A DNA stretch of 64,000 bases from Pseudoruegeria sp. HB172150 (GTDB taxonomy: Bacteria; Pseudomonadota; Alphaproteobacteria; Rhodobacterales; Rhodobacteraceae). Shown piece after piece: positions 1 through 64,000 of this stretch. Each line of letters starts with the position of its first letter. Position 1 is the first letter of the stretch. Made by a program: the position numbers and the translations under genes. Where the stretch lies: NCBI RefSeq assembly GCF_013184805.1, contig NZ_JAATNG010000001.1, positions 682,001 through 746,000 on the forward strand, written 5' to 3'. A model generated the notes under the pieces. It was not told the DNA's origin. It searched no databases and was given only the letters and a program-made list of their open reading frames with translations.

Positions 1-494
1 GAGGAAATCGTTACCGCGTCGTTGATGTTCAGGCCGGACACGTCGACGGTCACGTGATCCGGAATCTCGCCGGCGGTCACGATCAGTTCGATTTCAGGGC
101 GGACCACCGTCAGAACGCCGCCGCGCTTGATGCCGGGCGAGGTTTCCTGGCCGACGAACTCGACCGGGATGAACAGGTTGATCTTGGTGGTCCGGCGCAG
201 GCGCATGAAATCGACATGCGTCGGCAGGTCCTTGACGACATCGCGCTGCACGTTGCGGCAGATGACGCGGACGTCGTCGTGGCCATCGACCTTCATGTTG
301 AAGAGCGTGGACAGGAAACGGCCTGCCCTGAGGTTCTTCAGAAGTTCGTTGAAGGGCAGGTTGATCGGCAGCGGGTCGATCCCGCCTCCGTAAACGATGC
401 CCGGTACCAGGTTGTCACGGCGTGCTTGACGGGCGGCCCCCTTGCCTGTCCCCGTCCGTTCCGTGGCGATGAGATCTGGAATCTCGCCAGCCAT
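1..494 (-). CDS. rplY: 50S ribosomal protein L25/Ctc, 3' end cut by the window
   Basis: L25 binds 5S rRNA in the large ribosomal subunit. Reading the minus strand from the ATG at 494 gives a protein starting [20 protein letters not shown], then a segment with VPGIVYGGG and [14 protein letters not shown], which is the L25 N-terminal 5S-binding domain. The beginning of the C-terminal TL5/Ctc extension follows ([19 protein letters not shown] and an [15 protein letters not shown] segment). About 164 residues are present and the frame is open to the window edge, so this is the long Ctc form typical of alphaproteobacteria. A GGAGAA Shine-Dalgarno lies 6 bases before the start. The gene is divergent from the MFS transporter. 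Confidence 0.93.
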
Positions 495-668
495 TTTCGG
501 TTCTCCTAAAATCAAGCGTTCTGGGGCATCCTCCAAGGGTGTATGCCCCGATGAAGCGCCGCCTATAGTGCAGAACGCGGGTGAGGGGAAGTGTGTTTTT
601 CGCTTGCGGGCGGAGGCGCAGCGGCTAGCGTCGCCGAACCTTTGCCCCCAAGCCCGAGTCATCGTGCC

Positions 669-1832
669 ATGAACATGTTCACCGCCCTTCGTGCGTCCCG
701 CGCTTCTGCCGCCGCGCTGGCCTCTGTCGGCGTGATGTGGGGTGCTTTTGCCGGGCTGGTGCCGGATATCAAGGATCGGGTCGGCGCGTCGGACGCGGAA
801 CTGGGCGCGGCGCTGCTGGCGTCGGCGCTGGGCGGGGTGATCGCAATGTGGGCGGCGCCGTGGACCGGGCAGCGGCTGGGGCGATTCACGCTGCCGGTGC
901 TGGGGCTGGTGATCTGTATCTCTGTCCTGCTTCCGATGTTCCCGACCGGAGTTGTCGGCCTAGGCGTGGTCCTGTTCGCGATGGGGATCAGCGTTGCGAC
1001 GCTGGACATTTCGGCGAACGTGCATATTAGCGGGCTGGAGGCGCGGCACGGGCTGCACCTGATGAACGTGAACCACGCGATGTTCTCCTTTGCCTTCGCC
1101 GGGGCGGCCTGGGGAGCTGGGCTTGGTCGCAAGGCGGGGCTGGGGCCGGAGCATATCCTGCCGTTCATGTCGCTGGCCTGCCTGGTGCTGACCTTCGCGA
1201 TGCGGGTGCCGCAGGTGGCGGATGCGCCAGAGGCCGATGCCATAGACGCGCCGCGCCGGCCGCCCTGGGGCGCGATCGTGCTGACCGGCCTTATCCTCTT
1301 TTCCGCCTTCATCGGCGAGAACGCCACCGAGGCGTGGTCGGCGCTGCATATCGAGCGCACGCTGGGTGCCGAGCCGGGGCATGGCAGCTTCGGCCCCGCA
1401 ACGCTGGGTCTTGTGATGGCGTTCGGGCGCCTATCTGGCCAGTTGCTGACCGCGAAGCTGGGCGATGCGCGGCTGATCTTCTATTCGGCGCTGCTGGGGA
1501 TGCTGGGTGCGCTGACCATTGCCGCAGCGCAGTCGGTGCCGGTGGCTCTGGCCGGCGTGGCCGTCACCGGGCTGGGAATGGCGGTGATCGTGCCCTCGGT
1601 CACATCGATCCTCGGCGCGCGGGTCACCGAGCGCCAGCGCGCGCACGCGATTTCGCGGTCGTGGATGGTGGGCATGGTTGGGTTCTTCATCGGGCCGTCG
1701 ATGATGGGCGGAATCGCGGAGCTGTTCGGCCTGCGCCTGTCTTTTGTGGCCGTGGCGCTGATCATCTCGATGATCCTGCCGGCGATCTGGGCGCTGGCCT
1801 GGCGCCCGGCGCGGCTGGCCGGGCAGCCCTGA
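669..1832 (+). CDS. MFS transporter, YbjJ-like
   Basis: A 387-residue polytopic membrane protein with about 12 hydrophobic segments, read as a major facilitator superfamily exporter. It has alternating Gly/Ala-rich helices, a polar central loop near residues 195-215 and a second half opening with a [13 protein letters not shown] segment. It resembles the YbjJ-type MFS proteins common in Rhodobacteraceae. The substrate cannot be told from sequence. I chose the ATG at 669 ([10 protein letters not shown]) because an in-frame start 78 bases upstream would add a tail with no similarity to a transporter N-terminus. It stands alone, divergent from rplY and convergent with lldD. Confidence 0.8.
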
Positions 1833-1883
1833 AGTGTTTGGGTATCCAGCTTCAGGCTTAGAGATAACCGATCTGGTGACTGG

Positions 1884-3053
1884 TCAGGCGGGTTGCCAGC
1901 GTCCCTCGAAACCCTCCGGTATCAGCAGGATGTCGCGGTCGAGGTCTTTGATGGTCTTGCGACCGCAGAACGCCATGGACTTGTCGAGCTCGTTCCGGAT
2001 GACTTCGAGTGCGGTCGACACGCCTTTCTTGCCCATTGCGCCCAGCCCGTAGATCGCGGCGCGGCCGATATAGGTTCCCTTGGCGCCCATCGCGAGCGCC
2101 TTCAGCACGTCCTGGCCGGAACGGATGCCGCTGTCGAGATGCACTTCCATCTTGTCGCCAACCGTGTCCAGGATCGCCGGCAGAGCGCGGATCGAGCTGA
2201 GTGCGCCGTCGAGCTGGCGGCCGCCATGGTTCGACACGATAATCGCATCGGCGCCGGAATTCAGCGCAAGCTTCGCATCTTCCGCGTCGATGATGCCCTT
2301 CAGGATCAGCGGGCCGCCCCAGAGGTCCTTGATCTGGCGAACCTTTTCCCAATCGAGCGAGGGATCGAAGCTTTCCGCCGCCCAGACAGAGAGAGAGCTG
2401 AGGTCGCTGACACCCTTCACGTGGCCGACGATGTTGCCGAAGCTCTTGCGCGGCGTTTTCGCCATGGCTGCGGCCCAAGACCATTTAGTCGACAGGTCGG
2501 CGATGTTGGAAAGCGAGGGTTTCAGCGGCACCGTCAAGCCATTTTTCAGGTCCTTGTGCCGCTGGCCAAGGATCTGCAGATCCAACGTCAGCACCAGCGC
2601 GGAGCATTTCGCCTCTTTCGCGCGCTCGATCATGCGGACGACGAAGTCCCAGTCGCGCATCACATAGAGCTGGAACCAGAACGGCTTGTCGACATGCGCG
2701 GCAACGTCCTCGACCGAACAGACCGACATGGTGGAGAGCGTGAACTGGGTGCCGGCCTCGTGGGCGGCCTGACAGGCGAGGATCTCTCCATCGGCCCATT
2801 GCATGCCGGTTGAGCCCACAGGGGCCAGCGCCACCGGCATCGAGACGTCCTGGCCGATCATCTGCGTGGCGGTGGAGCGGCCGTTCATATCGACGGCCAC
2901 GCGCTGGCGCAGGTAAATCTTGTCGAAATCCGATGAATTCTCGCGGAATGTCTGTTCCGTCCAGCTGCCCGACTCGCAATAGTCGAAGAACATCTTCGGC
3001 ACCCGGCGCTTGTAGATGCGCTTCAGGTCCTCGATTTCGGTGATCACGGGCAT
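1884..3053 (-). CDS. lldD: FMN-dependent L-lactate dehydrogenase family
   Basis: This 389-residue protein is an FMN-dependent alpha-hydroxy-acid dehydrogenase (LldD, glycolate oxidase and mandelate dehydrogenase family), which oxidises a 2-hydroxy acid, most likely L-lactate to pyruvate, and feeds electrons to the respiratory chain. The TIM-barrel signature SNHGGRQLDG is at residues 274-283 with the catalytic base His276. Upstream lie the LAPVGSTGMQ flavin-binding segment and FQLYVMRD. The length fits the family. A GGAGGA ribosome site precedes the ATG at 3053. An Lrp-type regulator lies 85 bases upstream on the same strand and may be co-transcribed. L-lactate as substrate is inferred from family resemblance. 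Confidence 0.88.
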   Translation of the reverse strand: MPVITEIEDLKRIYKRRVPKMFFDYCESGSWTEQTFRENSSDFDKIYLRQRVAVDMNGRSTATQMIGQDVSMPVALAPVGSTGMQWADGEILACQAAHEAGTQFTLSTMSVCSVEDVAAHVDKPFWFQLYVMRDWDFVVRMIERAKEAKCSALVLTLDLQILGQRHKDLKNGLTVPLKPSLSNIADLSTKWSWAAAMAKTPRKSFGNIVGHVKGVSDLSSLSVWAAESFDPSLDWEKVRQIKDLWGGPLILKGIIDAEDAKLALNSGADAIIVSNHGGRQLDGALSSIRALPAILDTVGDKMEVHLDSGIRSGQDVLKALAMGAKGTYIGRAAIYGLGAMGKKGVSTALEVIRNELDKSMAFCGRKTIKDLDRDILLIPEGFEGRWQPA

Positions 3054-3138
3054 TGGGGTCCTCCACGGGTCTCGGCCTTATTGCGTTAGCAGGGCGGTGC
3101 GGCGGAGACAATCTTGTCAGTGGCGCGCGCGGGATTGG

Positions 3139-3612
3139 TCAGTCACTTGCCTTCAGCGGCAGGGCGCTGCGGCTCTTGATCCGGCGCAGAACGAAATTGG
3201 TGGTAGTTGCGCGGACGAGGCCGGTGGCCAACAGTTCCTTCATCAGGAATTCCTCCAATGCCTCGGGATCCTCGGCCACGACCTTGAGCACGTAATCGGA
3301 TTCCCCAGTGATCGAGGCGCATTCGATGATGCGGTCGTCGCGGGCGACGAATTCGTTGAAGCGCGCGATTGACTGTTCGCGGTGGTCTATCAGCGAGACA
3401 TGGACATAGGCGAGGGCGTGGAGGCCGACCTTGCGAGCGTTCAGGATGGCGACCTGGCGGTCGATGACACCGGACGCTTCCAGCGCTTTGATCCGGCGCC
3501 AGCAGGGGGAGGGTGTGAGACCCGCGCGGTCTGCGATCTCGTTAAGGCTGAGTTTGCAGTCGGACTGGAGGGCGCGGAGGATGGCAACGTCGAACTGGTC
3601 GAGGTTGGGCAA
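3139..3612 (-). CDS. Lrp/AsnC family transcriptional regulator
   Basis: This 157-residue protein has the standard Lrp layout: an N-terminal winged helix-turn-helix (LDQFDVAILRALQ..., then LSLNEIADRAGLTPSPCWRRIKALE, residues about 4-50) and a C-terminal RAM ligand-binding domain with the GESDYVLKV segment. It is divergent from phenylalanine hydroxylase, whose start lies 122 bases away. PhhA regulation by a neighbouring Lrp-type protein responding to an aromatic amino acid is a common arrangement, so control of phhA and of itself is the simplest reading. The near-palindrome at 3648-3663 is a candidate site. Confidence 0.9.
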   Translation of the reverse strand: MPNLDQFDVAILRALQSDCKLSLNEIADRAGLTPSPCWRRIKALEASGVIDRQVAILNARKVGLHALAYVHVSLIDHREQSIARFNEFVARDDRIIECASITGESDYVLKVVAEDPEALEEFLMKELLATGLVRATTTNFVLRRIKSRSALPLKASD

Positions 3613-3647
3613 TGTTTTCCTCCTTTCATTTTAATCGAGGTAAATCT

Positions 3648-3663
3648 TGCCCCAATTGAGGCA
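3648..3663. promoter_or_regulatory. Candidate Lrp-type operator between the regulator and phhA
   Basis: TGCCCCAATTGAGGCA is a 16-bp near-perfect palindrome (14 of 16 positions symmetric) centred on CAATTG, in the 121-bp divergent space between the Lrp regulator and phhA. Lrp/AsnC proteins bind A/T-centred palindromes of about this size. Its role is inferred from position only. Confidence 0.4.
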
Positions 3664-3733
3664 TTGTAGGGAGCGGATTGGCAAGTCTTTTCCAGAACAC
3701 GCGAGTAGCCTTGCGGGTGAGGAGGAGCTTTCC

Positions 3734-4528
3734 ATGCCCAAGAACACGACCTATGCGTCGAAAAAGCCTGATGCGTCCGGGCATATCCAATACACGCCTG
3801 AGGAGGATGCCGTCTGGCGCGACCTGATCGCGGCACAGCTGCCTCGTGTGGAGCGGTACATGGCGCGGCCGTATCTCGAAGGTCTGGCCGCGCTGGACCT
3901 GCCGCGGGACCGGGTGCCGCAGTGCACCGAGCTTTCGGAGACGCTGCGCGATCTGACCGGCTGGCGCGTGGAACCGGTTCCGGCACTGATCCCGTTCGGG
4001 ACTTTCTTCGGGATGCTGGCGGACCGGGCCTTTCCGGCGGCGAGTTTCATCCGGCGGCGGGAGCATTTCGACTATATCGAGGAGCCGGACATCTTTCACG
4101 AGATCTTCGGCCATGCACCGCTGCTGACCCATCCAGAGTTCGCAGCGTTCAGCCAGGCGATCGGAAAGGCAGGGCTAAAAGCGCGGAAGGAGGATCACGC
4201 GTGGCTCATCCGGCTCTACTGGTTCACCATCGAATTCGGGCTGATGCGCGAGGATGGCCGGATCAAGGGGCTGGGTTCCGGGCTGGCGTCTTCGACAGCG
4301 GAACTTGAGCACGCGACCTCGAATGTGCCGCTGAAGCGCGATTTCGATGTCGTCGACATCCTGCGCACCAGCTACCGGATCGATATCCCGCAGCCAGTTT
4401 ACTATGTCATCTCGGATCTCGAGGAGCTGTTCGCTGCTGCCGCGCGTGACCTGCTTGCCGAAGTGGCAGAGGCGCGCAGGCTGGGCGTGTTGCCGCCGCT
4501 CTATCCGGCGAAGGAGGATGCGGCCTAG
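3734..4528 (+). CDS. phhA: Phenylalanine 4-monooxygenase
   Basis: PhhA converts L-phenylalanine to L-tyrosine with O2 and a tetrahydropterin cofactor, in the cytoplasm. The 264-residue single-domain bacterial form is present. The non-haem iron facial triad is visible: His122 and His127 in DIFHEIFGHAP, and Glu167 in YWFTIEFGL. The start at 3734 (MPKNTTYASK) is fixed by a strong GGAGGAG Shine-Dalgarno; an upstream in-frame start would run through the divergent promoter. It is divergent from an Lrp-type regulator and convergent with trpA, 15 bases away. The GAGGAGGA ribosome site is complementary over 8 bases to the CCUCCUCCC loops of the nearby hairpin array; whether that matters is unknown. 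Confidence 0.93.
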   Translation: MPKNTTYASKKPDASGHIQYTPEEDAVWRDLIAAQLPRVERYMARPYLEGLAALDLPRDRVPQCTELSETLRDLTGWRVEPVPALIPFGTFFGMLADRAFPAASFIRRREHFDYIEEPDIFHEIFGHAPLLTHPEFAAFSQAIGKAGLKARKEDHAWLIRLYWFTIEFGLMREDGRIKGLGSGLASSTAELEHATSNVPLKRDFDVVDILRTSYRIDIPQPVYYVISDLEELFAAAARDLLAEVAEARRLGVLPPLYPAKEDAA

Positions 4529-4543
4529 CCGGCAGGCCGCGTC

Positions 4544-5335
4544 TCAGGCGCTGTGGGCGCCGTCGGCGAGCGATTTGACAAATGCGCAGACCTTATCCGG
4601 GCTTTCCCCGTTGCCGACACGGGCCACGATGGCCGAGCCGACGACCGAGCCGTCGGCGACGCTGGCGATGGCTGCAGCAGCTTCGGGCGTCTTGATGCCG
4701 AAACCGACGACGATCGGAAGGTCGGTCTTCGCCTTGATGCGCGCGACCTCGGGGCCGACATCGGCGGCCTGCGCTTCGGCGGAGCCGGTGATGCCGGTGA
4801 TCGAAACGTAATAGACGAAGCCGGAGGTGTTCTGCAGGACCTTGGGGAGGCGACGGTCATCGGTGGTCGGCGTGGCAAGGCGGATGAAGTTCAGGCCAGC
4901 CTTCTGTGCCGGGATACACAGCTCGTCATCTTCTTCCGGCGGCAGGTCGACGATGATTAGGCCATCTATGCCGGCCGCCTTTGCGTCGGACAGGAAGCGG
5001 TCGACGCCGCGGCTGTAGATCGGGTTGTAGTAACCCATCAGCACGATCGGCGTGCTGTCATCCTCCTTGCGGAACTCCACCACCAAATCCAGTGTCTTCT
5101 GCAGGGTCATGCCTGCGGCGAGGGCGCGCTGGCCGGCGAGCTGGATCGTCGGACCGTCCGCCATCGGGTCGGTGAAGGGCAGGCCAAGCTCGATGATGTC
5201 GACACCGGCCGCGGGCAGACCCTTTACCACATCCAGCGAGGTGGCGTAGTCCGGATCGCCGGCCATTACGTAGGCGACGAAAGCTTTCTTTCCGGCAGCC
5301 TTCAGTTCAGCGAATTTGGCGTCGATCCTGGTCAT
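4544..5335 (-). CDS. trpA: Tryptophan synthase alpha subunit
   Basis: TrpA cleaves indole-3-glycerol phosphate to indole and glyceraldehyde 3-phosphate; indole then passes to TrpB. The 263-residue TIM barrel shows the catalytic pair Glu49 in [12 protein letters not shown] and Asp60 in MADGPTIQ, and a C-terminal phosphate-binding region with [10 protein letters not shown] and [11 protein letters not shown] placed the start at 5335 ([11 protein letters not shown]), the conserved N-terminus, preceded by AGGAAGAG; a start 57 bases further upstream adds residues foreign to the family. trpB is not adjacent in this window, so the usual trpBA pairing is either broken or trpB lies elsewhere. Confidence 0.95.
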
Positions 5336-5575
5336 GTCGGTCTCTTCCTGCGGTCCGATGGCGGGTTTGGCGAATGGGCAGAGGGAAATCAATCCCCCGT
5401 GTCGTCCGGCATGTGGTTAATGCGCGTGCGCAACCGCAAATCCGCCATGAAATCTGCACCCGCAGCCAGTTGGTGCGTTAACGCCCCGTGAATTCGACGG
5501 AGGGCCGCTGGTTCCGACTCTGGCGGAGGCGCATACTGTCGGCATTTCAAGCAGGTAACGATTTTGGGTGCTGAG

Positions 5576-5959
5576 ATGTTTTATGACCAATTTGTTCGTA
5601 TCACGGCGGCTGCGCTGTTGGCCGCCGGTATCAATGGCGGTTCCGAGGCAAATGAAATGAATGCCCCGGGGCCGTCCGAAACCGAACTGCTGAGCTATTT
5701 CGTTTGCTCCGACATGGCAGAAGCCGGCCTGTTGCCGCGGGATATCGCGGCGGCCTGCAGCATAACCTATCTGAAGGTGAAGCTTAGCTTTCTGCCCGGT
5801 GTCGGGCTGGACGACTATTTAGCTATCGACGCTGCGTCGCGAGCGCAGGTCAGCCGCGCAGGCTATGATGCGTTGCGCGACTGGTACCGGCAGAACCCGG
5901 CACGGGTGGATGCGCTGAGGGAACGGGTGCGAGCGCAAAGCGTGGCCGCGGTACGGTAG
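5576..5959 (+). CDS. Small exported protein of unknown function
   Basis: A 127-residue protein that I do not recognise. It begins MFYDQFVRITAAALLAAG, a plausible short signal peptide with a possible cleavage after GGSEA. A mostly helical polar domain follows, with two cysteines (CSDMAEAG and AAACSITY) that could form a disulfide. A TTG 12 bases upstream is also possible as start; neither has a strong Shine-Dalgarno. It stands alone between divergent trpA and the convergent VOC gene. Codon use looks like the neighbours, so it is probably a real gene. Function unknown. Confidence 0.55.
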   Translation: MFYDQFVRITAAALLAAGINGGSEANEMNAPGPSETELLSYFVCSDMAEAGLLPRDIAAACSITYLKVKLSFLPGVGLDDYLAIDAASRAQVSRAGYDALRDWYRQNPARVDALRERVRAQSVAAVR

Positions 5960-5996
5960 CTGGTACAGGCGCGGCGCGAGACGCGCCGCGCCTGCC

Positions 5997-6404
5997 TTAC
6001 TTGTCGCAATTGACCATCCAGCCGACGCCAAACCTGTCGCGGCACATGCCGAAGCCCTTGGCCCAGAAGGTTTCGGCAAAATCCATCTCGACCTTGCCGC
6101 CCTCGGACAGTTTGTCGAATATTGCCTTTCCCTCTTCCACCGTTGGCCATCCGGTCTGCAGGGTGACGCCCGAGAATCCCTTGTGCGGTGACATGCCGCC
6201 CGTGTCAGAAGCGAGGATCTCCCGGTCACCCAGTTGCAGGCTGGCATGGGCTACCATCGACTTGTTCTCGTCGGTGACCCACTCGGTATCCGGCATATCG
6301 GAAAAGCGCATCAGGCTGGTGATCTCACCACCGAAGACCCCGGCGTAGAAAGTCAGCGCCTCTTCGCAATTGCCGTCGAATGTCAGGTAGGGGTTGAGTT
6401 CCAT
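5997..6404 (-). CDS. VOC family protein, PhnB-like
   Basis: This 135-residue protein belongs to the vicinal oxygen chelate fold, in the PhnB/3-demethylubiquinone-methyltransferase-like group. The diagnostic opening is MELNPYLTFDGNCEEALTFY, with FGGEITSLMRFSD and a C-terminal GMCRDRFGVGWMVNC segment. Proteins of this group are small metal-binding or degenerate members with no settled reaction. The start at 6404 follows a GGAGGA ribosome site; longer in-frame starts run into non-family sequence. It lies downstream of the hairpin array on the same strand, 120 bases past the array terminator. Confidence 0.85.
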   Translation of the reverse strand: MELNPYLTFDGNCEEALTFYAGVFGGEITSLMRFSDMPDTEWVTDENKSMVAHASLQLGDREILASDTGGMSPHKGFSGVTLQTGWPTVEEGKAIFDKLSEGGKVEMDFAETFWAKGFGMCRDRFGVGWMVNCDK

Positions 6405-6511
6405 AACGCATCCTCCATGGCGTGCGCGCATGCTTCCATGGGTGCCGGATTCGCGCAATCGCGGCCCGTGGGGCGGGCGGAGGCTTGCCACCGCGGTGGG
6501 CTGTGGTGTTC

Positions 6512-6520
6512 GGGGGGGGG
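6512..6520. repeat. G9 homopolymer tract
   Basis: Nine consecutive G on the plus strand, directly after the T tract of the array terminator as read on the minus strand. Such tracts are prone to slippage in replication and in sequencing. It lies outside any gene I call. Confidence 0.9.
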
Positions 6521-6523
6521 CAG

Positions 6524-6567
6524 AAAAAGCAACGGCGGCGCCCAGGGAGGAGGAAGGGCGCCGCCGT
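6524..6567 (-). terminator. Rho-independent terminator formed by the last array hairpin
   Basis: The final hairpin on the minus strand has a perfect 12-bp GC-rich stem (6532-6543 with 6556-6567). It is followed 4 bases later by five T residues (minus strand, 6528-6524). This gives the DUF1127/array transcript a defined 3' end. None of the other nine hairpins has a T5 tract directly after it. Confidence 0.75.
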
Positions 6568-6964
6568 CTGTATCTGCGACCGCCAGGGAGGAGGAAGGCG
6601 TCCGCAGTATCCGGTAGAGCGGCGGTGCTCAGGGAGGAGGAAGAGCACCGCCGCCTTTACCTGCAGGCACCCTAGGGAGGAGGATGGGCACCTGCGGCAT
6701 CTTTCAAAGAACGGCGGTGCCTCAGGGAGGAGGAAGAGACACCGCCGTCTTTGGTCGCTGACACCCAGGGAGGAGGAAGGGCGCCAGCGGTAAACTCAGA
6801 GCGGCGGTACCTAGGGAGGAGGTAAGGCACCGCCGCCTTTGACGCGGAAACCACAGGGAGGAGGAAGTGGTTCCCGCGGAAGAAAGGTGCGGCGACATCA
6901 GGGAGGAGGAAGATGTCGCCGCGAGTTTTCAGACAACCTAGGGAGGAGGAGAAGGCAGTCTGAA
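6532..6964 (-). ncRNA. Ten-hairpin CcsR/cuckoo-type small RNA array
   Basis: Ten imperfect hairpins follow the DUF1127 stop codon at a 40-50 base period. In minus-strand order their extents are 6928-6964, 6889-6922, 6843-6878, 6801-6836, 6756-6789, 6711-6748, 6663-6695, 6619-6654, 6575-6606 and 6532-6567. Stems are 10-13 bp and differ in sequence, but every loop reads UUCCUCCUCCCU or a near variant. Seven stems contain A.C mismatches when folded on the plus strand, and all of these become G.U wobbles on the minus strand, so the RNA is minus-sense. This matches the CcsR1-4 small RNAs of Rhodobacter sphaeroides, which lie downstream of a DUF1127 gene and expose CCUCCUCCC in their loops; related alphaproteobacterial RNAs are called cuckoo RNAs. 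The loop resembles the anti-Shine-Dalgarno of 16S rRNA. Stems alternate between two classes, suggesting five two-hairpin units. Expected to be cut from a shared transcript. Confidence 0.9.
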
Positions 6965-6975
6965 CTCAAAACTCC

Positions 6976-7191
6976 TTATTCGCCGTATGCCGCCGTGCGG
7001 GCGATTGAACGCAGCTCCGAGCGGCTAATGCCCAGGTCGCTCAGCTCCCGGTGCGACAGCTCCTGCAGCTCGCGCAGCGTCTCGTTGTAAAGACGGCGCT
7101 TGCCATAGGCGGCACGGGCGCGATCGAATTCCTGGCGCAGACGAAAGACCAGCCCGGTCTCGTATGCTTTGATGTCGTTGGTGAAAGCCAT
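6976..7191 (-). CDS. DUF1127 small protein, CcaF1-like RNA-binding candidate
   Basis: A 71-residue basic protein starting MAFTNDIKAYETGLVFRLRQ. The C-terminal DUF1127 motif reads LRELQELSHRELSDLGISRS, followed by ELRSIARTAAYGE. In Rhodobacter sphaeroides the DUF1127 protein CcaF1, encoded just before the CcsR RNAs, binds RNA and affects small-RNA maturation and turnover; the same gene order here makes that role likely. The start at 7191 is preceded by AAGGAAAG. The stop is 12 bases before the first hairpin, so gene and array should be one transcript. The 261-bp space upstream, shared with divergent mrp, has a TTGAAGCG on the minus strand (7308-7301), but I see no convincing -10 partner. Confidence 0.88.
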   Translation of the reverse strand: MAFTNDIKAYETGLVFRLRQEFDRARAAYGKRRLYNETLRELQELSHRELSDLGISRSELRSIARTAAYGE

Positions 7192-7452
7192 TTGCTTTCC
7201 TTCGTACTCGTGTTGGGTGCGGTGAACCGGCCGCTGCCGTTTGCGTTCCGCCGCTGTTGGAGCCAACATAAGCCGATGCTGCGTGTGCACAATCCCAAAG
7301 CGCTTCAATTCTGCCATGCAGCATGTGCATACGTGCCCTAGCGTAATGCTTAATATGTGACGCATGAATTTTCGGCATTCGGCGGAAGCGCTCTTGAGAT
7401 TTGCCGAATAGCTGACACGTAATGCCCAAGGTTTGGGCGGGGATGGAATGCA

Positions 7453-8526
7453 ATGTCCGTAAACATTGAAGAAATACGTCAAGTGCTGCGTAACGTCACG
7501 CTTCCAGGAGGTGGCGATCCGGTCACATCCGGCCTGGTGCGAGCGTTAACAGTAGAAGGGGGAATCGCCCGTTTCGTACTGGAGGCGGACAGCCCCGAGT
7601 CGGCAGCGGCGCTAGAGCCCGTGCGGCAGGAATGCGAGCGGAGGGTCGCCGCAATGCCGGGAATCCAAAGCGCTTCGGTTGTTCTTACCGCCCATGGAAA
7701 TGCTGCGCCGCAGCAAAATGCGCCCGACCTGAAGATCGGACGTCACCCGACCCGACAGGACGGTCCGATGAAAGTGTCTGGCGTGGACCGCATCCTTGCC
7801 ATCGCCTCCGGCAAGGGTGGCGTGGGCAAATCCACCGTCGCCTCTAACCTTGCGGTGGCGCTGGCGCGGCAGGGGCGGCGGGTGGGGCTGCTGGATGCCG
7901 ATATATATGGCCCTTCGATTCCGCGGATGATGGGTGTGTCGAAAAAACCTGCCTCACCGGATGGCAAGACCATCGAACCGCTACATGCCCATGGCGTCAC
8001 GATCATGTCGATTGGGCTGCTGGTCGATCCCGATCAGGCGGTCGTCTGGCGTGGGCCGATGCTTATGGGTGCGCTGCAGCAGATGCTGGGGCAGGTGCGC
8101 TGGGGCGAGCTGGACATTCTTATCGTCGACCTGCCGCCCGGGACGGGCGATGTTCAGCTGACATTATGCCAGCGCACCAAGCTGACCGGCGCGCTGGTAG
8201 TGTCGACGCCGCAGGATGTGGCGTTGCTGGATGCGCGAAAGGCGATCGACATGTTCGGCAAGCTGAACGCGCCGGTGCTGGGGCTGATCGAGAACATGTC
8301 GTCTTTCATCTGTCCGCATTGCGGGGAGGAGACACATATATTCGGCCATGGTGGCGTCCGGGCCGAGGCGCAGAAGATCGGCGTTCCGTTCCTGGGAGAG
8401 CTGGCGCTGGACCTTGATGTGCGGTTGGGCGGGGATGACGGTGTGCCGGTCGCGGCGGGCGAAGGGCCACTGGCCGATGCATATGCGCAGATCGCGCGTG
8501 GGCTGGTGGCGGGCGGAATGGCCTGA
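7453..8526 (+). CDS. mrp: Mrp/NBP35 family iron-sulfur cluster carrier ATPase
   Basis: This 357-residue P-loop protein (also called ApbC) is a cytoplasmic scaffold that passes Fe-S clusters to apo-enzymes. It has an N-terminal MIP18/DUF59 domain (about residues 1-85), a deviant Walker A GKGGVGKST at 120-128, IVDLPPGTGD near residues 214-223, and the cluster-binding CPHC at Cys287/Cys290. Length and layout are typical. It is divergent from the DUF1127 gene and lies upstream of the dcw leader. A GC-rich inverted repeat begins 12 bases after the stop. Confidence 0.93.
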   Translation: MSVNIEEIRQVLRNVTLPGGGDPVTSGLVRALTVEGGIARFVLEADSPESAAALEPVRQECERRVAAMPGIQSASVVLTAHGNAAPQQNAPDLKIGRHPTRQDGPMKVSGVDRILAIASGKGGVGKSTVASNLAVALARQGRRVGLLDADIYGPSIPRMMGVSKKPASPDGKTIEPLHAHGVTIMSIGLLVDPDQAVVWRGPMLMGALQQMLGQVRWGELDILIVDLPPGTGDVQLTLCQRTKLTGALVVSTPQDVALLDARKAIDMFGKLNAPVLGLIENMSSFICPHCGEETHIFGHGGVRAEAQKIGVPFLGELALDLDVRLGGDDGVPVAAGEGPLADAYAQIARGLVAGGMA

Positions 8527-8537
8527 CAAGGGCGTCC

Positions 8538-8569
8538 CGCGGTCCCGTATGGGAACGTATGGGACCGCG
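8538..8569. repeat. Perfect 9-bp inverted repeat after mrp
   Basis: CGCGGTCCC (8538-8546) and GGGACCGCG (8561-8569) are exact complements around a 14-base loop. It could end the mrp transcript, but no T tract follows, and two of the MraZ-type boxes lie in its loop and right arm. It may therefore be an operator rather than a terminator. Confidence 0.5.
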
Positions 8570-8586
8570 AATGGGAAATCGTGGGG
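8550..8586 (+). promoter_or_regulatory. MraZ-type TGGGN box array upstream of dcw
   Basis: Four TGGGN boxes lie at 8550 (TGGGA), 8560 (TGGGA), 8572 (TGGGA) and 8582 (TGGGG), with spacers of 5, 7 and 5 bases. MraZ is known to bind TGGGN repeats with 5-base spacers upstream of its own gene. A further 12-base copy of GGGAAATCGTGG (8573-8584) recurs exactly at 8699-8710, placing a weaker CGGGA/TGGAA pair there. Binding is inferred. Confidence 0.55.
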
Positions 8587-8855
8587 CCGGCGGGACACAC
8601 CTGCCGGTTTTCATGTGAATCATGCCCGAAAATCAGAGAGATTCGGTTGCGGGACTGTGAATTCCCACGGATAAGCGCGACATGCGGTGAATTTCGCCGG
8701 GAAATCGTGGAACTTTTTGAGCCCTTGAATCCGGGTATATCTGGTAATCGAACAGCCAGAGCTTACTAGATGTAGATAAAGGGCCGGTCTCTGCCCAACA
8801 TACTGTGGTTTTTATGCCCCAATTTCCGTGATTGAAGTTGATGGTCGCGTGAGAT

Positions 8856-8880
8856 TTTCATTGATTTCCATGAATTCCCA
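8856..8880 (-). promoter_or_regulatory. Second MraZ-like box set, minus orientation
   Basis: On the minus strand the segment reads TGGGA, 5 bases, TGGAA, 5 bases, TGAAA, i.e. three boxes at a 10-base period decaying from the TGGGN consensus. It sits within the mraZ leader, some 270 bases before the mraZ start. It could be part of autoregulation by MraZ; only the first box matches consensus. Confidence 0.35.
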
Positions 8881-8889
8881 TGCGATCCC

Positions 8890-9097
8890 TTTCATACGAT
8901 GAAGACGGCAAGGGGCAGCAAGACCCCGCCACAATAAAAACAAGTCAGGTTTCATACAGGCTACCGCTTTCATCGAACGAAGAGATCCGGCGCGCGGGCG
9001 AGCAGACATCCCCCCAGGTGGCGCGCGCAGCTGGACTACCCGCAAAGCGGGACGAGGGCGGCGGATTGAGCAACGGCAGCAGCTCAATCCGCCGTTT
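8890..9097 (+). ncRNA. UpsM-like leader RNA of the dcw cluster (5' end approximate)
   Basis: The 619-bp space 8527-9145 upstream of mraZ has no credible gene. It ends in a strong terminator-like hairpin about 50 bases before mraZ. In Rhodobacter sphaeroides the abundant UpsM small RNA (about 200 nt) is made from exactly this place: the 5' leader of the dcw transcript, ended by partial termination before mraZ. Position and terminator match; I cannot confirm sequence homology or the 5' end, and I found no convincing -35/-10 pair. The 5' coordinate is set only by the known length. Confidence 0.45.
9059..9097 (+). terminator. Leader terminator/attenuator before mraZ
   Basis: A perfect 13-bp stem (9059-9071 with 9082-9094) with a 10-base loop is followed by TTTCC and then TTCC. 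The T tract is short, as expected for a leaky terminator that lets some polymerase continue into mraZ. Confidence 0.7.
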
Positions 9098-9145
9098 CCG
9101 TTCCGGGGACATCAAACCACCTGAGGGAATGGGAGCCGCGGGACA

Positions 9146-9646
9146 GTGGCGCGACGGTTCAGAGGCGAGTTCCACCAGAAGGTGGACGGCAAGGGCAGGG
9201 TGTCGATCCCGGCCCAGTTTCGCCGTGTCCTCGAATCCGGCGATCCCGGCTGGTCCGACGGCAAATCCCCCGAATTCGTTATTGTTTACGGTGATCACCG
9301 CCGGAAGTATCTTGAATGCTATACGATTGATGCAATCGAGGAGGTTGACGACCAGATCGCCGGCCTGCCGCGCGGTTCCGCCGAGCGGCGTTTGCTTGAG
9401 AAACTGTTTTCCGGCCAGTCGACTCAGATCGGCGTGGACGAAACCGGTCGCATCGTGCTGGCCAAGAAGCTGCGCGACAAGATCGGCATCGGCGACGAGG
9501 CGTTTTTCATCGCCACCGGCGACACCTTTCAGATCTGGCAGCCGGACACCTACGAAACAGATTTGTCCAGGACCGAGGCGATGCTGGACGAGTATCCCGA
9601 GGATTTCGATCCGCTCACCCTTCTGGATCAGAAGCGGGGCGAATAG
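9146..9646 (+). CDS. mraZ: Division/cell-wall cluster regulator MraZ
   Basis: A 166-residue protein with two SpoVT-AbrB half-domains: FRGEFHQKVDGKGRVSIPAQ at the N-terminus and QIGVDETGRIVLAKKLRDKI near residues 91-110. In other bacteria MraZ binds TGGGN repeats and controls the dcw operon, usually as a repressor. The start is GTG at 9146 (VARRFRGEF), where family alignment begins; the upstream ATG at 9129 is out of frame. It is slightly longer than the roughly 150 residues of E. coli MraZ. First gene of the cluster, 3 bases before rsmH. Confidence 0.95.
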   Translation: MARRFRGEFHQKVDGKGRVSIPAQFRRVLESGDPGWSDGKSPEFVIVYGDHRRKYLECYTIDAIEEVDDQIAGLPRGSAERRLLEKLFSGQSTQIGVDETGRIVLAKKLRDKIGIGDEAFFIATGDTFQIWQPDTYETDLSRTEAMLDEYPEDFDPLTLLDQKRGE

Positions 9647-9649
9647 GCC

Positions 9650-10645
9650 ATGGCCGCGGCGGACCCTGCCAGCCCCGTCCCGCACATCCCCGTCCTGCTG
9701 CGTCCATTGCTGGAGGCGGTTGCACCCGTCGAAGGTCGCTGGCTGGACGGCACGTTCGGTGCAGGCGGCTATACCCGCGGGCTGCTGGAGGCCGGGGCAG
9801 ATCACGTGACCGCGGTAGATCGCGATCCGACGGTGTTTGTGATGGCCGAGGAATGGGCCGGCGCGTACGGCGAGCGGCTGAGCATGGTAGAGGGTACCTT
9901 CGGCAAGCTCGACGAATACGACGAGGATCTAGACGGCGTGGTTCTGGATCTGGGTGTGTCGTCGATGCAGATCGACCAGGCGGAGCGCGGGTTTTCCTTT
10001 CAGAAGGACGGGCCGCTGGACATGCGCATGGGCGATACCGGGCCGACGGCGGCGGATCTGTGCAATACCGCGTCAGAGGCGGATCTCGCAGACATTCTTT
10101 ATCAGTATGGCGAGGAACGTGCCTCTCGCCGGATCGCGCGGGCTATCGTGAAGGCGCGGGACGACGCGCCGATAGAGACCACCTTGCAGCTTGCCAGGAT
10201 CATCGAATCGCAACTGCCGCGACAGAAACCGGGGCAGGCGCATCCCGCGACCCGCAGTTTCCAGGCCATACGTATCGCCGTGAATGACGAGTTCGGCGAG
10301 CTTGCGTCGGGGCTCGAAGCAGCCGAGCGGGCGCTGAAGCCCGGCGGGCGGCTGGCTGTCGTCACTTTCCACTCGCTGGAGGACCGTGTCGTGAAGCGGT
10401 TTTTCCAGATTCGCGGTGGCAAGGAAGGTCAAGGCAGCCGCCACGCGCCGCCGACCGAATCCGATACGCCGAGATTCGAAGTGATCACGCGCAAGGCGGT
10501 GGGGGCGGATGAAGAAGAGCTTCACCAGAACCCGCGCGCCCGGTCCGCCCGGCTGCGTGTCGCGAAACGGACAACTGCTCCGGCCGGCGCGCCGGATCGC
10601 ACCAAACTGGGACTGCCAATGCTGAACAGGGGGGCAAAACATTGA
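9650..10645 (+). CDS. rsmH: 16S rRNA (cytosine-1402 N4) methyltransferase
   Basis: RsmH (MraW) methylates N4 of C1402 in the ribosomal P site using S-adenosylmethionine. The 331-residue protein opens with [13 protein letters not shown]. It has the SAM-binding [10 protein letters not shown] segment, then [20 protein letters not shown], and the C-terminal [15 protein letters not shown] motif, all family hallmarks. ftsL starts within its stop codon. Confidence 0.97.
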
Positions 10646-11007
10646 AATCGCTTGCATTCGTCCTTTCGATCCTGGCCGTGATGGGGCTTGCCTTCTGGGC
10701 CTATGGCGAGAACTACAAGACCCAGCGCGCACTGAGCGAGGTGCAGAACCTGCAGCGCCAGATCGGCGCATTGCGCGAGACACGAACGGTGCTGAAGGCG
10801 GAATGGGCCTATCTGAACCGCCCGGACCGGCTGCGCGACCTGGCCAACCTGAACTTCGAGCGGCTGGAGCTGGTTCCGCTGGCGCCTGCGCAGTTCGGCC
10901 GCGTCGAACAGGTTGCCTTCCCGCGGTCCGAGCCGTTGTTTGAGTTGATCGAGGATCCGGTGAACGTAGCCGCGCTTCTGCCGCCGGCCGAGGAGCCGCA
11001 GCCTTGA
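10642..11007 (+). CDS. ftsL: Cell division protein FtsL
   Basis: A 121-residue bitopic membrane protein. One N-terminal transmembrane segment (residues about 2-19) is followed by a leucine-zipper-like periplasmic coiled coil ([20 protein letters not shown]) and the conserved [15 protein letters not shown]. In the divisome FtsL pairs with FtsB and activates FtsWI. The start is TTG at 10642 inside the TTGA overlap with the rsmH stop, and a G-rich ribosome site precedes it. A 4-base overlap links it to ftsI. Confidence 0.88.
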
Positions 11008-12785
11008 GCCGCGTCCCGCTTCGGCCGCTTGCGCGGATCCTCGAGGCACGCAGCAAGGGCGAGAATCCGGACGCGATCGAGCGCGAGAACCTGCGCCTGC
11101 GGCACGAGGAGATGCGCGACAGGGCCAGGCAGCGCGCCGAAGGGCGCCTGGTAGTGCTGGGCGTGTTCTTCTTTTGCGCCTTCACCGTGGTCGGAACCCG
11201 GATGGGGTTGATGGCGGCCTCGGCGCCGGAAGAGCCGAGGTCTTTCGTCTCGACATCGGAGATCACCGCGCAGCGGTCGGATATCGTAGATCGCAACGGC
11301 AAGATTTTGGCGACGAACCTGCAGACGCATTCGCTCTATGCGCAGCCGCCGCTCATGGTGGACCCCGAGGGTGCCGCTGCCGCATTGGCTGCGACCTTCC
11401 CGGACCTGGAGGAGGAGAAACTACTCAAGCTGTTCACCGGGAAGCGGAAATTCGTCTGGATCAAGAAAGTCCTGTCGCCGGAACAGCAGCAGATGGTGCA
11501 TGATATCGGCGAGCCCGGGCTGCTGTTCGGACCGCGCGAGATGCGGCTGTACCCGAATGGGGCGCTGGCATCGCATGTGCTGGGGGGCTACGGTTTCGGG
11601 CGCGAGGGCGTTTATGCGGCCGAGGTGATCGGCACCGCCGGTGTCGAGAAGCAGTTCGACGAGTTCCTGCGCGACCCGGCGGAGAACGGCAAGCCGCTGC
11701 AGCTGTCGCTGGACCTGACGATCCAGTCGGCGGTGGAGGAAATCCTTTACGGCGGCATGAAGCTGCTGAACGCCAAGGGCGCCGCAGCCGTGCTGATGGA
11801 TGCCTATACGGGCGAGATCGTATCCATGGCGAGCCTGCCGGATTTCGACCCCAACGACCGCCCCGTTCCGCTGCTGCAGGGCGATCCATCTGACAGTCCG
11901 CTGTTCAATCGAGCGGTGCAGGGGGTCTACGAGCTTGGCTCGACCTTCAAGATCTTTGCCGCCGCGCAGGCTATGGAGTTGGGCTTGCTTGGCCCGAACA
12001 GCCTTGTCGACGCCGACGCGCCAATGAAATGGGGCAAGTACACGATCAAGGAATTCGAGAACCACGATTACGGGCCCTACCTGTCGGTCACGGACGTGAT
12101 CGTGAAATCCTCGAACATCGGCACGGCGAATATGGCACTGATGATCGGGCAGGAGCGGCAGAAGCAGTTCCTTGAGTCTTTGGGTTTTTTCGAGCCGACC
12201 AAGGTGGAACTGTTCGAGGCGCCCTACGCCAAGCCGCTGCTGCCGCCGAAATGGTCCGAGATCAATACGATCACGATCTCCTACGGTCATGGGCTGTCGG
12301 CCAGCCCGCTGCATCTGGCAGCGGCATATGCGACAGTCACCAATGGCGGGACCAAGGTGACGCCGACGCTGGTAAAAAAGGATTACCGCATCCCCGGTCC
12401 GCGCGTTATCTCGCGCGAGACCTCAATCGCGGCACGCAACATGCTGCGCGCAGTGGTGACTCGAGGTACCGCCAGCTTCGGCGAAGTGCCGGGCTACATG
12501 GTCGCCGGAAAGACCGGCACGGCGGACAAGCCAAAGCCGCGCGGCGGCTATTATGACGACAAGGTGATCGCGACCTTCGCCAGCGTGTTTCCGGTGAACG
12601 ATCCGAAATACGTATTGGTCGTATCGCTGGACGAACCGGTTGAAACCTCGGGCTCCAAGCCCAAGCGCACTGCCGGCTGGACGGCGGTTCCTGTCGCGGC
12701 AGAAATCATCCGGCGCACCGCGCCGCTGCTGGGTCTTGCGCCCGCGATTGAACCTGCCCCGGCGGATGCGTTAACAGAGGGGTAA
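11004..12785 (+). CDS. ftsI: Septal peptidoglycan transpeptidase FtsI (PBP3)
   Basis: FtsI crosslinks septal peptidoglycan in the periplasm, paired with the glycosyltransferase FtsW. The 593-residue protein has a transmembrane anchor near residues 48-70, a pedestal domain starting RSDIVDRNGKILATNL, and the transpeptidase domain with the active-site serine Ser313 in GSTFK, a KSSN motif, and KTGTADKPK. The start is TTG at 11004, again in a TTGA overlap with the upstream stop; this is the second consecutive gene with that arrangement. The cytoplasmic tail is long for the family. Confidence 0.96.
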   Translation: MSRVPLRPLARILEARSKGENPDAIERENLRLRHEEMRDRARQRAEGRLVVLGVFFFCAFTVVGTRMGLMAASAPEEPRSFVSTSEITAQRSDIVDRNGKILATNLQTHSLYAQPPLMVDPEGAAAALAATFPDLEEEKLLKLFTGKRKFVWIKKVLSPEQQQMVHDIGEPGLLFGPREMRLYPNGALASHVLGGYGFGREGVYAAEVIGTAGVEKQFDEFLRDPAENGKPLQLSLDLTIQSAVEEILYGGMKLLNAKGAAAVLMDAYTGEIVSMASLPDFDPNDRPVPLLQGDPSDSPLFNRAVQGVYELGSTFKIFAAAQAMELGLLGPNSLVDADAPMKWGKYTIKEFENHDYGPYLSVTDVIVKSSNIGTANMALMIGQERQKQFLESLGFFEPTKVELFEAPYAKPLLPPKWSEINTITISYGHGLSASPLHLAAAYATVTNGGTKVTPTLVKKDYRIPGPRVISRETSIAARNMLRAVVTRGTASFGEVPGYMVAGKTGTADKPKPRGGYYDDKVIATFASVFPVNDPKYVLVVSLDEPVETSGSKPKRTAGWTAVPVAAEIIRRTAPLLGLAPAIEPAPADALTEG

Positions 12786-12804
12786 GCAAAGAAAGTCGAG
12801 GCGG

Positions 12805-14289
12805 ATGGCACCCCGGGCGAAAACACTCGCGGATCTGGGACTTGCGGCACAGGGCGGCCGCGAGGCAAAGGTGACCGGGCTGTCGGTGGACAGCCGGCAG
12901 GTCGAGTCGGGTCACCTGTTCGCGGCGCTTCCCGGCAGCCGCATCCACGGTGGTGAATTCATCCAGTTCGCGCTGCGCATGGGGGCTGGGGCGATCCTGA
13001 CCGACCGGCAGGGCGCGAAGATCGCCAGGGAAGAACTGGCCGCGAGCGACGCGGCGCTGGTCGTTACCGAGGATCCAAGGCAGGCGCTGGCCTATGCGGC
13101 GGCGCTGTGGTTCGGGCTGCAGCCGGATACCATCATCGCCGTCACCGGAACCAACGGGAAAACTTCTGTCGCCACCTTCACGCGACAGATCTGGACCGAG
13201 CTCGGGCTGAAATCGGTGAACCTGGGCACCACGGGTGTCGAAGGCGCGTACGAAACCCCGCTACAGCATACCACGCCGGAACCGATCACCCTGCACCGGG
13301 TTCTGCGAGAAATTGCCGAAGCCGGGGTGGATCACGTCGCGATGGAGGCATCGTCTCACGGGCTTGCGCAGCGGCGCCTGGACGGGGTGAACCTGGCAGC
13401 GGCGGCGTTCACGAATTTCAGCCAGGATCACCTCGACTATCATTCCAGCTTCGAGGAATATTTTGCCGCCAAGTCGGGGCTCTTTACGCGCGTTCTGCCG
13501 GATGACGGCGCAGCGGTGATCAACATCGACGATCCGCGCGGGGCCGAGCTGGCGGACATTGCGATGGATCGCGGCCAGGATATCCTGACAGTCGGGCGCG
13601 GCGAGGAAGCCAACCTGCGGATTCGGGCGCAGCGCTATGATGCGACTGGGCAGGACCTGCGGTTCGACTGGAACGGCCGGCCGCGGCAGGCGCGGCTGGA
13701 CCTGATCGGCGGGTTTCAGGCGGAAAACGTGCTCACCGCAGCCGGGCTGGTCATCGCGACCGGCTGCGATCCGGTGCGCACCTTCGACATGCTGCCGCAT
13801 CTCAAGGGCGTGCGGGGCCGCATGCAGCTGGCCGCCACGCGCGAGAACGGGGCGACGGTGTTCGTGGACTATTCGCACACGCCGGACGCGCTGAAAACCG
13901 CACTGCGAGCCTTGCGGCCGCATGTGTTGGGGCGGTTGATCGTGGTGTTCGGAGCCGGCGGCGACCGTGACACCACCAAACGCCCGCTGATGGGGCAGGC
14001 GGCGGCGGAGAACGCCGATGTCGCCTTCGTCACGGACGACAATCCGCGGTCGGAAGATCCGGCGTCGATCCGTGCCGAAGTGCTGGCCGGCGCGCCCGAT
14101 GCGACAGAGGTCGGCGACCGGGCGGAGGCGATCCTGCGTGGCGTGGATGCGCTGCAGCCGGGCGATGCGCTTCTGATCGCGGGCAAGGGGCACGAGACCG
14201 GCCAGATCATCGGCGATGATGTTTACCCCTTCGATGATGTGGAACAGGCGAGCGTGGCCGTCGCGGCGCTGGACGGACGGCTGGTATGA
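12805..14289 (+). CDS. murE: UDP-MurNAc-L-Ala-D-Glu:meso-diaminopimelate ligase
   Basis: MurE adds meso-diaminopimelate to the cytoplasmic peptidoglycan precursor using ATP. The 494-residue Mur ligase has the P-loop TGTNGKTS, the ASSHGLAQRR segment, and DNPRSEDP, the DNPR signature for diaminopimelate rather than lysine. It overlaps murF by 4 bases (ATGA). Confidence 0.97.
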   Translation: MAPRAKTLADLGLAAQGGREAKVTGLSVDSRQVESGHLFAALPGSRIHGGEFIQFALRMGAGAILTDRQGAKIAREELAASDAALVVTEDPRQALAYAAALWFGLQPDTIIAVTGTNGKTSVATFTRQIWTELGLKSVNLGTTGVEGAYETPLQHTTPEPITLHRVLREIAEAGVDHVAMEASSHGLAQRRLDGVNLAAAAFTNFSQDHLDYHSSFEEYFAAKSGLFTRVLPDDGAAVINIDDPRGAELADIAMDRGQDILTVGRGEEANLRIRAQRYDATGQDLRFDWNGRPRQARLDLIGGFQAENVLTAAGLVIATGCDPVRTFDMLPHLKGVRGRMQLAATRENGATVFVDYSHTPDALKTALRALRPHVLGRLIVVFGAGGDRDTTKRPLMGQAAAENADVAFVTDDNPRSEDPASIRAEVLAGAPDATEVGDRAEAILRGVDALQPGDALLIAGKGHETGQIIGDDVYPFDDVEQASVAVAALDGRLV

Positions 14290-15734
14290 CGCTTTGGACC
14301 GCGGCGGACGCGGCAGCGGCAACCGGCGGGCGCGCGACGACGGACTGGGTCGCCACGGGCGTTTCCATCGACACGCGGTCGCTGCGGCCGGGCGACCTTT
14401 TCGTCGCGTTGACCGATGTGCGCGACGGCCATGACTTTGTGGCCGATGCACTGGGCAAGGATGCGGCGGCGGCAATGGTCAGCCGCGTGCCGGACGGAGT
14501 GTCCGAGAACGCACCGCTTCTGATTGTGGACGAGGTGCTGCCGGCGCTGGGACGGCTGGGCGTGGCCGGGCGGGCACGGACCAAGGCGCGGGTCGTCGGG
14601 GTCACCGGGTCGGTCGGCAAGACCTCGACCAAGGAAATGCTGCGCGCGGTGTTGTCCGGGCAGCGGCGGCGCGTTCATGCGGCGGAGAAGAGCTTCAACA
14701 ACCAGTGGGGCGTGCCGCTGACGCTGGCGCGAATGCCCGCCGACACGGAATTTGCCGTGATCGAGATCGGCATGAACCATCCCGGAGAGATCCTGCCGCT
14801 GGCGCGGATGGCCCGGCCCCATGTCGCGATGGTGACCACCGTGACGCAGGCGCATCTGGAGGCCTTCGACTCGGTGGATGACATCGCACGCGAAAAGGCT
14901 GCAATCTTCGGCGGGCTGGAGCCGCGCGGAACTGCTGTGATCAACGGCGACATTCAGACCGCCCCGATCCTGCGCGAAGCCGCGCAGGCAGCCGGTGCGA
15001 AAGTGCGCACCTTCGGCATGGCCAGCCGTAATTTCCACCGCGTCATGGATGTGCGACTGTCGCGCGAAACCACGGTGGCGCAGGGCAGGCTGTGGCGGCA
15101 GAAGGTGATGTACAAGATCAACTCTCCCGGCCGCCATTTCGCTGTCAACGCGATGGGGGCGCTTGGTGTTGCGAAGGCGCTGAACCTCGACGTCGCGTTG
15201 GCCGTCAACGCATTGGGCCAGTGGCACCCGCCCGAGGGGCGCGGCAAGATCGAGATGCTGTCACTCGATGCGGTCGAAGAGAAGATGGCAGTCGAACTGA
15301 TCGACGACGCATTCAATGCGAACCCCGCTTCGGTCGAGGCGGCGCTTGACGTGCTGGCCGCGACGGAGCCGCGCGACGGGCTTGGCCGCTACAGTCGCGG
15401 CCGGCGGATTGCGGTTCTGGGAGACATGCTGGAACTGGGCGAGGACGAGATTGCCCTGCATGCGGCCATTGCCGAATTGCCGGCGCTGAAGGTGCTTGAC
15501 CTCGTGCATTGCGTCGGGCCGCGGATGCGCGCGCTGTACGACATCCTGCCACCGGAGCAGCGCGGCCAATGGTTTGAAAAGGCAGAGAAACTGGCCGCCC
15601 GGGTGCACGGGCTGGTGGATGCCGGGGACGTCATCCTGGTGAAGGGGTCCAAGGGCATAAAGGTCAGCCTCGTTGTTGACGCGATCCGTAAATTGGGCCA
15701 TCCGCTGCTGACCGAATCCGAGGAACTTGCCTGA
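14286..15734 (+). CDS. murF: UDP-MurNAc-tripeptide:D-Ala-D-Ala ligase
   Basis: MurF completes the UDP-MurNAc-pentapeptide by adding D-Ala-D-Ala. The 482-residue protein opens with [14 protein letters not shown] and has the ATP loop [15 protein letters not shown], the [15 protein letters not shown] segment and [11 protein letters not shown], as in the family. Stop and mraY start share TGATG. Confidence 0.97.
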
Positions 15735-16816
15735 TGCTGTACTGGCTGACCGAATTCTCCGACGGCGGCGACTTCTTCAACCTGTTTCGCTACATCACCT
15801 TTCGCTCCGGCGGAGCCTTCTTTACCGCGCTGATCTTCGGTTTCCTGTTCGGTCGACCACTGATCAACCTGCTGAAGCGGCGGCAGGCCAATGGCCAGCC
15901 GATACGTGATGACGGGCCGGAATCGCATCTGGCCAAGCAGGGGACGCCCACGATGGGCGGTGTGCTGATCCTGGGCGCACTGCTGGTGGCAACGCTGCTG
16001 TGGGCGCGGCTGGACAACGGGTTCGTCTGGATGATCCTGTTCGTGACGGTGGGTTTCGGTCTGGTGGGCTTTGCCGACGATTACGCCAAGCTGTCGAAGG
16101 CGAACTCCAAGGGCGTGCCGGGAAGGCTGCGCCTAGGAATCGGGTTCCTGATTTCGGGGATTGCGGTCTACTGGGCGTCCTGCCTGCACCCCGACGAGCT
16201 GACGTTTCAGCTCGGGTTCCCCATCTTCAAGGACGTGCTGCTGAATCTCGGCTGGTTCTTCATTCCCTTCGGCATGATCGTGATCGTCGGCGCCGCCAAC
16301 GCGGTGAACCTGACCGACGGGCTGGACGGGCTGGCGATCATGCCGGTGATGATCGCCGCGGGGACGCTTGGCGTCATCGCATATGCGGTCGGCCGGGTAG
16401 ACTTCACCGAATACCTCGACGTTCACTACGTGCCCGGCACCGGCGAGATCCTGATCTTCACAGCCAGCCTGATCGGTGGCGGGCTGGGCTTTCTGTGGTA
16501 TAACGCGCCGCCCGCGGCGGTATTCATGGGCGATACCGGATCGCTTGCCCTCGGCGGGGCGCTGGGGGCGATTGCTGTGGCGACCAAGCACGAGATCGTG
16601 CTGGCAATTGTCGGCGGGCTGTTTGTGACCGAGGCGCTGTCTGTGATCATCCAGGTCGCCTATTTCAAACGCACCGGAAAGCGCGTGTTCCTGATGGCAC
16701 CGATCCACCACCACTTCGAAAAGAAGGGCTGGGCGGAGCCGCAGATCGTGATCCGCTTCTGGATCATCTCGCTGATCCTGGCGCTGATCGGGCTGGCGAC
16801 GCTGAAAGTCCGGTAG
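15734..16816 (+). CDS. mraY: Phospho-MurNAc-pentapeptide transferase
   Basis: MraY transfers phospho-MurNAc-pentapeptide to undecaprenyl phosphate, forming lipid I in the inner membrane. The 360-residue protein has about ten transmembrane helices and the conserved [25 protein letters not shown] and [13 protein letters not shown] segments that hold the catalytic Asp residues and the HHH motif. The dcw reading then pauses for about 100 bases before the inserted ATPase gene. Confidence 0.97.
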
Positions 16817-16919
16817 ACGGCGATTGTCGGATATGTGTGGGATTCTAGTCGCTGTTCGGCGATTTTCCCGCTGAGTTTGTTCGAAACGCGCCAATCGCAG
16901 GCCCGAAGGCGTTTCCCCT

Positions 16920-17450
16920 ATGACCTATCAGCCCCGACGCATCCTGATCACCGGCTGTTCCGCCGCCGGCAAATCGACGCTGCTGGTCGAAGTGGCCCGT
17001 CGTGGCTGGGTTACCGTGCCGGAACCGGGCCGTCGGGTGATCGCGGCAGAGCGGGCCGCCGGCGGCGACGGGCTGCCATGGGTGGATCTTGAGCGCTTCG
17101 CCCGGCTCTGCCTCGAGATGGCGATCGCGGACTGGGAGGCAGCCGGGCCGGGGATAACGCTGTTCGACCGCGGCATCTTCGACGCTGCGATCAACCTGCG
17201 TCATATGGGGCAGGACATTGGCGATGCGCTCACCCGATATCGCTACGATCCGCTGGTGCTTCTGGCAGAACCCTGGCCGGAGCTGTTTGCCGCGGATGCG
17301 GACCGAAAGCACGGGATGGACGCGGCCCTGGCCGAGTTCGAGCTGCTCAGGGCCGGGCTGGACGAATTCGGCTATCGTGCCGAACCGCTTCCCAAGGTCA
17401 GCGTCACCGATCGCGCGGACTGGCTGGAATCCCGCCTCGCGAGCGGGTAA
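16920..17450 (+). CDS. P-loop ATPase/kinase-like protein inserted in dcw
   Basis: This 176-residue protein has a Walker A motif GCSAAGKST at residues 12-20 near its N-terminus and LFDRGIFDA further on, a Walker B-like or substrate-site segment. Size and layout suggest an AAA_28-type ATPase or small nucleotide/metabolite kinase; no substrate can be assigned. It lies between mraY and murD on the same strand, 104 bases after mraY and 26 before murD, where most dcw clusters have nothing. Codon use is like its neighbours. Confidence 0.8.
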
Positions 17451-17476
17451 TCCGGTCTGACAGGACAGGAGAGATC

Positions 17477-18886
17477 ATGATCCCCGTTCGCGGATATGCA
17501 GGCGAGACCGTCGCCGTTCTGGGCCTCGGCCGCTCCGGCCTTGCAGCCGCCCGTGCCCTGCGCGAAGGCGGCGGGACGCCGGTCTGCTGGGATGACGGCG
17601 CCGAGGGCCGGGCACGTGCCGAATCCGAGGGTTTCACGCTGCGCGACCTGACCCGGCAGGGCGCCTATGACGACGTTAGCGCGCTGATCGTCTCTCCGGG
17701 CATCCCGCATCTTTACCCCGCGCCGAACAAGGCGATCGCTGCCGCCTGGGAAGCGGGCATGCCGGTGGACAATGATATCGGCCTGTTCTTCGCCAGTTTC
17801 GGCAGCGCGGACTGGGCGCAGTTCGACCAGCCGCCACGGGTCGTGGCCGTCACCGGCTCAAACGGGAAATCCACCACCGCCGCACTTATCCATCATGTGC
17901 TGGAGCATGCCGGCAAACCGGCGCAGCTGGCCGGCAACATCGGCCGCGGCGTGTTCGACATCGATCCACCGCAGGACGGCGAAGTGGTGGTGCTGGAGCT
18001 GTCGAGCTACCAGACCGAGCTTGCGCGTGCACTGACGCCGGATATCGCCGTCTTCACCAATCTGACGCCGGATCATCTGGACCGGCATGGCGGGCTGGGC
18101 GGTTATTTCGCCGCCAAGCGGCGGCTCTTTGCCGAGGGCGCGCCGGATCGTTGTGTGATCGGCGTCGACGAGCCCGAGGGCCGGTTCCTGGCGAACCAGC
18201 AGTCGCAGGGACCTGCCGATACGCGGGTGATCCGGGTGTCGTCGGGTACCAAACTCGGCGGGCCCGGCTGGTGCGTCTTTGCCCGCAAAGGGTTCCTGTC
18301 GGAATACCGGAAGGGCAAACAGGTCGGTTCCATAGATCTGCGCGGCATCCGGGGCCTGCCGGGCGCGCATAACCACCAGAACGCCTGCGCCGCCTATGCG
18401 GTCTGCCGCTCGCTGGGCATGGGCCCCAATTCGATCGAGGCGGCGTTCCGGGATTTCGAGGGGCTGCCGCATCGTAGTCAGATCGTCGCAGAGCAGGACG
18501 GTGTCACCTGGGTCAATGACAGCAAGGCCACCAATGCCGACAGCGCCGCGCAGGCGCTGCAGGCTTTCGACCGGATCCGCTGGATCGCCGGGGGTCTGGG
18601 CAAGGATGGCGGCATAGCCAGCCTTGCGCCGCATCTGTCGCGGGTGACAAAGGCCTACCTGATCGGCCATTCGGCGCGTGATTTCGCGCTGCAGCTGGGC
18701 AACACCGCACACGAGATCTGCGAGACGATGGAGATGGCAGTGGCCTGCGCCGCCGCAGATGCGGAGCCGGGCGATACGATCCTGCTGGCCCCCGCCGCCG
18801 CCAGCTTTGACCAGTTCCCCGATTTCGAGAAACGCGGCGAGGCGTTCATGGAACTGGTGCGCGCCCGTCTGACCCCCGCAGGCTGA
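17477..18886 (+). CDS. murD: UDP-MurNAc-L-alanine:D-glutamate ligase
   Basis: MurD adds D-glutamate to UDP-MurNAc-L-Ala. The 469-residue protein has an N-terminal Rossmann segment [17 protein letters not shown], the ATP loop [32 protein letters not shown], and [15 protein letters not shown], the family signature. A ribosome site (CAGGAGAG) precedes the ATG. Confidence 0.97.
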
Positions 18887-18894
18887 CCGCACCG

Positions 18895-18925
18895 CTTCTT
18901 CTGGCCGCAAGTATCCCCCGCGGAG
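18895..18925 (+). repeat. Dispersed intergenic repeat, copy 1
   Basis: A short copy of the element beginning CTTCTTCTGGCC and continuing to TATCCCCCGCGGAG, 8 bases after the murD stop. Other copies are at 23402, 33203, 35575 (inverted) and 52158. This copy lacks the downstream GGGGGC/GCCCCC hairpin. Confidence 0.8.
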
Positions 18926-19061
18926 CGTCCCGCAACCGCAACAGGCGCGCGGCCGGCGAAGCAATTGATCGGTAAACACTAGCGCGGTCGGAAATCTTTG
19001 GTTAATCTTGTCCCCAGACCCGGAAAACCGGGCGAGCAGTGACAGTTACAGGCGGTACCCC

Positions 19062-20228
19062 ATGACGGAAATGGTGTTCGGCGCGGCGCCCGTTCGCGAA
19101 GGCGAGCCGATTCTGCCGCGTTGGTGGCGGACGATCGACCGCTGGTCGCTGGCCTGCGTGCTGCTGCTGTTCGGGGTCGGTATGCTGCTTGGCCTTGCCG
19201 CTTCGCCGCCGCTGGCCGCGAAGAACGGGTTCCACGCTTTTCACTATGTGCAGCGGCAGGCGTTCTTCGGGGCGCTGGCGCTGATCGCAATGGTGCTGAC
19301 CTCGATGATGTCGCCGACCATGGTGCGCCGGCTTGGCGTCATTGGTTTCGCTGTGTCGTTTGTCGCTCTGATGCTGCTGCCGGTTTTCGGCACGGATTTC
19401 GGCAAGGGCGCGGTGCGCTGGTTCAGCCTCGGCTTCGCCTCGGTACAGCCGTCGGAATTCCTGAAACCCGGTCTGATCATCGTGTCAGCCTGGCTGATGG
19501 CGGCGAGCCAGGAAATAAACGGCCCACCGGGCAAGAGCATTTCCTTCGCGCTGGTCTGCGCCGTCGTGGGTCTTCTGGCGCTGCAGCCCGACTTCGGTCA
19601 GGCTTGCCTGGTGCTGTTCGCATGGGGCGTGATGTATTTCGTCGCCGGTGCGCCGTTCACCCTGCTGATCGGAATGGCCGCACTGGCCGTGACGGGCGGC
19701 ACTGTTGCCTATAACGCGTCTGAACACTTCGCCCGCCGCATCGACGGCTTCCTGTCGCCAGAGGTCGATCCTCGCACACAGCTTGGCTATGCCACCGGCG
19801 CGATCCGCGAGGGTGGGTTCTTTGGCGTCGGCGTCGGCGAGGGCCATGTGAAATGGTCGTTGCCCGACGCGCATACCGATTTCATCATTGCCGTGGCAGC
19901 AGAGGAATACGGGCTGATCCTCGTGCTGTTCATCATCCTTCTCTACATGACGATCACTGTCCGGTCGCTTCTGCGGCTGATAAGAGAGCGGGATCCGTTC
20001 ATCAGACTTGCGGGAACGGGTCTCGCCTGTGCGTTCGGGGTGCAGGCGATCATCAACATGGGGGTGGCTGTGCGGCTGTTGCCGGCCAAGGGCATGACGC
20101 TACCTTTCGTCAGCTACGGCGGGTCGTCGCTGATCGCTGGCGGGATTGCCGTGGGCATGCTGTTGGCCTTCACGCGGACCCGTCCGCAGGGTGAGATCGG
20201 CGATATCCTTATGCGTCGGAGACACTGA
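19062..20228 (+). CDS. ftsW: Septal peptidoglycan glycosyltransferase FtsW
   Basis: FtsW polymerises lipid II at the septum with FtsI; it is a SEDS-family protein. The 388-residue polytopic protein carries GKGAVRWFSLGFASVQPSEF, LALQPDFGQA, and the C-terminal LPFVSYGGSS signature. I placed the start at 19062 (MTEMVFGAAP), shorter than the maximal frame, with AGGCGG upstream. The 175 bases before it hold a dispersed repeat copy. Confidence 0.95.
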   Translation: MTEMVFGAAPVREGEPILPRWWRTIDRWSLACVLLLFGVGMLLGLAASPPLAAKNGFHAFHYVQRQAFFGALALIAMVLTSMMSPTMVRRLGVIGFAVSFVALMLLPVFGTDFGKGAVRWFSLGFASVQPSEFLKPGLIIVSAWLMAASQEINGPPGKSISFALVCAVVGLLALQPDFGQACLVLFAWGVMYFVAGAPFTLLIGMAALAVTGGTVAYNASEHFARRIDGFLSPEVDPRTQLGYATGAIREGGFFGVGVGEGHVKWSLPDAHTDFIIAVAAEEYGLILVLFIILLYMTITVRSLLRLIRERDPFIRLAGTGLACAFGVQAIINMGVAVRLLPAKGMTLPFVSYGGSSLIAGGIAVGMLLAFTRTRPQGEIGDILMRRRH

Positions 20229-20320
20229 CCCTTGTCCGGACAAATCCGATATTATCCGGTGCGCCGCCGAAGATGGGTGCCAATTTTCTGCACTGATCGC
20301 GCATTCGGCGGCGCGGCGTA

Positions 20321-21433
20321 ATGGCGGAACGCCCACTTCTCGTCATTGCCGCCGGTGGCACCGGTGGTCACATGTTCCCGGCGCAGGCACTGGCCGAAAC
20401 GATGCTTTCCCGCGGCTGGCGGGTGATCCTGTCCACCGATCCGCGCGGCGCGCGCTACACCGGCGCATTCCCCGAGGCGGTTCAGATAGAGCAGGTCTCT
20501 TCCGCCACCTTCGCCCGCGGCGGCATCCTGGCCAAGCTGATCGCGCCATTCCAGATCCTCGGCGGTGCCATTTCCGCGATCTTCGCGTTCCGCCGCCACC
20601 GCCCGGCGGTGGTCGTGGGCTTCGGCGGCTACCCCTCGATCCCCGCGCTTGCTGCGGCGACGATCCTGAAACTGCCGCGCGCCATCCACGAGCAGAACGG
20701 GGTGCTTGGCCGGGTCAACCAGGTCTTTGCGAAACGCGTCGATGCGGTTGCCTGCGGCACCTGGCCGACCGAGCTGCCTGAGGGCGTGACCGGCGATCAC
20801 ACCGGCAACCCGGTGCGGCGGGCGATCCGCGACAAGGCGGGTTCGCCTTACATCCCCCCCGGCGATCACCCGATGCAGGTCCTTGTGCTTGGCGGCAGCC
20901 AGGGCGCGCGCATCCTGTCGGACATGGTGCCCGCCGCAATCGCGGAACTGCCCGAGACGGTGCGCGCCTATACCCGCGTCTCGCACCAGGCGCGGCCCGA
21001 GGATCATGAGCGTGTTACCGCGTTCTACGCCGAGCATGGCATCCGCGCCGATGTGCAGCCGTTTTTCCATGACGTGCCGGAGCGTATGTCAGAAGCGCAG
21101 CTGGTCGTCGCCCGCTCTGGCGCGTCCACCGTGGCGGATCTTACCGTCATCGGCAGACCCTCGATTCTGATCCCGCTGGCCGCCGCGATCCGCGACGAAC
21201 AGGCAGCAAACGCGCGCGGTCTGGTTGACGCCGGGGCGGCCATCATGATCCGAGAATCGCTGCTGGACGTCAGCTCGCTTTCCGAGCATATGGCGCTGAT
21301 TCTCGAAAACCCCGACGGCGCCGTGAAGATGGCCCACGCGGCATTGACGATTGGACTACCGGACGCGGCAGAACGTCTGGCGGACTTGGTAACCACACTG
21401 GCAGAGAGGCGCGAGATCGGGCATGAAACATGA
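20321..21433 (+). CDS. murG: UDP-GlcNAc:lipid I N-acetylglucosaminyltransferase
   Basis: MurG adds GlcNAc to lipid I to make lipid II on the inner face of the membrane. The 370-residue GT28 protein has the glycine-rich [45 protein letters not shown], and the [11 protein letters not shown] site in the C-terminal domain. Downstream murC probably starts just after its stop. Confidence 0.97.
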
Positions 21434-21461
21434 ACGCTGGGGCAAATTCCGGACCTGCGGC

Positions 21462-22865
21462 ATGAACGCGGCAACCAAATTGCCAATGGAAATGGGCCCG
21501 ATCCACTTTGTGGGGATCGGCGGCATCGGTATGTCCGGTATCGCCGAGGTGCTGATCAACCACGGCTACAAGGTACAGGGATCGGACCTTAAGGCGTCGA
21601 AGATCACCGACCGGCTGGTCGCGATGGGCGCAAAGATCTTTATCGGGCAGAAGGCCGAGAACTTGGCCGAGGCGGAGGTCGTGGTGATCTCTTCCGCGAT
21701 CAAGCCGGGCAACCCGGAACTCGACACCGCCCGCGTCGAGGGCCTGCCCGTCGTGCGCCGCGCCGAGATGCTGGCCGAGCTGATGCGGCTGAAATCCAAC
21801 GTCGCCGTCGCCGGCACCCATGGCAAGACCACCACAACGACGCTGGTTGCCACGCTGCTGGATGCTGGCGGGATTGACCCGACCGTGATCAACGGCGGCA
21901 TCATCCACGCCTACGGATCGAACGCCCGGATGGGGCAGGGCGAGTGGATGGTGGTCGAGGCCGACGAATCCGACGGTACCTTCAACCGCCTGCCCGCCAC
22001 CATCGCGATGGTGACCAATATCGACCCCGAGCACATGGAGCATTGGGGCACCGAGGAGAACCTGCACCGGGGCTTCCTCGATTTCGTCGAGAACATTCCG
22101 TTCTATGGGCTCGCGGTCTGCTGTACCGACGACCCGGACGTGCAGTCGCTGGTTTCCAAGGTCACCGATCGCCGCGTCGTCACCTTCGGCTTCAACGCTC
22201 AGGCGGACGTGCGCGCCGACAACCTGCGTTACGAGCGCGGCGTAGCGCATTTCGACATTCGGCTGCGGTCTGAGGACAAGTGGATCCGCGACTGCACCCT
22301 GCCGATGCCAGGTAATCACAACGTTTCCAACGCTCTGGGCGCGGTCGCCGTCGCCCGCCATCTGGGCATGAAGAAGGACGCGATCCGCGAGGCGCTGGCC
22401 AACTTCAAGGGCGTTAACCGCCGGTTTACCCGCGTGGGCGAGGTGAACGGCGTGACGATCATCGACGATTATGGCCACCACCCGGTTGAGATCGCGGCGG
22501 TGCTGAAGGCTGCACGGCAGGCGACAGACGGCAAGGTCATCGCGGTGCATCAGCCGCACCGCTACACCCGGCTGTCGAACCTGTTCGGCGACTTCTGCAC
22601 CTGCTTCAACGATGCGGACGTGGTTGGCATCGCCGAGGTCTATGCCGCCGGCGAGGATCCGATCCCCGGCGCCACCCGCGACGACCTGGTGGCGGGCCTT
22701 ACGCGCGCCGGTCACCGCAGCGCCCGCGCCATTTCCGACGAGGGGGATCTGGCGGCATTGGTCCGCGAATTCGCCGAGCCGGGCGACATGGTGGTATGCC
22801 TCGGTGCCGGTACCATCAGCTCCTGGGCGAACAACCTTCCGGCGCAGCTGGAGAAGGACGGCTGA
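21462..22865 (+). CDS. murC: UDP-MurNAc:L-alanine ligase
   Basis: MurC adds the first residue, L-alanine, to UDP-MurNAc. The 467-residue protein opens MNAATKLP then [20 protein letters not shown]. It has the ATP loop [26 protein letters not shown], and [13 protein letters not shown] prefer the ATG at 21462 because family N-termini match there; an ATG at 21423 that overlaps murG is the alternative. Confidence 0.95.
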
Positions 22866-22878
22866 GGGCGCCCGCACC

Positions 22879-23136
22879 ATGAGTCTGCCACTGATCCTCG
22901 CCTGTCTCTGGGTCGTGGCGGCCTCGGTGACCGCGTTCTTGCCAATGCGCTACCAGATCGCGCCGGGGCTTCTGCTGCTGATCAGCGCCCCGGTGCTCAT
23001 TTACTTCCTGGCGCGCGAGCACGGTCCGGTCATCACGTTGATCGGCATCTTCGCGGTGCTGTCGATGTTCCGCCGCCCGCTGATCCACCTGTTCCGCAAG
23101 CTGGCCGGAATTCCCACGGAAAAGCCCGGCGAATGA
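22879..23136 (+). CDS. DUF2484 small membrane protein, first copy
   Basis: An 85-residue hydrophobic protein beginning MSLPLILACLWVVAAS, with three transmembrane segments and a polar end ([10 protein letters not shown]). DUF2484 proteins are known mainly from Rhodobacteraceae, between murC and murB, with no assigned role. It starts 13 bases after murC and overlaps the second copy by 4 bases (ATGA). The two copies share the MSLPLIL start and a similar helix order, so this is an old tandem duplication. Confidence 0.8.
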   Translation: MSLPLILACLWVVAASVTAFLPMRYQIAPGLLLLISAPVLIYFLAREHGPVITLIGIFAVLSMFRRPLIHLFRKLAGIPTEKPGE

Positions 23137-23393
23137 GCCTGCCGCTGATCCTTGGCTGTTTCTGGGCCATCGCCGCCAATGTGGCCGGGATGCTGCCGTC
23201 GAAACGCAGCCACTGGCCGGCCGCGTACGTGCTGATCGCCGTGGGGCTGCCGATCCTGGTCTGGATCTTCTGGCTCCACGGTCCCTGGATCGGACTTCTC
23301 TGTCTCGCTGCCGCCATGTCGATCCTGCGCTGGCCGGTACTCTACCTCTGGCGCTGGATCAACCGGGTGCTCGGCACCACGGAACGGCAGTAG
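23133..23393 (+). CDS. DUF2484 small membrane protein, second copy
   Basis: An 86-residue paralogue of the preceding gene beginning [16 protein letters not shown], with three transmembrane segments and [14 protein letters not shown] near the C-terminus. Translation is probably coupled through the ATGA overlap. The position in the wall operon suggests a role in envelope synthesis or division, but nothing in the sequence shows it. Confidence 0.8.
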
Positions 23394-23401
23394 TCCCGCA
23401 T

Positions 23402-23432
23402 CTTCTTCTGGCCGGAAATATCCCCGCCGGAG
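23402..23432 (+). repeat. Dispersed intergenic repeat, copy 2
   Basis: CTTCTTCTGGCC followed by GGAAATATCCCCGCCGGAG, 8 bases after the second DUF2484 stop, the same distance as copy 1 from murD. The GGGGGC/GCCCCC hairpin part is absent. Confidence 0.8.
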
Positions 23433-23490
23433 GCACACTCCGCAGGAGCGTTCCCTTGCGCAGCCCCCGACACGCGCCTATCCCGCAGTC

Positions 23491-24429
23491 ATGGCTGATA
23501 CGCTTCCCCAGACCCGTGGCACGCTGACGCCGAACCGTCCGCTTTCGGACCTGACCTGGCTGCGCGTAGGCGGGCCGGCGGATTGGCTGTTCCAACCCGC
23601 CGATACCGAGGACTTGACGTCGTTCCTGCGGGCGCTCGACCCGGCGATCCCGGTTTTCCCTATTGGCGTCGGGTCGAACCTGATCGTGCGCGACGGCGGA
23701 ATCCGCGCGGTGGTGATCCGGCTGGGGCGCGGGTTCAACGGGATCGAGATCGACGGCGACCGGGTCCTCGCGGGGGCTGCTGCTCTGGATGCACATGTCG
23801 CGCGGAAGGCGGCGGCGGCCGGGCTGGACCTGACGTTTCTCAGGACGATCCCGGGTGCTATCGGCGGCGCGGTTCGGATGAATGCGGGCTGCTACGGGCG
23901 GTACACCGCAGATGTGTTCGAAAGCGCCACGGCAGTGACGCGGGCCGGCAAGATTATTACGCTATCGCCCGGCGATCTAAACTTCGCCTATCGCCAGACC
24001 AACCTCGCCGCCGACACGGTGATCACATCTGTCACCTTCCGCGCGCCGAAGGGCGATCCGGAGCTGCTTGAGCAGCAGATGGCCGACCAGCTGGCAAAGC
24101 GCGACGCGACGCAGCCCGTGAAGGACCGCACCGCGGGCTCAACGTTCCGCAATCCCGCGGGTTATAGCTCCACCGGGCGGGCCGACGATACGCACGAGCT
24201 GAAATCGTGGAAGCTGATCGAGGATGCAGGGCTGCGCGGGGCTCGGCACGGCGGTGCGCAGATGTCGGAGAAGCACCCGAATTTCCTGACGAATACCGGG
24301 AGCGCGACCGCCGCCGAACTGGAGGCGCTGGGCGAGGAAGTTCGAAAAAAGGTGTTTCAAAGCACCGGAATATGTCTAGAATGGGAAGTGATCCGGGTTG
24401 GCGAAACAGCCCCCGGCGATAACCAATAA
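23491..24429 (+). CDS. murB: UDP-N-acetylenolpyruvoylglucosamine reductase
   Basis: MurB reduces UDP-GlcNAc-enolpyruvate to UDP-MurNAc with NADPH through FAD. The 312-residue protein shows [14 protein letters not shown], the FAD-binding [34 protein letters not shown] and a C-terminal AGSTFRNP segment holding the proton-donating serine. It belongs to the shorter type found in alphaproteobacteria. Confidence 0.96.
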
Positions 24430-24487
24430 GAACAGATCCGACGTGTCGCCATAAGATGCGCGGTTCGTGAGGCAGAAGGCGGTGGTG

Positions 24488-25402
24488 GTGTCGGGCAGGG
24501 CATCCCGGAATGTTGTCGTGTTGATGGGCGGACTCTCTGCCGAGAGAGAGGTTTCGCTGTCGACCGGGCGCGAATGCGCCGAGGCGCTTCGGAGCGAAGG
24601 CTTCGATGTGACCGAGCTTGATGCCGGGCACGATCTTGCCTTTCGCCTGACGGAGCTGTCCCCCGACGTTGTCTTCAACGCCCTGCATGGCCGCTGGGGC
24701 GAGGATGGCTGTGTTCAGGGCATGCTGGAATGGCTTCAGATCCCCTACACACACAGCGGTGTGCTGGCCTCGGCCTTGGCTCTGGACAAGGAGCGGACCA
24801 AGGCAATCTACCGCGCCAACGGTCTGCCGGTAGTCGAAAGCCTGCTGGCCGAAGCAGATGACGTGCGGAAGAGCCATGTGATGGAGCCGCCCTACGTAGT
24901 GAAGCCCTATAACGAGGGCTCCAGCGTCGGCGTCTATATCGTGCAGGATGGCGCAAATACGCCGCCGCAGTTGAGCCGTGAGATGCCGGACGTTGTGATG
25001 GTCGAGCAGTATGCGCCGGGTCGCGAACTGACCACGACCGTGGTAGGCGATACCGCGCTGACGGTGACGGATATCATCACCGAGGGCTGGTACGACTATC
25101 ACGCCAAGTACGATGTCGGCGGTTCTCGGCATGAACTGCCCGCGGATGTGCCGCAGGAGATTTTCGACGCCTGTCTCGACTATGCCGCGCGCGCCCATGT
25201 TGCTCTGGGATGCCGCAGCATCAGCCGTACCGATTTCCGCTGGGATGAGGGCAGGGGACTTGCCGGACTGATCCTGCTGGAGACCAATACCCAGCCCGGC
25301 ATGACCCCAACATCGCTTGCACCCGAACAGGCGGCCCATTGCGGCATGAGCTTTGGCAAGCTCTGCCGCCAACTTGTCGAGGAGGCCTCGTGCAACAGGT
25401 AA
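24488..25402 (+). CDS. ddl: D-alanine:D-alanine ligase
   Basis: Ddl joins two D-alanines with ATP for the peptide stem. The protein has VVVLMGGLSAEREVSLSTGR, LHGRWGEDGCVQGMLE, the ATP-grasp segment VVKPYNEGSSVGVY, and LLETNTQPGMTPTSL. Three successive GTG codons (24482, 24485, 24488) and another at 24467 could start it; I chose 24488, where family similarity begins and AGAAGG sits about 9 bases upstream. ftsQ begins inside its last codons. Confidence 0.94.
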   Translation: MSGRASRNVVVLMGGLSAEREVSLSTGRECAEALRSEGFDVTELDAGHDLAFRLTELSPDVVFNALHGRWGEDGCVQGMLEWLQIPYTHSGVLASALALDKERTKAIYRANGLPVVESLLAEADDVRKSHVMEPPYVVKPYNEGSSVGVYIVQDGANTPPQLSREMPDVVMVEQYAPGRELTTTVVGDTALTVTDIITEGWYDYHAKYDVGGSRHELPADVPQEIFDACLDYAARAHVALGCRSISRTDFRWDEGRGLAGLILLETNTQPGMTPTSLAPEQAAHCGMSFGKLCRQLVEEASCNR

Positions 25403-26271
25403 CGCTCCCCCGCCGCCGCGACCCGGCGCCGTCGAGATGGGCCTTTCGCCTGCATCGCTGGTGGCTGACGCCGTCGGTGCGCCGGTTCCTGCGCCTCGGT
25501 CTGCCGCTTTCGGTGGCGGCGCTGGCGCTGGTCTGGGTGTTCTCGCAGCCGGCAAATCGTAACGCCATCACCGACATGGTGACCGAGATCCGCCGCTCCA
25601 TCGCGGAGCGGCCGGAATTCATGGTCAAGATCATGGCCATCGATGGTGCTTCGGGCGAGCTGTCCGAGGATATCCGCGAGGTTCTGCCGCTGGATTTCCC
25701 GGTTTCCTCGTTCGACCTGGACCTCGTGGCAATGCAGAAAACCGTGGCGCAGCTCGACGCGGTTGCGTCGGTCGATCTGCGGGTGCGTCCGGGCGGCGTT
25801 CTGCAGGTTGACGTGACCGAGCGCGTTCCAGCAATCGTCTGGCGGGCCGAGGGGATGCTGGAATTGCTGGATGCCGATGGGCGCCGTGTTTCGGCGCTCG
25901 ACGCTCGGGGTGATCGTGCCGACTTGCCGCTGATCGCAGGCATTGGTGCTGACCTGCAGGTGCGCGAAGCGTTGGAGCTGTTCGCCGCCAGCACCCAGAT
26001 TGACGACCGTCTGCGCGGAATTGTGCGGATGGGGGAGCGGCGCTGGGACGTGGTGCTTGACCGTGGTCAGCGCATCCTGCTGCCCGAGACAGAGCCGGTC
26101 ACGGCGCTGGAGCGGGTGATGGCGCTGGACGAGGCGCAAGATCTGCTCGCCCGCGACCTTGCTGTCGTAGACATGCGCAATCCGACCCGTCCGACGCTGC
26201 GCCTGAACCCGAATGCCGTGGAAGAACTGCACAAGATAAAAGGCATAGAGCTGGGAGATATCCTTCAATGA
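25390..26271 (+). CDS. ftsQ: Cell division protein FtsQ
   Basis: A 293-residue bitopic divisome protein that links cytoplasmic and periplasmic components. A basic cytoplasmic tail (RRRDPAPSRW) is followed by a transmembrane helix (LGLPLSVAALALVWVFS) and a periplasmic POTRA domain ending in VDVTERVPAIVWR. The GTG at 25390 follows GAGGAGG and overlaps the end of ddl by 13 bases; a start further upstream would put the tail inside ddl. It overlaps ftsA by 4 bases. Confidence 0.93.
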   Translation: MQQVTLPRRRDPAPSRWAFRLHRWWLTPSVRRFLRLGLPLSVAALALVWVFSQPANRNAITDMVTEIRRSIAERPEFMVKIMAIDGASGELSEDIREVLPLDFPVSSFDLDLVAMQKTVAQLDAVASVDLRVRPGGVLQVDVTERVPAIVWRAEGMLELLDADGRRVSALDARGDRADLPLIAGIGADLQVREALELFAASTQIDDRLRGIVRMGERRWDVVLDRGQRILLPETEPVTALERVMALDEAQDLLARDLAVVDMRNPTRPTLRLNPNAVEELHKIKGIELGDILQ

Positions 26272-27602
26272 CCGACCTCTACCATTCCCAGCGTGCGATG
26301 CGGGCCATGCGGAAAGCCGCGCTGCAACGCGGGGTTATCGCGATCCTCGATATCGGGACGTCCAAGATCGCCTGCCTCGTGCTGAGGTTCGACGGTCCGG
26401 AGCAGTATCGCGAGACCGATGGGGTCGGTTCGCTGGCCGGTCAGTCCGCGTTTCGCGTGATCGGAGCCGCAACCACCCGCTCGCGCGGTGTGCGCTTTGG
26501 CGAAATCACGGCAATGAACGAGACCGAGCGGGCGATCCGTACAGCGGTGCAGGCGGCGCAGAAGATGGCAAATGTCCGCGTGGACCATGTCATTGCGTCT
26601 TTCTCCGGCGCGAAACCCCGCAGCTACGGCCTTGCCGGCGCGATCGAACTGCATGACAGCACTGTGGGCGAACAGGACGTGGCCCGCGTGCTTGCCTCCT
26701 GCGACGTGCCTGATTTCGGCGAGACCCGCCACGTGGTCCATGCGCAGCCGGTGAACTTCGCTCTGGATCACCGCTCCGGTCTTGGCGATCCGCGTGGACA
26801 GATCGGCAACCGTCTGGCTTGCGACATGCACGTGCTGACCATCGAGGGCGATGCGGTGCAGAACCTGCTTTACTGCATCAAGCGCTGCGACATGGAACTG
26901 GCCGGCATCGCGTCGTCCGCCTACACCTCTGGTATTTCGAGCCTCGTAGAAGACGAGCAGGAGCTGGGGGCCGCCTGCATCGACATGGGCGGCGGGTCGA
27001 CCAGCATCTCGATCTTCATGAAGAAGCACATGATCTATGCCGACAGCGTGCGGCTGGGCGGGGCGCATATCACGCAGGATATCTCCAAAGGGCTGCAGGT
27101 CTCGCTGGCTACGGCCGAGCGGATCAAGACGGTCTTCGGCGGTCTTGTGGCCACCGGAATGGACGACCGCGAGCGGATCGAGATCGGTGGCGATACCGGC
27201 GACTGGGAACATGACCGACGAACGGTTAGCCGCTCGGAACTCATTGGAATCATGCGCCCGCGGGTGGAGGAGATTCTGGAAGAGGTGCGCGAGCGGCTTG
27301 ATGCCGCGGGATTCGAACATCTGCCCTCGCAGCAGGTCGTGCTGACCGGTGGCGGGTCACAAATTCCGGGACTCGACGGGCTGGCACCGAAAATTCTCGG
27401 CAATCAGGTGCGCATCGGCCGCCCGCTCCGGGTTCAGGGTTTACCTCAGGCTGCAACCGGTGCAGCCTTTGCCTCGTGTGTGGGGCTTTCACTCTTCGCG
27501 GCGCATCCGCAGGACGAGTGGTGGGATTTCGAAATGCCGATCGAACGCTATCCGGCGCGCTCGCTGCGCCGTGCCGTGAAATGGTTCAAGGATAACTGGT
27601 GA
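26268..27602 (+). CDS. ftsA: Cell division protein FtsA
   Basis: FtsA is the actin-like ATPase that ties the FtsZ ring to the membrane. The 444-residue protein has IAILDIGTSKIACLVLRF, the SHS2 domain region (GVRFGEITAMNETERAIRTAVQ), ACIDMGGGSTSISIF, and VVLTGGGSQIPGL. A basic C-terminal amphipathic stretch (SLRRAVKWFKDNW) is the membrane-targeting helix. Confidence 0.96.
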   Translation: MTDLYHSQRAMRAMRKAALQRGVIAILDIGTSKIACLVLRFDGPEQYRETDGVGSLAGQSAFRVIGAATTRSRGVRFGEITAMNETERAIRTAVQAAQKMANVRVDHVIASFSGAKPRSYGLAGAIELHDSTVGEQDVARVLASCDVPDFGETRHVVHAQPVNFALDHRSGLGDPRGQIGNRLACDMHVLTIEGDAVQNLLYCIKRCDMELAGIASSAYTSGISSLVEDEQELGAACIDMGGGSTSISIFMKKHMIYADSVRLGGAHITQDISKGLQVSLATAERIKTVFGGLVATGMDDRERIEIGGDTGDWEHDRRTVSRSELIGIMRPRVEEILEEVRERLDAAGFEHLPSQQVVLTGGGSQIPGLDGLAPKILGNQVRIGRPLRVQGLPQAATGAAFASCVGLSLFAAHPQDEWWDFEMPIERYPARSLRRAVKWFKDNW

Positions 27603-27781
27603 CCACTATATATCGTTGCACCGGCAATATCGCGCTGAAAGACGCAAAAAGTCCTCGACATTTTGTGTCTAATCGGCGTTTTTTTCGTGACCTTCCCCGG
27701 TGGAATCAGTAAGGTTGCGGGTAATGAGGCGGACCGGGGGGTCAACCCGGGGCAAAAAGACAGACAGGCGGACCAACAACG
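27603..27781 (+). promoter_or_regulatory. ftsA-ftsZ intergenic region, probable ftsZ promoter/leader
   Basis: These 179 bases separate ftsA and ftsZ, the only large break in the second half of the cluster. They contain an AT-rich stretch with a T7 run (27680-27686) and a GAATC at 27703-27707, a GANTC site of the kind methylated by CcrM in many alphaproteobacteria. A promoter here would let ftsZ be controlled apart from the upstream genes. I cannot name a -35/-10 pair with confidence. Confidence 0.35.
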
Positions 27782-29362
27782 ATGACATTGAATTTGCAAA
27801 TGCCCGAACGTGAAGACCTGAAGCCCCGCATTACCGTATTTGGCGTCGGCGGGGCCGGCGGCAACGCCGTCAACAACATGATCGAGAAAGAGCTGGAGGG
27901 CGTGGAGTTCGTGGTTGCGAACACCGACGCGCAGGCGCTGGCGCAAAGCCATGCGCCCGCCCGCATCCAGATCGGAGTGAAGGTCACCGAGGGCCTTGGC
28001 GCAGGTGCCCGCCCGTCCGTCGGCGCGGCCGCAGCCGAAGAAACGATCGAGGAGATCGTGGATCACCTCGCTGGCGCACACATGTGCTTCATCACCGCCG
28101 GGATGGGCGGCGGCACCGGGACGGGCGCCGCGCCGATCATCGCGCAGGCGGCCCGCGAACTGGGCGTTCTGACTGTCGGCGTCGTGACCAAGCCGTTCCA
28201 GTTCGAGGGCGCCAAGCGGATGCGCCAGGCAGAGGATGGCGTCGAGAACCTGCAGAAGATGGTCGACACGCTGATCATCATCCCGAACCAGAACCTGTTC
28301 CGCCTCGCCAACGAGAAGACGACCTTTACCGAGGCGTTCTCCATGGCAGACGACGTTCTGTATCAAGGTGTTAAGGGCGTTACCGACCTGATGGTCCGCC
28401 CGGGCCTGATCAACCTCGACTTTGCTGACGTCCGCGCTGTTATGGACGAAATGGGCAAGGCGATGATGGGCACCGGCGAAGCCACCGGCGAGGATCGTGC
28501 GATCCAGGCCGCCGAGAAGGCGATCGCCAACCCGCTGCTGGACGAGATCAGCCTGAAAGGCGCGAAGGGCGTGCTGATCAACATCACCGGCGGTCACGAT
28601 CTGACCCTGTTCGAACTGGACGAAGCCGCCAACCGTATCCGCGAGGAAGTGGACGCAGACGCGAACATCATCGTCGGTTCGACGCTGGACGACAGCATGG
28701 AAGGCGCGATGCGCGTTTCGGTCGTTGCCACCGGTATCGACGCCAGCGAAGCGACCGAGGTTCCGGTGCCGCGCCGCCGCCTGGCGGAGCCGCTGCACAG
28801 CGCACAGGAAGTCGAAGAAAAGTTCGAGGCCGACTATGCCTCTGCCGCGCATGTCGCCGCCGAGGAGCAGCATGTTCCGGTGGCCGCGGAACTGCGCGCC
28901 GAGGAACAGCCACCGCTGTTCGACAGCCTCGAGGAAGAACAGGTCGAGGAGCCCTCGAGCAACATCTTTGCGCAGGACGATCTGCCGCCGCCGGCTTACC
29001 GGCCCGAACCGAAGCCCGTCGAAGCCACGGCTCCCGAAGCTACGCCCGAGGCTTTTGTCGCGCCAAAGGCGGGATCGCCTTCTCCGGAGGTGCTGGCTCG
29101 TCTGCAGAGTGCGGTGCAAAAGGCACCCCGTACTCGCCCTGCCGCCGTCGTCAACGAGGAGGAGCCGGCCGAGAAATCGCGCTTTGGGATCAACTCGCTG
29201 ATCGGGCGGATGACCGGCCACGCGGCCGAGGCGCACCCCCAGAGAGCGCCCCATCCGGTCCGCCGCCAGCCCCCGGTGACCGCGCCTGAAGAAGAGCTGG
29301 AGATGGATCCGGACCAGGAGCGGATCGAGATTCCGGCTTTCCTGCGACGCCAGGCAAACTGA
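27782..29362 (+). CDS. ftsZ: Cell division GTPase FtsZ
   Basis: FtsZ is the tubulin-like GTPase that forms the division ring. The 526-residue protein has [15 protein letters not shown], the tubulin signature [10 protein letters not shown], and the T7 loop region [11 protein letters not shown]. After about residue 320 comes a long acidic, proline-rich linker, then the conserved C-terminal peptide [13 protein letters not shown] that binds FtsA and other partners. The length is typical of alphaproteobacteria, which have long linkers. Confidence 0.97.
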
Positions 29363-29387
29363 ATCAGCGGTCACAAGAATGCTTGTC

Positions 29388-29413
29388 AAAGGACCGGCCC
29401 CGGCCGGTCTTTT
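29388..29413 (+). terminator. Rho-independent terminator after ftsZ
   Basis: GACCGGCC (29392-29399) pairs with GGCCGGTC (29402-29409), flanked by A residues on the left and TTTT on the right, with a second T5 a few bases on. This ends the mraZ-to-ftsZ transcript and separates lpxC. Confidence 0.85.
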
Positions 29414-29587
29414 GCTTTTTATTCAAAGGCTTCACAACTGAACCGATCAGTTTAGGCGGGAAGTTGCGCAGCCCGAAGCCGCATGTTTCAGAGCGTTGCA
29501 AAGAGTGAATTGAGGAAACCTTACCCAGCCTTTAACGCCACTTTTGCCGGCTTATCTCTCTGTCCGGAATATGGGTGAGAAGAACCA

Positions 29588-30520
29588 GTGCAGACAACGA
29601 TCAAGAGTCCCGTCAGTTTCTCCGGCACCGGCCTGCATAGCGGCACGGATGTCCGGCTGACCATTTTGCCCGCCTCGGCGGAGTCGGGAATATGGTTTCG
29701 CCGCACCGATGTCACCGATAGCGATCCGCTGATCCCGGCTCGCTGGGACGCGGTTGAGGCTGCGCCGCTTTGCACTCGGCTGGTCAACCACGCAGATGTA
29801 TCCGTTTCCACGGTCGAGCATCTGATGGCCGCTTTGGCCGGGTGTGGTGTGCACAACGCTCTGATCGAGATCGACGGCCCCGAAGTGCCGATCCTCGATG
29901 GATCATCCGCGCCTTTCGTCGCCGGCATCGTCGCCAAAGGCGTCCGCCGCCTGCGTGCTCCGCTGCGGGCGCTGAAGGTTCTGGAACGCGTTGAAGTCCG
30001 GAAGGGCGACGCCGTTGCCCGTCTGGATCCGGCCGACTCGCTGGAACTCGATTTCCTCATCGATTTCGAAGACGCCGCAATCGGCCGTCAGGAACGCCGC
30101 CTGCATATGGCGAATGGCGCCTTCGTGCACGAGCTATGCGATGCTCGTACCTTCTGCCGTCTGTCGGATGTTGAATTGATGCAGGCCAATGGTCTCGCTC
30201 TTGGCGGCAAGCCGGGAGAGAACGCCGTAGTCTTCAACGGCGACGAGATCCTGTGCCCTGGCGGCCTGCGCTATGAAGATGAGCCGGTGCGCCACAAGAT
30301 GCTCGACGCGCTTGGCGACCTGTCGCTTGCGACCTGGCCGATCCTTGGCCGCTATACCGGGATTCGCGCCGGTCATGCGCTGACCAACCAGCTACTGCGG
30401 GCGTTGTTCGCTCAGCCGCAGGCGTATCGGGTCGTGCCCTGCAGCGCCGACACCGTTGCGAAATTGCCCGGTGCCGGCATCAACCGCGCCGATCTTGCGG
30501 GCCTTCCGCACGCGGCGTGA
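29588..30520 (+). CDS. lpxC: UDP-3-O-acyl-N-acetylglucosamine deacetylase
   Basis: LpxC catalyses the committed step of lipid A synthesis, a zinc-dependent deacetylation in the cytoplasm. The 310-residue protein has SFSGTGLHSG, STVEHLMAAL, the zinc-site segment HKMLDALGDLSL, and a C-terminal GHALTNQLLRAL. The start is GTG at 29588 (VQTTIKSPVSF), with GAGAAG upstream. It has its own 5' region after the ftsZ terminator. Confidence 0.96.
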   Translation: MQTTIKSPVSFSGTGLHSGTDVRLTILPASAESGIWFRRTDVTDSDPLIPARWDAVEAAPLCTRLVNHADVSVSTVEHLMAALAGCGVHNALIEIDGPEVPILDGSSAPFVAGIVAKGVRRLRAPLRALKVLERVEVRKGDAVARLDPADSLELDFLIDFEDAAIGRQERRLHMANGAFVHELCDARTFCRLSDVELMQANGLALGGKPGENAVVFNGDEILCPGGLRYEDEPVRHKMLDALGDLSLATWPILGRYTGIRAGHALTNQLLRALFAQPQAYRVVPCSADTVAKLPGAGINRADLAGLPHAA

Positions 30521-30648
30521 CCCGTTCCCATCACGGCAACTTCCCAGCGCCAAAGGGGCTTTTGGCCCGGATGCGATCTGTGCTAGGAACTTCCCAAAGT
30601 GGGGGTCTGCCTTGGCGCGGACCGATAAACTTCGGATAGGGTAGGCCT

Positions 30649-31488
30649 TTGACGATACGGGCAAAGTCGCGAACAGGTGCCATTGCGGTTACCGTGGCGC
30701 TGGTCCTGCTGGCTGCATGCGGCCGCGGTCGGAACGACACCCCGGTCGAGAACCAGAGCGCCGAGGAGATCTATCGCCGCGCCGAGTACCAGCTGGAAGT
30801 GGATCGCGCCGACGACGCCGCCGAACTGTTCGGAGAGGTGGAGAGGCTGTATCCCTATTCCGAGCTCGCTAAACGGGCGCTGATCATGCAGGCCTATTCC
30901 TTTCACCAGGACAAGGATTATCCGCAGGCCCGTGTCTCCGCGCAGCGTTATCTCGATTTCTACCCGGCGGACGAGGACGCCGCCTATGCGCAGTATCTGC
31001 TGGCGCTGTCCTATTACGACCAGATCGACGAAGTCGGTCGCGACCAGGGCCTGACCTTCCAGGCGTTGCAGGCGCTGCGTGCTGTCATCGAGACCTATCC
31101 CGACAGCGAATACGCCGACTCGGCGATCCTGAAATTCGACCTCGCCTTCAACCACCTCGCCGCGAAAGAGATGGAGATCGGTCGTTTCTACCACCGGCGC
31201 GGCAACTATGCCGCAGGCATAAACCGTTTCCGGGTCGTCGTAGAGGACTTCCAGACCACCACGCATACCGCGGAAGCGCTATACCGGTTGGTAGAGGCTT
31301 ACCTGGCGCTCGGTCTTTACCGCGAGGCGCAGACCGCGGGCGCCATCCTCGGCTACAACTATCAGTCGACCGATTGGTACAGCGACGCCTACACGCTTCT
31401 GACCGGCAAGGGCTTGCGGCTGGAAGCTTCGGGCGACAGCTGGCTGAACCAGATTTACCGCCAGATGGTGCGGGGCGAATGGCTCTGA
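30649..31488 (+). CDS. bamD: Outer membrane assembly lipoprotein BamD
   Basis: BamD is the essential lipoprotein partner of BamA in outer-membrane beta-barrel assembly. The 279-residue precursor has a lipoprotein signal with lipobox LLAAC (Cys24), then TPR-type repeats: NQSAEEIYRRAEYQLE, GEVERLYPYSELAKRAL and QRYLDFYPADEDAAYAQYLL. The start is TTG at 30649. Order lpxC-bamD-recN is common in the family. Confidence 0.94.
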   Translation: MTIRAKSRTGAIAVTVALVLLAACGRGRNDTPVENQSAEEIYRRAEYQLEVDRADDAAELFGEVERLYPYSELAKRALIMQAYSFHQDKDYPQARVSAQRYLDFYPADEDAAYAQYLLALSYYDQIDEVGRDQGLTFQALQALRAVIETYPDSEYADSAILKFDLAFNHLAAKEMEIGRFYHRRGNYAAGINRFRVVVEDFQTTTHTAEALYRLVEAYLALGLYREAQTAGAILGYNYQSTDWYSDAYTLLTGKGLRLEASGDSWLNQIYRQMVRGEWL

Positions 31489-31538
31489 TCCCGTCCGGCC
31501 GCCCTTCCGGGGCGAATCTCACCGCAGGGTAAACCGTC

Positions 31539-33188
31539 ATGCTGCGCAGTCTCGATATCCGGGACATGCTGATTATCGACCGGCTCGAGCTGGAATTTCA
31601 GCCGGGACTGAACGTGCTGACCGGCGAGACCGGAGCGGGAAAGTCGATACTGCTCGATGCCTTGGGATTCGTGCTGGGATGGCGCGGGCGTGCGGAGTTG
31701 GTGCGTTCCGGCGCCGAACAGGGCGAGGTGACAGCGGTGTTTGACCTGCCGGAGAGCCACGCCGCGCGCGAAGTGCTGCTGGAATCGGGACTGCCGGAAA
31801 CCGGAGAACTGATCCTGCGCCGCGTCAATAGTGCAGACGGCCGGAAAACTGCCTTCGTCAACGACCGGCGCACCTCCGGCGATACCCTGCGCCGTCTGTC
31901 GGACGTGCTGGTGGAACTGCACGGGCAACAGGATGACCGTGGTTTGCTGAATATCCGCGGTCACCGCGCCCTGCTCGACGCTTTTGCCGGGGCCGAGGCC
32001 GCAATTGCGGCCTCGCGCACTGCATGGCGCGCCATGGGAGCGGCCCGCAAGGCGCTGGCGGAGGAGGAGACGGCGCTTGCCGCGATCCGGGAAGAGGAGG
32101 ACTTCCTGCGCCATGCGGTGGCCGAGCTCGATGCGCTCGATCCGCAGCCGGGCGAGGAGGGCGAACTCGACCAGCGCCGCCGGTTGATTCAATCCTCAGC
32201 CCGCATACGAGAGGATATCGCCAAGGCACATGGCGCCTTGGGCTATGACGGCGCCGAGGGGCTGATCGCCAATGCGCTGCGCTGGCTGGAGGATGTGGCC
32301 GAGCATGCCGAGGGACGGCTCGACTCCCCGATCGCGGCGCTGTCCCGCGCGCTGACCGAGCTGGGCGAGGCGGAGCAGGGCGTCGGCGACTGCCTCGACG
32401 CGATGTCCTTCGACCTGGGCGACCTGGAACGCACCGAAGAACGCCTGTTCGCGATCCGCGGGCTGGCGCGCAAGCATGGGGTAGCTCCCGACGAGCTGGG
32501 TGATTTCGCCGGCAAGCTCCGTTCCCAGCTTGCCGCACTAGATGGCGGCGAGGCCGACCTGAAAGCGCTTCATGCGGCTCTGGCAGAGGCCGAGGTCGCC
32601 TATGACACTGCTGCTCAGGCGCTGACCGCAATCCGCACCAAGGCCGCCGCGCGGCTCGACAAGGCAATGGCGAAGGAGCTCGCACCGCTGAAAATGGAGC
32701 GGGCCAGTTTCCGGACCGACATCGCCGGCGCCGAGCCCGGTCCCGAAGGCCGCGATGCGGTCGCCTTCACCGTCGCAACCAATCCCGGTGCGCCCGCCGG
32801 GCCGCTGAACAAGATCGCGTCGGGCGGCGAGCTCAGCCGCTTCCTGCTGGCACTCAAGGTCTGCCTGACCGGCACTGGCTCGGGTGTGACGCTGATCTTC
32901 GACGAGATCGACCGCGGCGTCGGCGGCGCCACTGCCGACGCCGTGGGCCGCCGCCTCGCGGCGCTGGCCGAGGCGGGGCAAGTGTTGGTCGTTACCCATT
33001 CTCCGCAGGTCGCGGCGCGTGGGCAGCATCACTGGCAGGTGGCCAAGCGAGTCGCCAATGGCGCTACCCTGTCAGAAGTCACGCCGCTGACCAGCAGCGA
33101 CCGCGTCGACGAGATTGCCCGAATGCTCGCCGGGGACACCATCACCGACGAGGCGCGCGGCGCCGCCCGCGCGCTGCTGGACGGCTAG
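31539..33188 (+). CDS. recN: DNA repair ATPase RecN
   Basis: RecN is an SMC-like protein acting in double-strand break repair. The 549-residue protein has Walker A TGETGAGKSIL near the N-terminus, a coiled-coil middle, and the ABC signature ASGGELSRFLLALK with Walker B TLIFDEIDRGVGG and a following THSPQVAA. The tail of the lpxC-bamD segment. A repeat copy with a GGGGGC hairpin follows the stop. Confidence 0.95.
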   Translation: MLRSLDIRDMLIIDRLELEFQPGLNVLTGETGAGKSILLDALGFVLGWRGRAELVRSGAEQGEVTAVFDLPESHAAREVLLESGLPETGELILRRVNSADGRKTAFVNDRRTSGDTLRRLSDVLVELHGQQDDRGLLNIRGHRALLDAFAGAEAAIAASRTAWRAMGAARKALAEEETALAAIREEEDFLRHAVAELDALDPQPGEEGELDQRRRLIQSSARIREDIAKAHGALGYDGAEGLIANALRWLEDVAEHAEGRLDSPIAALSRALTELGEAEQGVGDCLDAMSFDLGDLERTEERLFAIRGLARKHGVAPDELGDFAGKLRSQLAALDGGEADLKALHAALAEAEVAYDTAAQALTAIRTKAAARLDKAMAKELAPLKMERASFRTDIAGAEPGPEGRDAVAFTVATNPGAPAGPLNKIASGGELSRFLLALKVCLTGTGSGVTLIFDEIDRGVGGATADAVGRRLAALAEAGQVLVVTHSPQVAARGQHHWQVAKRVANGATLSEVTPLTSSDRVDEIARMLAGDTITDEARGAARALLDG

Positions 33189-33202
33189 GGACAGTCCGGT
33201 CC

Positions 33203-33261
33203 CTTCTTCTGGCCGAAAATATCCCGGGGGAGTCGCCGGAGGCGGCGGGGGCAGAGCCCCC
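33203..33261 (+). repeat. Dispersed intergenic repeat, copy 3, with hairpin
   Basis: CTTCTTCTGGCC, then AAAATATCCCGGGGG, and after a GC-rich middle the hairpin GGGGGC-AGA-GCCCCC (33247-33261). It lies 15 bases after recN. The hairpin could act as a terminator though no T tract follows. Confidence 0.85.
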
Positions 33262-33294
33262 AGCGGCGGTTGTCATATCGCGATATGCCCGACG

Positions 33295-34047
33295 TCATAT
33301 CCCGAAGACCAGCCGCACGCCGGACCAGATCAGCCGCAGTGACAGCACCGTCAGGATCGCGTTAAGTGCCAGCTTGAACCGCTTCTCGTTGATCCGCGCC
33401 AGCATGTGCTTGCCCAGCCATGTTCCGACGAAACCCGCCACGATCAGCGCGGCAATGAACCCGGCCCATTCGGAAAAGGCGAAGCCGAGGAACCCGAACA
33501 TCAGCGATTTCAGCCCGTGCTGCAGCGTCATCAGCACCGCCTGCGTCGCCACGTGGGAATGCCGCTCAAGGTCCTGTGCTTTGACATAAGCCGCCACGAA
33601 GGGTCCTGTTCCGCCGATGAACATGGTCAGAAAGCTGGAGAATGCGCCCGCCACCGGCCCGGATCGCTTGAAGATGCCTGGCGTTTTGCCAAACACCGTC
33701 CACAGGATGAACGCGCCCACGGCGATCTGCAGCCAGCCCGGGTCGAGCTGCACCACGGTCATCCCGCCGACGGCGACGCCAATGACGGAACCGATCGCGA
33801 AGGGCCAGAACAGCTCCCACCGCATGTAGCGCAGGAACAGGACCGAGCGTCCCGCGTTCGAGCCTAGTTGCACCACGCCGTGCACAGGGATTATCGCCAG
33901 CGGTGGCAATAGCGATGCCAGCACCGCCAGCATCACGCCGCCACCGCCGATACCAAAGGCGGCCGTGATGAAGGATGCGGCGCAGCTGGTCAGAAGCAGC
34001 GCCACGACCACCGGCCAGTCCAGCCCCGCGGTGATAAGGTCGATCAT
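33295..34047 (-). CDS. TauE/SafE family sulfite exporter-like permease
   Basis: A 250-residue inner-membrane protein with about eight helices. The TauE/SafE marker is the paired glycine-rich segment: ITAAFGIGGGGVMLAVLASL at the N-terminus and FLTMFIGGTGPFVAAYV in the second half. Family members move sulfite, sulfoacetate or other small organic anions; the substrate here is not evident. It stands alone, convergent with recN. Confidence 0.85.
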   Translation of the reverse strand: MIDLITAGLDWPVVVALLLTSCAASFITAAFGIGGGGVMLAVLASLLPPLAIIPVHGVVQLGSNAGRSVLFLRYMRWELFWPFAIGSVIGVAVGGMTVVQLDPGWLQIAVGAFILWTVFGKTPGIFKRSGPVAGAFSSFLTMFIGGTGPFVAAYVKAQDLERHSHVATQAVLMTLQHGLKSLMFGFLGFAFSEWAGFIAALIVAGFVGTWLGKHMLARINEKRFKLALNAILTVLSLRLIWSGVRLVFGI

Positions 34048-34102
34048 CCCGTCCCCTCCGTCGCTGCTTGCTTAGCGCCAGCAGCGGGCGGGGGAAAGGC
34101 CG

Positions 34103-34870
34103 TCACGCAAGGCCGAGCGAGTCGGTCAGCGTCAGTGCGGTGATCCCGCCATCGACGGTGATGTTCTGGCCGCGGATCCAGCCGCTTTCCGGCGAGGCGA
34201 GGAACCGGATCAGCGCCGCGATCTCCTGCGGGGATCCCGCCCGGCCGATCAGTTTCAGGGACGAATCCGCCCGATCTCCAAGCGCCAGTTTGAAATCCTC
34301 GAGGATCGGCGTGTCGACGGCAGACGGGCTGACGCAGTTCGCGCGCTGGCCACGCGCCATCAGCCGCCCGGTCTGTATCGCGGTCCAGACCACGACGAAT
34401 TCTTTCGACAGGCAATAGGCTCGGAGCGGGTCGATGTTCCGTTCCGCGATGAAGTCCGGCAGTGCCTCCGGCCCATCCAGTGCCATCAGCGCCTTCACCT
34501 CGTCGATGTTCTCGCGCCAGTGCTCGCCGGCCCGCGACGCGGTCGAGACGATGGCGGCGCCCGGCGCCAGCTTGCCATCCAGCGCCTCGGCCATCGCGCG
34601 GAGGCCGAAAACGTTCACGCGCAGGACATCCTCGGCATTGCCGTCGCGCGGCGGCAGTCCGGCGTTCAGGATCAGCGCGTCGAATGGGCCCTCGACGCCC
34701 GCGGCCGCGGTGGCCACCGCCTCCATGTCGCCGATATCGACCATTTGCCAGGTGTCCACACCGCCCGGTTGCGCGATGTCGAAAGCGGTGATCCTGTGGC
34801 CGTCTGCCGCCAGCACCTCCACCACTGCGGCTCCGATCCCCGACGCCGCCCCCGTAATCGCTACATGCAT
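34103..34870 (-). CDS. Short-chain dehydrogenase/reductase
   Basis: A 255-residue SDR protein. It has the cofactor motif TGAASGIG at residues 6-13, ILNAGLPP in place of the usual NNAG, and GWIRGQNITVDGG near the C-terminus. The YxxxK site reads YCLSK. The ATG at 34870 follows GGGAGG. A longer in-frame start would pass through the promoter of the divergent TPR gene. It resembles 3-alpha-hydroxysteroid/CR-type dehydrogenases, but the substrate is unknown. Confidence 0.82.
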   Translation of the reverse strand: MHVAITGAASGIGAAVVEVLAADGHRITAFDIAQPGGVDTWQMVDIGDMEAVATAAAGVEGPFDALILNAGLPPRDGNAEDVLRVNVFGLRAMAEALDGKLAPGAAIVSTASRAGEHWRENIDEVKALMALDGPEALPDFIAERNIDPLRAYCLSKEFVVVWTAIQTGRLMARGQRANCVSPSAVDTPILEDFKLALGDRADSSLKLIGRAGSPQEIAALIRFLASPESGWIRGQNITVDGGITALTLTDSLGLA

Positions 34871-34994
34871 GATTAGCCTCCCTTTTCCTGCAACAGACTG
34901 GCGGGATTCCACACCGAAGGCCAGCCCCGGATGACGCGGGTTTGAACAGGTTCCGCTTGACCGCCCGGCACACCGTAGCCCAGCATTCCTGTCC

Positions 34995-35528
34995 ATGAAG
35001 CGTCTATGCGCGATATTGCTTTTCCTGGTGCTGCCTGGGCTGGCCCCGGCGCAGGGCAACTATGCGGCAGAGTACGAGGCGTTGCTTTCTGCGCTCGCTG
35101 TAGCCGAGACGCCTGCCGAGGCAGACGGGCTGGTGCCGCAGATCTGGAATCATTGGCTGACCGCCCCCGACCCGGTGGCACAGGAGGCGCTTGACACCGC
35201 ATTGGAACACCGCCGGGCGTATGATTTCCTCGGTGCTCTGTCGCATCTCGACCGGCTGGTCGAGACATATCCCGATTATGCCGAGGGCTGGAATCAGCGC
35301 GCGACGATCTATTTCCTGACCGGGAATTTCGAGAAGTCGCTGGCCGATGTGGACGAGGTGCTGAAGCGCGAGCCCCGGCATTTCGGCGCGCTGGCCGGAC
35401 GGGCGATGATCTACTACCAGCAGGGCCGCGTGCCGCTGGCGCAGATCGCTGTGCGCGAGGCGCTGAAGTTCCATCCGTTCCTGGCGGAGCGTGCGATCCT
35501 GGACGTGCCGGCCGGGGAAGACCTCTAG
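34995..35528 (+). CDS. Exported TPR protein
   Basis: A 177-residue protein with a clear signal peptide (MKRLCAILLFLVLPGLAPAQG, cleavage after PAQ or nearby) and two or three TPR units in the mature part, e.g. YDFLGALSHLDRLVETYPDY and AEGWNQRATIYFLTGNFEKS. It is probably periplasmic and protein-binding. It is divergent from the SDR gene; no partner is apparent. Confidence 0.8.
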   Translation: MKRLCAILLFLVLPGLAPAQGNYAAEYEALLSALAVAETPAEADGLVPQIWNHWLTAPDPVAQEALDTALEHRRAYDFLGALSHLDRLVETYPDYAEGWNQRATIYFLTGNFEKSLADVDEVLKREPRHFGALAGRAMIYYQQGRVPLAQIAVREALKFHPFLAERAILDVPAGEDL

Positions 35529-35574
35529 GGTTTCTGATCGCTTGGGCGATCCGACCGACGCCGGGTGGACTTCG

Positions 35575-35615
35575 TCCCCCCCAAACCCCCCTAGGATATT
35601 TTCCGCCAGAAGAAG
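35575..35615 (-). repeat. Dispersed intergenic repeat, copy 4, inverted
   Basis: Read on the minus strand it is CTTCTTCTGGCG, then GAAAATATCC and G-rich sequence. It is the only minus-oriented copy and lies 9 bases past the stop of the minus-strand MaoC gene. All five copies therefore point away from a gene they follow. Confidence 0.8.
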
Positions 35616-35623
35616 GAGCCGGA

Positions 35624-36382
35624 TCAGTCGTGGCTCATTTGCATGTCCGCAACGGCCAGGGCCGAACCAGCTTCGAGATATGCGCGCAGCCGGGCGGGCC
35701 CCCGTCTTTGCAGGCCGATCCGAAGCTCTGTGTTCATTGTCAGTGGTGCCATGAACCGGGCTTTCAACGTGGCAAGCGGCGCGCCAAGCATCACTTCCGA
35801 CGAGGGTTGAATCATCGACAGCAGCAACAGGCCGGGCACGACGGGTGCGGAGAGGCCGAGGCGTGGGGCCAGTTCCGCGTCGCGGTGGATGGGGTTCGGG
35901 TCGCTTGATAGTGCGAGGTAGCGGTCGGTCAGCTCTTGGGAAATGGCGAATGGTCCGAACCAGGTGACGTCCTTCAGCATCTCCGCGCGGAAGGGCGCGG
36001 GCGCTGCCGCGATCAGATCCGCGATCTTCACCCGGCGCAGTGCGGTGCCGAGTTTCGCCACCTCGGCGCCGTCACGGCAGAGCGTGAAGCGGTGGTCGGT
36101 CAGGTCTCCGCGTGATGTGGTCTCGGCCCGTGCCGTCAGGGCTGTGTCGAGAGGCAGGAGGGCCGGACAGTCCACGCTCTGGTAGTCGTGGATCAGCATC
36201 TCTTCCGGGCCAGTCTCCGGCAGCGCAAGATGCGCGTTCACCTCCGGTTCCGCGAAAAGCAGGACGGTGGCGAACCAGGGCAGGGCGGCGGGTGCCCGCC
36301 CAGTGATCTGGCCGACCAATGCCGCCAATTCTTCCGCACACGCGGCAGGCAGGCCGCGCGGCAGTTCCAGCTCCGCGCCCAT
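35624..36382 (-). CDS. MaoC-like hot-dog domain protein
   Basis: A 252-residue protein whose C-terminal half has the R-specific enoyl-hydratase/MaoC signature LSSDPNPIHRDAELAPRLG followed by VVPGLLLLSM, so it likely hydrates or dehydrates a 2-enoyl/3-hydroxyacyl thioester. The N-terminal half has no such motif and looks like a degenerate second hot-dog. It shares a TAATG junction with the upstream ketosynthase gene, so it is translated with it. In this context it would act on ACP-bound chains. Confidence 0.72.
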   Translation of the reverse strand: MGAELELPRGLPAACAEELAALVGQITGRAPAALPWFATVLLFAEPEVNAHLALPETGPEEMLIHDYQSVDCPALLPLDTALTARAETTSRGDLTDHRFTLCRDGAEVAKLGTALRRVKIADLIAAAPAPFRAEMLKDVTWFGPFAISQELTDRYLALSSDPNPIHRDAELAPRLGLSAPVVPGLLLLSMIQPSSEVMLGAPLATLKARFMAPLTMNTELRIGLQRRGPARLRAYLEAGSALAVADMQMSHD

Positions 36383-37617
36383 TACAGACGTCCGGCGGCG
36401 CCGAGGATCAGCGAGGCGTTGATACCACCGAAGGCAAAGGAATTGCTGAGCACGTAATCCTGTTCGAAGTCCTGCGCGCTGCCATGCACCGGCGTAAAAC
36501 CTATGGCCGGGTCCATTTCGTTGAAGTTCAGCGAGGGCGGCGCGGTCCTGGACCGCAGCGCCTCCAGTGCGATGATCGTCTCCAGCGCTCCGGCCGCCCC
36601 AAGTGCGTGACCGTGGATGGGCTTGGTGGAGGACACAGCGAGCCCGTCGAAGACGTCGCCGAAGACCGCGCGCATCGCCTGCGTCTCGGAGACGTCGTTG
36701 GCGATGGTTCCGGTGCCATGCGCGTTGACATAGCCGATCTCGCGCGCGCCGATCCCGGCCTCTGCCAGCGCCCGGCGCATCGCCGACGCGGCACCTTCCG
36801 GGTCGGGGCGCAGCAGGTCGCCCGCATCCGAGGTGGTGCCATAGCCTACGATCTCCGCCAGCGGTTCGGCGCCGCGTGCCTCTGCCGCCTCAAGCGTCTC
36901 GACGATCAGGATGCCCGCGCCTTCGCCCAGCATCATGCCGTTGCGGTCGCGCGAGAACGGGCGGCATTGGTCGGGCGTCAGCACCCGCAGCGCCTCCCAG
37001 GCCCGGAACACGCCGGGGACCACGCAGGCCTCGGTCCCGCCGGTGATGCAGCGGGTCATGGCGCCAGCCCGGATCAGCTGAAATGCCAGGCCGATGGACT
37101 GGCTGGCCGAGGAACAGGCGGTGGAGTTGCAGTAAAGCGGCCCGCGTGCACCGTAGGTCATCGAGATCCACGAAGCGGCGGCGTTGGTCATGATCTTCGG
37201 CACCGCCATCGCGTCCATCCGCGTCAGCCCGGCGCCGTAAGTGTGGGCGGCGAATTTCAGGTAGTTCTCATCCAGCGTATCGGCGCCGCCGAAGCCGGAA
37301 CCGACGATCACGCCGCAGGCGCCGCCGAAATCGGCCTCGTTCAGCCCCGCCTGCGCCACGGCTTCAGCCGCTGCGATCAGGGCGAAACCGGTCACTCGGT
37401 CCTGCATCCTTGGTTTCACGGTGTCGCCGGCATTCGCCTCGTAAAACTCGGCTGAAATTGCGGCCGCCCGCGTCACGCGCTGCTCGGCGATGGCGGAGAA
37501 CAGCACCTCGCGCGCCGCCGACACCCCGTCGCGCGCCGCGTCCCAAAGGGATGCGACCCCCGCGCCGCAGGGCGAGAACGCCCCGGCGCCGGTGATGACC
37601 ACACGGGGCAGGCTCAT
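36382..37617 (-). CDS. Beta-ketoacyl-ACP synthase II-like protein
   Basis: A 411-residue KAS II/FabF-type condensing enzyme that extends an acyl chain by two carbons. The Cys-His-His triad is present: Cys168 in STACSSASQ, His300 in NAHGTGT and His337 in HGHALGAAG. It lies between an ACP gene (4-base overlap) and a MaoC-like gene. It is not the housekeeping fabF, which normally lies beside fabG and acpP. It probably works on a dedicated lipid with the adjacent ACP. Confidence 0.88.
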   Translation of the reverse strand: MSLPRVVITGAGAFSPCGAGVASLWDAARDGVSAAREVLFSAIAEQRVTRAAAISAEFYEANAGDTVKPRMQDRVTGFALIAAAEAVAQAGLNEADFGGACGVIVGSGFGGADTLDENYLKFAAHTYGAGLTRMDAMAVPKIMTNAAASWISMTYGARGPLYCNSTACSSASQSIGLAFQLIRAGAMTRCITGGTEACVVPGVFRAWEALRVLTPDQCRPFSRDRNGMMLGEGAGILIVETLEAAEARGAEPLAEIVGYGTTSDAGDLLRPDPEGAASAMRRALAEAGIGAREIGYVNAHGTGTIANDVSETQAMRAVFGDVFDGLAVSSTKPIHGHALGAAGALETIIALEALRSRTAPPSLNFNEMDPAIGFTPVHGSAQDFEQDYVLSNSFAFGGINASLILGAAGRL

Positions 37618-37883
37618 GCTTCGGATTTTTCCCGGATCTTCTTCGATGCCACGGTCAGCAGGTCCTGCACCGTCTGCAGATCGGCGACCTCGTTATCGAC
37701 CGAGATGTAGACACCGTACTTCTCCTCGATCGCCATCAGGATCATTATGAAATCCGCAGAGGCGATGTTCAGGTCCGCCAGGTTTGCCTCCCGGTCCAGC
37801 GCCGCGCGCTCGATCATGCCCTCTTCGGCGACCAGATCCAGCAGGTCATCCTCGAGCGTTTCGCTGGCGGCGTCGTTGCGCAT
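37614..37883 (-). CDS. Divergent acyl carrier protein
   Basis: An 89-residue acidic protein with the four-helix ACP pattern. The phosphopantetheine site is predicted at Ser42 in LNIASADFIMI, where canonical ACPs read DSL; the preceding Asp is Ala and the following Leu is Ala. The helix II region MILMAIEEKYGVYIS is ACP-like. I placed the start at 37883 with AGGGAG upstream. It overlaps the ketosynthase gene by 4 bases. The altered site suggests a specialised carrier. Confidence 0.78.
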   Translation of the reverse strand: MRNDAASETLEDDLLDLVAEEGMIERAALDREANLADLNIASADFIMILMAIEEKYGVYISVDNEVADLQTVQDLLTVASKKIREKSEA

Positions 37884-37949
37884 CGGCGCTCCCTGGGCAA
37901 TAAGGTCCGGCGCCATTAGTCAGGCAAAGCAGGGGGGATTGCAACAAGG

Positions 37950-38660
37950 ATGACCCGGGTTGCGCAGGGGAAAACGGCCGTGATCGCGCGGTCTCTCTGC
38001 TTCCATCTTGCCTCGGCACTGGCGACACTGGTCTTCCTGCCCGCCTATGTGCTGGTGCTGGTGCCGGTACGCATCGGCTGGCCGGTTCTGGCCGCCTATA
38101 TCCGCCTGCAACTGTGGCTCCTGCGGATGATCTGCGGTCAACGCGTCGAGGTGACTGGGGTCGAAAACCTGCCCGCGGGCCCCTGCCTTCTCGCCGCCCG
38201 GCACGAGTCGATGTGGGAGACGATGTTTCTGCCGCTCCACTTCCACAACCCTGCCGTCCTGCTGAAGCAGGAGATCCTGCGCTACCCCCTCGCCGGTCCC
38301 ATCGCGCGGCGGCTCGGCCATATCGGCATCGACCGCTCCGGCGATCTGGAGGCGGCGCGCGCCAGCTTCACCGGAGCGAAACAGGCCGCCTCCGACGGCC
38401 GCTCGATCCTGATCTTTCCGTCGGGCACCCGCGATCCGGCACTGCGCGATCGTCTGCAATCGGGCGTCGCGGTGCTTTACCGCCAACTCGGCCTGCCCTG
38501 TGTTCCGGTCACGCACAATTCGGGCCGGTTCTGGCCGCACCGGTCCTGGCTGCGGCACGCCGGTACCATAAGGGTAGAGATCCGGCCGCCGATCCCGGCC
38601 GGGCTGAAGACGAAGGAGTTCATCGACCGCCTCGCCGCCGGCCTCAGCCGGGACGGATAA
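37950..38660 (+). CDS. PlsC-type lysophospholipid acyltransferase
   Basis: A 236-residue membrane-bound acyltransferase. An N-terminal hydrophobic region (about residues 15-58) is followed by the acyltransferase motif HESMWET (HX4E form), the IGIDRSGDLEAAR block and IFPSGTRDP with a VPVTHNSG block. It transfers an acyl chain to a lyso-lipid or related acceptor. It is divergent from the ACP-ketosynthase-MaoC operon, 66 bases away, and could use acyl chains made there. Confidence 0.85.
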   Translation: MTRVAQGKTAVIARSLCFHLASALATLVFLPAYVLVLVPVRIGWPVLAAYIRLQLWLLRMICGQRVEVTGVENLPAGPCLLAARHESMWETMFLPLHFHNPAVLLKQEILRYPLAGPIARRLGHIGIDRSGDLEAARASFTGAKQAASDGRSILIFPSGTRDPALRDRLQSGVAVLYRQLGLPCVPVTHNSGRFWPHRSWLRHAGTIRVEIRPPIPAGLKTKEFIDRLAAGLSRDG

Positions 38661-38666
38661 GACGCC

Positions 38667-39617
38667 CTACATCCCCTTGCATTCCGGCACCGGCGTCACC
38701 GCCTTGCCGGTCTGCTTGAAGGTCACCAGGTTCTTTACCGCCAGATCGCCCATTGCGGCGCGGGTTTCGACCGTGGCGCTGCCCACATGCGGCAGCAACA
38801 GCACGTTTTCCATCGGCAGCAGGGCCTCTGGCACGTGCGGTTCATCCTCGAACACGTCGAGCGCCGCGGCGCCGAGCTTGCCTTCCTTCAGCACTTCGAC
38901 CAGCGCCGCCTCGTCCACGACAGAGCCGCGGCCCACGTTGATCAGCGTGCCCTCCGGACCCAGCGCCTCCATCACCTGACGATTGACGATGTGATAGGTC
39001 GACGCGCCGCCGGGGGCGATGACGATCATGTAGTCGCAGGCCGCAGCCATATCCGTCAAGTCGCCGTAATACTTGTAGGAAACGTCCTTGGGCGAGCGGC
39101 TGTGATAGACCATCTCGACGCCGAAGACCGCCAGCTTCTCGGCGATGGTCTGGCCGATCCGGCCCATGCCCAGAAAGCCCACGGTCGTCCCGCGGATCGA
39201 GCGCGACAGGGGGGCGTCACCCTCGCTCTCCCACCGGCCGTCCAGCAGGTATTTCGCGTCCTGCAGAAGGTTCCGGGCGGAGGCGAGCAGCATCAGGACG
39301 GTGGTGTTCGCCACCTCGTCATCCAGCACCTCGGGGGTGTGGGTCACGACGATGCCACGCTCGACGGCGGCCCCGGTGTCGATGCTGTCATAGCCGACGC
39401 CGAAGTTGGAAATGACCTTCAGCTTCGGCATACGGTCCATCACCTCTGCGGTGACATCGCCATGATACATCGCCAGCAGGTATTCGACCCGGTCGCCATG
39501 CGCATCCAGTACGTCGTCCACGTCGTAGATCGCCGTCAGCAGTTCGAACGCCTCATCCAGAGGCGCGCGCATGCGCTCGGTCGGCTCGCCGAGCATCAGC
39601 ATTACCGGTTTGGTCAT
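38667..39617 (-). CDS. D-isomer-specific 2-hydroxyacid dehydrogenase
   Basis: A 316-residue NAD(P)-dependent dehydrogenase of the glyoxylate/hydroxypyruvate reductase type. It has the nucleotide loop VGFLGMGRIGQTIA near residues 148-161, LINVGRGSVVDE with the catalytic-site Arg, LDVFEDEPHVP, and LPHVGSATVETR containing the catalytic His. The start at 39617 overlaps the FAH gene by 4 bases. Substrate unknown; within the operon it may reduce an oxo acid produced upstream. Confidence 0.88.
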   Translation of the reverse strand: MTKPVMLMLGEPTERMRAPLDEAFELLTAIYDVDDVLDAHGDRVEYLLAMYHGDVTAEVMDRMPKLKVISNFGVGYDSIDTGAAVERGIVVTHTPEVLDDEVANTTVLMLLASARNLLQDAKYLLDGRWESEGDAPLSRSIRGTTVGFLGMGRIGQTIAEKLAVFGVEMVYHSRSPKDVSYKYYGDLTDMAAACDYMIVIAPGGASTYHIVNRQVMEALGPEGTLINVGRGSVVDEAALVEVLKEGKLGAAALDVFEDEPHVPEALLPMENVLLLPHVGSATVETRAAMGDLAVKNLVTFKQTGKAVTPVPECKGM

Positions 39618-40462
39618 GTATCCGCCTTCACCGTCTGGCGCTGTTCGCCAAGGCCCTTGATGCCCAGCTCCATCACGTCGCCTTCCTTCAGGTAGACCGG
39701 GTCCGGCTTCATGCCCAGCCCGACGCCCGGCGGTGTGCCGGTGGAAATCACGTCGCCCGGATGCAGGGTGAAAAGCTGCGACAGGTGGGCGATGATCTGC
39801 GCCACGGTGAAGATCATGGTCTTCGTGTTTCCGGTCTGCATCCGCTTGCCGTTCACGTCGAGCCACATGTCGAGGTTCTGGACATCTTCGACTTCGTCCT
39901 TGGTGACCAGCCAGGGCCCGGTCGGGCCGAAGGTGTCGCAGGATTTGCCCTTGGTCCACTGGCCCGAGATCTTCGCCTGGAAATGCCGCTCGGACACGTC
40001 GTTCAGCGTGCAGTAGCCGGCGACGTAGTCCAGCGCGTCCTCTTCGCTGACGTATTTGCATTTGGTGCCGATCACGACGCCCAACTCCACCTCCCAGTCG
40101 GTGCTGGTCGAGCCGCGCGGCATCACCACGTCGTCGTTCGGGCCAACGATGGCGGAGTTTGCCTTCATGAACAGGATCGGGTGCTCGGGCGGCTCGGCGC
40201 CGGTCTCGGCGGCGTGATCGGAATAGTTCAGGCCGATGCACATGAACTTGCCGATCTCGCCGACGCAGGGGCCGAAACGCGGAGAGGTCTGCACGAGGGA
40301 CAGCGTGTTGACATCGATCTCGCGCAGCCGGTCGAGTCCGGCTGCGCCCAGCGTGGCGCCCGCGATGTCATGGACATGCGGCGACAGGTCCCGAAGCTTT
40401 CCGTCGGCGTCGATCAGGCCGGGCTTTTCCTTGCCCGGTTCACCGTAGCGGCAAAGTTTCAT
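39614..40462 (-). CDS. Fumarylacetoacetate hydrolase family protein
   Basis: A 282-residue FAH-fold enzyme that cleaves or hydrates 1,3-dioxo compounds at a divalent metal. Motifs: CIGLNYSDHAAE, the metal-binding WEVELGVVIG, and STGTPPGVGLGM. The closest pathway assignment from context is 2,4-diketo-3-deoxy-L-fuconate hydrolase, because the operon also has a dehydratase and an SDR resembling 2-keto-3-deoxy-L-fuconate dehydrogenase. Ureidoglycolate lyase, another FAH member, is the main alternative. Confidence 0.85.
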   Translation of the reverse strand: MKLCRYGEPGKEKPGLIDADGKLRDLSPHVHDIAGATLGAAGLDRLREIDVNTLSLVQTSPRFGPCVGEIGKFMCIGLNYSDHAAETGAEPPEHPILFMKANSAIVGPNDDVVMPRGSTSTDWEVELGVVIGTKCKYVSEEDALDYVAGYCTLNDVSERHFQAKISGQWTKGKSCDTFGPTGPWLVTKDEVEDVQNLDMWLDVNGKRMQTGNTKTMIFTVAQIIAHLSQLFTLHPGDVISTGTPPGVGLGMKPDPVYLKEGDVMELGIKGLGEQRQTVKADT

Positions 40463-40543
40463 GCGTCCTCTCCTTCAATGCGTGCGACAGCCACCGGGGC
40501 AGACCCTCGCAAGGAATCCGCTCCGGCGCCAGCCGTGATGTGG

Positions 40544-42328
40544 TCAGTGATTGTCGCGCGGCGTGAATTTGCGCGCGATTTCCTTGTATTCGTCCGCGCC
40601 GCGCAGAGTCATGCCCTTCGAGAACGGCTCGACACGTTCGCGGAAGATCTCCTGCCAGGGCGACTGGCTGAGCGGCGCATAGCTGTGCCCGTTCAGCGCC
40701 TTGCGCCGCGCGGCCAGTTCCTCGTCGCTGACCTGCATGTCGGCGGTGCAGGCCTTCAGGTCGATGCGGATCACGTCGCCGGTCTTCACAAGCGCCAGCC
40801 CGCCGCCATCTGCCGCTTCCGGCGAAGCGTTCAGAATCGAGGGCGAACCGGAGGTTCCCGACTGCCGTCCGTCGCCGACGCATGGCAGGGCATGGATGCC
40901 CTGCTTTAGCAGGTAGGAGGGCGGGCGCATGTTCACCACCTCGGCACCGCCGGGGTATCCGATTGGTCCGGCGCCGCGCATGATCAGGATGGAATGCGCA
41001 TCGATCTCGAGGATCGGATCGTCGATCCGCTTGTGGAAATCCTCGGGCCCGTCGAAGACCACGGCCTTGCCCTCGAAGGCCATCGGATGATCGGGGTCCT
41101 CAAGGTACCGCTCGCGGAACTCCTTGGTGATGACGCTGGTCTTCATGATTGCGCTGTCGAAAAGGTTGCCCTTCAGGTTCAGGAACCCGGCATCCTTCAG
41201 CATCGGTTCGGCGACGGTCTTGATCACCTCGATATTCTCGCTGCGCCGTTCGGCGCAGTTCTCGGCCATGGTCTTGCCGTTGACGGTCAGCGCGTCGGGG
41301 TGCGGCAGTAGCCCGGCTTCCAGCAGTTCGCCAACCACCGCCGGCACACCGCCGGCACGATGGTAGTCCTCGCCCAGGTACTCGCCCGCGGGCTGCAGGT
41401 TCACCAGCAGCGGGATCTTGTAGCCGATGCGCTGCCAGTCGTCATTCTCCAGCGGCACGCCCAGGTGCCGCGCAACGCCGTTCAGGTGGATCGGGGCGTT
41501 TGTCGAACCGCCGATGGCCGAGTTGACGACAATGGCGTTCTCGAACGCCTCGCGGGTCATGATCCTGTTCGGTGTCAGATCCTCGTGGACCATCTCGACG
41601 ATGCGCTTGCCGGTGTCATAGGCCATCTGGCCGCGTTCGCGATAGGGCGCGGGGATGGCGGCGGAGCCGGGCAGTTGCATGCCAAGCGCCTCGGCCAGCG
41701 AGTTCATCGTGCTGGCCGTACCCATAGTGTTGCAGAAGCCGGTCGAGGGGGCCGAGGAGGCCACCAGTTCCATGAACTGGTCGTCGTCGATCTCACCCGC
41801 TGCCAGCAGTTCCCGCGCCTTCCAGACGATGGTGCCAGACCCGGTGCGCTGCCCGCGGAACCAGCCGTTCAGCATCGGCCCGACGGACAGGGCGATTGCT
41901 GGGATGCCCACGGTTGCACAGGCCATCAGCAGGGCCGGCGTGGTCTTGTCGCAGCCGATGTTCAGCACGACACCGTCAATCGGGTAACCGAAGAGCGACT
42001 CCACAAGGCTGAGATAGGCGAGGTTCCGGTCCAGCGAGGCGGTTGGCCGCTTGCCGGTCTCCTGGATCGGATGCACCGGGATTTCCATCGTCGTGCCGCC
42101 CGACGCGGCGATACCGTCGCGCACCCGTTTCGACAGTTCGATATGGTGCCGGTTGCAGGGGGAAAGGTCGCTGCCGGTCTGAGCGATACCGATGATCGGC
42201 TTGTCGCCCTGCAGTTCCTCGCGCGTCAGCCCGTAGTTCAGGTAACGCTCGAGATACAGCGCAGTCATCTCGCGATCGTCGGGGTTGTTGAACCATTTCC
42301 GCGAACGGAGCTTGGGTTTGTCACTCAT
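40544..42328 (-). CDS. IlvD/Edd family sugar-acid dehydratase
   Basis: A 594-residue Fe-S dehydratase. Cluster ligands are in [20 protein letters not shown] and the [16 protein letters not shown] segment, and the family segment [14 protein letters not shown] is present. The length and the sugar-catabolic neighbours fit an aldonate dehydratase (arabinonate, xylonate or fuconate type) rather than the biosynthetic IlvD. The start at 42328 (MSDKPKLRS) follows GGAGAGACAGGCA. It lies 16 bases after the SDR gene in one operon. Confidence 0.88.
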
Positions 42329-42344
42329 TGCCTGTCTCTCCGGA

Positions 42345-43082
42345 TCAGATCGACCAGCCGCCGTCGATGGCGTAGGCTTGGCCGGTAACGAAAGCACTTT
42401 CGTCGCTGGCAAGGTAAACCACAAGCGACGCAATCTCTTCTGGCTGCGCGAGCCGCCCCATCGGTTGCCGCGCGACAAAGGCGGCCATGGCGGATTCGTA
42501 ATCGCCGGTCGCCCGCAGCCTGTCATGCAGCGAGGGGCTTTCCACCGTGCCGGGGCAGATCGCATTGCAGCGGATGTTCTGGGTCACGTAATCGGCAGCA
42601 ACCGACTTGGTCAGCCCGACCACCGCGGCCTTCGATGCGCCGTAGACGCAGCGGTTCGGCACGCCCTTCAGCGAAGAGGCGAGCGACGCCATGTTCACGA
42701 TGGAGCCCTTGCCGCCCTCCAGCATTCCCGGCAGCACCGCGCGGATCGTGCGGAACATCGCTTTTGCGTTGAGCGCGAAGGCGAAATCCCAATCCTCGTC
42801 GGTCGCTTCCTGGATCGTGCCGTTGTGGACGTATCCGGCGCAGTTGAACAGGATGTCCGGCTGCGCCCGTGCCGCGCCCTCGGCGACCGAGGCATCGTCC
42901 AACACATCCAGCCGGAACGCCTCGATATTCGGATGGTTCAACCCTTCGAGCGCCGCTTCGTTCACATCGGTCGCGAAAACCTTTGCTCCGGCATCGGCCA
43001 TCGCGATCGCGGATGCGCGCCCGATGCCCTGACCGGCGGCGGTCACCAATGCCCGCCTGGCCCCAAGCCGTTCTGTCGTCAT
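42345..43082 (-). CDS. SDR, 2-keto-3-deoxy-L-fuconate dehydrogenase-like
   Basis: A 245-residue SDR with [20 protein letters not shown] (NAG-type), the catalytic YGASK, and [10 protein letters not shown] near the substrate loop. The NCAGYVHNG and [10 protein letters not shown] segments match the 2-keto-3-deoxy-L-fuconate/DHRS6 branch. First gene of a four-gene minus-strand operon (SDR, dehydratase, FAH, hydroxyacid dehydrogenase), which as a whole fits oxidative breakdown of a deoxy-sugar or pentonate to pyruvate plus lactate or glycolate. Confidence 0.85.
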
Positions 43083-43220
43083 GCATTCCTCCCAAAATGC
43101 GCGCTGACGCAGCCGTGCTTACCGTCCGTTATCCGTTAGCGCGTATCAGGCCTATTGCATAGTTTCGGAAAAAGCTAGGGTCGCGGGTGGGAGAGTTGCG
43201 GAAGGAGGAGACGCAAGCGC

Positions 43221-44195
43221 ATGAAACGCGTCCTTATAATCGGTGGCGGCGGCATGATCGGCCAGAAACTGGCCCATCATCTGAGCGCCCGGGGTCTGAA
43301 CGGCGACACCGACATTGAAGTCACCCTGTTCGACATGGTGTTTCCGAAGGGCGGTGCCCCGGCGGCCAACCGTATCACCGGGCACCTCGCTGATACTGAC
43401 GCCGTGGGGCAGTTGCTGGAGGCGCGGTATGACGTGATCTTCCACCTTGCCGCTGTCGTGTCCGGCGAGGCGGAGGCGAATTTCCAGATCGGCTGGGAGG
43501 TGAACGGCGAGGCTGTGATCCATTTCGGCCGCAAGCTGGAAGAGGAACATCGCAAATCCAAGGGCGCCTATGTGCCCAGCCTGGTCTTCACGTCGTCCAT
43601 TGCGGTCTTCGGGCCGCCCTTCCCCGACAAGATTCCCGACAATCAGCCGCTGACGCCGCAGACGTCCTATGGCGCACAGAAGGTCTGCGCCGAGATGATC
43701 GTTAACGACATGGGGCGGCGCGGCATCGCTCGCGCGGTGGCGATCCGGCTGCCGACCGTGGTCGTCCGGCCCGGCCGGCCCAACATGGCCGCGTCCTCAT
43801 TCTTCTCCGGCATCATTCGAGAGCCGCTGAACGGGCAGGAAGCCATCCTTCCGGTTTCCGACGATGTGCGGCACTGGCATGCCAGCCCGCGGGCGGCGGT
43901 GCGGTTCCTGTGCCAGGCAGCGGGCCTTGACCCGGCGCTGCTGGGCGACAACAGGGCGCTTACCATGCCCGGCGTCAGCTGCACGGTTGCCGAGCAGATC
44001 GAGGCGCTGCGCAATCTCGCGGGTGACAAGACGGTGGCGCTGATCAAGCGGGAGCCGAACGAGACGATTCAGCGGATCGTCGCCGGCTGGCCCCGGAACT
44101 TCGATCCGCAGCGGGCGAAGGCGCTTGGTTTCGAGGCGGAGACGAATTTCGACGAGATTATCCGGGTCTATATCGAGGACGAGCTGGACCGCTGA
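43221..44195 (+). CDS. denD: NAD-dependent epimerase/dehydratase, D-erythronate dehydrogenase-like
   Basis: A 324-residue extended SDR. It has IIGGGGMIGQKLAHHL at the N-terminus, FHLAAVVSGEAEANFQ, a YGAQK catalytic motif, and the VVRPGRPNMAASSFFSGIIR block that marks the DenD group, which oxidises D-erythronate. A strong GGAGGAG ribosome site precedes the ATG. It is divergent from the sugar-acid operon across 138 bases, so both probably respond to related substrates. The symbol is by similarity. Confidence 0.78.
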   Translation: MKRVLIIGGGGMIGQKLAHHLSARGLNGDTDIEVTLFDMVFPKGGAPAANRITGHLADTDAVGQLLEARYDVIFHLAAVVSGEAEANFQIGWEVNGEAVIHFGRKLEEEHRKSKGAYVPSLVFTSSIAVFGPPFPDKIPDNQPLTPQTSYGAQKVCAEMIVNDMGRRGIARAVAIRLPTVVVRPGRPNMAASSFFSGIIREPLNGQEAILPVSDDVRHWHASPRAAVRFLCQAAGLDPALLGDNRALTMPGVSCTVAEQIEALRNLAGDKTVALIKREPNETIQRIVAGWPRNFDPQRAKALGFEAETNFDEIIRVYIEDELDR

Positions 44196-44480
44196 TCCCG
44201 CGCGACCGGGGAACTCTTTCGCATAGTGGCCCGCGGAGTTGCAGGCGCAAGGCTTTGCCTCGCGTTTAAACCCGGGATCGGTCGGGCGATATGCCCAATA
44301 ATGCGGCGGCGTTATCCATCAATGCGCCGTTGCGTCACGTCATTCGGGTTCCGTTCCGTCATCCCTTGTCAGGTCTGGCACCGAACCACATCCTGTCGCG
44401 AACGCACGCGTTTTTGGGGAGGAAACTTCGTGCACCCGCATGGATCCTCCCCAAGATGCCATCGTATTGGAGACGGGACC

Positions 44481-45479
44481 ATGCAATCCAAGCAGACAAG
44501 CCGACTGCCATCCGCGCTGCGGGGCCTCCGCATCCCGGCCGTTGCCGCGCCGATGTTTATTGTATCGGGGCCGGAGCTTGTGATCGCCCAGTGCAAGGCT
44601 GGGATCGTCGGCAGTTTTCCGGCCCTTAACGCGCGAGAGGCCGAAGGCGAGCCGTCGATGCTCGAAACCTGGTTAAAGCAGATCACAGAGGCTCTCGACG
44701 CCCACAACCAGGCGCATCCGGATAGCCCGGCCGCGCCGTTTGCAGTAAACCAGATCGTACATCGGTCGAATACACGTCTGCAGCGGGACATCGAAATCTG
44801 TCACAAATGGAACGTTCCGATCTGGATCACCTCGCTCGGTGCCCGGCCCGAGGTCAATGCCGCGGCGCATGACTGCGGCGGCGTTGTTCTGCACGACATC
44901 ATCAACAATACCTTCGCGAAGAAGGCGATCGAGAAGGGCGCGGACGGGCTGATTGCCGTGGCCGCGGGGGCCGGCGGCCACGCAGGGCCGCAATCGCCGT
45001 TCGCTCTGGTTCGTGAGATCCGGGAATGGTTCGACGGACCTTTGCTGTTGTCCGGGTCAATCGCCACGGGCGAAGCACTGCTCGCCGCGCGTGCGCTGGG
45101 GGCCGACCTTGGCTATATCGGATCGCCCTTCATCGCGACGAAGGAGGCGAACGCGCTGCCAGCCTACAAGCAGGCGATCGTGGACTATGGTGCGGAGGAC
45201 ATCATGTATTCCTCCTACTTCACGGGAGTTGCAGGGAATTACCTGAAACCATCGGTGCTGGAGGCCGGTCTCGACCCCGACAATCTGCCCGAAAAGACGC
45301 CTGACGCGATGGACTTTGCCGCTGCCACCTCTGGCAAGGCGAAGGCGTGGAAGGATATCTGGGGGTCGGGCCAGGGTATCGGTGCTGTTAAAGCCGTTGT
45401 TCCCGTTGCGGCGCTGGTGGATCGCATCGCGGCAGAGTACCGCGCCGCCGGCAGCCGGCTTACCGCGGAATTCCTCTGA
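44481..45479 (+). CDS. Nitronate monooxygenase family protein
   Basis: A 332-residue FMN-binding TIM-barrel protein related to 2-nitropropane dioxygenase. It opens with LRIPAVAAPMFIVSG, then has AVNQIVHRSN, ITSLGARP, the FMN/phosphate segment AAGAGGHAGPQSPFAL and LLLSGSIATGEALL. These enzymes oxidise nitronates. The ATG at 44481 follows GGAGACGGGACC; the longer frame upstream lacks family similarity. It stands alone. Confidence 0.88.
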   Translation: MQSKQTSRLPSALRGLRIPAVAAPMFIVSGPELVIAQCKAGIVGSFPALNAREAEGEPSMLETWLKQITEALDAHNQAHPDSPAAPFAVNQIVHRSNTRLQRDIEICHKWNVPIWITSLGARPEVNAAAHDCGGVVLHDIINNTFAKKAIEKGADGLIAVAAGAGGHAGPQSPFALVREIREWFDGPLLLSGSIATGEALLAARALGADLGYIGSPFIATKEANALPAYKQAIVDYGAEDIMYSSYFTGVAGNYLKPSVLEAGLDPDNLPEKTPDAMDFAAATSGKAKAWKDIWGSGQGIGAVKAVVPVAALVDRIAAEYRAAGSRLTAEFL

Positions 45480-45777
45480 GGGACACGGCATAGCGAGGCG
45501 TGGCTCGGGATAAGTAGGTGGGAAACTTCAAGCGCCGCTTCAGAGGCGTCTTCTAACCTGCTGGTACATATGGCAGATTCGGTTTGGTTTTTGCTATTTC
45601 GCTCTGTGGAATAGTTGCCGCGCCTGCACGATCAGCGCCCCATTGCGCGGATTGTGAAAGCACGTATCGATCGGGGCCGTCATCGAGGATTGTCAGTCCG
45701 ACGTGGGCCTATGTTGTCCTTGCCGAAGCAATTTTCTTGCGATCCCATATCTTTACGAGGCACCCTTCCAGGGTTTT
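45480..45777. other. Intergenic, no gene seen
   Basis: About 300 bases between the nitronate monooxygenase gene and the RAM-domain gene. A weak CGCC/GGCG hairpin followed by TCTTCT around 45532-45555 may terminate the upstream transcript. Nothing else supported. Confidence 0.4.
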
Positions 45778-46017
45778 TCAGAACGCCTTGAAGGTCAGTG
45801 TTGTCAGCGACCGCTCGATGCCGTCAATGTCCAGAAGCTCGTCATTGATGAATTTGCCTACATCGGCGCCCTCGGGAACGTAGAGCTTCAGCATCAGGTC
45901 GAACTCGCCGCTGGTCGAGTAAAGCTCGGAGTGGATTTCCTTCAGCACGATCTGCTCGGCCACCTTGTAGGTGGTGCCGGGCCGGCAGCGAAGCTGAATG
46001 AATACGCAGGTGGTCAT
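45778..46017 (-). CDS. Stand-alone Lrp/AsnC ligand-binding (RAM) domain
   Basis: A 79-residue protein equal to the C-terminal RAM domain of Lrp/AsnC regulators: FIQLRCRPGTTYKVAEQI, then GEFDLMLKLYVPEG. There is no helix-turn-helix. Such single-domain proteins form oligomers and may sense amino acids or modulate full-length Lrp proteins. It is divergent from hisB. No DNA-binding role can be claimed. Confidence 0.85.
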   Translation of the reverse strand: MTTCVFIQLRCRPGTTYKVAEQIVLKEIHSELYSTSGEFDLMLKLYVPEGADVGKFINDELLDIDGIERSLTTLTFKAF

Positions 46018-46139
46018 CGGGGCACTCCTTTGGCCGGTCGAGCGGCAGAATGGCCGCGGTCGGCGGGGGAATCAATGGGCCGTCTTGGAATGGGTTCCGG
46101 CGCCGCCTATAAGCGGCCGGAACCAGACGGAGGCGCCTC

Positions 46140-46727
46140 ATGCGCAAGGCCAGCATCAGCCGCAAGACGGCGGAGACCGCCATCTCGGTCGAGATCGATC
46201 TCGACGGGACCGGCGCCTATGACATGGCGACGGGGGTGGGGTTCTTCGACCACATGCTGGACCAGCTGGCGCGGCACTCGCTGATCGACATGACGGTCCG
46301 GGCGAAGGGCGACCTGCATATCGACGACCACCACACGGTGGAGGATACGGGGATCGCGATCGGGCAGGCTCTGGCGCAGGCGCTGGGGGACAAGAAGGGG
46401 ATCCGGCGGTACGGATCGTGCCTGCTGCCGATGGATGACGCCCTTGTCAGGGCGGCGCTGGACCTGAGCGGGCGGCCCTATCTGGTGTGGAATGTGGAGA
46501 TGCCGGCCGCGAAGATCGGGACGTTCGATACCGAGCTGGTCCGGGAATTTTTCCAGGCGCTGTCGACCCATGGGGGGATCACCCTGCATGTGGATCAGAT
46601 CCACGGGTTGAATGCCCACCACATCGCCGAGGCGGCGTTCAAAGCGGTGGCTCGGGCGCTGCGGGAGGCGGTGGAGACCGACCCCCGCAAGGCCGACGCG
46701 ATCCCCTCGACCAAGGGGGCGCTGTAG
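46140..46727 (+). CDS. hisB: Imidazoleglycerol-phosphate dehydratase
   Basis: HisB dehydrates imidazoleglycerol phosphate in histidine synthesis. The 195-residue monofunctional form has the metal-binding [23 protein letters not shown], and the second set [13 protein letters not shown]. First of five his genes on this strand. Confidence 0.96.
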
Positions 46728-46750
46728 GGCGTCCCCATGGGGACGGGGGG

Positions 46751-47380
46751 TCAAGTGCTTGATTTCAGGCGTGTTAGCGCTAACCTCGACTGAGGACGCA
46801 GCAGCAGCCATTCCGCGATCAGCAGGTTCGGTACCCAGCAGAGCCACGCCACGATCGGGTAGCCGGTTTCAAAGCCGAAGGCGGCGGCCAGAAGCGGCAG
46901 GTAGAGCCGGAGCGTGACCGCGGCGAAGGTCAGCGCGGCGGAGCGGATCATCCAGCGGCGGTGCTCGGCGATGCGGCGTGCCATTGCCAGCTGAATGCCG
47001 CGCGCGGTTGTCGCCAGCCAAAGCACGGCGAGCAATGCGAAGCCGGAGGCCGCGACCGGGCCGGCATTGGTGTTCAGCGCGATGAAGAAACCGCCGGTGC
47101 CGGAGAACAGGATTGCCATGCCGTAGCCACGGCCGAGCCAGCGGTGGACCGCCGGACGCCGGTTGCGAAGACCCGCCCAGAACTGGAACGGCATCAGCGC
47201 CAGTGCAACCGGCGCGAAGAAGATGTGGACGTAAAGCGCCACCGGTTTCTTGAACACGTGGTGGAACATCGGTGGCATCGACAGTTCGACGCCAAGCGCC
47301 AGCCAGCGCCAGGAGGCCAGCGCGATGGCGAGGGAAAGGAACCAGAACAGAAAAGTGCGGATACGGGGCAGGGCGGACAT
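46751..47380 (-). CDS. DUF2306 membrane protein
   Basis: A 209-residue integral membrane protein with about seven helices, with HVFKKPVALYVHIFFAPVAL and HRWLGRGYGMAIL typical of DUF2306 predicted membrane proteins. Function unknown. It is divergent from a TetR-type gene, with three shared operator-like repeats between them, so TetR probably represses it. This pair is inserted between hisB and hisH. The start at 47380 was chosen because the longer frame runs into the operators. Confidence 0.8.
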   Translation of the reverse strand: MSALPRIRTFLFWFLSLAIALASWRWLALGVELSMPPMFHHVFKKPVALYVHIFFAPVALALMPFQFWAGLRNRRPAVHRWLGRGYGMAILFSGTGGFFIALNTNAGPVAASGFALLAVLWLATTARGIQLAMARRIAEHRRWMIRSAALTFAAVTLRLYLPLLAAAFGFETGYPIVAWLCWVPNLLIAEWLLLRPQSRLALTRLKSST

Positions 47381-47399
47381 CGGCAGCTCCAGATAAAAA

Positions 47400-47460
47400 C
47401 TTGACAGTGGAAAGTTGAAACTTGACGCTGTAAAGATCATGAAATCTTGACGCTGTCAAG
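47400..47460. promoter_or_regulatory. Triple operator between DUF2306 and TetR genes
   Basis: Three related 15-bp elements: CTTGACAGTGGAAAG (47400), CTTGACGCTGTAAAG (47421) and CTTGACGCTGTCAAG (47446). The last is a perfect CTTGAC-N3-GTCAAG palindrome; the others keep the left arm and lose symmetry. Starts are 21 and 25 bases apart, about two helical turns. They contain TTGACA/TTGACG hexamers that could be -35 elements, so repressor binding would block promoters. Confidence 0.65.
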
Positions 47461-47482
47461 ATGGCTGGTAATCTGCCGGCAC

Positions 47483-48115
47483 ATGGACGCTGACCTGCAG
47501 AAAAAACCTCATCATCACGGCAACTTGCGCGAGGCGCTGGTGCTTGCCGGCCTGCAACTGCTGGAAGAAGGCGGGCCCGATGCGCTGACCCTGCGCAAAT
47601 GCGCGGCGCTGGCCGGCGTGTCGCACGCGGCGCCCGCACATCATTTCGACGGGCTTCACGGGCTGAAATGGGCGCTGGCGGAGGAAGGGTTCCGACGGTT
47701 CCGCAATTACATGGTCGATGCCGAGGTGACGGGCGAGCAGACGCCGCGCGGACGGATGAAAAGCATCTGCCGCGGATACCTGCATTTCGCCCGCGACAAC
47801 CGCGCCCTGTTCCAGCTGATCTTCGGGTTCGATGCCAAGGATGTTCCGGTGCGGCCGACGCGGGATGTCGGCTCTTTCGGCTACGAACCTCTGCGCCGCT
47901 GCTGCGCGCCCTTCATTCCCGACGACGTTCCGCGCGAAGTGATCGAGGCGCAGGTCTGGTCGCTGATCCACGGCTTTACCACGCTGTTCCTCGCCGGGCG
48001 GTTCTGGGCACTGGAGGATGCGCCCGAGGACGGCGCCTTCGATCAGGTCATGGCGCTGCTGGACCGTGTCGGCACCGCGCCCGAAAGCCTTGGAAATCCC
48101 GGCGATCCGTCGTAA
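47483..48115 (+). CDS. TetR family regulator
   Basis: A 210-residue TetR-type repressor. The N-terminal helix-turn-helix reads HHHGNLREALVLAGLQLLEE then LTLRKCAALAGVSHAAPAHHF, with a C-terminal ligand-binding domain of the WHG type. I chose the ATG at 47483 because a longer frame would begin inside the operator. Likely controls itself and the divergent DUF2306 gene. Confidence 0.86.
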   Translation: MDADLQKKPHHHGNLREALVLAGLQLLEEGGPDALTLRKCAALAGVSHAAPAHHFDGLHGLKWALAEEGFRRFRNYMVDAEVTGEQTPRGRMKSICRGYLHFARDNRALFQLIFGFDAKDVPVRPTRDVGSFGYEPLRRCCAPFIPDDVPREVIEAQVWSLIHGFTTLFLAGRFWALEDAPEDGAFDQVMALLDRVGTAPESLGNPGDPS

Positions 48116-48144
48116 CAGCCGGACCGGACTTCAAGGGATCCAGA

Positions 48145-48783
48145 ATGCTCACCGCGATCATCGATTACGATTCCGGCAACCTGCACTCGGCCGAAAAGGC
48201 GTTTCAGCGCATGGCGGCAGAGGCGGGCGCGGGCGAGGTCATCGTGACCTCGAAACCCGAGGATGTCGCGCGTGCCGACCGGATCGTCCTGCCCGGCGAC
48301 GGCGCCTTTCCCGCCTGCCGCCGCGCTCTGTTCGCGGTGGACGGCGTGGCTCAGGCGATGGAAGAGGCGGTGCTGGAAAAGGGCCGGCCCTTCATGGGGA
48401 TCTGCATCGGCATGCAGATGCTGGCGACGGCAGGCCACGAATACGAGAAAGTACCGGGCCTGAACTGGATCGGCGGCGACGTGGTCGAGATCGAGCCGCA
48501 CGATCCGGCGATGAAGGTGCCGCATATGGGCTGGAACGACCTGGTGATCGACCGGCCGCACGCGGTGCTGGACGGGATCGAAACCGGCGACCATGCCTAT
48601 TTCGTCCATTCCTACCACTTCCGCGTGGCCGATCCGGCGCATCTGCTGGCGCATTGCGATTACGGCGAAGCGGTCACTGCCATCGTCGGCCGCGACAACA
48701 TCGTCGGCACCCAGTTTCACCCGGAAAAGAGCCAGTCCGCCGGGTTGCGGCTGATCGAGAACTTCCTGACCTGGGCGCCCTGA
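48145..48783 (+). CDS. hisH: Imidazole glycerol phosphate synthase, glutaminase subunit
   Basis: HisH releases ammonia from glutamine for HisF. The 212-residue class I amidotransferase has IDYDSGNLHSAEKAF, the nucleophile Cys in GICIGMQML, and the His-Glu pair in GTQFHPEKSQ. It starts 29 bases after the TetR gene. Confidence 0.96.
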   Translation: MLTAIIDYDSGNLHSAEKAFQRMAAEAGAGEVIVTSKPEDVARADRIVLPGDGAFPACRRALFAVDGVAQAMEEAVLEKGRPFMGICIGMQMLATAGHEYEKVPGLNWIGGDVVEIEPHDPAMKVPHMGWNDLVIDRPHAVLDGIETGDHAYFVHSYHFRVADPAHLLAHCDYGEAVTAIVGRDNIVGTQFHPEKSQSAGLRLIENFLTWAP

Positions 48784-48789
48784 CGCCGG

Positions 48790-49179
48790 CTACTGCTGCC
48801 GGCGCCAGACGCCGCCTTCGCGGCAGATGCCCAGAACGCAGCCCGAAACCGACAGGTTGTCGCCGGACAGGATCAGCTTGGAATTGTAGGTCTTGTCACG
48901 GTCTGGCGCGTAGACCTTACCGCGATATTCGCCGCCGCCCTTTGGCACCGTATCCCAGATGATACGGCGGCCGACCTGCGGCGACTGAACCTCCTTGCCG
49001 GCGGGATCAAAGGCGCGGGTCAGCGTCCCGCACAGGCCGCCGCCGCAGGGCGTTACCTCGATCATGCCGGAATTGCCGTTATCGTCCGGCGCGGTCAGCC
49101 AGTTGCCTTCCAGCGGGTCGGCCAGTGCAGGCACCGATACGAGGGCGGCCAGCATGGCCGCCATTGCCAGTCGTTTCAT
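48790..49179 (-). CDS. DUF2147 exported protein, copy A
   Basis: A 129-residue protein with a signal peptide (MKRLAMAAMLAALVSVPALA) and a mature DUF2147 domain: GNWLTAPDDNGNSGMIEV, CGGGLCGTLTRAFD, GRRIIWD and a C-terminal GICREGGVWRR. Periplasmic, function unknown. Antisense to the his genes. An adjacent paralogue has the same layout. Confidence 0.85.
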   Translation of the reverse strand: MKRLAMAAMLAALVSVPALADPLEGNWLTAPDDNGNSGMIEVTPCGGGLCGTLTRAFDPAGKEVQSPQVGRRIIWDTVPKGGGEYRGKVYAPDRDKTYNSKLILSGDNLSVSGCVLGICREGGVWRRQQ

Positions 49180-49263
49180 GGATGTCCTCCCAGTCGTCGG
49201 GCGCAGTCTGCGGCAGCGGGGCACGGCGGCGCAAGACTGACGTAGCGCGCGGGAGGCGCGGGG

Positions 49264-49653
49264 CTATTCCACCCGGGTCCAGGCTTGCGTCTTGCAGAGG
49301 CCGATCGAGTTGCAGGCCCGAAGGTTCAGCCTGCTTCCGGTCGCTTGAAGCGTGACCGGAAAGGAACTGCCGATGATCGGTACATAGACGGTGCCGTTGC
49401 CCGTTGCGCCCTGCGCCGCGACATCCCACAGGATCCGGCGGCCGACATTCGGCGTCGTCACGGGATTGCCGCTGCTGTCATAGGCGCTGATCACCGTTCC
49501 GCACAGGGTTTGTCCGCAGGGCGTGATCTGTACATGGCCGACCTGATCCTTGCGGTCGGGTTCGGTCTGCCAGATGCCGGTCAGGCTGCCAGCCTGCGCC
49601 GGGGCGACGGCGAAGCCGATCAGAGTTGCGGCAAGAGCGACAGTCTTGTTCAT
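49264..49653 (-). CDS. DUF2147 exported protein, copy B
   Basis: A 129-residue paralogue of the neighbouring gene, also with a signal peptide (MNKTVALAATLIGFAVAPAQA) and the pattern GIWQTEPDRKDQVGHVQI, CGQTLCGTVISAYD, GRRILWD, then GLCKTQAWTR. Cysteine spacing is conserved between the copies, implying the same disulfides. Tandem duplication between hisH and hisA. Confidence 0.85.
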   Translation of the reverse strand: MNKTVALAATLIGFAVAPAQAGSLTGIWQTEPDRKDQVGHVQITPCGQTLCGTVISAYDSSGNPVTTPNVGRRILWDVAAQGATGNGTVYVPIIGSSFPVTLQATGSRLNLRACNSIGLCKTQAWTRVE

Positions 49654-49850
49654 TGTCTTTCTCCCCATTTTCCGTTTCTGCCGCACAGGCCGGACAGGCG
49701 CGCCATCCGCGGGCGACGTTGCGTCAGGAGTTAGCGCATTTGCGGTGAAGGCCAAATCGGGCGGAGAAACGAATTCGTGAGCAGAGGCGCGCCCTTGGCA
49801 ACCCGCATCCGGCGTGGCAAAGACCCCGCGCAGTGCAAGGAGGCCGCACC

Positions 49851-50573
49851 ATGATCCTGTTTCCCGCCATCGACCTGAAGGACGGCCAGTGCGTGCGCCT
49901 GCTGCGCGGCGAAATGGACGCGGCTACCGTGTTCAACGACGATCCGGCCGCGCAGGCGCTGGCGTTCCAGGAGGCGGGTTGTGAATGGCTGCACCTTGTC
50001 GACCTGAACGGCGCCTTTGCCGGAGAGCCGGTGAACGGAGCGGCTGTCGAGGCGATCCTGGCGGCGGTGTCGGTGCCGGCACAGCTGGGTGGCGGCATCC
50101 GCGACCTGGCGACCATCGAGATGTGGCTGGACAAGGGGTTGCAGCGGGTGATCCTTGGCACGGCGGCGGTGGAGAACCCGGAGCTGGTGCGCGAGGCGGC
50201 GGCGGCGTTTCCGGGGCACGTCGCGGTGGGGATCGATGCGCGGGGCGGCCGGGTGGCGACCAAGGGCTGGGCCGAGGAGACCGACGTGGAGGTGGTGGAC
50301 CTGGCGAAGCGGTTCGAGGATGTCGGCGTGTCGGCGATCATCTACACCGATATCGACCGGGACGGCGCGATGGGCGGCCCGAACGTCGAGGCGACGGCGG
50401 CGCTGGCGCGGGCGGTGCGGGTGCCGGTGATCGCCTCTGGCGGGGTGTCGTCGATCGACGACCTGAAGGCGCTGCGCGACAGCGGCGCGCCTTTGCATGG
50501 CGCGATCTCTGGCCGGGCGCTTTACGACGGTGCGATTGACCTGCAGGAGGCGCTGCGCATAATGCGGGCCTGA
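49851..50573 (+). CDS. hisA: ProFAR isomerase
   Basis: HisA isomerises ProFAR to PRFAR in histidine synthesis. The 240-residue TIM barrel has [17 protein letters not shown] with the catalytic Asp, VQLGGGIRD-type [22 protein letters not shown], and [17 protein letters not shown] precedes the ATG at 49851. Confidence 0.96.
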
Positions 50574-50655
50574 TCCCCTCAGGCCGGAGCGCGCGGTGCG
50601 GAACGTCCATCTTTTCAATTCGATACGCGGTGCGGCCGCGATGGTGGCCTGAGCC

Positions 50656-51018
50656 GTGCTGGTTGGCGTTATGGAACTGGTGGCGGGGATCGTCCTGCTG
50701 GTCGTGGCGATCCGGGGCGGGGTGGCGCGGTTCCGGCTGATGTCGGTCATTGCGCGCTGGTGCCTTGGCGCGATGGGCGTCGTGCTGATTGCGGCGGCGG
50801 TCGTGTCGGCGCCCTACAGCCTGGGCTACTGCTCCGGCGGGCTGGACGCTCCGGCGGAATGTTCGGGCGTGGAGAGCGAGACGGCGAGCCTGCTGGCCGC
50901 GCTGACGTTGCTGGCGACGCTGGTGGCGGGGTATGCGGCGGCGGCGCTGGCGGTGGTGGCGCTGCTGGCGGAAACGGTGATGCGGATGCTCCGCAGGGCC
51001 GGCCCGTCGCGGCCCTGA
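50656..51018 (+). CDS. Small membrane protein between hisA and hisF
   Basis: A 120-residue hydrophobic protein with three or four transmembrane segments and a short loop with two Cys (YCSGGLDAPAECSG). I do not recognise it. The start is GTG at 50656, or ATG at 50671. It lies on the his strand with 82 and 63 base gaps, so it may be co-transcribed. Function unknown. Confidence 0.55.
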   Translation: MLVGVMELVAGIVLLVVAIRGGVARFRLMSVIARWCLGAMGVVLIAAAVVSAPYSLGYCSGGLDAPAECSGVESETASLLAALTLLATLVAGYAAAALAVVALLAETVMRMLRRAGPSRP

Positions 51019-51081
51019 CGCGCTGGCGTTCCGCGGAGATCCGGACTAACAGGACGCGAACCGCGCGAGGGACCGAGCCCC

Positions 51082-51843
51082 ATGCTGAAGACCCGCATCA
51101 TCCCCTGCCTCGACGTGGCCGACGGCCGCGTGGTTAAGGGTGTGAATTTCGTCGACCTGATCGATGCCGGCGACCCGGTGGAGGCCGCGCGCGCCTATGA
51201 CGCTGCGGGCGCGGACGAGCTGTGTTTCCTCGACATCCACGCCACGCATGAAAACCGCGGGACGATGTACGACCTGGCGACGCGCACGGCGGAGCAGTGC
51301 TTCATGCCGCTGACCATCGGCGGCGGTGTGCGGACGCCCGAGGATGTGCGCGCGCTGCTGCTGGCCGGGGCCGACAAGGTCAGCTTCAACTCGGCCGCGG
51401 TGGCCGACCCGGACGTGATCGCCCGCGCCGCCGACCGGTTCGGCAGCCAGTGCATCGTCTGCGCCATCGACGCCAAGACTGTGGAACCGGGCCGGTGGGA
51501 GATCTTCACTCATGGCGGCCGCCGCCCCACCGGCATCGACGCTGTGGACTTCGCGGTGACCATCGCGGGCAAGGGCGCGGGAGAGATCCTGCTGACCTCG
51601 ATGGACCGCGACGGGACCAAGCAGGGCTTCAACATCCCGCTGACCCGCGCCATCGCGGATGCGGTGGAGGTGCCGGTGATCGCGAGCGGCGGCGTCGGCA
51701 CGCTCGACCACCTGGTCGAAGGCGTGACCGAGGGCCACGCATCCGCCGTTCTGGCCGCCTCGATCTTCCATTTCGGCACCTACACGATCGGCGAAGCCAA
51801 GGCCCACATGGCCGCCGCCGGTATCCCGATGAGGATGACATGA
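51082..51843 (+). CDS. hisF: Imidazole glycerol phosphate synthase, cyclase subunit
   Basis: HisF uses ammonia from HisH to form imidazoleglycerol phosphate and AICAR. The 253-residue TIM barrel has [18 protein letters not shown] with the catalytic Asp, ITIGGG-type [26 protein letters not shown] with the second Asp, and [11 protein letters not shown]. It overlaps hisE by 4 bases. Confidence 0.97.
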
Positions 51844-52154
51844 CCACGCTTTCCCGCCTCGCCGCCACCATCGAGGCCCGCAAGGGCGCCGATCCGGACA
51901 CGTCCTGGACCGCGAAGCTGCTGGCCAAGGGCCCGGAGAAATGCGCCGAGAAGTTCGGCGAGGAAGCGGTCGAGGCGATCATCGCCGCCGCCAAGGGCGA
52001 CCGCGAGAACCTGACGCGGGAAGCGGCTGACGTGCTCTATCACCTGCTCGTCATGCTGGCCGCGCGCGACGTGACGCTGGACGAGGTGATGGCGGAACTC
52101 GACCGCCGCGAAGGCACCTCCGGGCTGGCGGAGAAGGCGTCGCGAAACACGTAG
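51840..52154 (+). CDS. hisE: Phosphoribosyl-ATP pyrophosphatase
   Basis: HisE removes pyrophosphate from phosphoribosyl-ATP. The 104-residue protein has the MazG-like [14 protein letters not shown] and [14 protein letters not shown] helices with metal-binding acidic residues. Translation is coupled to hisF by ATGA. hisG, hisD, hisI and hisC are not in the window. Confidence 0.95.
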
Positions 52155-52157
52155 CTG

Positions 52158-52205
52158 CTTCTTCTGGTCGCAAATATCCCGGGGGTTTGGGGGCAGAGCC
52201 CCCAA
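52158..52205 (+). repeat. Dispersed intergenic repeat, copy 5, with hairpin
   Basis: CTTCTTCTGGTC, then GCAAATATCCCGGGGG, then TTGGGGGC-AGA-GCCCCCAA, an 8-bp stem with a 3-base loop (52187-52205). It starts 4 bases after hisE. This and copy 3 are the fullest copies. Confidence 0.85.
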
Positions 52206-52251
52206 CCGCACGAAGTGCCGGAAAGAACGCGCCGAAGGCGCTCCGCTGTTT

Positions 52252-52725
52252 TCAGAGACGGGACGAGATGATGCCGGTCGCGATCCCGGCATTGCGCAGT
52301 TCGGAAAACAGGCGCTGATATTCCATCTTCGGGCACATGTTCTGGATCACGTCGATCCCCCGTGCCTCTGCCTTCGCCGCCGCCTCGGGGTGCGACACGC
52401 CGATCTGCATCCAGATCGTCTGCAGCTTCGGCAGGTGTTCCAGCGCCTCGTCGACGATTTCGGGCACGAATTCCGGGCGGCGGAAGATATCGACGAAATC
52501 GACATCCGCGTCCTTCGGGATCGAGGCAAGATCGGGATAGACGGTCTCGCCCAGCAGCGTGTCGCCCGCGTTGACCGGGTTGACCGGGATCACCCGGAAC
52601 CCCTTGAGCGACAGGTATCGGGCGACGTAATAACTCGGCCGGATCGGGTTCGGTGAAATGCCCACACCGGCAATCACGCGGGTGCGCTGAAGTATCTTTC
52701 GAAGATATGAATCGGAATAGGACAT
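52252..52725 (-). CDS. CoA-binding domain protein, YccU-like
   Basis: A 157-residue single-domain Rossmann protein of the CoA_binding_2 family: VIAGVGISPNPIRPSYYVARYLSLKGF, then VIPVNP and FVDIFRRPEFVPEIVDEAL. It probably binds CoA or an acyl-CoA; no enzymatic role is known. Convergent with hisE. Confidence 0.85.
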   Translation of the reverse strand: MSYSDSYLRKILQRTRVIAGVGISPNPIRPSYYVARYLSLKGFRVIPVNPVNAGDTLLGETVYPDLASIPKDADVDFVDIFRRPEFVPEIVDEALEHLPKLQTIWMQIGVSHPEAAAKAEARGIDVIQNMCPKMEYQRLFSELRNAGIATGIISSRL

Positions 52726-53109
52726 GGCTTTCCCATAGCATGTTCACAGGCACAAAAAAGCGCCCGAACCACGAAGGCCGGGCGCAAGTCACGGAACGAG
52801 GGACAGTGAATATGAACGCGAGTGTTCCGTACCCGCATTCAGGAATATAGATAGGATCGCACCAGCCGTTTTAAAGGTCACGTAATATCAGCGTTACCGC
52901 TGAGTTAAGTGGACTGCGGCCGGCTGCGCGAATGCGCGTTTAATAATTTGAAAAATATAAACAAATACCGCATCGCGAGGGCGCGATCCTGTCCGAAAAG
53001 GCTGGTCGACAGGAGGTGCGGCGCCACGGCTGGGCCGCCGTATAACGCGGCAAACGCGCAAAAATGCACAGGAATGGCCGGCTTTTTTGACGGATGAGGA
53101 AAGACTCGC
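52726..53109. other. Intergenic, AT-rich in part
   Basis: About 380 bases between the CoA-binding gene and rlmB. It has a small hairpin TCAGCG-TTAC-CGCTGA (52888-52903) without a T tract and an AT-rich stretch around 52940-52970 that is unusual for this GC-rich genome. No gene or RNA recognised. Confidence 0.4.
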
Positions 53110-53889
53110 CTAGGACCGCCGGCTCGCCGCATAGAGCGAGACCGCGGCGGCGTTGGAGACGTTCAGCGATCCGAACGCGCCCGCGAAGGGGATCCGCGCC
53201 AGCGCATCGCAGCTTTCGCGGGTCTTCTCGCGCAGACCCGGGCCCTCGGCCCCCAGAACAAGACCCAGCGGCCCCGGATGCGCGGCCAGAACCTCGTCCA
53301 GCGGCGCATCCGCCTCACCGGCCAGGCCGACCAGCGCATAGCCCATCTCGCGCAGTTCCTCCATCGCGCGGGCGAGGTTTGCGACGCGCAGGTAAGGCTG
53401 TCGTTCCAGCGCGCCGGACGCGGTCTTTGCTAGCGCCCCGGTCTCTGGCGCGGAATGGCGGGCGGTGGCGATGACGGCGCGGGCGCCGAAGACCTCGGCC
53501 GAGCGCAGGATGGCGCCCACGTTATGCGGATCGGTGACCCGGTCGAGCAGTACCACGAGCGGCGCCTCGCCGGGGCCGAAGCCGCAGGCATCCGCCGGTC
53601 TGCCCCAGTCGAGCGGCTTTACCTCCAGCGCCGCGCCCTGATGCACGGAGCCGGGGTCGAGCGGGGCCGGGAACCTGCGCGGATCGGCAATCTCGGGCTC
53701 GATGCCGCCGGCCGCCAGCGCGTCGCCCAGCCGGTCGGCGGCGTTCTTGGTCAGCACCAGCCGCAGCTTTTCCCGCGCCGGATTTTCCAGCGCGTCGCGC
53801 ACCGCGTGCAGCCCGAAGAGCCACACCGTCTCCGCCGCCGCGGCGCGCCTGCCGCGTTCCTTCTCGATCACCCATTTGGGTTTCTTCAT
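53110..53889 (-). CDS. rlmB: 23S rRNA (guanosine-2251 2'-O) methyltransferase
   Basis: RlmB methylates G2251 in the peptidyl-transferase P loop. The 259-residue SPOUT protein has an N-terminal substrate-binding domain (WLFGLHAVRDALENP) and the knot motifs LDRVTDPHNVGAILRSAEVFG, LVLGAEGPGL, and the C-terminal FGSLNVSNAAAVSLY. I placed the start at 53889 (MKKPKWVIEKERG). A longer in-frame reading would run into the tRNA-Tyr gene and is not protein. Confidence 0.93.
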   Translation of the reverse strand: MKKPKWVIEKERGRRAAAAETVWLFGLHAVRDALENPAREKLRLVLTKNAADRLGDALAAGGIEPEIADPRRFPAPLDPGSVHQGAALEVKPLDWGRPADACGFGPGEAPLVVLLDRVTDPHNVGAILRSAEVFGARAVIATARHSAPETGALAKTASGALERQPYLRVANLARAMEELREMGYALVGLAGEADAPLDEVLAAHPGPLGLVLGAEGPGLREKTRESCDALARIPFAGAFGSLNVSNAAAVSLYAASRRS

Positions 53890-54002
53890 CGCTCGGGCTC
53901 CCGGTTTCGCCGCGTCGTTCGTCATGCGACGCATGAGGCGGAACGGCAAGGGATTTAACGGTTGACGGTCCCCGGAGCTACGGATAATCAGCGCTCCACG
54001 TC

Positions 54003-54086
54003 GGGCGACGTGCTGCAAGGTGCGGCAGCGGACTGTAACTCCGCCGGGGAGACCCATGCCTGGTTCGATTCCAGGGTCGCCCACCA
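54003..54086 (+). tRNA. tRNA-Tyr (GTA)
   Basis: The 84-base gene has a 7-bp acceptor stem (GGGCGAC with GTCGCCC), an anticodon stem GCGGA/TCCGC around the loop CTGTAAC (anticodon GTA), a class II extra arm with GGG-GAGA-CCC, a T arm CCTGG-TTCGATT-CCAGG and an encoded 3' ACCA. The long extra arm and GTA identify tyrosine. The accessory cluster with YcaO/TfuA begins about 430 bases downstream. Confidence 0.93.
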
Positions 54087-54472
54087 TTCCCCCTCATTCC
54101 AATGACTTAGGCTGCAGGATGCAGTGGCGGGGCATTCGGTTTGCATGCCGACACTGCACCTTCCGGCCAGGAAAATTCTCTTGCAGCGGGCGGGTGCGGC
54201 GAACCTGCCTTCTTGCAGCAGGCGGGCTGATCCGGTTTCAGGGCCCCGAGGTCGGGTAGTGGTGCGGCCAGGGCGGTCGAGCGTGTCACTGTTCTGGTTG
54301 TTACAGACGCCGGGCCTTTACGGTACGGGCTGCGCGTTCCGGGGCGATCGCCAGACAGCGCATCGGGATTCGTTTGCCGACCGTTAGGTGATCGTGAAAA
54401 GTGGCGGATACGTGCGCTGTATTCGGATTGCGGCGGCGGGATGGTATTGACTGCGACTATTTCGACGCAGAG
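54087..54472. other. Intergenic between tRNA-Tyr and the YcaO cluster
   Basis: About 390 bases without a credible gene. It includes several short direct or inverted repeats around TTGCAGC (54182 and 54213) but nothing I can name. No integrase, attachment-site duplication of the tRNA 3' end, or IS remnant seen. Confidence 0.4.
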
Positions 54473-54501
54473 ACTGTAACTGCGCCAATTTCTGTTACAG
54501 T
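54473..54501. promoter_or_regulatory. Inverted repeat upstream of the metzincin-like gene
   Basis: ACTGTAAC (54473-54480) and GTTACAGT (54494-54501) are exact 8-bp complements with a 13-base spacer, ending 12 bases before the start codon. The size fits a dimeric regulator site overlapping a promoter. The cluster's own SARP-type regulator is a candidate, but such proteins usually bind direct repeats. Confidence 0.55.
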
Positions 54502-54513
54502 GATATTTCGCAG

Positions 54514-56595
54514 ATGCAAAATCACCTAAAGAATTGCATAGAAGAAAGTTCACACCCGACCGAGCTTTCTCCCGAATTGATAAGCGACCTGTCAAGTATT
54601 CGTTTTCGATGCGACAGCGCGTCGGAAATCAAGATCAGCCGAGATGATAACGTTTCCTACGATGCTCAGGTGTCTCTTCGGTTCGATGGCCTGGGGCTTT
54701 ATGTTTCGGGCGATATCTTTATTCCCGGCAAGCAGCGCAGGAACGGAATACTCCTGGGCGGGCGCGATGACTGGGAGATGTCGTTTTACGGCCGCATCAG
54801 CAGTTATCTTGATCTGGGCGGCGAAGCAGACGGAATGGTTTGTCTTATCGTTCCCTGCGCCTTGTCTTCGAATACCGGTCGGGATTCGGGGGAGCTGATC
54901 ACAAACGGTGTCCTGCAGGCGGTGTTTTCGACGACCGGCGGCAAGGGCGAGATCGTCTCCTGCCGGCTGGATACCGTGGAAGGCGCCGGATCGGAACTCT
55001 GGTGGCCGGGCGCGTCTGTCGAGATACCGGTCGATGGCGAGAAACTCGATTACTTCCGGCGCGTGCGGTTTCGCTATGTGCTCGGTCCCGGGACCGAGAA
55101 AGAAGGCGCCGGCATTCGCAGCCTGTTCGATCCCGAGTCGAAGGAAAGCATTCATTCCGCGCTGAAGCAGCATGGTATCCACGTGATCGCCGAAGAGATC
55201 ACCGATACCAAGGCATTCCACGGAGAGTTCGAATCCGCCGACGCATTCCGCGAGCTGAGCGCGCAGATGCTGATCGACGCGTATCTCAGGAAAAGCCAGG
55301 CGACGGTGCCGGAGCCGGACTGGGAACACACCATCGTCTTTGCCGGGCTGACGGATAATAACGAGAGGAATCCGGAAAGCGACGCGCCGCCCCAGGAATA
55401 CAAGAACATGTTCAGCGGCGTGTCCTACGGGTTCGACCGGCCGGTCAACCGGTTCCGCAGCAGGTTCGGATCCGTCATCAACGTGACCGAAACGACGCGG
55501 ATCACCGCTAAGTCACAGATGGGCGGTGTCAGCGATGTCACGTGGACGCTGCGCAGCGTGACCCTGCATGAAATCGGCCACCTGCTGAACCTGCCGCATT
55601 CCTGGTCACGTCACCTGGGACATGGCTTTCTGCCCCGCAATGCCGAAGCCAGCGCCAGCTGGGTGAATTACCATTCGCTTTATCCCGTCGGTCCCTTCGC
55701 GCGCGCGGTCATCAATTCCTTCGAGCACGAGGACCAGCGTCCGGCTCTCTTAACCGCGCGCCGGGAAAACTATTTCTCGAAGATGAAAGAGGGCCAGTAC
55801 GATGAAGCCGAGGACAGCTTCATCCGGCATGCGCCGCTCAACCAGATCGCCCAGGGTGGGCTGACTTTTCTCGACTCGGCGCGGCAGGCGCCGGCGCTGG
55901 TGATGCCGCAGGGCGACCGGAACAAGCCTATGGGGGATCAGCTTCAGGTCGTGACTCTCAGCGGAGGTGAATGGAAGCCGCTGGAAAAGCTCGAGCTCTG
56001 GCAATGGCACGCGTCCAGGAATAGGTCGGTCACGGAGATTCCTCCGATTCCCGCTTTCATCCGGCTGAAGGACTTTCAGGACGAGTTCCTCTGGTACAGC
56101 CTCGCGACCGGTAGCCTGCAGATCGTCATGCGGGCGGAACACGGTGAAGAAACCCAGTGGTCGCCGCCAAGAAATGTCTGTGTGCTTGACCCGATGCGCC
56201 TGCTGCCTTCGAATCCCGAATTCGCCGCAACGTCCGGCCTGCCGGAGAAGGCAGTCGTCCAGCCCGGAGCGACGTTGATGGGTTTCCCCTGGATCATGAA
56301 GGAAGATGTGAGTGCGCATTTCAACACCTTCTGGCATGGGGACCGTCCCAAGAGGCTGACGTTCCAGGTCATAGGTTACCGGGTCAGCGGCGTCGTCATG
56401 CGTTCGAACATCTTCGAGGTCGAGTATACCGAGAAGAAGGACATCGGTTCTGACTATATTGCATTCGAACAAAGTCGGACTGCCCGGGACCGAGAGTTCT
56501 TTAAAGTCCCGCCGGAGACGATCCATCTCGCGCCCCACGAAACGTTAGATACCAGTATGCAGGAGCTTCGTGGTGCGCCCATCATCCCAACCTGA
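54514..56595 (+). CDS. Metzincin-like protein of the YcaO-TfuA cluster
   Basis: A 693-residue protein with the zinc-protease motif HEIGHLLNLPH at residues 352-362 (HExxHxxxxxH, metzincin type; the usual Gly after the third position of the repeat is Asn). The N-terminal 350 residues and the C-terminal 300 are not recognised. No signal peptide or transmembrane segment is seen, so it may be cytoplasmic or leave by a non-Sec route. No clear Shine-Dalgarno; the start may be leaderless, with the inverted repeat just upstream. First of four same-strand genes ending in YcaO-TfuA. It could process the modified product, be the substrate, or act on its own. Confidence 0.75.
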   Translation: MQNHLKNCIEESSHPTELSPELISDLSSIRFRCDSASEIKISRDDNVSYDAQVSLRFDGLGLYVSGDIFIPGKQRRNGILLGGRDDWEMSFYGRISSYLDLGGEADGMVCLIVPCALSSNTGRDSGELITNGVLQAVFSTTGGKGEIVSCRLDTVEGAGSELWWPGASVEIPVDGEKLDYFRRVRFRYVLGPGTEKEGAGIRSLFDPESKESIHSALKQHGIHVIAEEITDTKAFHGEFESADAFRELSAQMLIDAYLRKSQATVPEPDWEHTIVFAGLTDNNERNPESDAPPQEYKNMFSGVSYGFDRPVNRFRSRFGSVINVTETTRITAKSQMGGVSDVTWTLRSVTLHEIGHLLNLPHSWSRHLGHGFLPRNAEASASWVNYHSLYPVGPFARAVINSFEHEDQRPALLTARRENYFSKMKEGQYDEAEDSFIRHAPLNQIAQGGLTFLDSARQAPALVMPQGDRNKPMGDQLQVVTLSGGEWKPLEKLELWQWHASRNRSVTEIPPIPAFIRLKDFQDEFLWYSLATGSLQIVMRAEHGEETQWSPPRNVCVLDPMRLLPSNPEFAATSGLPEKAVVQPGATLMGFPWIMKEDVSAHFNTFWHGDRPKRLTFQVIGYRVSGVVMRSNIFEVEYTEKKDIGSDYIAFEQSRTARDREFFKVPPETIHLAPHETLDTSMQELRGAPIIPT

Positions 56596-56616
56596 CCTGC
56601 GAACACAGGAGTGACC

Positions 56617-57198
56617 ATGGCTTTCCCTAATCCCATCAAGCCGCTCATAGCGGCCTATGCCAACCTGAATGGCACGCTTTTCGCGATGTCGGTCGATCGG
56701 AGCCAGTCGCAGAACGCGCTGAAATATCTTGGCCGGGCGACGGCGGACGGTTCCTCGAACGATACCGACGAAGACTGGCACGAGACGAGCCTGCAATTTC
56801 TGAACGCCAACTCGCCGGACACCGGCGATTACAGTGTCGTCTCCGGCAATCCCGCCACGAACAACTCCGCAGGTGGCGAACTGCTGCAATCCCCGTGGTA
56901 CGCGATCTTCGAGCATGGGAGCGACGCCGGTGCCGGCGGCGCCGGCGATCTATGGGTCGGTCGTTTCTTTCAGACTGACGATGCGGGTGGCGTCGCGGGC
57001 CTGGACCCTGCACCGGCGGAGGGCAAGGTGTTTGTCTTTGAACGGAACCAGGCGACCGAGGTGGCTGACGGGCTGCCGCACCTGATCGCACTGGACGCCA
57101 GGCGCGCCGTGCTGATCGAGACCTACGGCGATGCCGGTGCACCCGGAACATTCGGCGCCGAACACGGCGGCAGCGGGTCGTTGCGCAACGAGTGGTAA
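56617..57198 (+). CDS. 193-residue protein of unknown function in the YcaO operon
   Basis: I do not recognise this protein. It begins MAFPNPIKPLIAAYANLNGT, has no cysteine, is acidic, and is rich in Gly, Ala and Asn with a Gly-rich tail (FGAEHGGSGSLRNEW). An AGGAG ribosome site 5 bases before the ATG fixes the start. It lies 21 bases after the metzincin gene and 6 before YcaO. No RiPP leader type (Nif11, NHLP) is recognisable. As TfuA-YcaO in methanogens modify a full-size enzyme, this could be a protein substrate; a lack of Cys argues against azoline formation from Cys. Inference only. Confidence 0.7.
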   Translation: MAFPNPIKPLIAAYANLNGTLFAMSVDRSQSQNALKYLGRATADGSSNDTDEDWHETSLQFLNANSPDTGDYSVVSGNPATNNSAGGELLQSPWYAIFEHGSDAGAGGAGDLWVGRFFQTDDAGGVAGLDPAPAEGKVFVFERNQATEVADGLPHLIALDARRAVLIETYGDAGAPGTFGAEHGGSGSLRNEW

Positions 57199-57204
57199 TA
57201 CGGA

Positions 57205-58443
57205 ATGACCAGGGTAGCTCCCCAACTTATGGTTGGGGACCGTCCCAAGATCTATTGGGACGGAACACACAGGGCTGCGGTGCCCGAGGAAACCTGGGAC
57301 CGCATCCAGCCCCTGCTTTCCCGGGCAGGGGTCACGCGCATCGGCGAGCTGACCTCGCTTGATCGCATCGGGCTGCCGGTCGCGCAGGCAATACGCCCCA
57401 TGTCACGGGCGCTGACCACCAGCCAGGGTAAGGGCACAACCCCGGTTACCGCCCGGGTCTCGGCCGGGATGGAGGCGCTGGAAAAGTGGCATGCCGAAAT
57501 CCTGGAAAAGCCCGACTTGAAGGGCACGTCCGATCATCTGTCCGGATCCAACCAGGTTGTTGATCTGGAACGCGCGACATTGACCGCGAGCGGCCCCGCG
57601 GAAGCTATGGCCGGGACCGAGTTATCCTGGGTCGAGGGCGTGTCGCTGTGGAGCGGCGATCCGATCCTCGTTCCATGGGATTACGTCCACCTCGATACGA
57701 CCGCACCATGCGAGTCGTCGCTGCTGCCGCGCGGATCGAACGGCCTTGCCTCGGGCAATACGCGGCCCGAAGCGATCTTTGCCGGGCTGTGCGAAGTGAT
57801 CGAGCGCGACGCGGTGGCGGATTTCCGCGCCCTCGACGCGCGGGCGCGGGCCAGACGGCGTGTGGGTGCCAACGCGATTTCCCGCACCCGTTTCGGCGAC
57901 CTGACGGACATGATCGTCAGGGCTGGCTTTACCCTGGACGTCTGGAATGCCCAGAACGACCTTGGCGTGCCGGTGTTCGTCGCGACGATCACGCCCAGGC
58001 CGGGCACCGACGCGCCGGTGGCAGGGTTGTCGGCAGGCGGATCGGGGTGCCACCTGGATCCCGAGATCGCCCTTGTTCGTGCCGTCCTGGAAGCGGTGCA
58101 GAGCCGGCTGACCCGTATTTCCGGCGCGCGGGACGATCTGGCGTCGATTCACTTCGGGCAGGCACGGAACAACGAGATCGGCGCATTCCTTGCACAGTTC
58201 TTCGAGGAACCGGTGTTCGAGGAGCCTATCGAGAGTGCCGCGCTTGGTGACTGCGCCGGCGAAGACATTCATGTGCTGGCGGGGCGGCTGAACGCCGCCG
58301 GATGCGACGAACCCGTGGTCGTCGACCTCAGCCTGCCGGACACCGACATCCATGTCGTTCGCGTGGTCACGCCCGACCTGGGGATCGTCGGGCCGAACGG
58401 CAGCGCGCGGCGCGGCGCCCGGCATACCTGGCGGCTCCAATGA
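57205..58443 (+). CDS. YcaO-domain ATP-dependent backbone-modifying enzyme
   Basis: A 412-residue YcaO protein. YcaO enzymes use ATP to activate a peptide backbone amide, making azolines, amidines or, with TfuA, thioamides. The three ATP/Mg blocks are visible: SAGMEALEKWHAE (residues 86-98), SGNTRPEAIFAGLCEVIERD (183-202) and GSGCHLDPEIALVRAVLEAV (279-298), each with the expected Glu residues. The C-terminus lacks the PxPxP tail of azoline-forming members. It overlaps tfuA by 4 bases, so the two are coupled. No E1-like cyclodehydratase partner is present, which favours thioamide chemistry. Confidence 0.92.
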   Translation: MTRVAPQLMVGDRPKIYWDGTHRAAVPEETWDRIQPLLSRAGVTRIGELTSLDRIGLPVAQAIRPMSRALTTSQGKGTTPVTARVSAGMEALEKWHAEILEKPDLKGTSDHLSGSNQVVDLERATLTASGPAEAMAGTELSWVEGVSLWSGDPILVPWDYVHLDTTAPCESSLLPRGSNGLASGNTRPEAIFAGLCEVIERDAVADFRALDARARARRRVGANAISRTRFGDLTDMIVRAGFTLDVWNAQNDLGVPVFVATITPRPGTDAPVAGLSAGGSGCHLDPEIALVRAVLEAVQSRLTRISGARDDLASIHFGQARNNEIGAFLAQFFEEPVFEEPIESAALGDCAGEDIHVLAGRLNAAGCDEPVVVDLSLPDTDIHVVRVVTPDLGIVGPNGSARRGARHTWRLQ

Positions 58444-59198
58444 CGATCCGGCGGTACGTGTTTGCCGGATCCAGCCTGTCGCCGCCCGACAAGGAGGCGT
58501 TTCCGGAAATCGAGTTCCTGCCGCCGGTCGGCGAGGCCGACATCCTGCGGCTGCTCGATGGCCAGACAGCGGTCATCGGCATTATCGACGGTTATTTCGG
58601 CGACCGGCGCGCCGTCACTCACAAGGAGATCGTGCTGGCGATGGCGCTTGGCGTCACCGTCTTCGGGGCCGCATCGATCGGCGCTCTGCGCGCGGTCGAG
58701 TTGCAGCAATACGGAATGATCGGCGTCGGGGAGGTGTTCGAATGCTACCAGTCCGGGCGGCTGAACGACGATGGCGACGTCGCCCTGCTTCATGGCCCGG
58801 CAGAGATGAACTACCAGGCGCTGACCATTCCCCTGGTCGAGGTGGCGGCGACCCTGAAAGCCCTGGAGGCGCGTGACCGCATCAGCCACCAGACCGCCAG
58901 ATCGCTGTTTCAATGCGCAGGGCGGGTTCATTTCGCCGAACGGACGTGGGGCGCGGTCACCGCCAGCCATTCCAGCGACAGTCGATATGCGTTGCGCCTG
59001 ACCGAAGAGCTGGAAGCGGCCCACGTGGAACGCAAGCGGCTGGACGCGCTGGCGATGCTGAATCAGATGCGGACCGCCGGCGGTCTGGCTGCGGATCGGC
59101 GGCCCGATCTGCCGCCGTTCACACCCTATTTCCTGGAAACGCTGCAGCGAGCCGGGTTCGCGGCGGACGATTTCATACCACGAAACCAGCTTTCGTGA
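58440..59198 (+). CDS. TfuA-like core-domain protein
   Basis: A 252-residue protein with the TfuA core: VFGAASIGALRAVELQQYGM, GVGEVFECYQSGRLNDDGDVALLHGP (residues about 75-120). TfuA proteins accompany YcaO in thioamide formation, including McrA thioglycine in methanogens, and are thought to help deliver or activate the sulfur source. Named after trifolitoxin biosynthesis in Rhizobium. Last gene of the plus-strand operon. Its 3' end overlaps the convergent regulator by 26 bases. Confidence 0.9.
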   Translation: MTIRRYVFAGSSLSPPDKEAFPEIEFLPPVGEADILRLLDGQTAVIGIIDGYFGDRRAVTHKEIVLAMALGVTVFGAASIGALRAVELQQYGMIGVGEVFECYQSGRLNDDGDVALLHGPAEMNYQALTIPLVEVAATLKALEARDRISHQTARSLFQCAGRVHFAERTWGAVTASHSSDSRYALRLTEELEAAHVERKRLDALAMLNQMRTAGGLAADRRPDLPPFTPYFLETLQRAGFAADDFIPRNQLS

Positions 59199-61155
59199 GG
59201 CCCTCGACAAGGTTGTCGTGGTGGTCCTGACGGCGCAGGCTGTAATTTCCCAGAAACCACTGAATCGCGACCTTCGGCGAATAGGGCTCGTCGCCACGCC
59301 AGGATTCGGAGAGTAGCTGTTCCGCCCGTTTCACCTCGTGGCTGGCCTCTGCGAGACGGCCGAGCATGGCCAGCGTCGCGCCGCGCAGGATCAGCGGGTG
59401 GATCGGGTTGCGGATCTCGCCGATGTTCAGGAACTGCAGCGCCTTCTCGTATTTGCGCTGGAAGTAATACAGCTCTCCGTAGTCGGTCTGCATGAAATCC
59501 AGGTCGTTGACGAGGCGGCTTCTGGCCAGGTCGTAATAGTGCTCGGCCTTTTCGGTGTTCCCGAGGTAGAGATAGCCGGTGCCGACCGCGTTCAGCCGGT
59601 AAGCCTCGTAAGGGCGCAGGGACTCTGTCTTCTGCAGAAAACGTTCCGCCTGATCGAATTCTCCGGCCCGAATGAAGCACCATGCCATGGACAGGTTCGC
59701 ATTCCCGTAGCGCCCGTCGAGAACCAGGGCGCGGCGAGCGAGCTGGAGCGCCCGCGCCTGCCGCTTTTCACGCTCCAGGCCGATTGCCGTGTTGCGCCGC
59801 GACGAGTTGTAGCTGCCGATCAGGTAGGTGTAGGGCGGCAGGAAGGACGGCTCCAGCTCGATCGCGCGTTCCAGATAGGGTTCGGCGAGGTTGTAATAGC
59901 CGGGGTCCGTCGCGCCGAGGATGTTGATCTTGGCGTGGACGTAGTTCTGATATGCGCTCCATTCCTCTTCCGGAACCAGATCCAGGCGCTGCTGTTCCGC
60001 GCGCTCGATGGCCGGAAGTGTCGCGAAGGCGATGTCCTCGACCGCGTCCAGTACGGTCTGGGACGAGTCCATGTTGACCTGCCGGGGCGGCACATCGGCA
60101 ATCTGCTTTCCGGTATCCACTTCGGTGATCGCCGTCGTCAGTTCGAAGCCATCCGACAGCTTCATGGCGGAAGCCGTGACGATATAGGCCGCGCGCGCTT
60201 CGGCGGCGGCGGCGCGCGCCTCGCCCAGATCCAGCGACAGCTTGATGCTGGTTGCGCCGGAGAGCGTTTCGATCTCGCGCATGGCACTGTATCGCGCGAT
60301 CAGGCGAGAGGTGACCTGGCCGAGAAGCTCTGCCTCACCGGTCCGGTCGGACACCGCGTGCGCCACAACCATCACAAGCGGCGGGCGCTGCTGCCCGCGC
60401 GGAGGCTGGGGCTGGAGCGCCGGAGCGCCGGCCGCGGAGCGTCCGTTCTTTGATCTGAGAAGGGTCTCGCGGGTCTGGTCGCTGACCGGGAACCCAAGGT
60501 CTGCCAGGGCGCTCTCGACTGTGCGGTACACGCGCAGCGCCTTCGACACGTCCCCCTGGGTCGCGTGCAGTTCCATCGCGGTGCGGGCGGCGCGTTCGTT
60601 CTCGGGTTCCATGCGCAGGACAGCATGTGCCGCTTCCAACCGGCTTTCCACGCTGGCCTTGTCATCCGCCATCACCCGCTCGGCCTCGCGCACGCGCTGG
60701 CTGAGCGTGCTGCGACGTGCGGATTCGAGCCAGCTGTCGAATTCAGGGGTTATGCCGCCAAGGTCTGTCAGAAGGTCTTCGGTGTTGGAGAACTGCAGGC
60801 TGGCGGATTCATCCCAAAGGTCGAAATCCACCGAGTTCGGTTCGACGGCAATCGAAAGCCGGTCAATGGAAAAGACCGAGTCGACCAGCGGTCCCATGGA
60901 CTTGCGGATGTCGTGAATCGACTGCCGCAGCGAGGATTGCGCCTGCTCGGATTCACGGGTTGGCCACATCAGGTTCAAGAGGTCGTTTCTTCTTACCGCC
61001 CGTCGGTGGTTCATCAGGCAATAGGCGAGAATTCCCGTTGCCTTGCGCGCCTTCGGCAGTAGCGACACGCCTTCGACCGATCGAACGCGGAATGCCCCGG
61101 TCAATGAAACCTTGATGACAGGCTGTGAGCGCACACCCTGGGCGTTCACATTCAT
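59173..61155 (-). CDS. SARP/BTAD-type regulator with TPR domain
   Basis: A 660-residue protein with an OmpR-like winged helix (LTGAFRVRSVEGVSLLPKARKATGILAYCL...LLNLMWPTRESEQAQSSLRQ, residues about 15-75), a bacterial transcriptional activator domain, a middle region like the TolB/adenylate-cyclase-associated N-domain (VAHAVSDRTGEAELL), and TPR repeats to the C-terminus. The AGAGGAAT before the ATG at 61155 decides the start; a longer frame exists upstream. SARP-type proteins often switch on natural-product clusters, so control of the convergent YcaO operon is plausible. The 26-base convergent overlap with tfuA is notable. Confidence 0.82.
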   Translation of the reverse strand: MNVNAQGVRSQPVIKVSLTGAFRVRSVEGVSLLPKARKATGILAYCLMNHRRAVRRNDLLNLMWPTRESEQAQSSLRQSIHDIRKSMGPLVDSVFSIDRLSIAVEPNSVDFDLWDESASLQFSNTEDLLTDLGGITPEFDSWLESARRSTLSQRVREAERVMADDKASVESRLEAAHAVLRMEPENERAARTAMELHATQGDVSKALRVYRTVESALADLGFPVSDQTRETLLRSKNGRSAAGAPALQPQPPRGQQRPPLVMVVAHAVSDRTGEAELLGQVTSRLIARYSAMREIETLSGATSIKLSLDLGEARAAAAEARAAYIVTASAMKLSDGFELTTAITEVDTGKQIADVPPRQVNMDSSQTVLDAVEDIAFATLPAIERAEQQRLDLVPEEEWSAYQNYVHAKINILGATDPGYYNLAEPYLERAIELEPSFLPPYTYLIGSYNSSRRNTAIGLEREKRQARALQLARRALVLDGRYGNANLSMAWCFIRAGEFDQAERFLQKTESLRPYEAYRLNAVGTGYLYLGNTEKAEHYYDLARSRLVNDLDFMQTDYGELYYFQRKYEKALQFLNIGEIRNPIHPLILRGATLAMLGRLAEASHEVKRAEQLLSESWRGDEPYSPKVAIQWFLGNYSLRRQDHHDNLVEGLTKAGFVV

Positions 61156-62178
61156 ATTCCTCTGACCACCCCTGTTTAGTTTTGTACCCAAATCTACGGG
61201 AACATTTCGCCGATGCAATGATTTCGAAATCAAGCTGCCAAATAGTGCCGTTGTCTTTGCTCAATAAATGGCCCGGTCCCGTGACATTGTATTGAGGCGT
61301 CTGTCTGCCGCTCTGTATCGCGGATTCAGGGGGCTGGTCGAGTGGTGATGACGAGGATTCCGGAATCCTCTGACGGTTTTTCCTGAGTGGGCAAGCCGCG
61401 GTCAGCCGGCGGACAGGGGCGGCAAAATCCGCCTAATACGCTAATTTCATGCACTTTTCACCAATGGTTAACGGCCAACTCACGCCCTGATCACGCTTGT
61501 CGTCCATAGTGAATGCATACAATGACGGAGGAATGCGATGGGCGGGAAGCCCGCTTCGCGACCCTCCCGACACCGAGGAATTTGGAATGCTGATCAATGG
61601 TCAAAGCCGGGCACTTACACCGGCGACGTTGTGCTTGCGCGCTGGCGATCGGGCCGATGCCCCGCCGGCAAAGGCGGGTGAAACCTGTTGAGCCTCTATC
61701 CGGGCCGCGGAGCAGTTTACGGGGTGGACAGGCTGCCTCGGTCCCGCGGTCCGGCGTGATTTTTACATATTGGTTTTCCGGGGGGCGGGGAGCCATTTTA
61801 AAATACATTTGAACCACCGATGGATTCGGCGGTCCATTGGAGAAGCAATTTTTGCTGCCGGGCGCAGGAGTGGTTAGGCAGCCCCTTGCCAGGTGCTCAT
61901 GTTTCCGGCGTTGTTTTCAACGATCTCTCCGCCCCCCACTTTTCCTGCCCGGTGTGGCAGGCGGTCAGTTCCGGCTGCCGTGCCCGGCACCGCTTCCGTC
62001 CCTGCCCAAGAAATCCTGACATCGGCGACGGCGTTTCGTCACAAAAGCGCAACCTCCCTGCCGCTTGCCGGTCATCCGGACGCGCCATGGTCGCATCGTT
62101 CCTTTTCTTTGCCGGTCAATTGGTTAAAGGTGCCGGCGAGGGAGGGGGCATCGTTGGCGGCGGCAAGGAGCCAGTAGC
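61156..62178. other. 1-kb intergenic region upstream of the regulator
   Basis: No gene I can support. A GAGGATTC-CG-GAATCCTC palindrome is at 61353-61370. A short open frame from ATG 61538 to the stop at 61679-61681 (47 codons, product start MGGKPASRPSRHRGIWNADQ) has a GGAGGA ribosome site 5 bases upstream. Its codon use is less GC3-biased than the neighbours and an overlapping frame is also open, so it is only a candidate. Poor GC3 bias across the region suggests non-coding or decayed sequence. Confidence 0.45.
61353..61370. promoter_or_regulatory. 18-bp palindrome upstream of the SARP-type gene
   Basis: GAGGATTCCGGAATCCTC is a perfect 18-bp palindrome, about 200 bases before the regulator start. 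A GGTTTTT tract follows on the plus strand, so a terminator reading is also possible, though no plus-strand gene precedes it. Two GANTC sites lie inside. Confidence 0.45.
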
Positions 62179-63222
62179 GTGAACGACACCTCAAAGACAA
62201 CGGCAGAACGCGGCCCGCTGATGATCGACCTTGCGCTGCAGGGCGGCGGCTCTCACGGCGCTTTCACCTGGGGTGTTCTGGACCGGATGCTCGAGGTCGG
62301 CTGGATAGATATCGAAGGGATTTCCGGCACTTCCGCGGGCGCGATGAACGCGGCCGTCCTTGCACATGGCATCGCCACCGGCGGCAAGGAAGGCGCACGC
62401 GCCGCGCTCAGGGATTTCTGGCGGCGGGTGTCGCGCGCGGCGACCTTCAGCCCGTTTCAGCGCAGCCCGATGGACCGCCTGCTGGGGCGCTGGACGCTGG
62501 ATTATTCGCCCGCCTATGTGACCGCCGACCTGATGGCGCGGATCGTGTCGCCCTATGCACTGGGCATGACCGATCACAACCCGCTCAAGACCATCCTGGA
62601 CGACATGCTGGATTTCGAGGCGATCGCCGACGGCCCGGTCAAGCTGTTCATCACCGCGACCAATGTGCGGACGGGGCGCGGGCACGTGTTCCGAAAGCAC
62701 GAGATCACCGCGGACGTGCTTCTGGCCTCGGCCTGCCTGCCGACGCTTTACCGCGCGGTGGAGATCTGCGGGGAGGCCTATTGGGACGGCGGCTTTGCCG
62801 GGAACCCGACGATCACGCCGCTGGTCAACGAATGCGAGGCGCGGGACGTGGTGCTGGTGCAGATCAACCCGGTGGACCGGCCGGGGCTGCCGACCGACGC
62901 CCGCGACATCCAGAGCCGGATCAACGAGGTGTCCTTCAACGCGACGCTGCTGAAGGAACTGCGGATGATGGCCATCCTGCGCAACGTGGTGGATGCCGGG
63001 TCGGGCGAAGGCAAGCTGTGGTCCGAGATGCGGATGCACAGGATCTCCACCGACCTGATGGTGGAACTGGGCGCCTCTTCGAAGCTGAACGCGGAATGGG
63101 CCTTCCTCGACATGCTGTTCGAGGAAGGACGGCGCGCGGTCACCGCCTTCGGTGAAAAGCACCGGGACGATATCGGGGTGAATTCCACCCTCGATCTGGA
63201 AGACTACATCGCGGAGTGCTGA
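62179..63222 (+). CDS. Patatin-like phospholipase family protein
   Basis: A 347-residue patatin-fold hydrolase. It has the oxyanion loop LQGGGSHGAFTWGVLD, the nucleophile elbow GTSAG (Ser in ISGTSAGAMNA) and the catalytic Asp in YWDGGFAGNP, forming a Ser-Asp dyad. It probably hydrolyses a lipid acyl ester. The start is GTG at 62179 after AAGGAG. Two bases separate it from the GntP gene, so they are one operon. In relatives this pair neighbours a 3-hydroxybutyrate dehydrogenase. Confidence 0.9.
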   Translation: MNDTSKTTAERGPLMIDLALQGGGSHGAFTWGVLDRMLEVGWIDIEGISGTSAGAMNAAVLAHGIATGGKEGARAALRDFWRRVSRAATFSPFQRSPMDRLLGRWTLDYSPAYVTADLMARIVSPYALGMTDHNPLKTILDDMLDFEAIADGPVKLFITATNVRTGRGHVFRKHEITADVLLASACLPTLYRAVEICGEAYWDGGFAGNPTITPLVNECEARDVVLVQINPVDRPGLPTDARDIQSRINEVSFNATLLKELRMMAILRNVVDAGSGEGKLWSEMRMHRISTDLMVELGASSKLNAEWAFLDMLFEEGRRAVTAFGEKHRDDIGVNSTLDLEDYIAEC

Positions 63223-63224
63223 CC

Positions 63225-64000
63225 ATGGGACTGCTCGGCATTCTGATCGGCCTCGGCTTTCTCATGTTCATGGCGTTCCGGGGCTGGACGATCCTGGTGC
63301 TGGCGCCGGTGGCGGGGCTGATCGCCGCCGCGTTCTCGCGCGAGCCGCTGCTGGCGCACTGGACCCAGACCTTCATGATCGCGGCCGCCGGCTTCGTGGC
63401 GCAGTTCTTTCCGCTGTTCCTGCTGGGCGCGCTGTTCGGCAAGCTGATGGACGACAGTGGATCGGTGCAGGCCATCGCCGACCTGATGACACGCAGGCTC
63501 GGCCCGCAGCGGGCGATCCTGGCGGTGGTGCTGGCGGGGGCCATCGTCACCTATGGCGGCGTGTCGCTGTTCGTGGCCTTCTTCCTGATCGCGCCGATGG
63601 GGCTGGCGCTGTTCCGCGCCGGGCAGGTGCCCAGGCGGTTGTTGCCGGCGGCGCTGGCGCTGGGGACATCGACCTTCACCATGTCGGCGATGCCGGGCAC
63701 GCCGTCGATCCAGAACGCGATTCCGATGCCGTTCTTCGGCACCGATCCGTTCGCCGCGCCGGGGCTGGGGATTATCGCCTCGCTGGTGATGTTCGGGCTT
63801 GGCATGGGCTGGCTGACGCTGGCGCAGCGGCGCGCGATGCGGGCGGGCGAGGGGTTTGAAGGCACGGACCTGCCGCTGGCGGTCGAGGAGGCAGCGGTCG
63901 GGGCTTCGCAGGACCTGAAAGTCCGCGAACTGGTCACTACGGCTGGCGAGTTCGACCCGGCGGAGATCGACCGCGGCGAACGCGCGCCGGAAGGGCCGGG
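63225..64000 (+). CDS. GntP family permease, 3' end outside the window
   Basis: The first 258 or so codons of a polytopic permease: MGLLGILIGLGFLMFMAFRG, a long GAIVTYGGVSLFVAFFLIAP helix and FTMSAMPGTPSIQNAIPMPF, which are GntP-like. GntP proteins import gluconate or other small hydroxy acids such as 3-hydroxybutyrate. A hydrophilic loop begins near 63840. The frame is open to the end of the window. Confidence 0.88.
   Translation, partial: MGLLGILIGLGFLMFMAFRGWTILVLAPVAGLIAAAFSREPLLAHWTQTFMIAAAGFVAQFFPLFLLGALFGKLMDDSGSVQAIADLMTRRLGPQRAILAVVLAGAIVTYGGVSLFVAFFLIAPMGLALFRAGQVPRRLLPAALALGTSTFTMSAMPGTPSIQNAIPMPFFGTDPFAAPGLGIIASLVMFGLGMGWLTLAQRRAMRAGEGFEGTDLPLAVEEAAVGASQDLKVRELVTTAGEFDPAEIDRGERAPEGP

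Follow-up and report, generated by a model that had tools for sequence, protein, structure and literature searches.

A YcaO-TfuA operon with a probable sulfur-modified peptide product derived from the tail of a 193-residue protein

The operon described here, found in a 64,000-nucleotide stretch of the Pseudoruegeria sp. HB172150 genome (the window), probably turns the C-terminal tail of a 193-residue protein, X, into a sulfur-modified peptide. We rate it as a variant of the thioamidated-RiPP clusters, and give a probability of about 0.55 to a reading in which X consists of leader and core, the YcaO-TfuA pair thioamidates the tail, a metzincin-like protein (METZ) cuts X, and a BTAD/TPR protein controls expression. 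The N-terminal part of X would then serve as a large leader and the tail as the core. YcaO, with sulfide provided via TfuA, would turn at least one backbone amide within the tail into a thioamide. METZ would subsequently cut X, freeing the tail or, where the tail is repeated, short thioamidated peptides, and the BTAD/TPR protein may set expression of the operon.

Results

Layout of the operon

A sequence-only reading of the window had pointed out a YcaO and a TfuA gene overlapping by 4 bases, a 693-residue protein with HEIGHLLNLPH and a 193-residue cysteine-free protein, and all of these are borne out (Table 1). METZ and X are separated by 21 bases, and X and YcaO by 6 bases. Besides the ATG, an alternative GTG start of X at 56611 would give 195 residues. 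The regulator gene converges on the operon and its end overlaps that of TfuA; a longer TTG-start form reaches 61233. The source genome has a single TfuA match and a single YcaO match, and a second copy of X was not found in it.

The operon lies near a tRNA-Tyr gene. An integrative-element reading is unsupported, as the 3' end of this tRNA is present once in the genome. Within the same genus, RlmB is found in all four genomes and a patatin relative of 43-46% in three of the four, the two being about 1 Mb apart in G004.

Table 1 Features of the operon and the adjoining regulator gene
Feature	Position	Strand	Basis
METZ, candidate metzincin-like zinc peptidase, 693 aa	54514-56595	+	Sub-cut-off match to Peptidase_M10 (relative P0008 to archaemetzincin); motif HExxHLLNLxH
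METZ active-site motif HEIGHLLNLPH, residues 352-362	55567-55599	+	Motif reading
X, candidate precursor, cysteine-free, 193 aa	56617-57198	+	Position, homology to L053, profile search
X, C-terminal 25 residues (TYGDAGAPGTFGAEHGGSGSLRNEW)	57121-57195	+	Aligned to the L053 tail
YcaO, 412 aa	57205-58443	+	PF02624, E 1.2e-67
TfuA, 252 aa	58440-59198	+	PF07812, E 4.2e-41
BTAD/TPR transcriptional regulator, 660 aa	59173-61155	-	Pfam; homologues at other class A loci

The layout is rare yet conserved in the order

METZ, X, YcaO, TfuA and the BTAD/TPR regulator occur together at nine loci, one of them broken (class A). The regulator has a homologue at all eight of the other class A loci, split over two frames in the broken one (L034), and a gene of 152-200 aa occupies the X position at eight of the nine. 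L034 was left out of the X and METZ alignments, and L037 out of A3 and A4.

The sequence-only reading had proposed a survey for co-occurrence of METZ and the 193-residue gene in YcaO-TfuA neighbourhoods, and the outcome is positive. Strong METZ-profile matches were found in 6 of the 390 genomes of the order Rhodobacterales (one of them broken). All six are among the 40 TfuA-positive genomes and represent the six best TfuA matches, an overlap with a chance of 8e-7 if genomes are taken as independent. The X profile finds 5 of the 390 genomes, all of them METZ genomes, and matches the G257 X at E 1.4e-5 although that protein is not part of the profile. Weak METZ-profile matches also exist: L106-L109 (G767, G684, G597 and G641) and L059 are without YcaO or TfuA by tblastn, and genomes G178 and G418 lie outside the TfuA-positive set.

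As a single query, P0001 matched only its own genome among 101 genomes, and nothing in the genome contigs or plasmids; the family was reached only by alignments of relatives. In the PDB, P0001 gave a single match (E 0.48). Plasmids likewise gave no match for X or for METZ (P0007). In a YcaO tree, for which we assigned the class labels ourselves, L083 was grouped with NHLP-type loci on its methyltransferase alone and stop codons within tblastn segments were treated as residue X (L038 YcaO), class A is not cleanly cohesive: two changes are needed, because the gluzincin loci L052 and L087, which lack repeats, join L058 on long branches.

YcaO and TfuA

Seven YcaO residues (E90, E93, E197, E200, E296, Q299 and R301) are invariant in 43 of 43 aligned rows, as is S79 of TfuA within GAASIGALRA, in a count that reads stops in tblastn segments as residue X. 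From the TfuA Ser-Lys pair, only the Ser is seen; there is no Lys at positions conserved in at least 41 of the 43 rows. By sequence, the nearest solved relative of YcaO is MJ1094 (6pe3, E 4.6e-27), which we take to be a thioamide-type enzyme, while TruD, LynD and MusD follow at 5e-15 to 1e-12.

METZ is likely a maturation protease

All zincin matches of METZ and its relatives in Pfam and NCBIfam are sub-threshold, including Peptidase_M10 for METZ (E 0.0034, 17.7 bits against a cut-off of 24) and the archaemetzincin model for the relative P0008 (E 0.0021). The usual metzincin zinc motif is HExxHxxGxxH/D. HEIGHLLNLPH keeps the three His and the Glu; all eight intact METZ proteins carry HExxHLLNLxH, with N at the Gly position. 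Five of the eight have a Met-turn-like [ST][WF]M[NA]Y, and two have Thr instead of Met. The window protein has SWVNY 20 residues past the motif and thus no Met-turn Met. No signal peptide was seen by eye, the METZ profile found nothing in a PDB search, and the AlphaFold2 model was too poor to use (mean pLDDT 40). A maturation role for METZ is likely. The idea that it matures a product encoded elsewhere is thus half right, but its substrate is probably the product of the adjacent gene X.

X is the most likely precursor in the operon

Several relatives of X end in repeats with a period of six residues. Per 20,000 shuffles, as good a score was reached 0 times for the protein of Yoonia sediminilitoris DSM 29955 (L033), once for L037, and 385, 841 and 1499 times for L054, L035 and L053. 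The L033 tail consists of four GDAADF units and a near-copy, encoded by an 18-base tandem of 4.7 copies. The shuffle test detected no tail repeat in X of L036 or L058 or in the L034 fragment, and none in the window tail, whose score is reached by 12,892 of 20,000 shuffles.

Leave-one-out profiles built from leaders without their tails recovered five of the seven relatives (E 6e-11 to 2e-7), with none of the 885 decoys doing as well. L053 was borderline (E 0.34, 2 decoys as good), and L058, which was excluded from the training sets, was not recovered, with 67 decoys as good. Against the family profile built without tails, the window X gives no more than a suggestive match, at a level that 10 of the 885 decoys and 25 of 500 shuffled sequences also reach; hhalign gave E 0.075 with the window X, compared with 0.33-0.54 in the four other comparisons made. 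Six of seven pairwise tests against relatives were not significant. The seventh, against L053, indicates homology (0 of 2000 shuffles as good) with the tails aligned. A weak point is the tie between the window X and the repeat-tailed family, which runs through position, one bridging relative and the profile search. By these criteria the window X appears to be the counterpart of the repeat-tailed proteins, with a core of its own that is not recognisable. For X and its relatives, Pfam and NCBIfam returned noise only (DUF2909, E 0.29; AllH, E 0.03; each below its cut-off). The X profile had no match in the PDB, and the AlphaFold2 model of X was too poor (mean pLDDT 39).

The sequence-only reading saw no obvious precursor. 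This holds for short precursors; however, beside its relatives, X itself looks precursor-like and is most likely the precursor inside the operon. That one large protein is the substrate comes closest among the options raised, with the qualification that the likely substrate is X, via its C-terminal tail, and not the metzincin. A 47-aa frame at 61538 had also been put forward. Comparison with eight class A loci gave no convincing counterpart for it, and it was rejected on best tblastn matches of 11 and 15 residues (E 0.36 and 0.62).

A sister layout with another peptidase

A commoner arrangement in the same order (class B, gluzincin-coupled) combines YcaO and TfuA with another HExxH peptidase and, in 24 of the 39 other TfuA loci, a protein whose tail carries repeats of 5-6 residues (SGAKV/SGARV/SGGKAY). 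A different peptidase is carried by 26 of the 39, and both peptidases together by none. Class B clusters, present in Rhodobacterales and Rhizobiaceae, resemble the window in pairing YcaO, TfuA and an HExxH peptidase with a tailed partner protein, in class B of about 165-310 aa and with a special C-terminal tail; our searches turned up no published name for them. Unlike METZ, the class B peptidase is thermolysin-like in our reading of its motif (HExxH, then FHESAAD), with Pfam matches sub-threshold, and it has no meaningful match to the METZ profile (probability 2.3%, over 34 columns away from HExxH). The class B leader shows no detectable relationship with X (hhalign E 0.54), and no alignment of X with class B leaders was obtained. 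Two Rhizobium plasmids carry the class B peptidase and a repeat-tail protein with no YcaO or TfuA within the 11-13 kb read, so a repeat tail and a peptidase alone do not imply a thioamide.

It is tempting to speculate, at somewhat less than even odds, that these loci form a distinct thioamidated-RiPP class, with a leader considerably longer than 100 residues, one to five short C-terminal cores, thioamidation by YcaO-TfuA and release by a dedicated cytosolic metzincin. Under that reading, two zinc peptidases lacking detectable similarity serve the same plan within a single order, and therefore the peptidase and the modified tail would be the functional unit.

Discussion

One possible alternative is that X is an accessory partner, such as a scaffold or recognition protein, and that the gene for the true precursor lies elsewhere. 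By the standard of precursors X is large, its tail in the window is without repeat, and YcaO, of which the genome has just one, could act in trans on peptides encoded far away. However, relatives carry differing repeat units in this gene, and these resemble cores more than a scaffold. A separate conserved small precursor, which the sequence-only reading had named as a refuting result, was not found either: among ORFs of 25-130 aa at 53901-62200, only two have a match at E <= 1e-3 in the eight class A loci, each of them atop YcaO or TfuA. We consider an accessory role unlikely. X could also be an inhibitor or pro-region-like partner of METZ, thioamidated so that the tail sulfur binds the zinc, in an intracellular protease switch that releases no free peptide. 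The pairing of METZ and X, the second peptidase type with its own tail protein, found in two plasmids without YcaO-TfuA nearby, and the absence of a transporter gene from the operon would suit such a switch, whereas tandem short units fit multi-copy products better than a single inhibitory site, which leaves it quite unlikely.

The chemistry itself may differ: that YcaO makes an azoline or amidine instead of a thioamide is improbable. Several modifications are known from YcaO enzymes (PMC13063428), and the window tail contains Ser and Thr. Against this, TfuA adjoins YcaO, MJ1094 is the best PDB match, and the GDAADF unit contains no Cys, Ser or Thr, so that azoline chemistry has no acceptor there. 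Very improbable, finally, is that the metzincin is itself the thioamidated protein, like McrA in methanogens. METZ is the largest partner and has invariant residues around its active site, the McrA-thioamidation models match both YcaO and TfuA, and there is a precedent for action on a folded protein in E. coli YcaO, which thioamidates uL16 (PMC13063428). Yet both equivalog scores fall below their cut-offs (TIGR03266, 216.9 against 365 bits; NF033432, 177.6 against 235.2 bits), stand-alone METZ relatives exist without YcaO-TfuA, and the other TfuA loci mostly have a different peptidase.

Thioamidation and cleavage of the X tail remains our preferred reading. Gene order, conservation, the co-occurrence of METZ and X and the repeat tails of some relatives are observed, whereas X as the substrate, the thioamide, the cut with its timing and the part played by the regulator are inferred. 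As of 2021, all known TfuA-YcaO RiPPs were actinobacterial, although 70% of predicted clusters lay in Proteobacteria (PMC8120280). Should the precursor in many of these clusters be a protein of 150-310 aa whose core sits in its tail, a search for short peptides can overlook it. The Yoonia repeats offer a direct target for mass spectrometry, and the paired peptidases point to enzymes that could release thioamidated peptides.

Comparison with known systems

NHLP/proteusin-type precursors share with the proposed X a large leader and a C-terminal core, though neither the window X nor X of four relatives has an NHLP match. At L050, another YcaO-TfuA locus, an NHLP-type protein with ARRV-like repeats lies nearby. 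The McrA thioglycine system of methanogens uses the same YcaO-TfuA pair and supplies the best NCBIfam matches of both proteins; the window operon differs in its dedicated, adjacent X and METZ genes.

The thiovarsolin var cluster of Streptomyces varsoviensis likewise combines YcaO and TfuA, and its precursor has imperfect core repeats (PMC6511847). The var cluster is actinobacterial and carries an amidinotransferase, an ATP-grasp ligase, a heme-oxygenase-like protein and an MFS transporter; Pfam finds none of the first three among the five proteins of the operon and its regulator. By contrast, the window operon has a metzincin-like gene, and the part before the tail spans about 130-170 residues. 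Precursors of the thiovarsolin family range from non-repeating up to five repeats (PMC6511847). The repeating core, a feature of thiovarsolins that is not universal, is not detected in the window tail and is present in L033 and L037.

Operon and gene identities

The genes for METZ (a metzincin-like zinc peptidase candidate), X (a candidate precursor protein of 193 residues), YcaO and TfuA are read from the sequence as a single operon. The identity of YcaO and TfuA by Pfam is certain. MJ1094 is the nearest solved relative of YcaO by sequence, and both proteins score high, and below the cut-offs, with the curated McrA-thioamidation models. No library model matched METZ above its cut-off, and family library and profile searches with X returned nothing above noise.

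The operon starts about 430 bases downstream of a tRNA-Tyr gene, whose 3' end has no second copy in the genome. The protein query P0001 found no match in four genomes of the same genus.

Features of the operon region in the window
Feature	Position	Strand	Remarks
tRNA-Tyr	54003-54086		
METZ	54514-56595	+	HEIGHLLNLPH; Peptidase_M10 match sub-threshold only
X	56617-57198	+	no cysteine; family matches at noise level only
YcaO	57205-58443	+	Pfam 1.2e-67
TfuA	58440-59198	+	Pfam 4.2e-41
BTAD/TPR regulator	59173-61155	-	tail to tail with operon

METZ and X co-occur with YcaO-TfuA

TfuA is present in 40 of 390 Rhodobacterales genomes. A METZ profile matched eight of the 390, six strongly (the window's own, G257, G308 with internal stops, G326, G409 and G434) and two by weak local matches (G178 and G418, both without TfuA). 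The six strong genomes all carry TfuA and give the top six TfuA matches of the order. The chance of this overlap is 8e-7 assuming independent genomes, which overstates the case because the genomes are related, yet six genera are represented. We sorted all 39 non-own TfuA loci with blast and a repeat score, both applied up to 6.5 kb from TfuA: METZ lies at five, a different HExxH peptidase at 26 (24 with a strongly repeated tail protein, two without), neither at eight and both together at none.

Patterns from the METZ alignment were also scanned over one genome per species (84,980 species), giving seven loci. Three are re-finds with identical X (L033, Yoonia sediminilitoris DSM 29955; L035, Histidinibacterium aquaticum; L036, Rhodobacteraceae IMCC 34051). 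L053 (uncultured Rhodobacteraceae), L054 (Shimia MAG) and L058 (Geminicoccaceae MAG) are new, and each has METZ, YcaO, TfuA and the regulator. The seventh, L059, has a METZ-pattern match without YcaO or TfuA. The layout thus totals nine loci, METZ being broken in L034. There, 2300-9000 is a decaying operon of this class: METZ has stops, the regulator is split over two frames, a transposase-like gene (by eye) separates METZ from the tail of X, and the YcaO and TfuA frames are open.

METZ proteins have HE[ILF][GT]HLLNL[PL]H in common; 20 residues downstream comes [ST][WF][MVT][NA]Y, which resembles a Met-turn and at the Met position holds Met in five of eight, Thr in two and Val in the window. 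Since stand-alone relatives with Met at that position exist elsewhere (L068, L069, L106, L107), METZ looks like a branch recruited from a wider metzincin family. The stand-alone metzincin-like proteins at L068 (6997-9390), L106 (6829-9069) and L107 (255-2717) carry HEMGHxFNLAHSW, then [ST]FM[NS]Y, and Pro-rich N-terminal segments.

X probably forms a family with variable tails

Between METZ and YcaO, each of the eight intact loci has a gene encoding 152-200 aa. With tails removed, leave-one-out profiles, controlled by 885 decoys and 500 shuffles, recovered X of L033, L035, L036, L037 and L054 at E 6e-11 to 2e-7, ahead of all 885 decoys. The L053 protein was borderline (E 0.34; two decoys and 0/500 shuffles as good), the window's only suggestive (10 decoys, 25/500 shuffles) and that of L058 not recovered (67 decoys as good). 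Pairwise, the window's X matched L053 X nearly end to end (score 66, 0/2000 shuffles) and none of the other six X proteins significantly. A seven-X profile including the window's, run over the 390 genomes with up to eight first-look candidates per genome scored, found five places, four of them profile members; the fifth, X of G257, was found at E 1.4e-5 in the expected position. By the L053 bridge and its position, the window's X likely belongs to the family. All five places are METZ genomes and all six genomes with a strong METZ match carry TfuA, so the co-occurrence of both genes with YcaO-TfuA, raised as a question in the sequence-only reading, is borne out.

Tails were compared by self-match over the last 25 residues against 20,000 shuffles. 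Two show clear period-6 repeats (L033, L037) and three marginal ones (L054, L035, L053); the repeat is not significant in L036, L058, the L034 fragment or the window. The L033 tail DNA is a tandem array (18-base unit, 4.7 copies); in the window, Tandem Repeats Finder reported only two short arrays (9- and 8-base units), none in the X tail.

C-terminal ends of X and shuffles scoring as well in the tail repeat test
Locus	X end	Shuffles as good (of 20,000)
L033	GDAADFGDAADFGDAADFGDAADFGDAADSDD	0
L037	GNSADYGDSADYGSSADFGG	1
L054	GGATSAVDASSAVDGGN	385
L035	GDATGNASAADFGNAADAGN	841
L053	GTSARDYGAARDFDN	1499
L036	AGTDGGAASENYGNGGI	
Window	GDAGAPGTFGAEHGGSGSLRNEW	12,892
L058	DQDVLSNPTDAACVEL	

A sister class with a gluzincin-like peptidase

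The second peptidase has HExxH with FHESAAD downstream and a sub-threshold Pfam match; by motif it appears to resemble thermolysin-type gluzincins, and profile comparison with METZ gave no meaningful match. The proteins paired with it terminate in repeats of SGAKV, SGARV or SGGKAY. On R. leguminosarum pRL11, where YcaO and TfuA are annotated, and on S. meliloti pSymB, with YcaO annotated, the partner's tail shows no repeat by eye; tails without repeats are therefore also found in the sister class, and the window's tail is less unusual for it.

The sister architecture comprises YcaO, TfuA, a gluzincin-like peptidase of ~430 aa and a protein of ~165-310 aa with terminal 5- or 6-residue repeats (L038-L049, L051, L070-L077, L079-L081; 24/39 non-own TfuA loci). 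Two Rhizobium plasmids, R. etli p42c (L099, 5998-8312) and Rhizobium sp. NLR16a p5 (L100, 4998-7349), encode the gluzincin together with a protein bearing SRSGG repeats and a regulator of the adenylate cyclase type, with no YcaO or TfuA within the stretch examined, apparently the peptidase-tail pair minus the thioamide enzymes there.

On the YcaO tree, the 24 repeat-bearing gluzincin loci form one group (97/95), and a branch (99/96) sets the nine METZ loci, together with the two repeat-less gluzincin loci, apart from the rest. The METZ class is not one clean group, and the inner order on its side is unsure because of long branches.

Elsewhere, L050 encodes an NHLP-type protein of 326 aa containing 16 [AG]RR[VIT] units (14427-15407), ~4 kb beyond a YcaO-TfuA-methyltransferase group, and L078 has a comparable repeat region. 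On a Polymorphobacter plasmid (L110, 5407-7684), the gene ahead of a YcaO-TfuA fusion encodes 117 aa with a tail rich in Gly and Asn; one BTAD regulator is annotated, a second BTAD-like one is seen by eye, and HExxH is absent from the four proteins read.

Proposed mechanism and comparison with known systems

Several YcaO glutamates, presumably catalytic or ATP-binding, are invariant in a 43-row comparison. In the same rows TfuA S79 is invariant (43/43), and no TfuA Lys is conserved in at least 41. A TfuA Ser-Lys pair appears in the available text of PMC13185837. In known cases, as far as the accessible parts of PMC5589413 and PMC8120280 describe them, YcaO and TfuA act in sulfide delivery and thioamide formation. 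By analogy, YcaO-TfuA would form a thioamide on X, the candidate substrate, with sulfide delivered likewise. The six-residue GDAADF unit of the L033 tail has no Cys, Ser or Thr, and ring formation would therefore lack a usable side chain. The operon peptidase would be the natural candidate for the releasing enzyme.

The layout is not described in any title or abstract opening that the literature searches listed. PMC8120280, a broad mining of TfuA-YcaO clusters, lists Ruegeria among genera with Nif11-like precursors; the available text lacks the terms "repeat", "protease" and "Rhodobacter", and its supplements may include clusters like the METZ-X ones. By term search of the accessible text, TfuA and metzincin are absent from a review of RiPP leader proteases (PMC10885120). 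For the thiovarsolin cluster, a specific protease is noted as absent in the available part of PMC6511847, whereas the window operon contains a metzincin-like gene.
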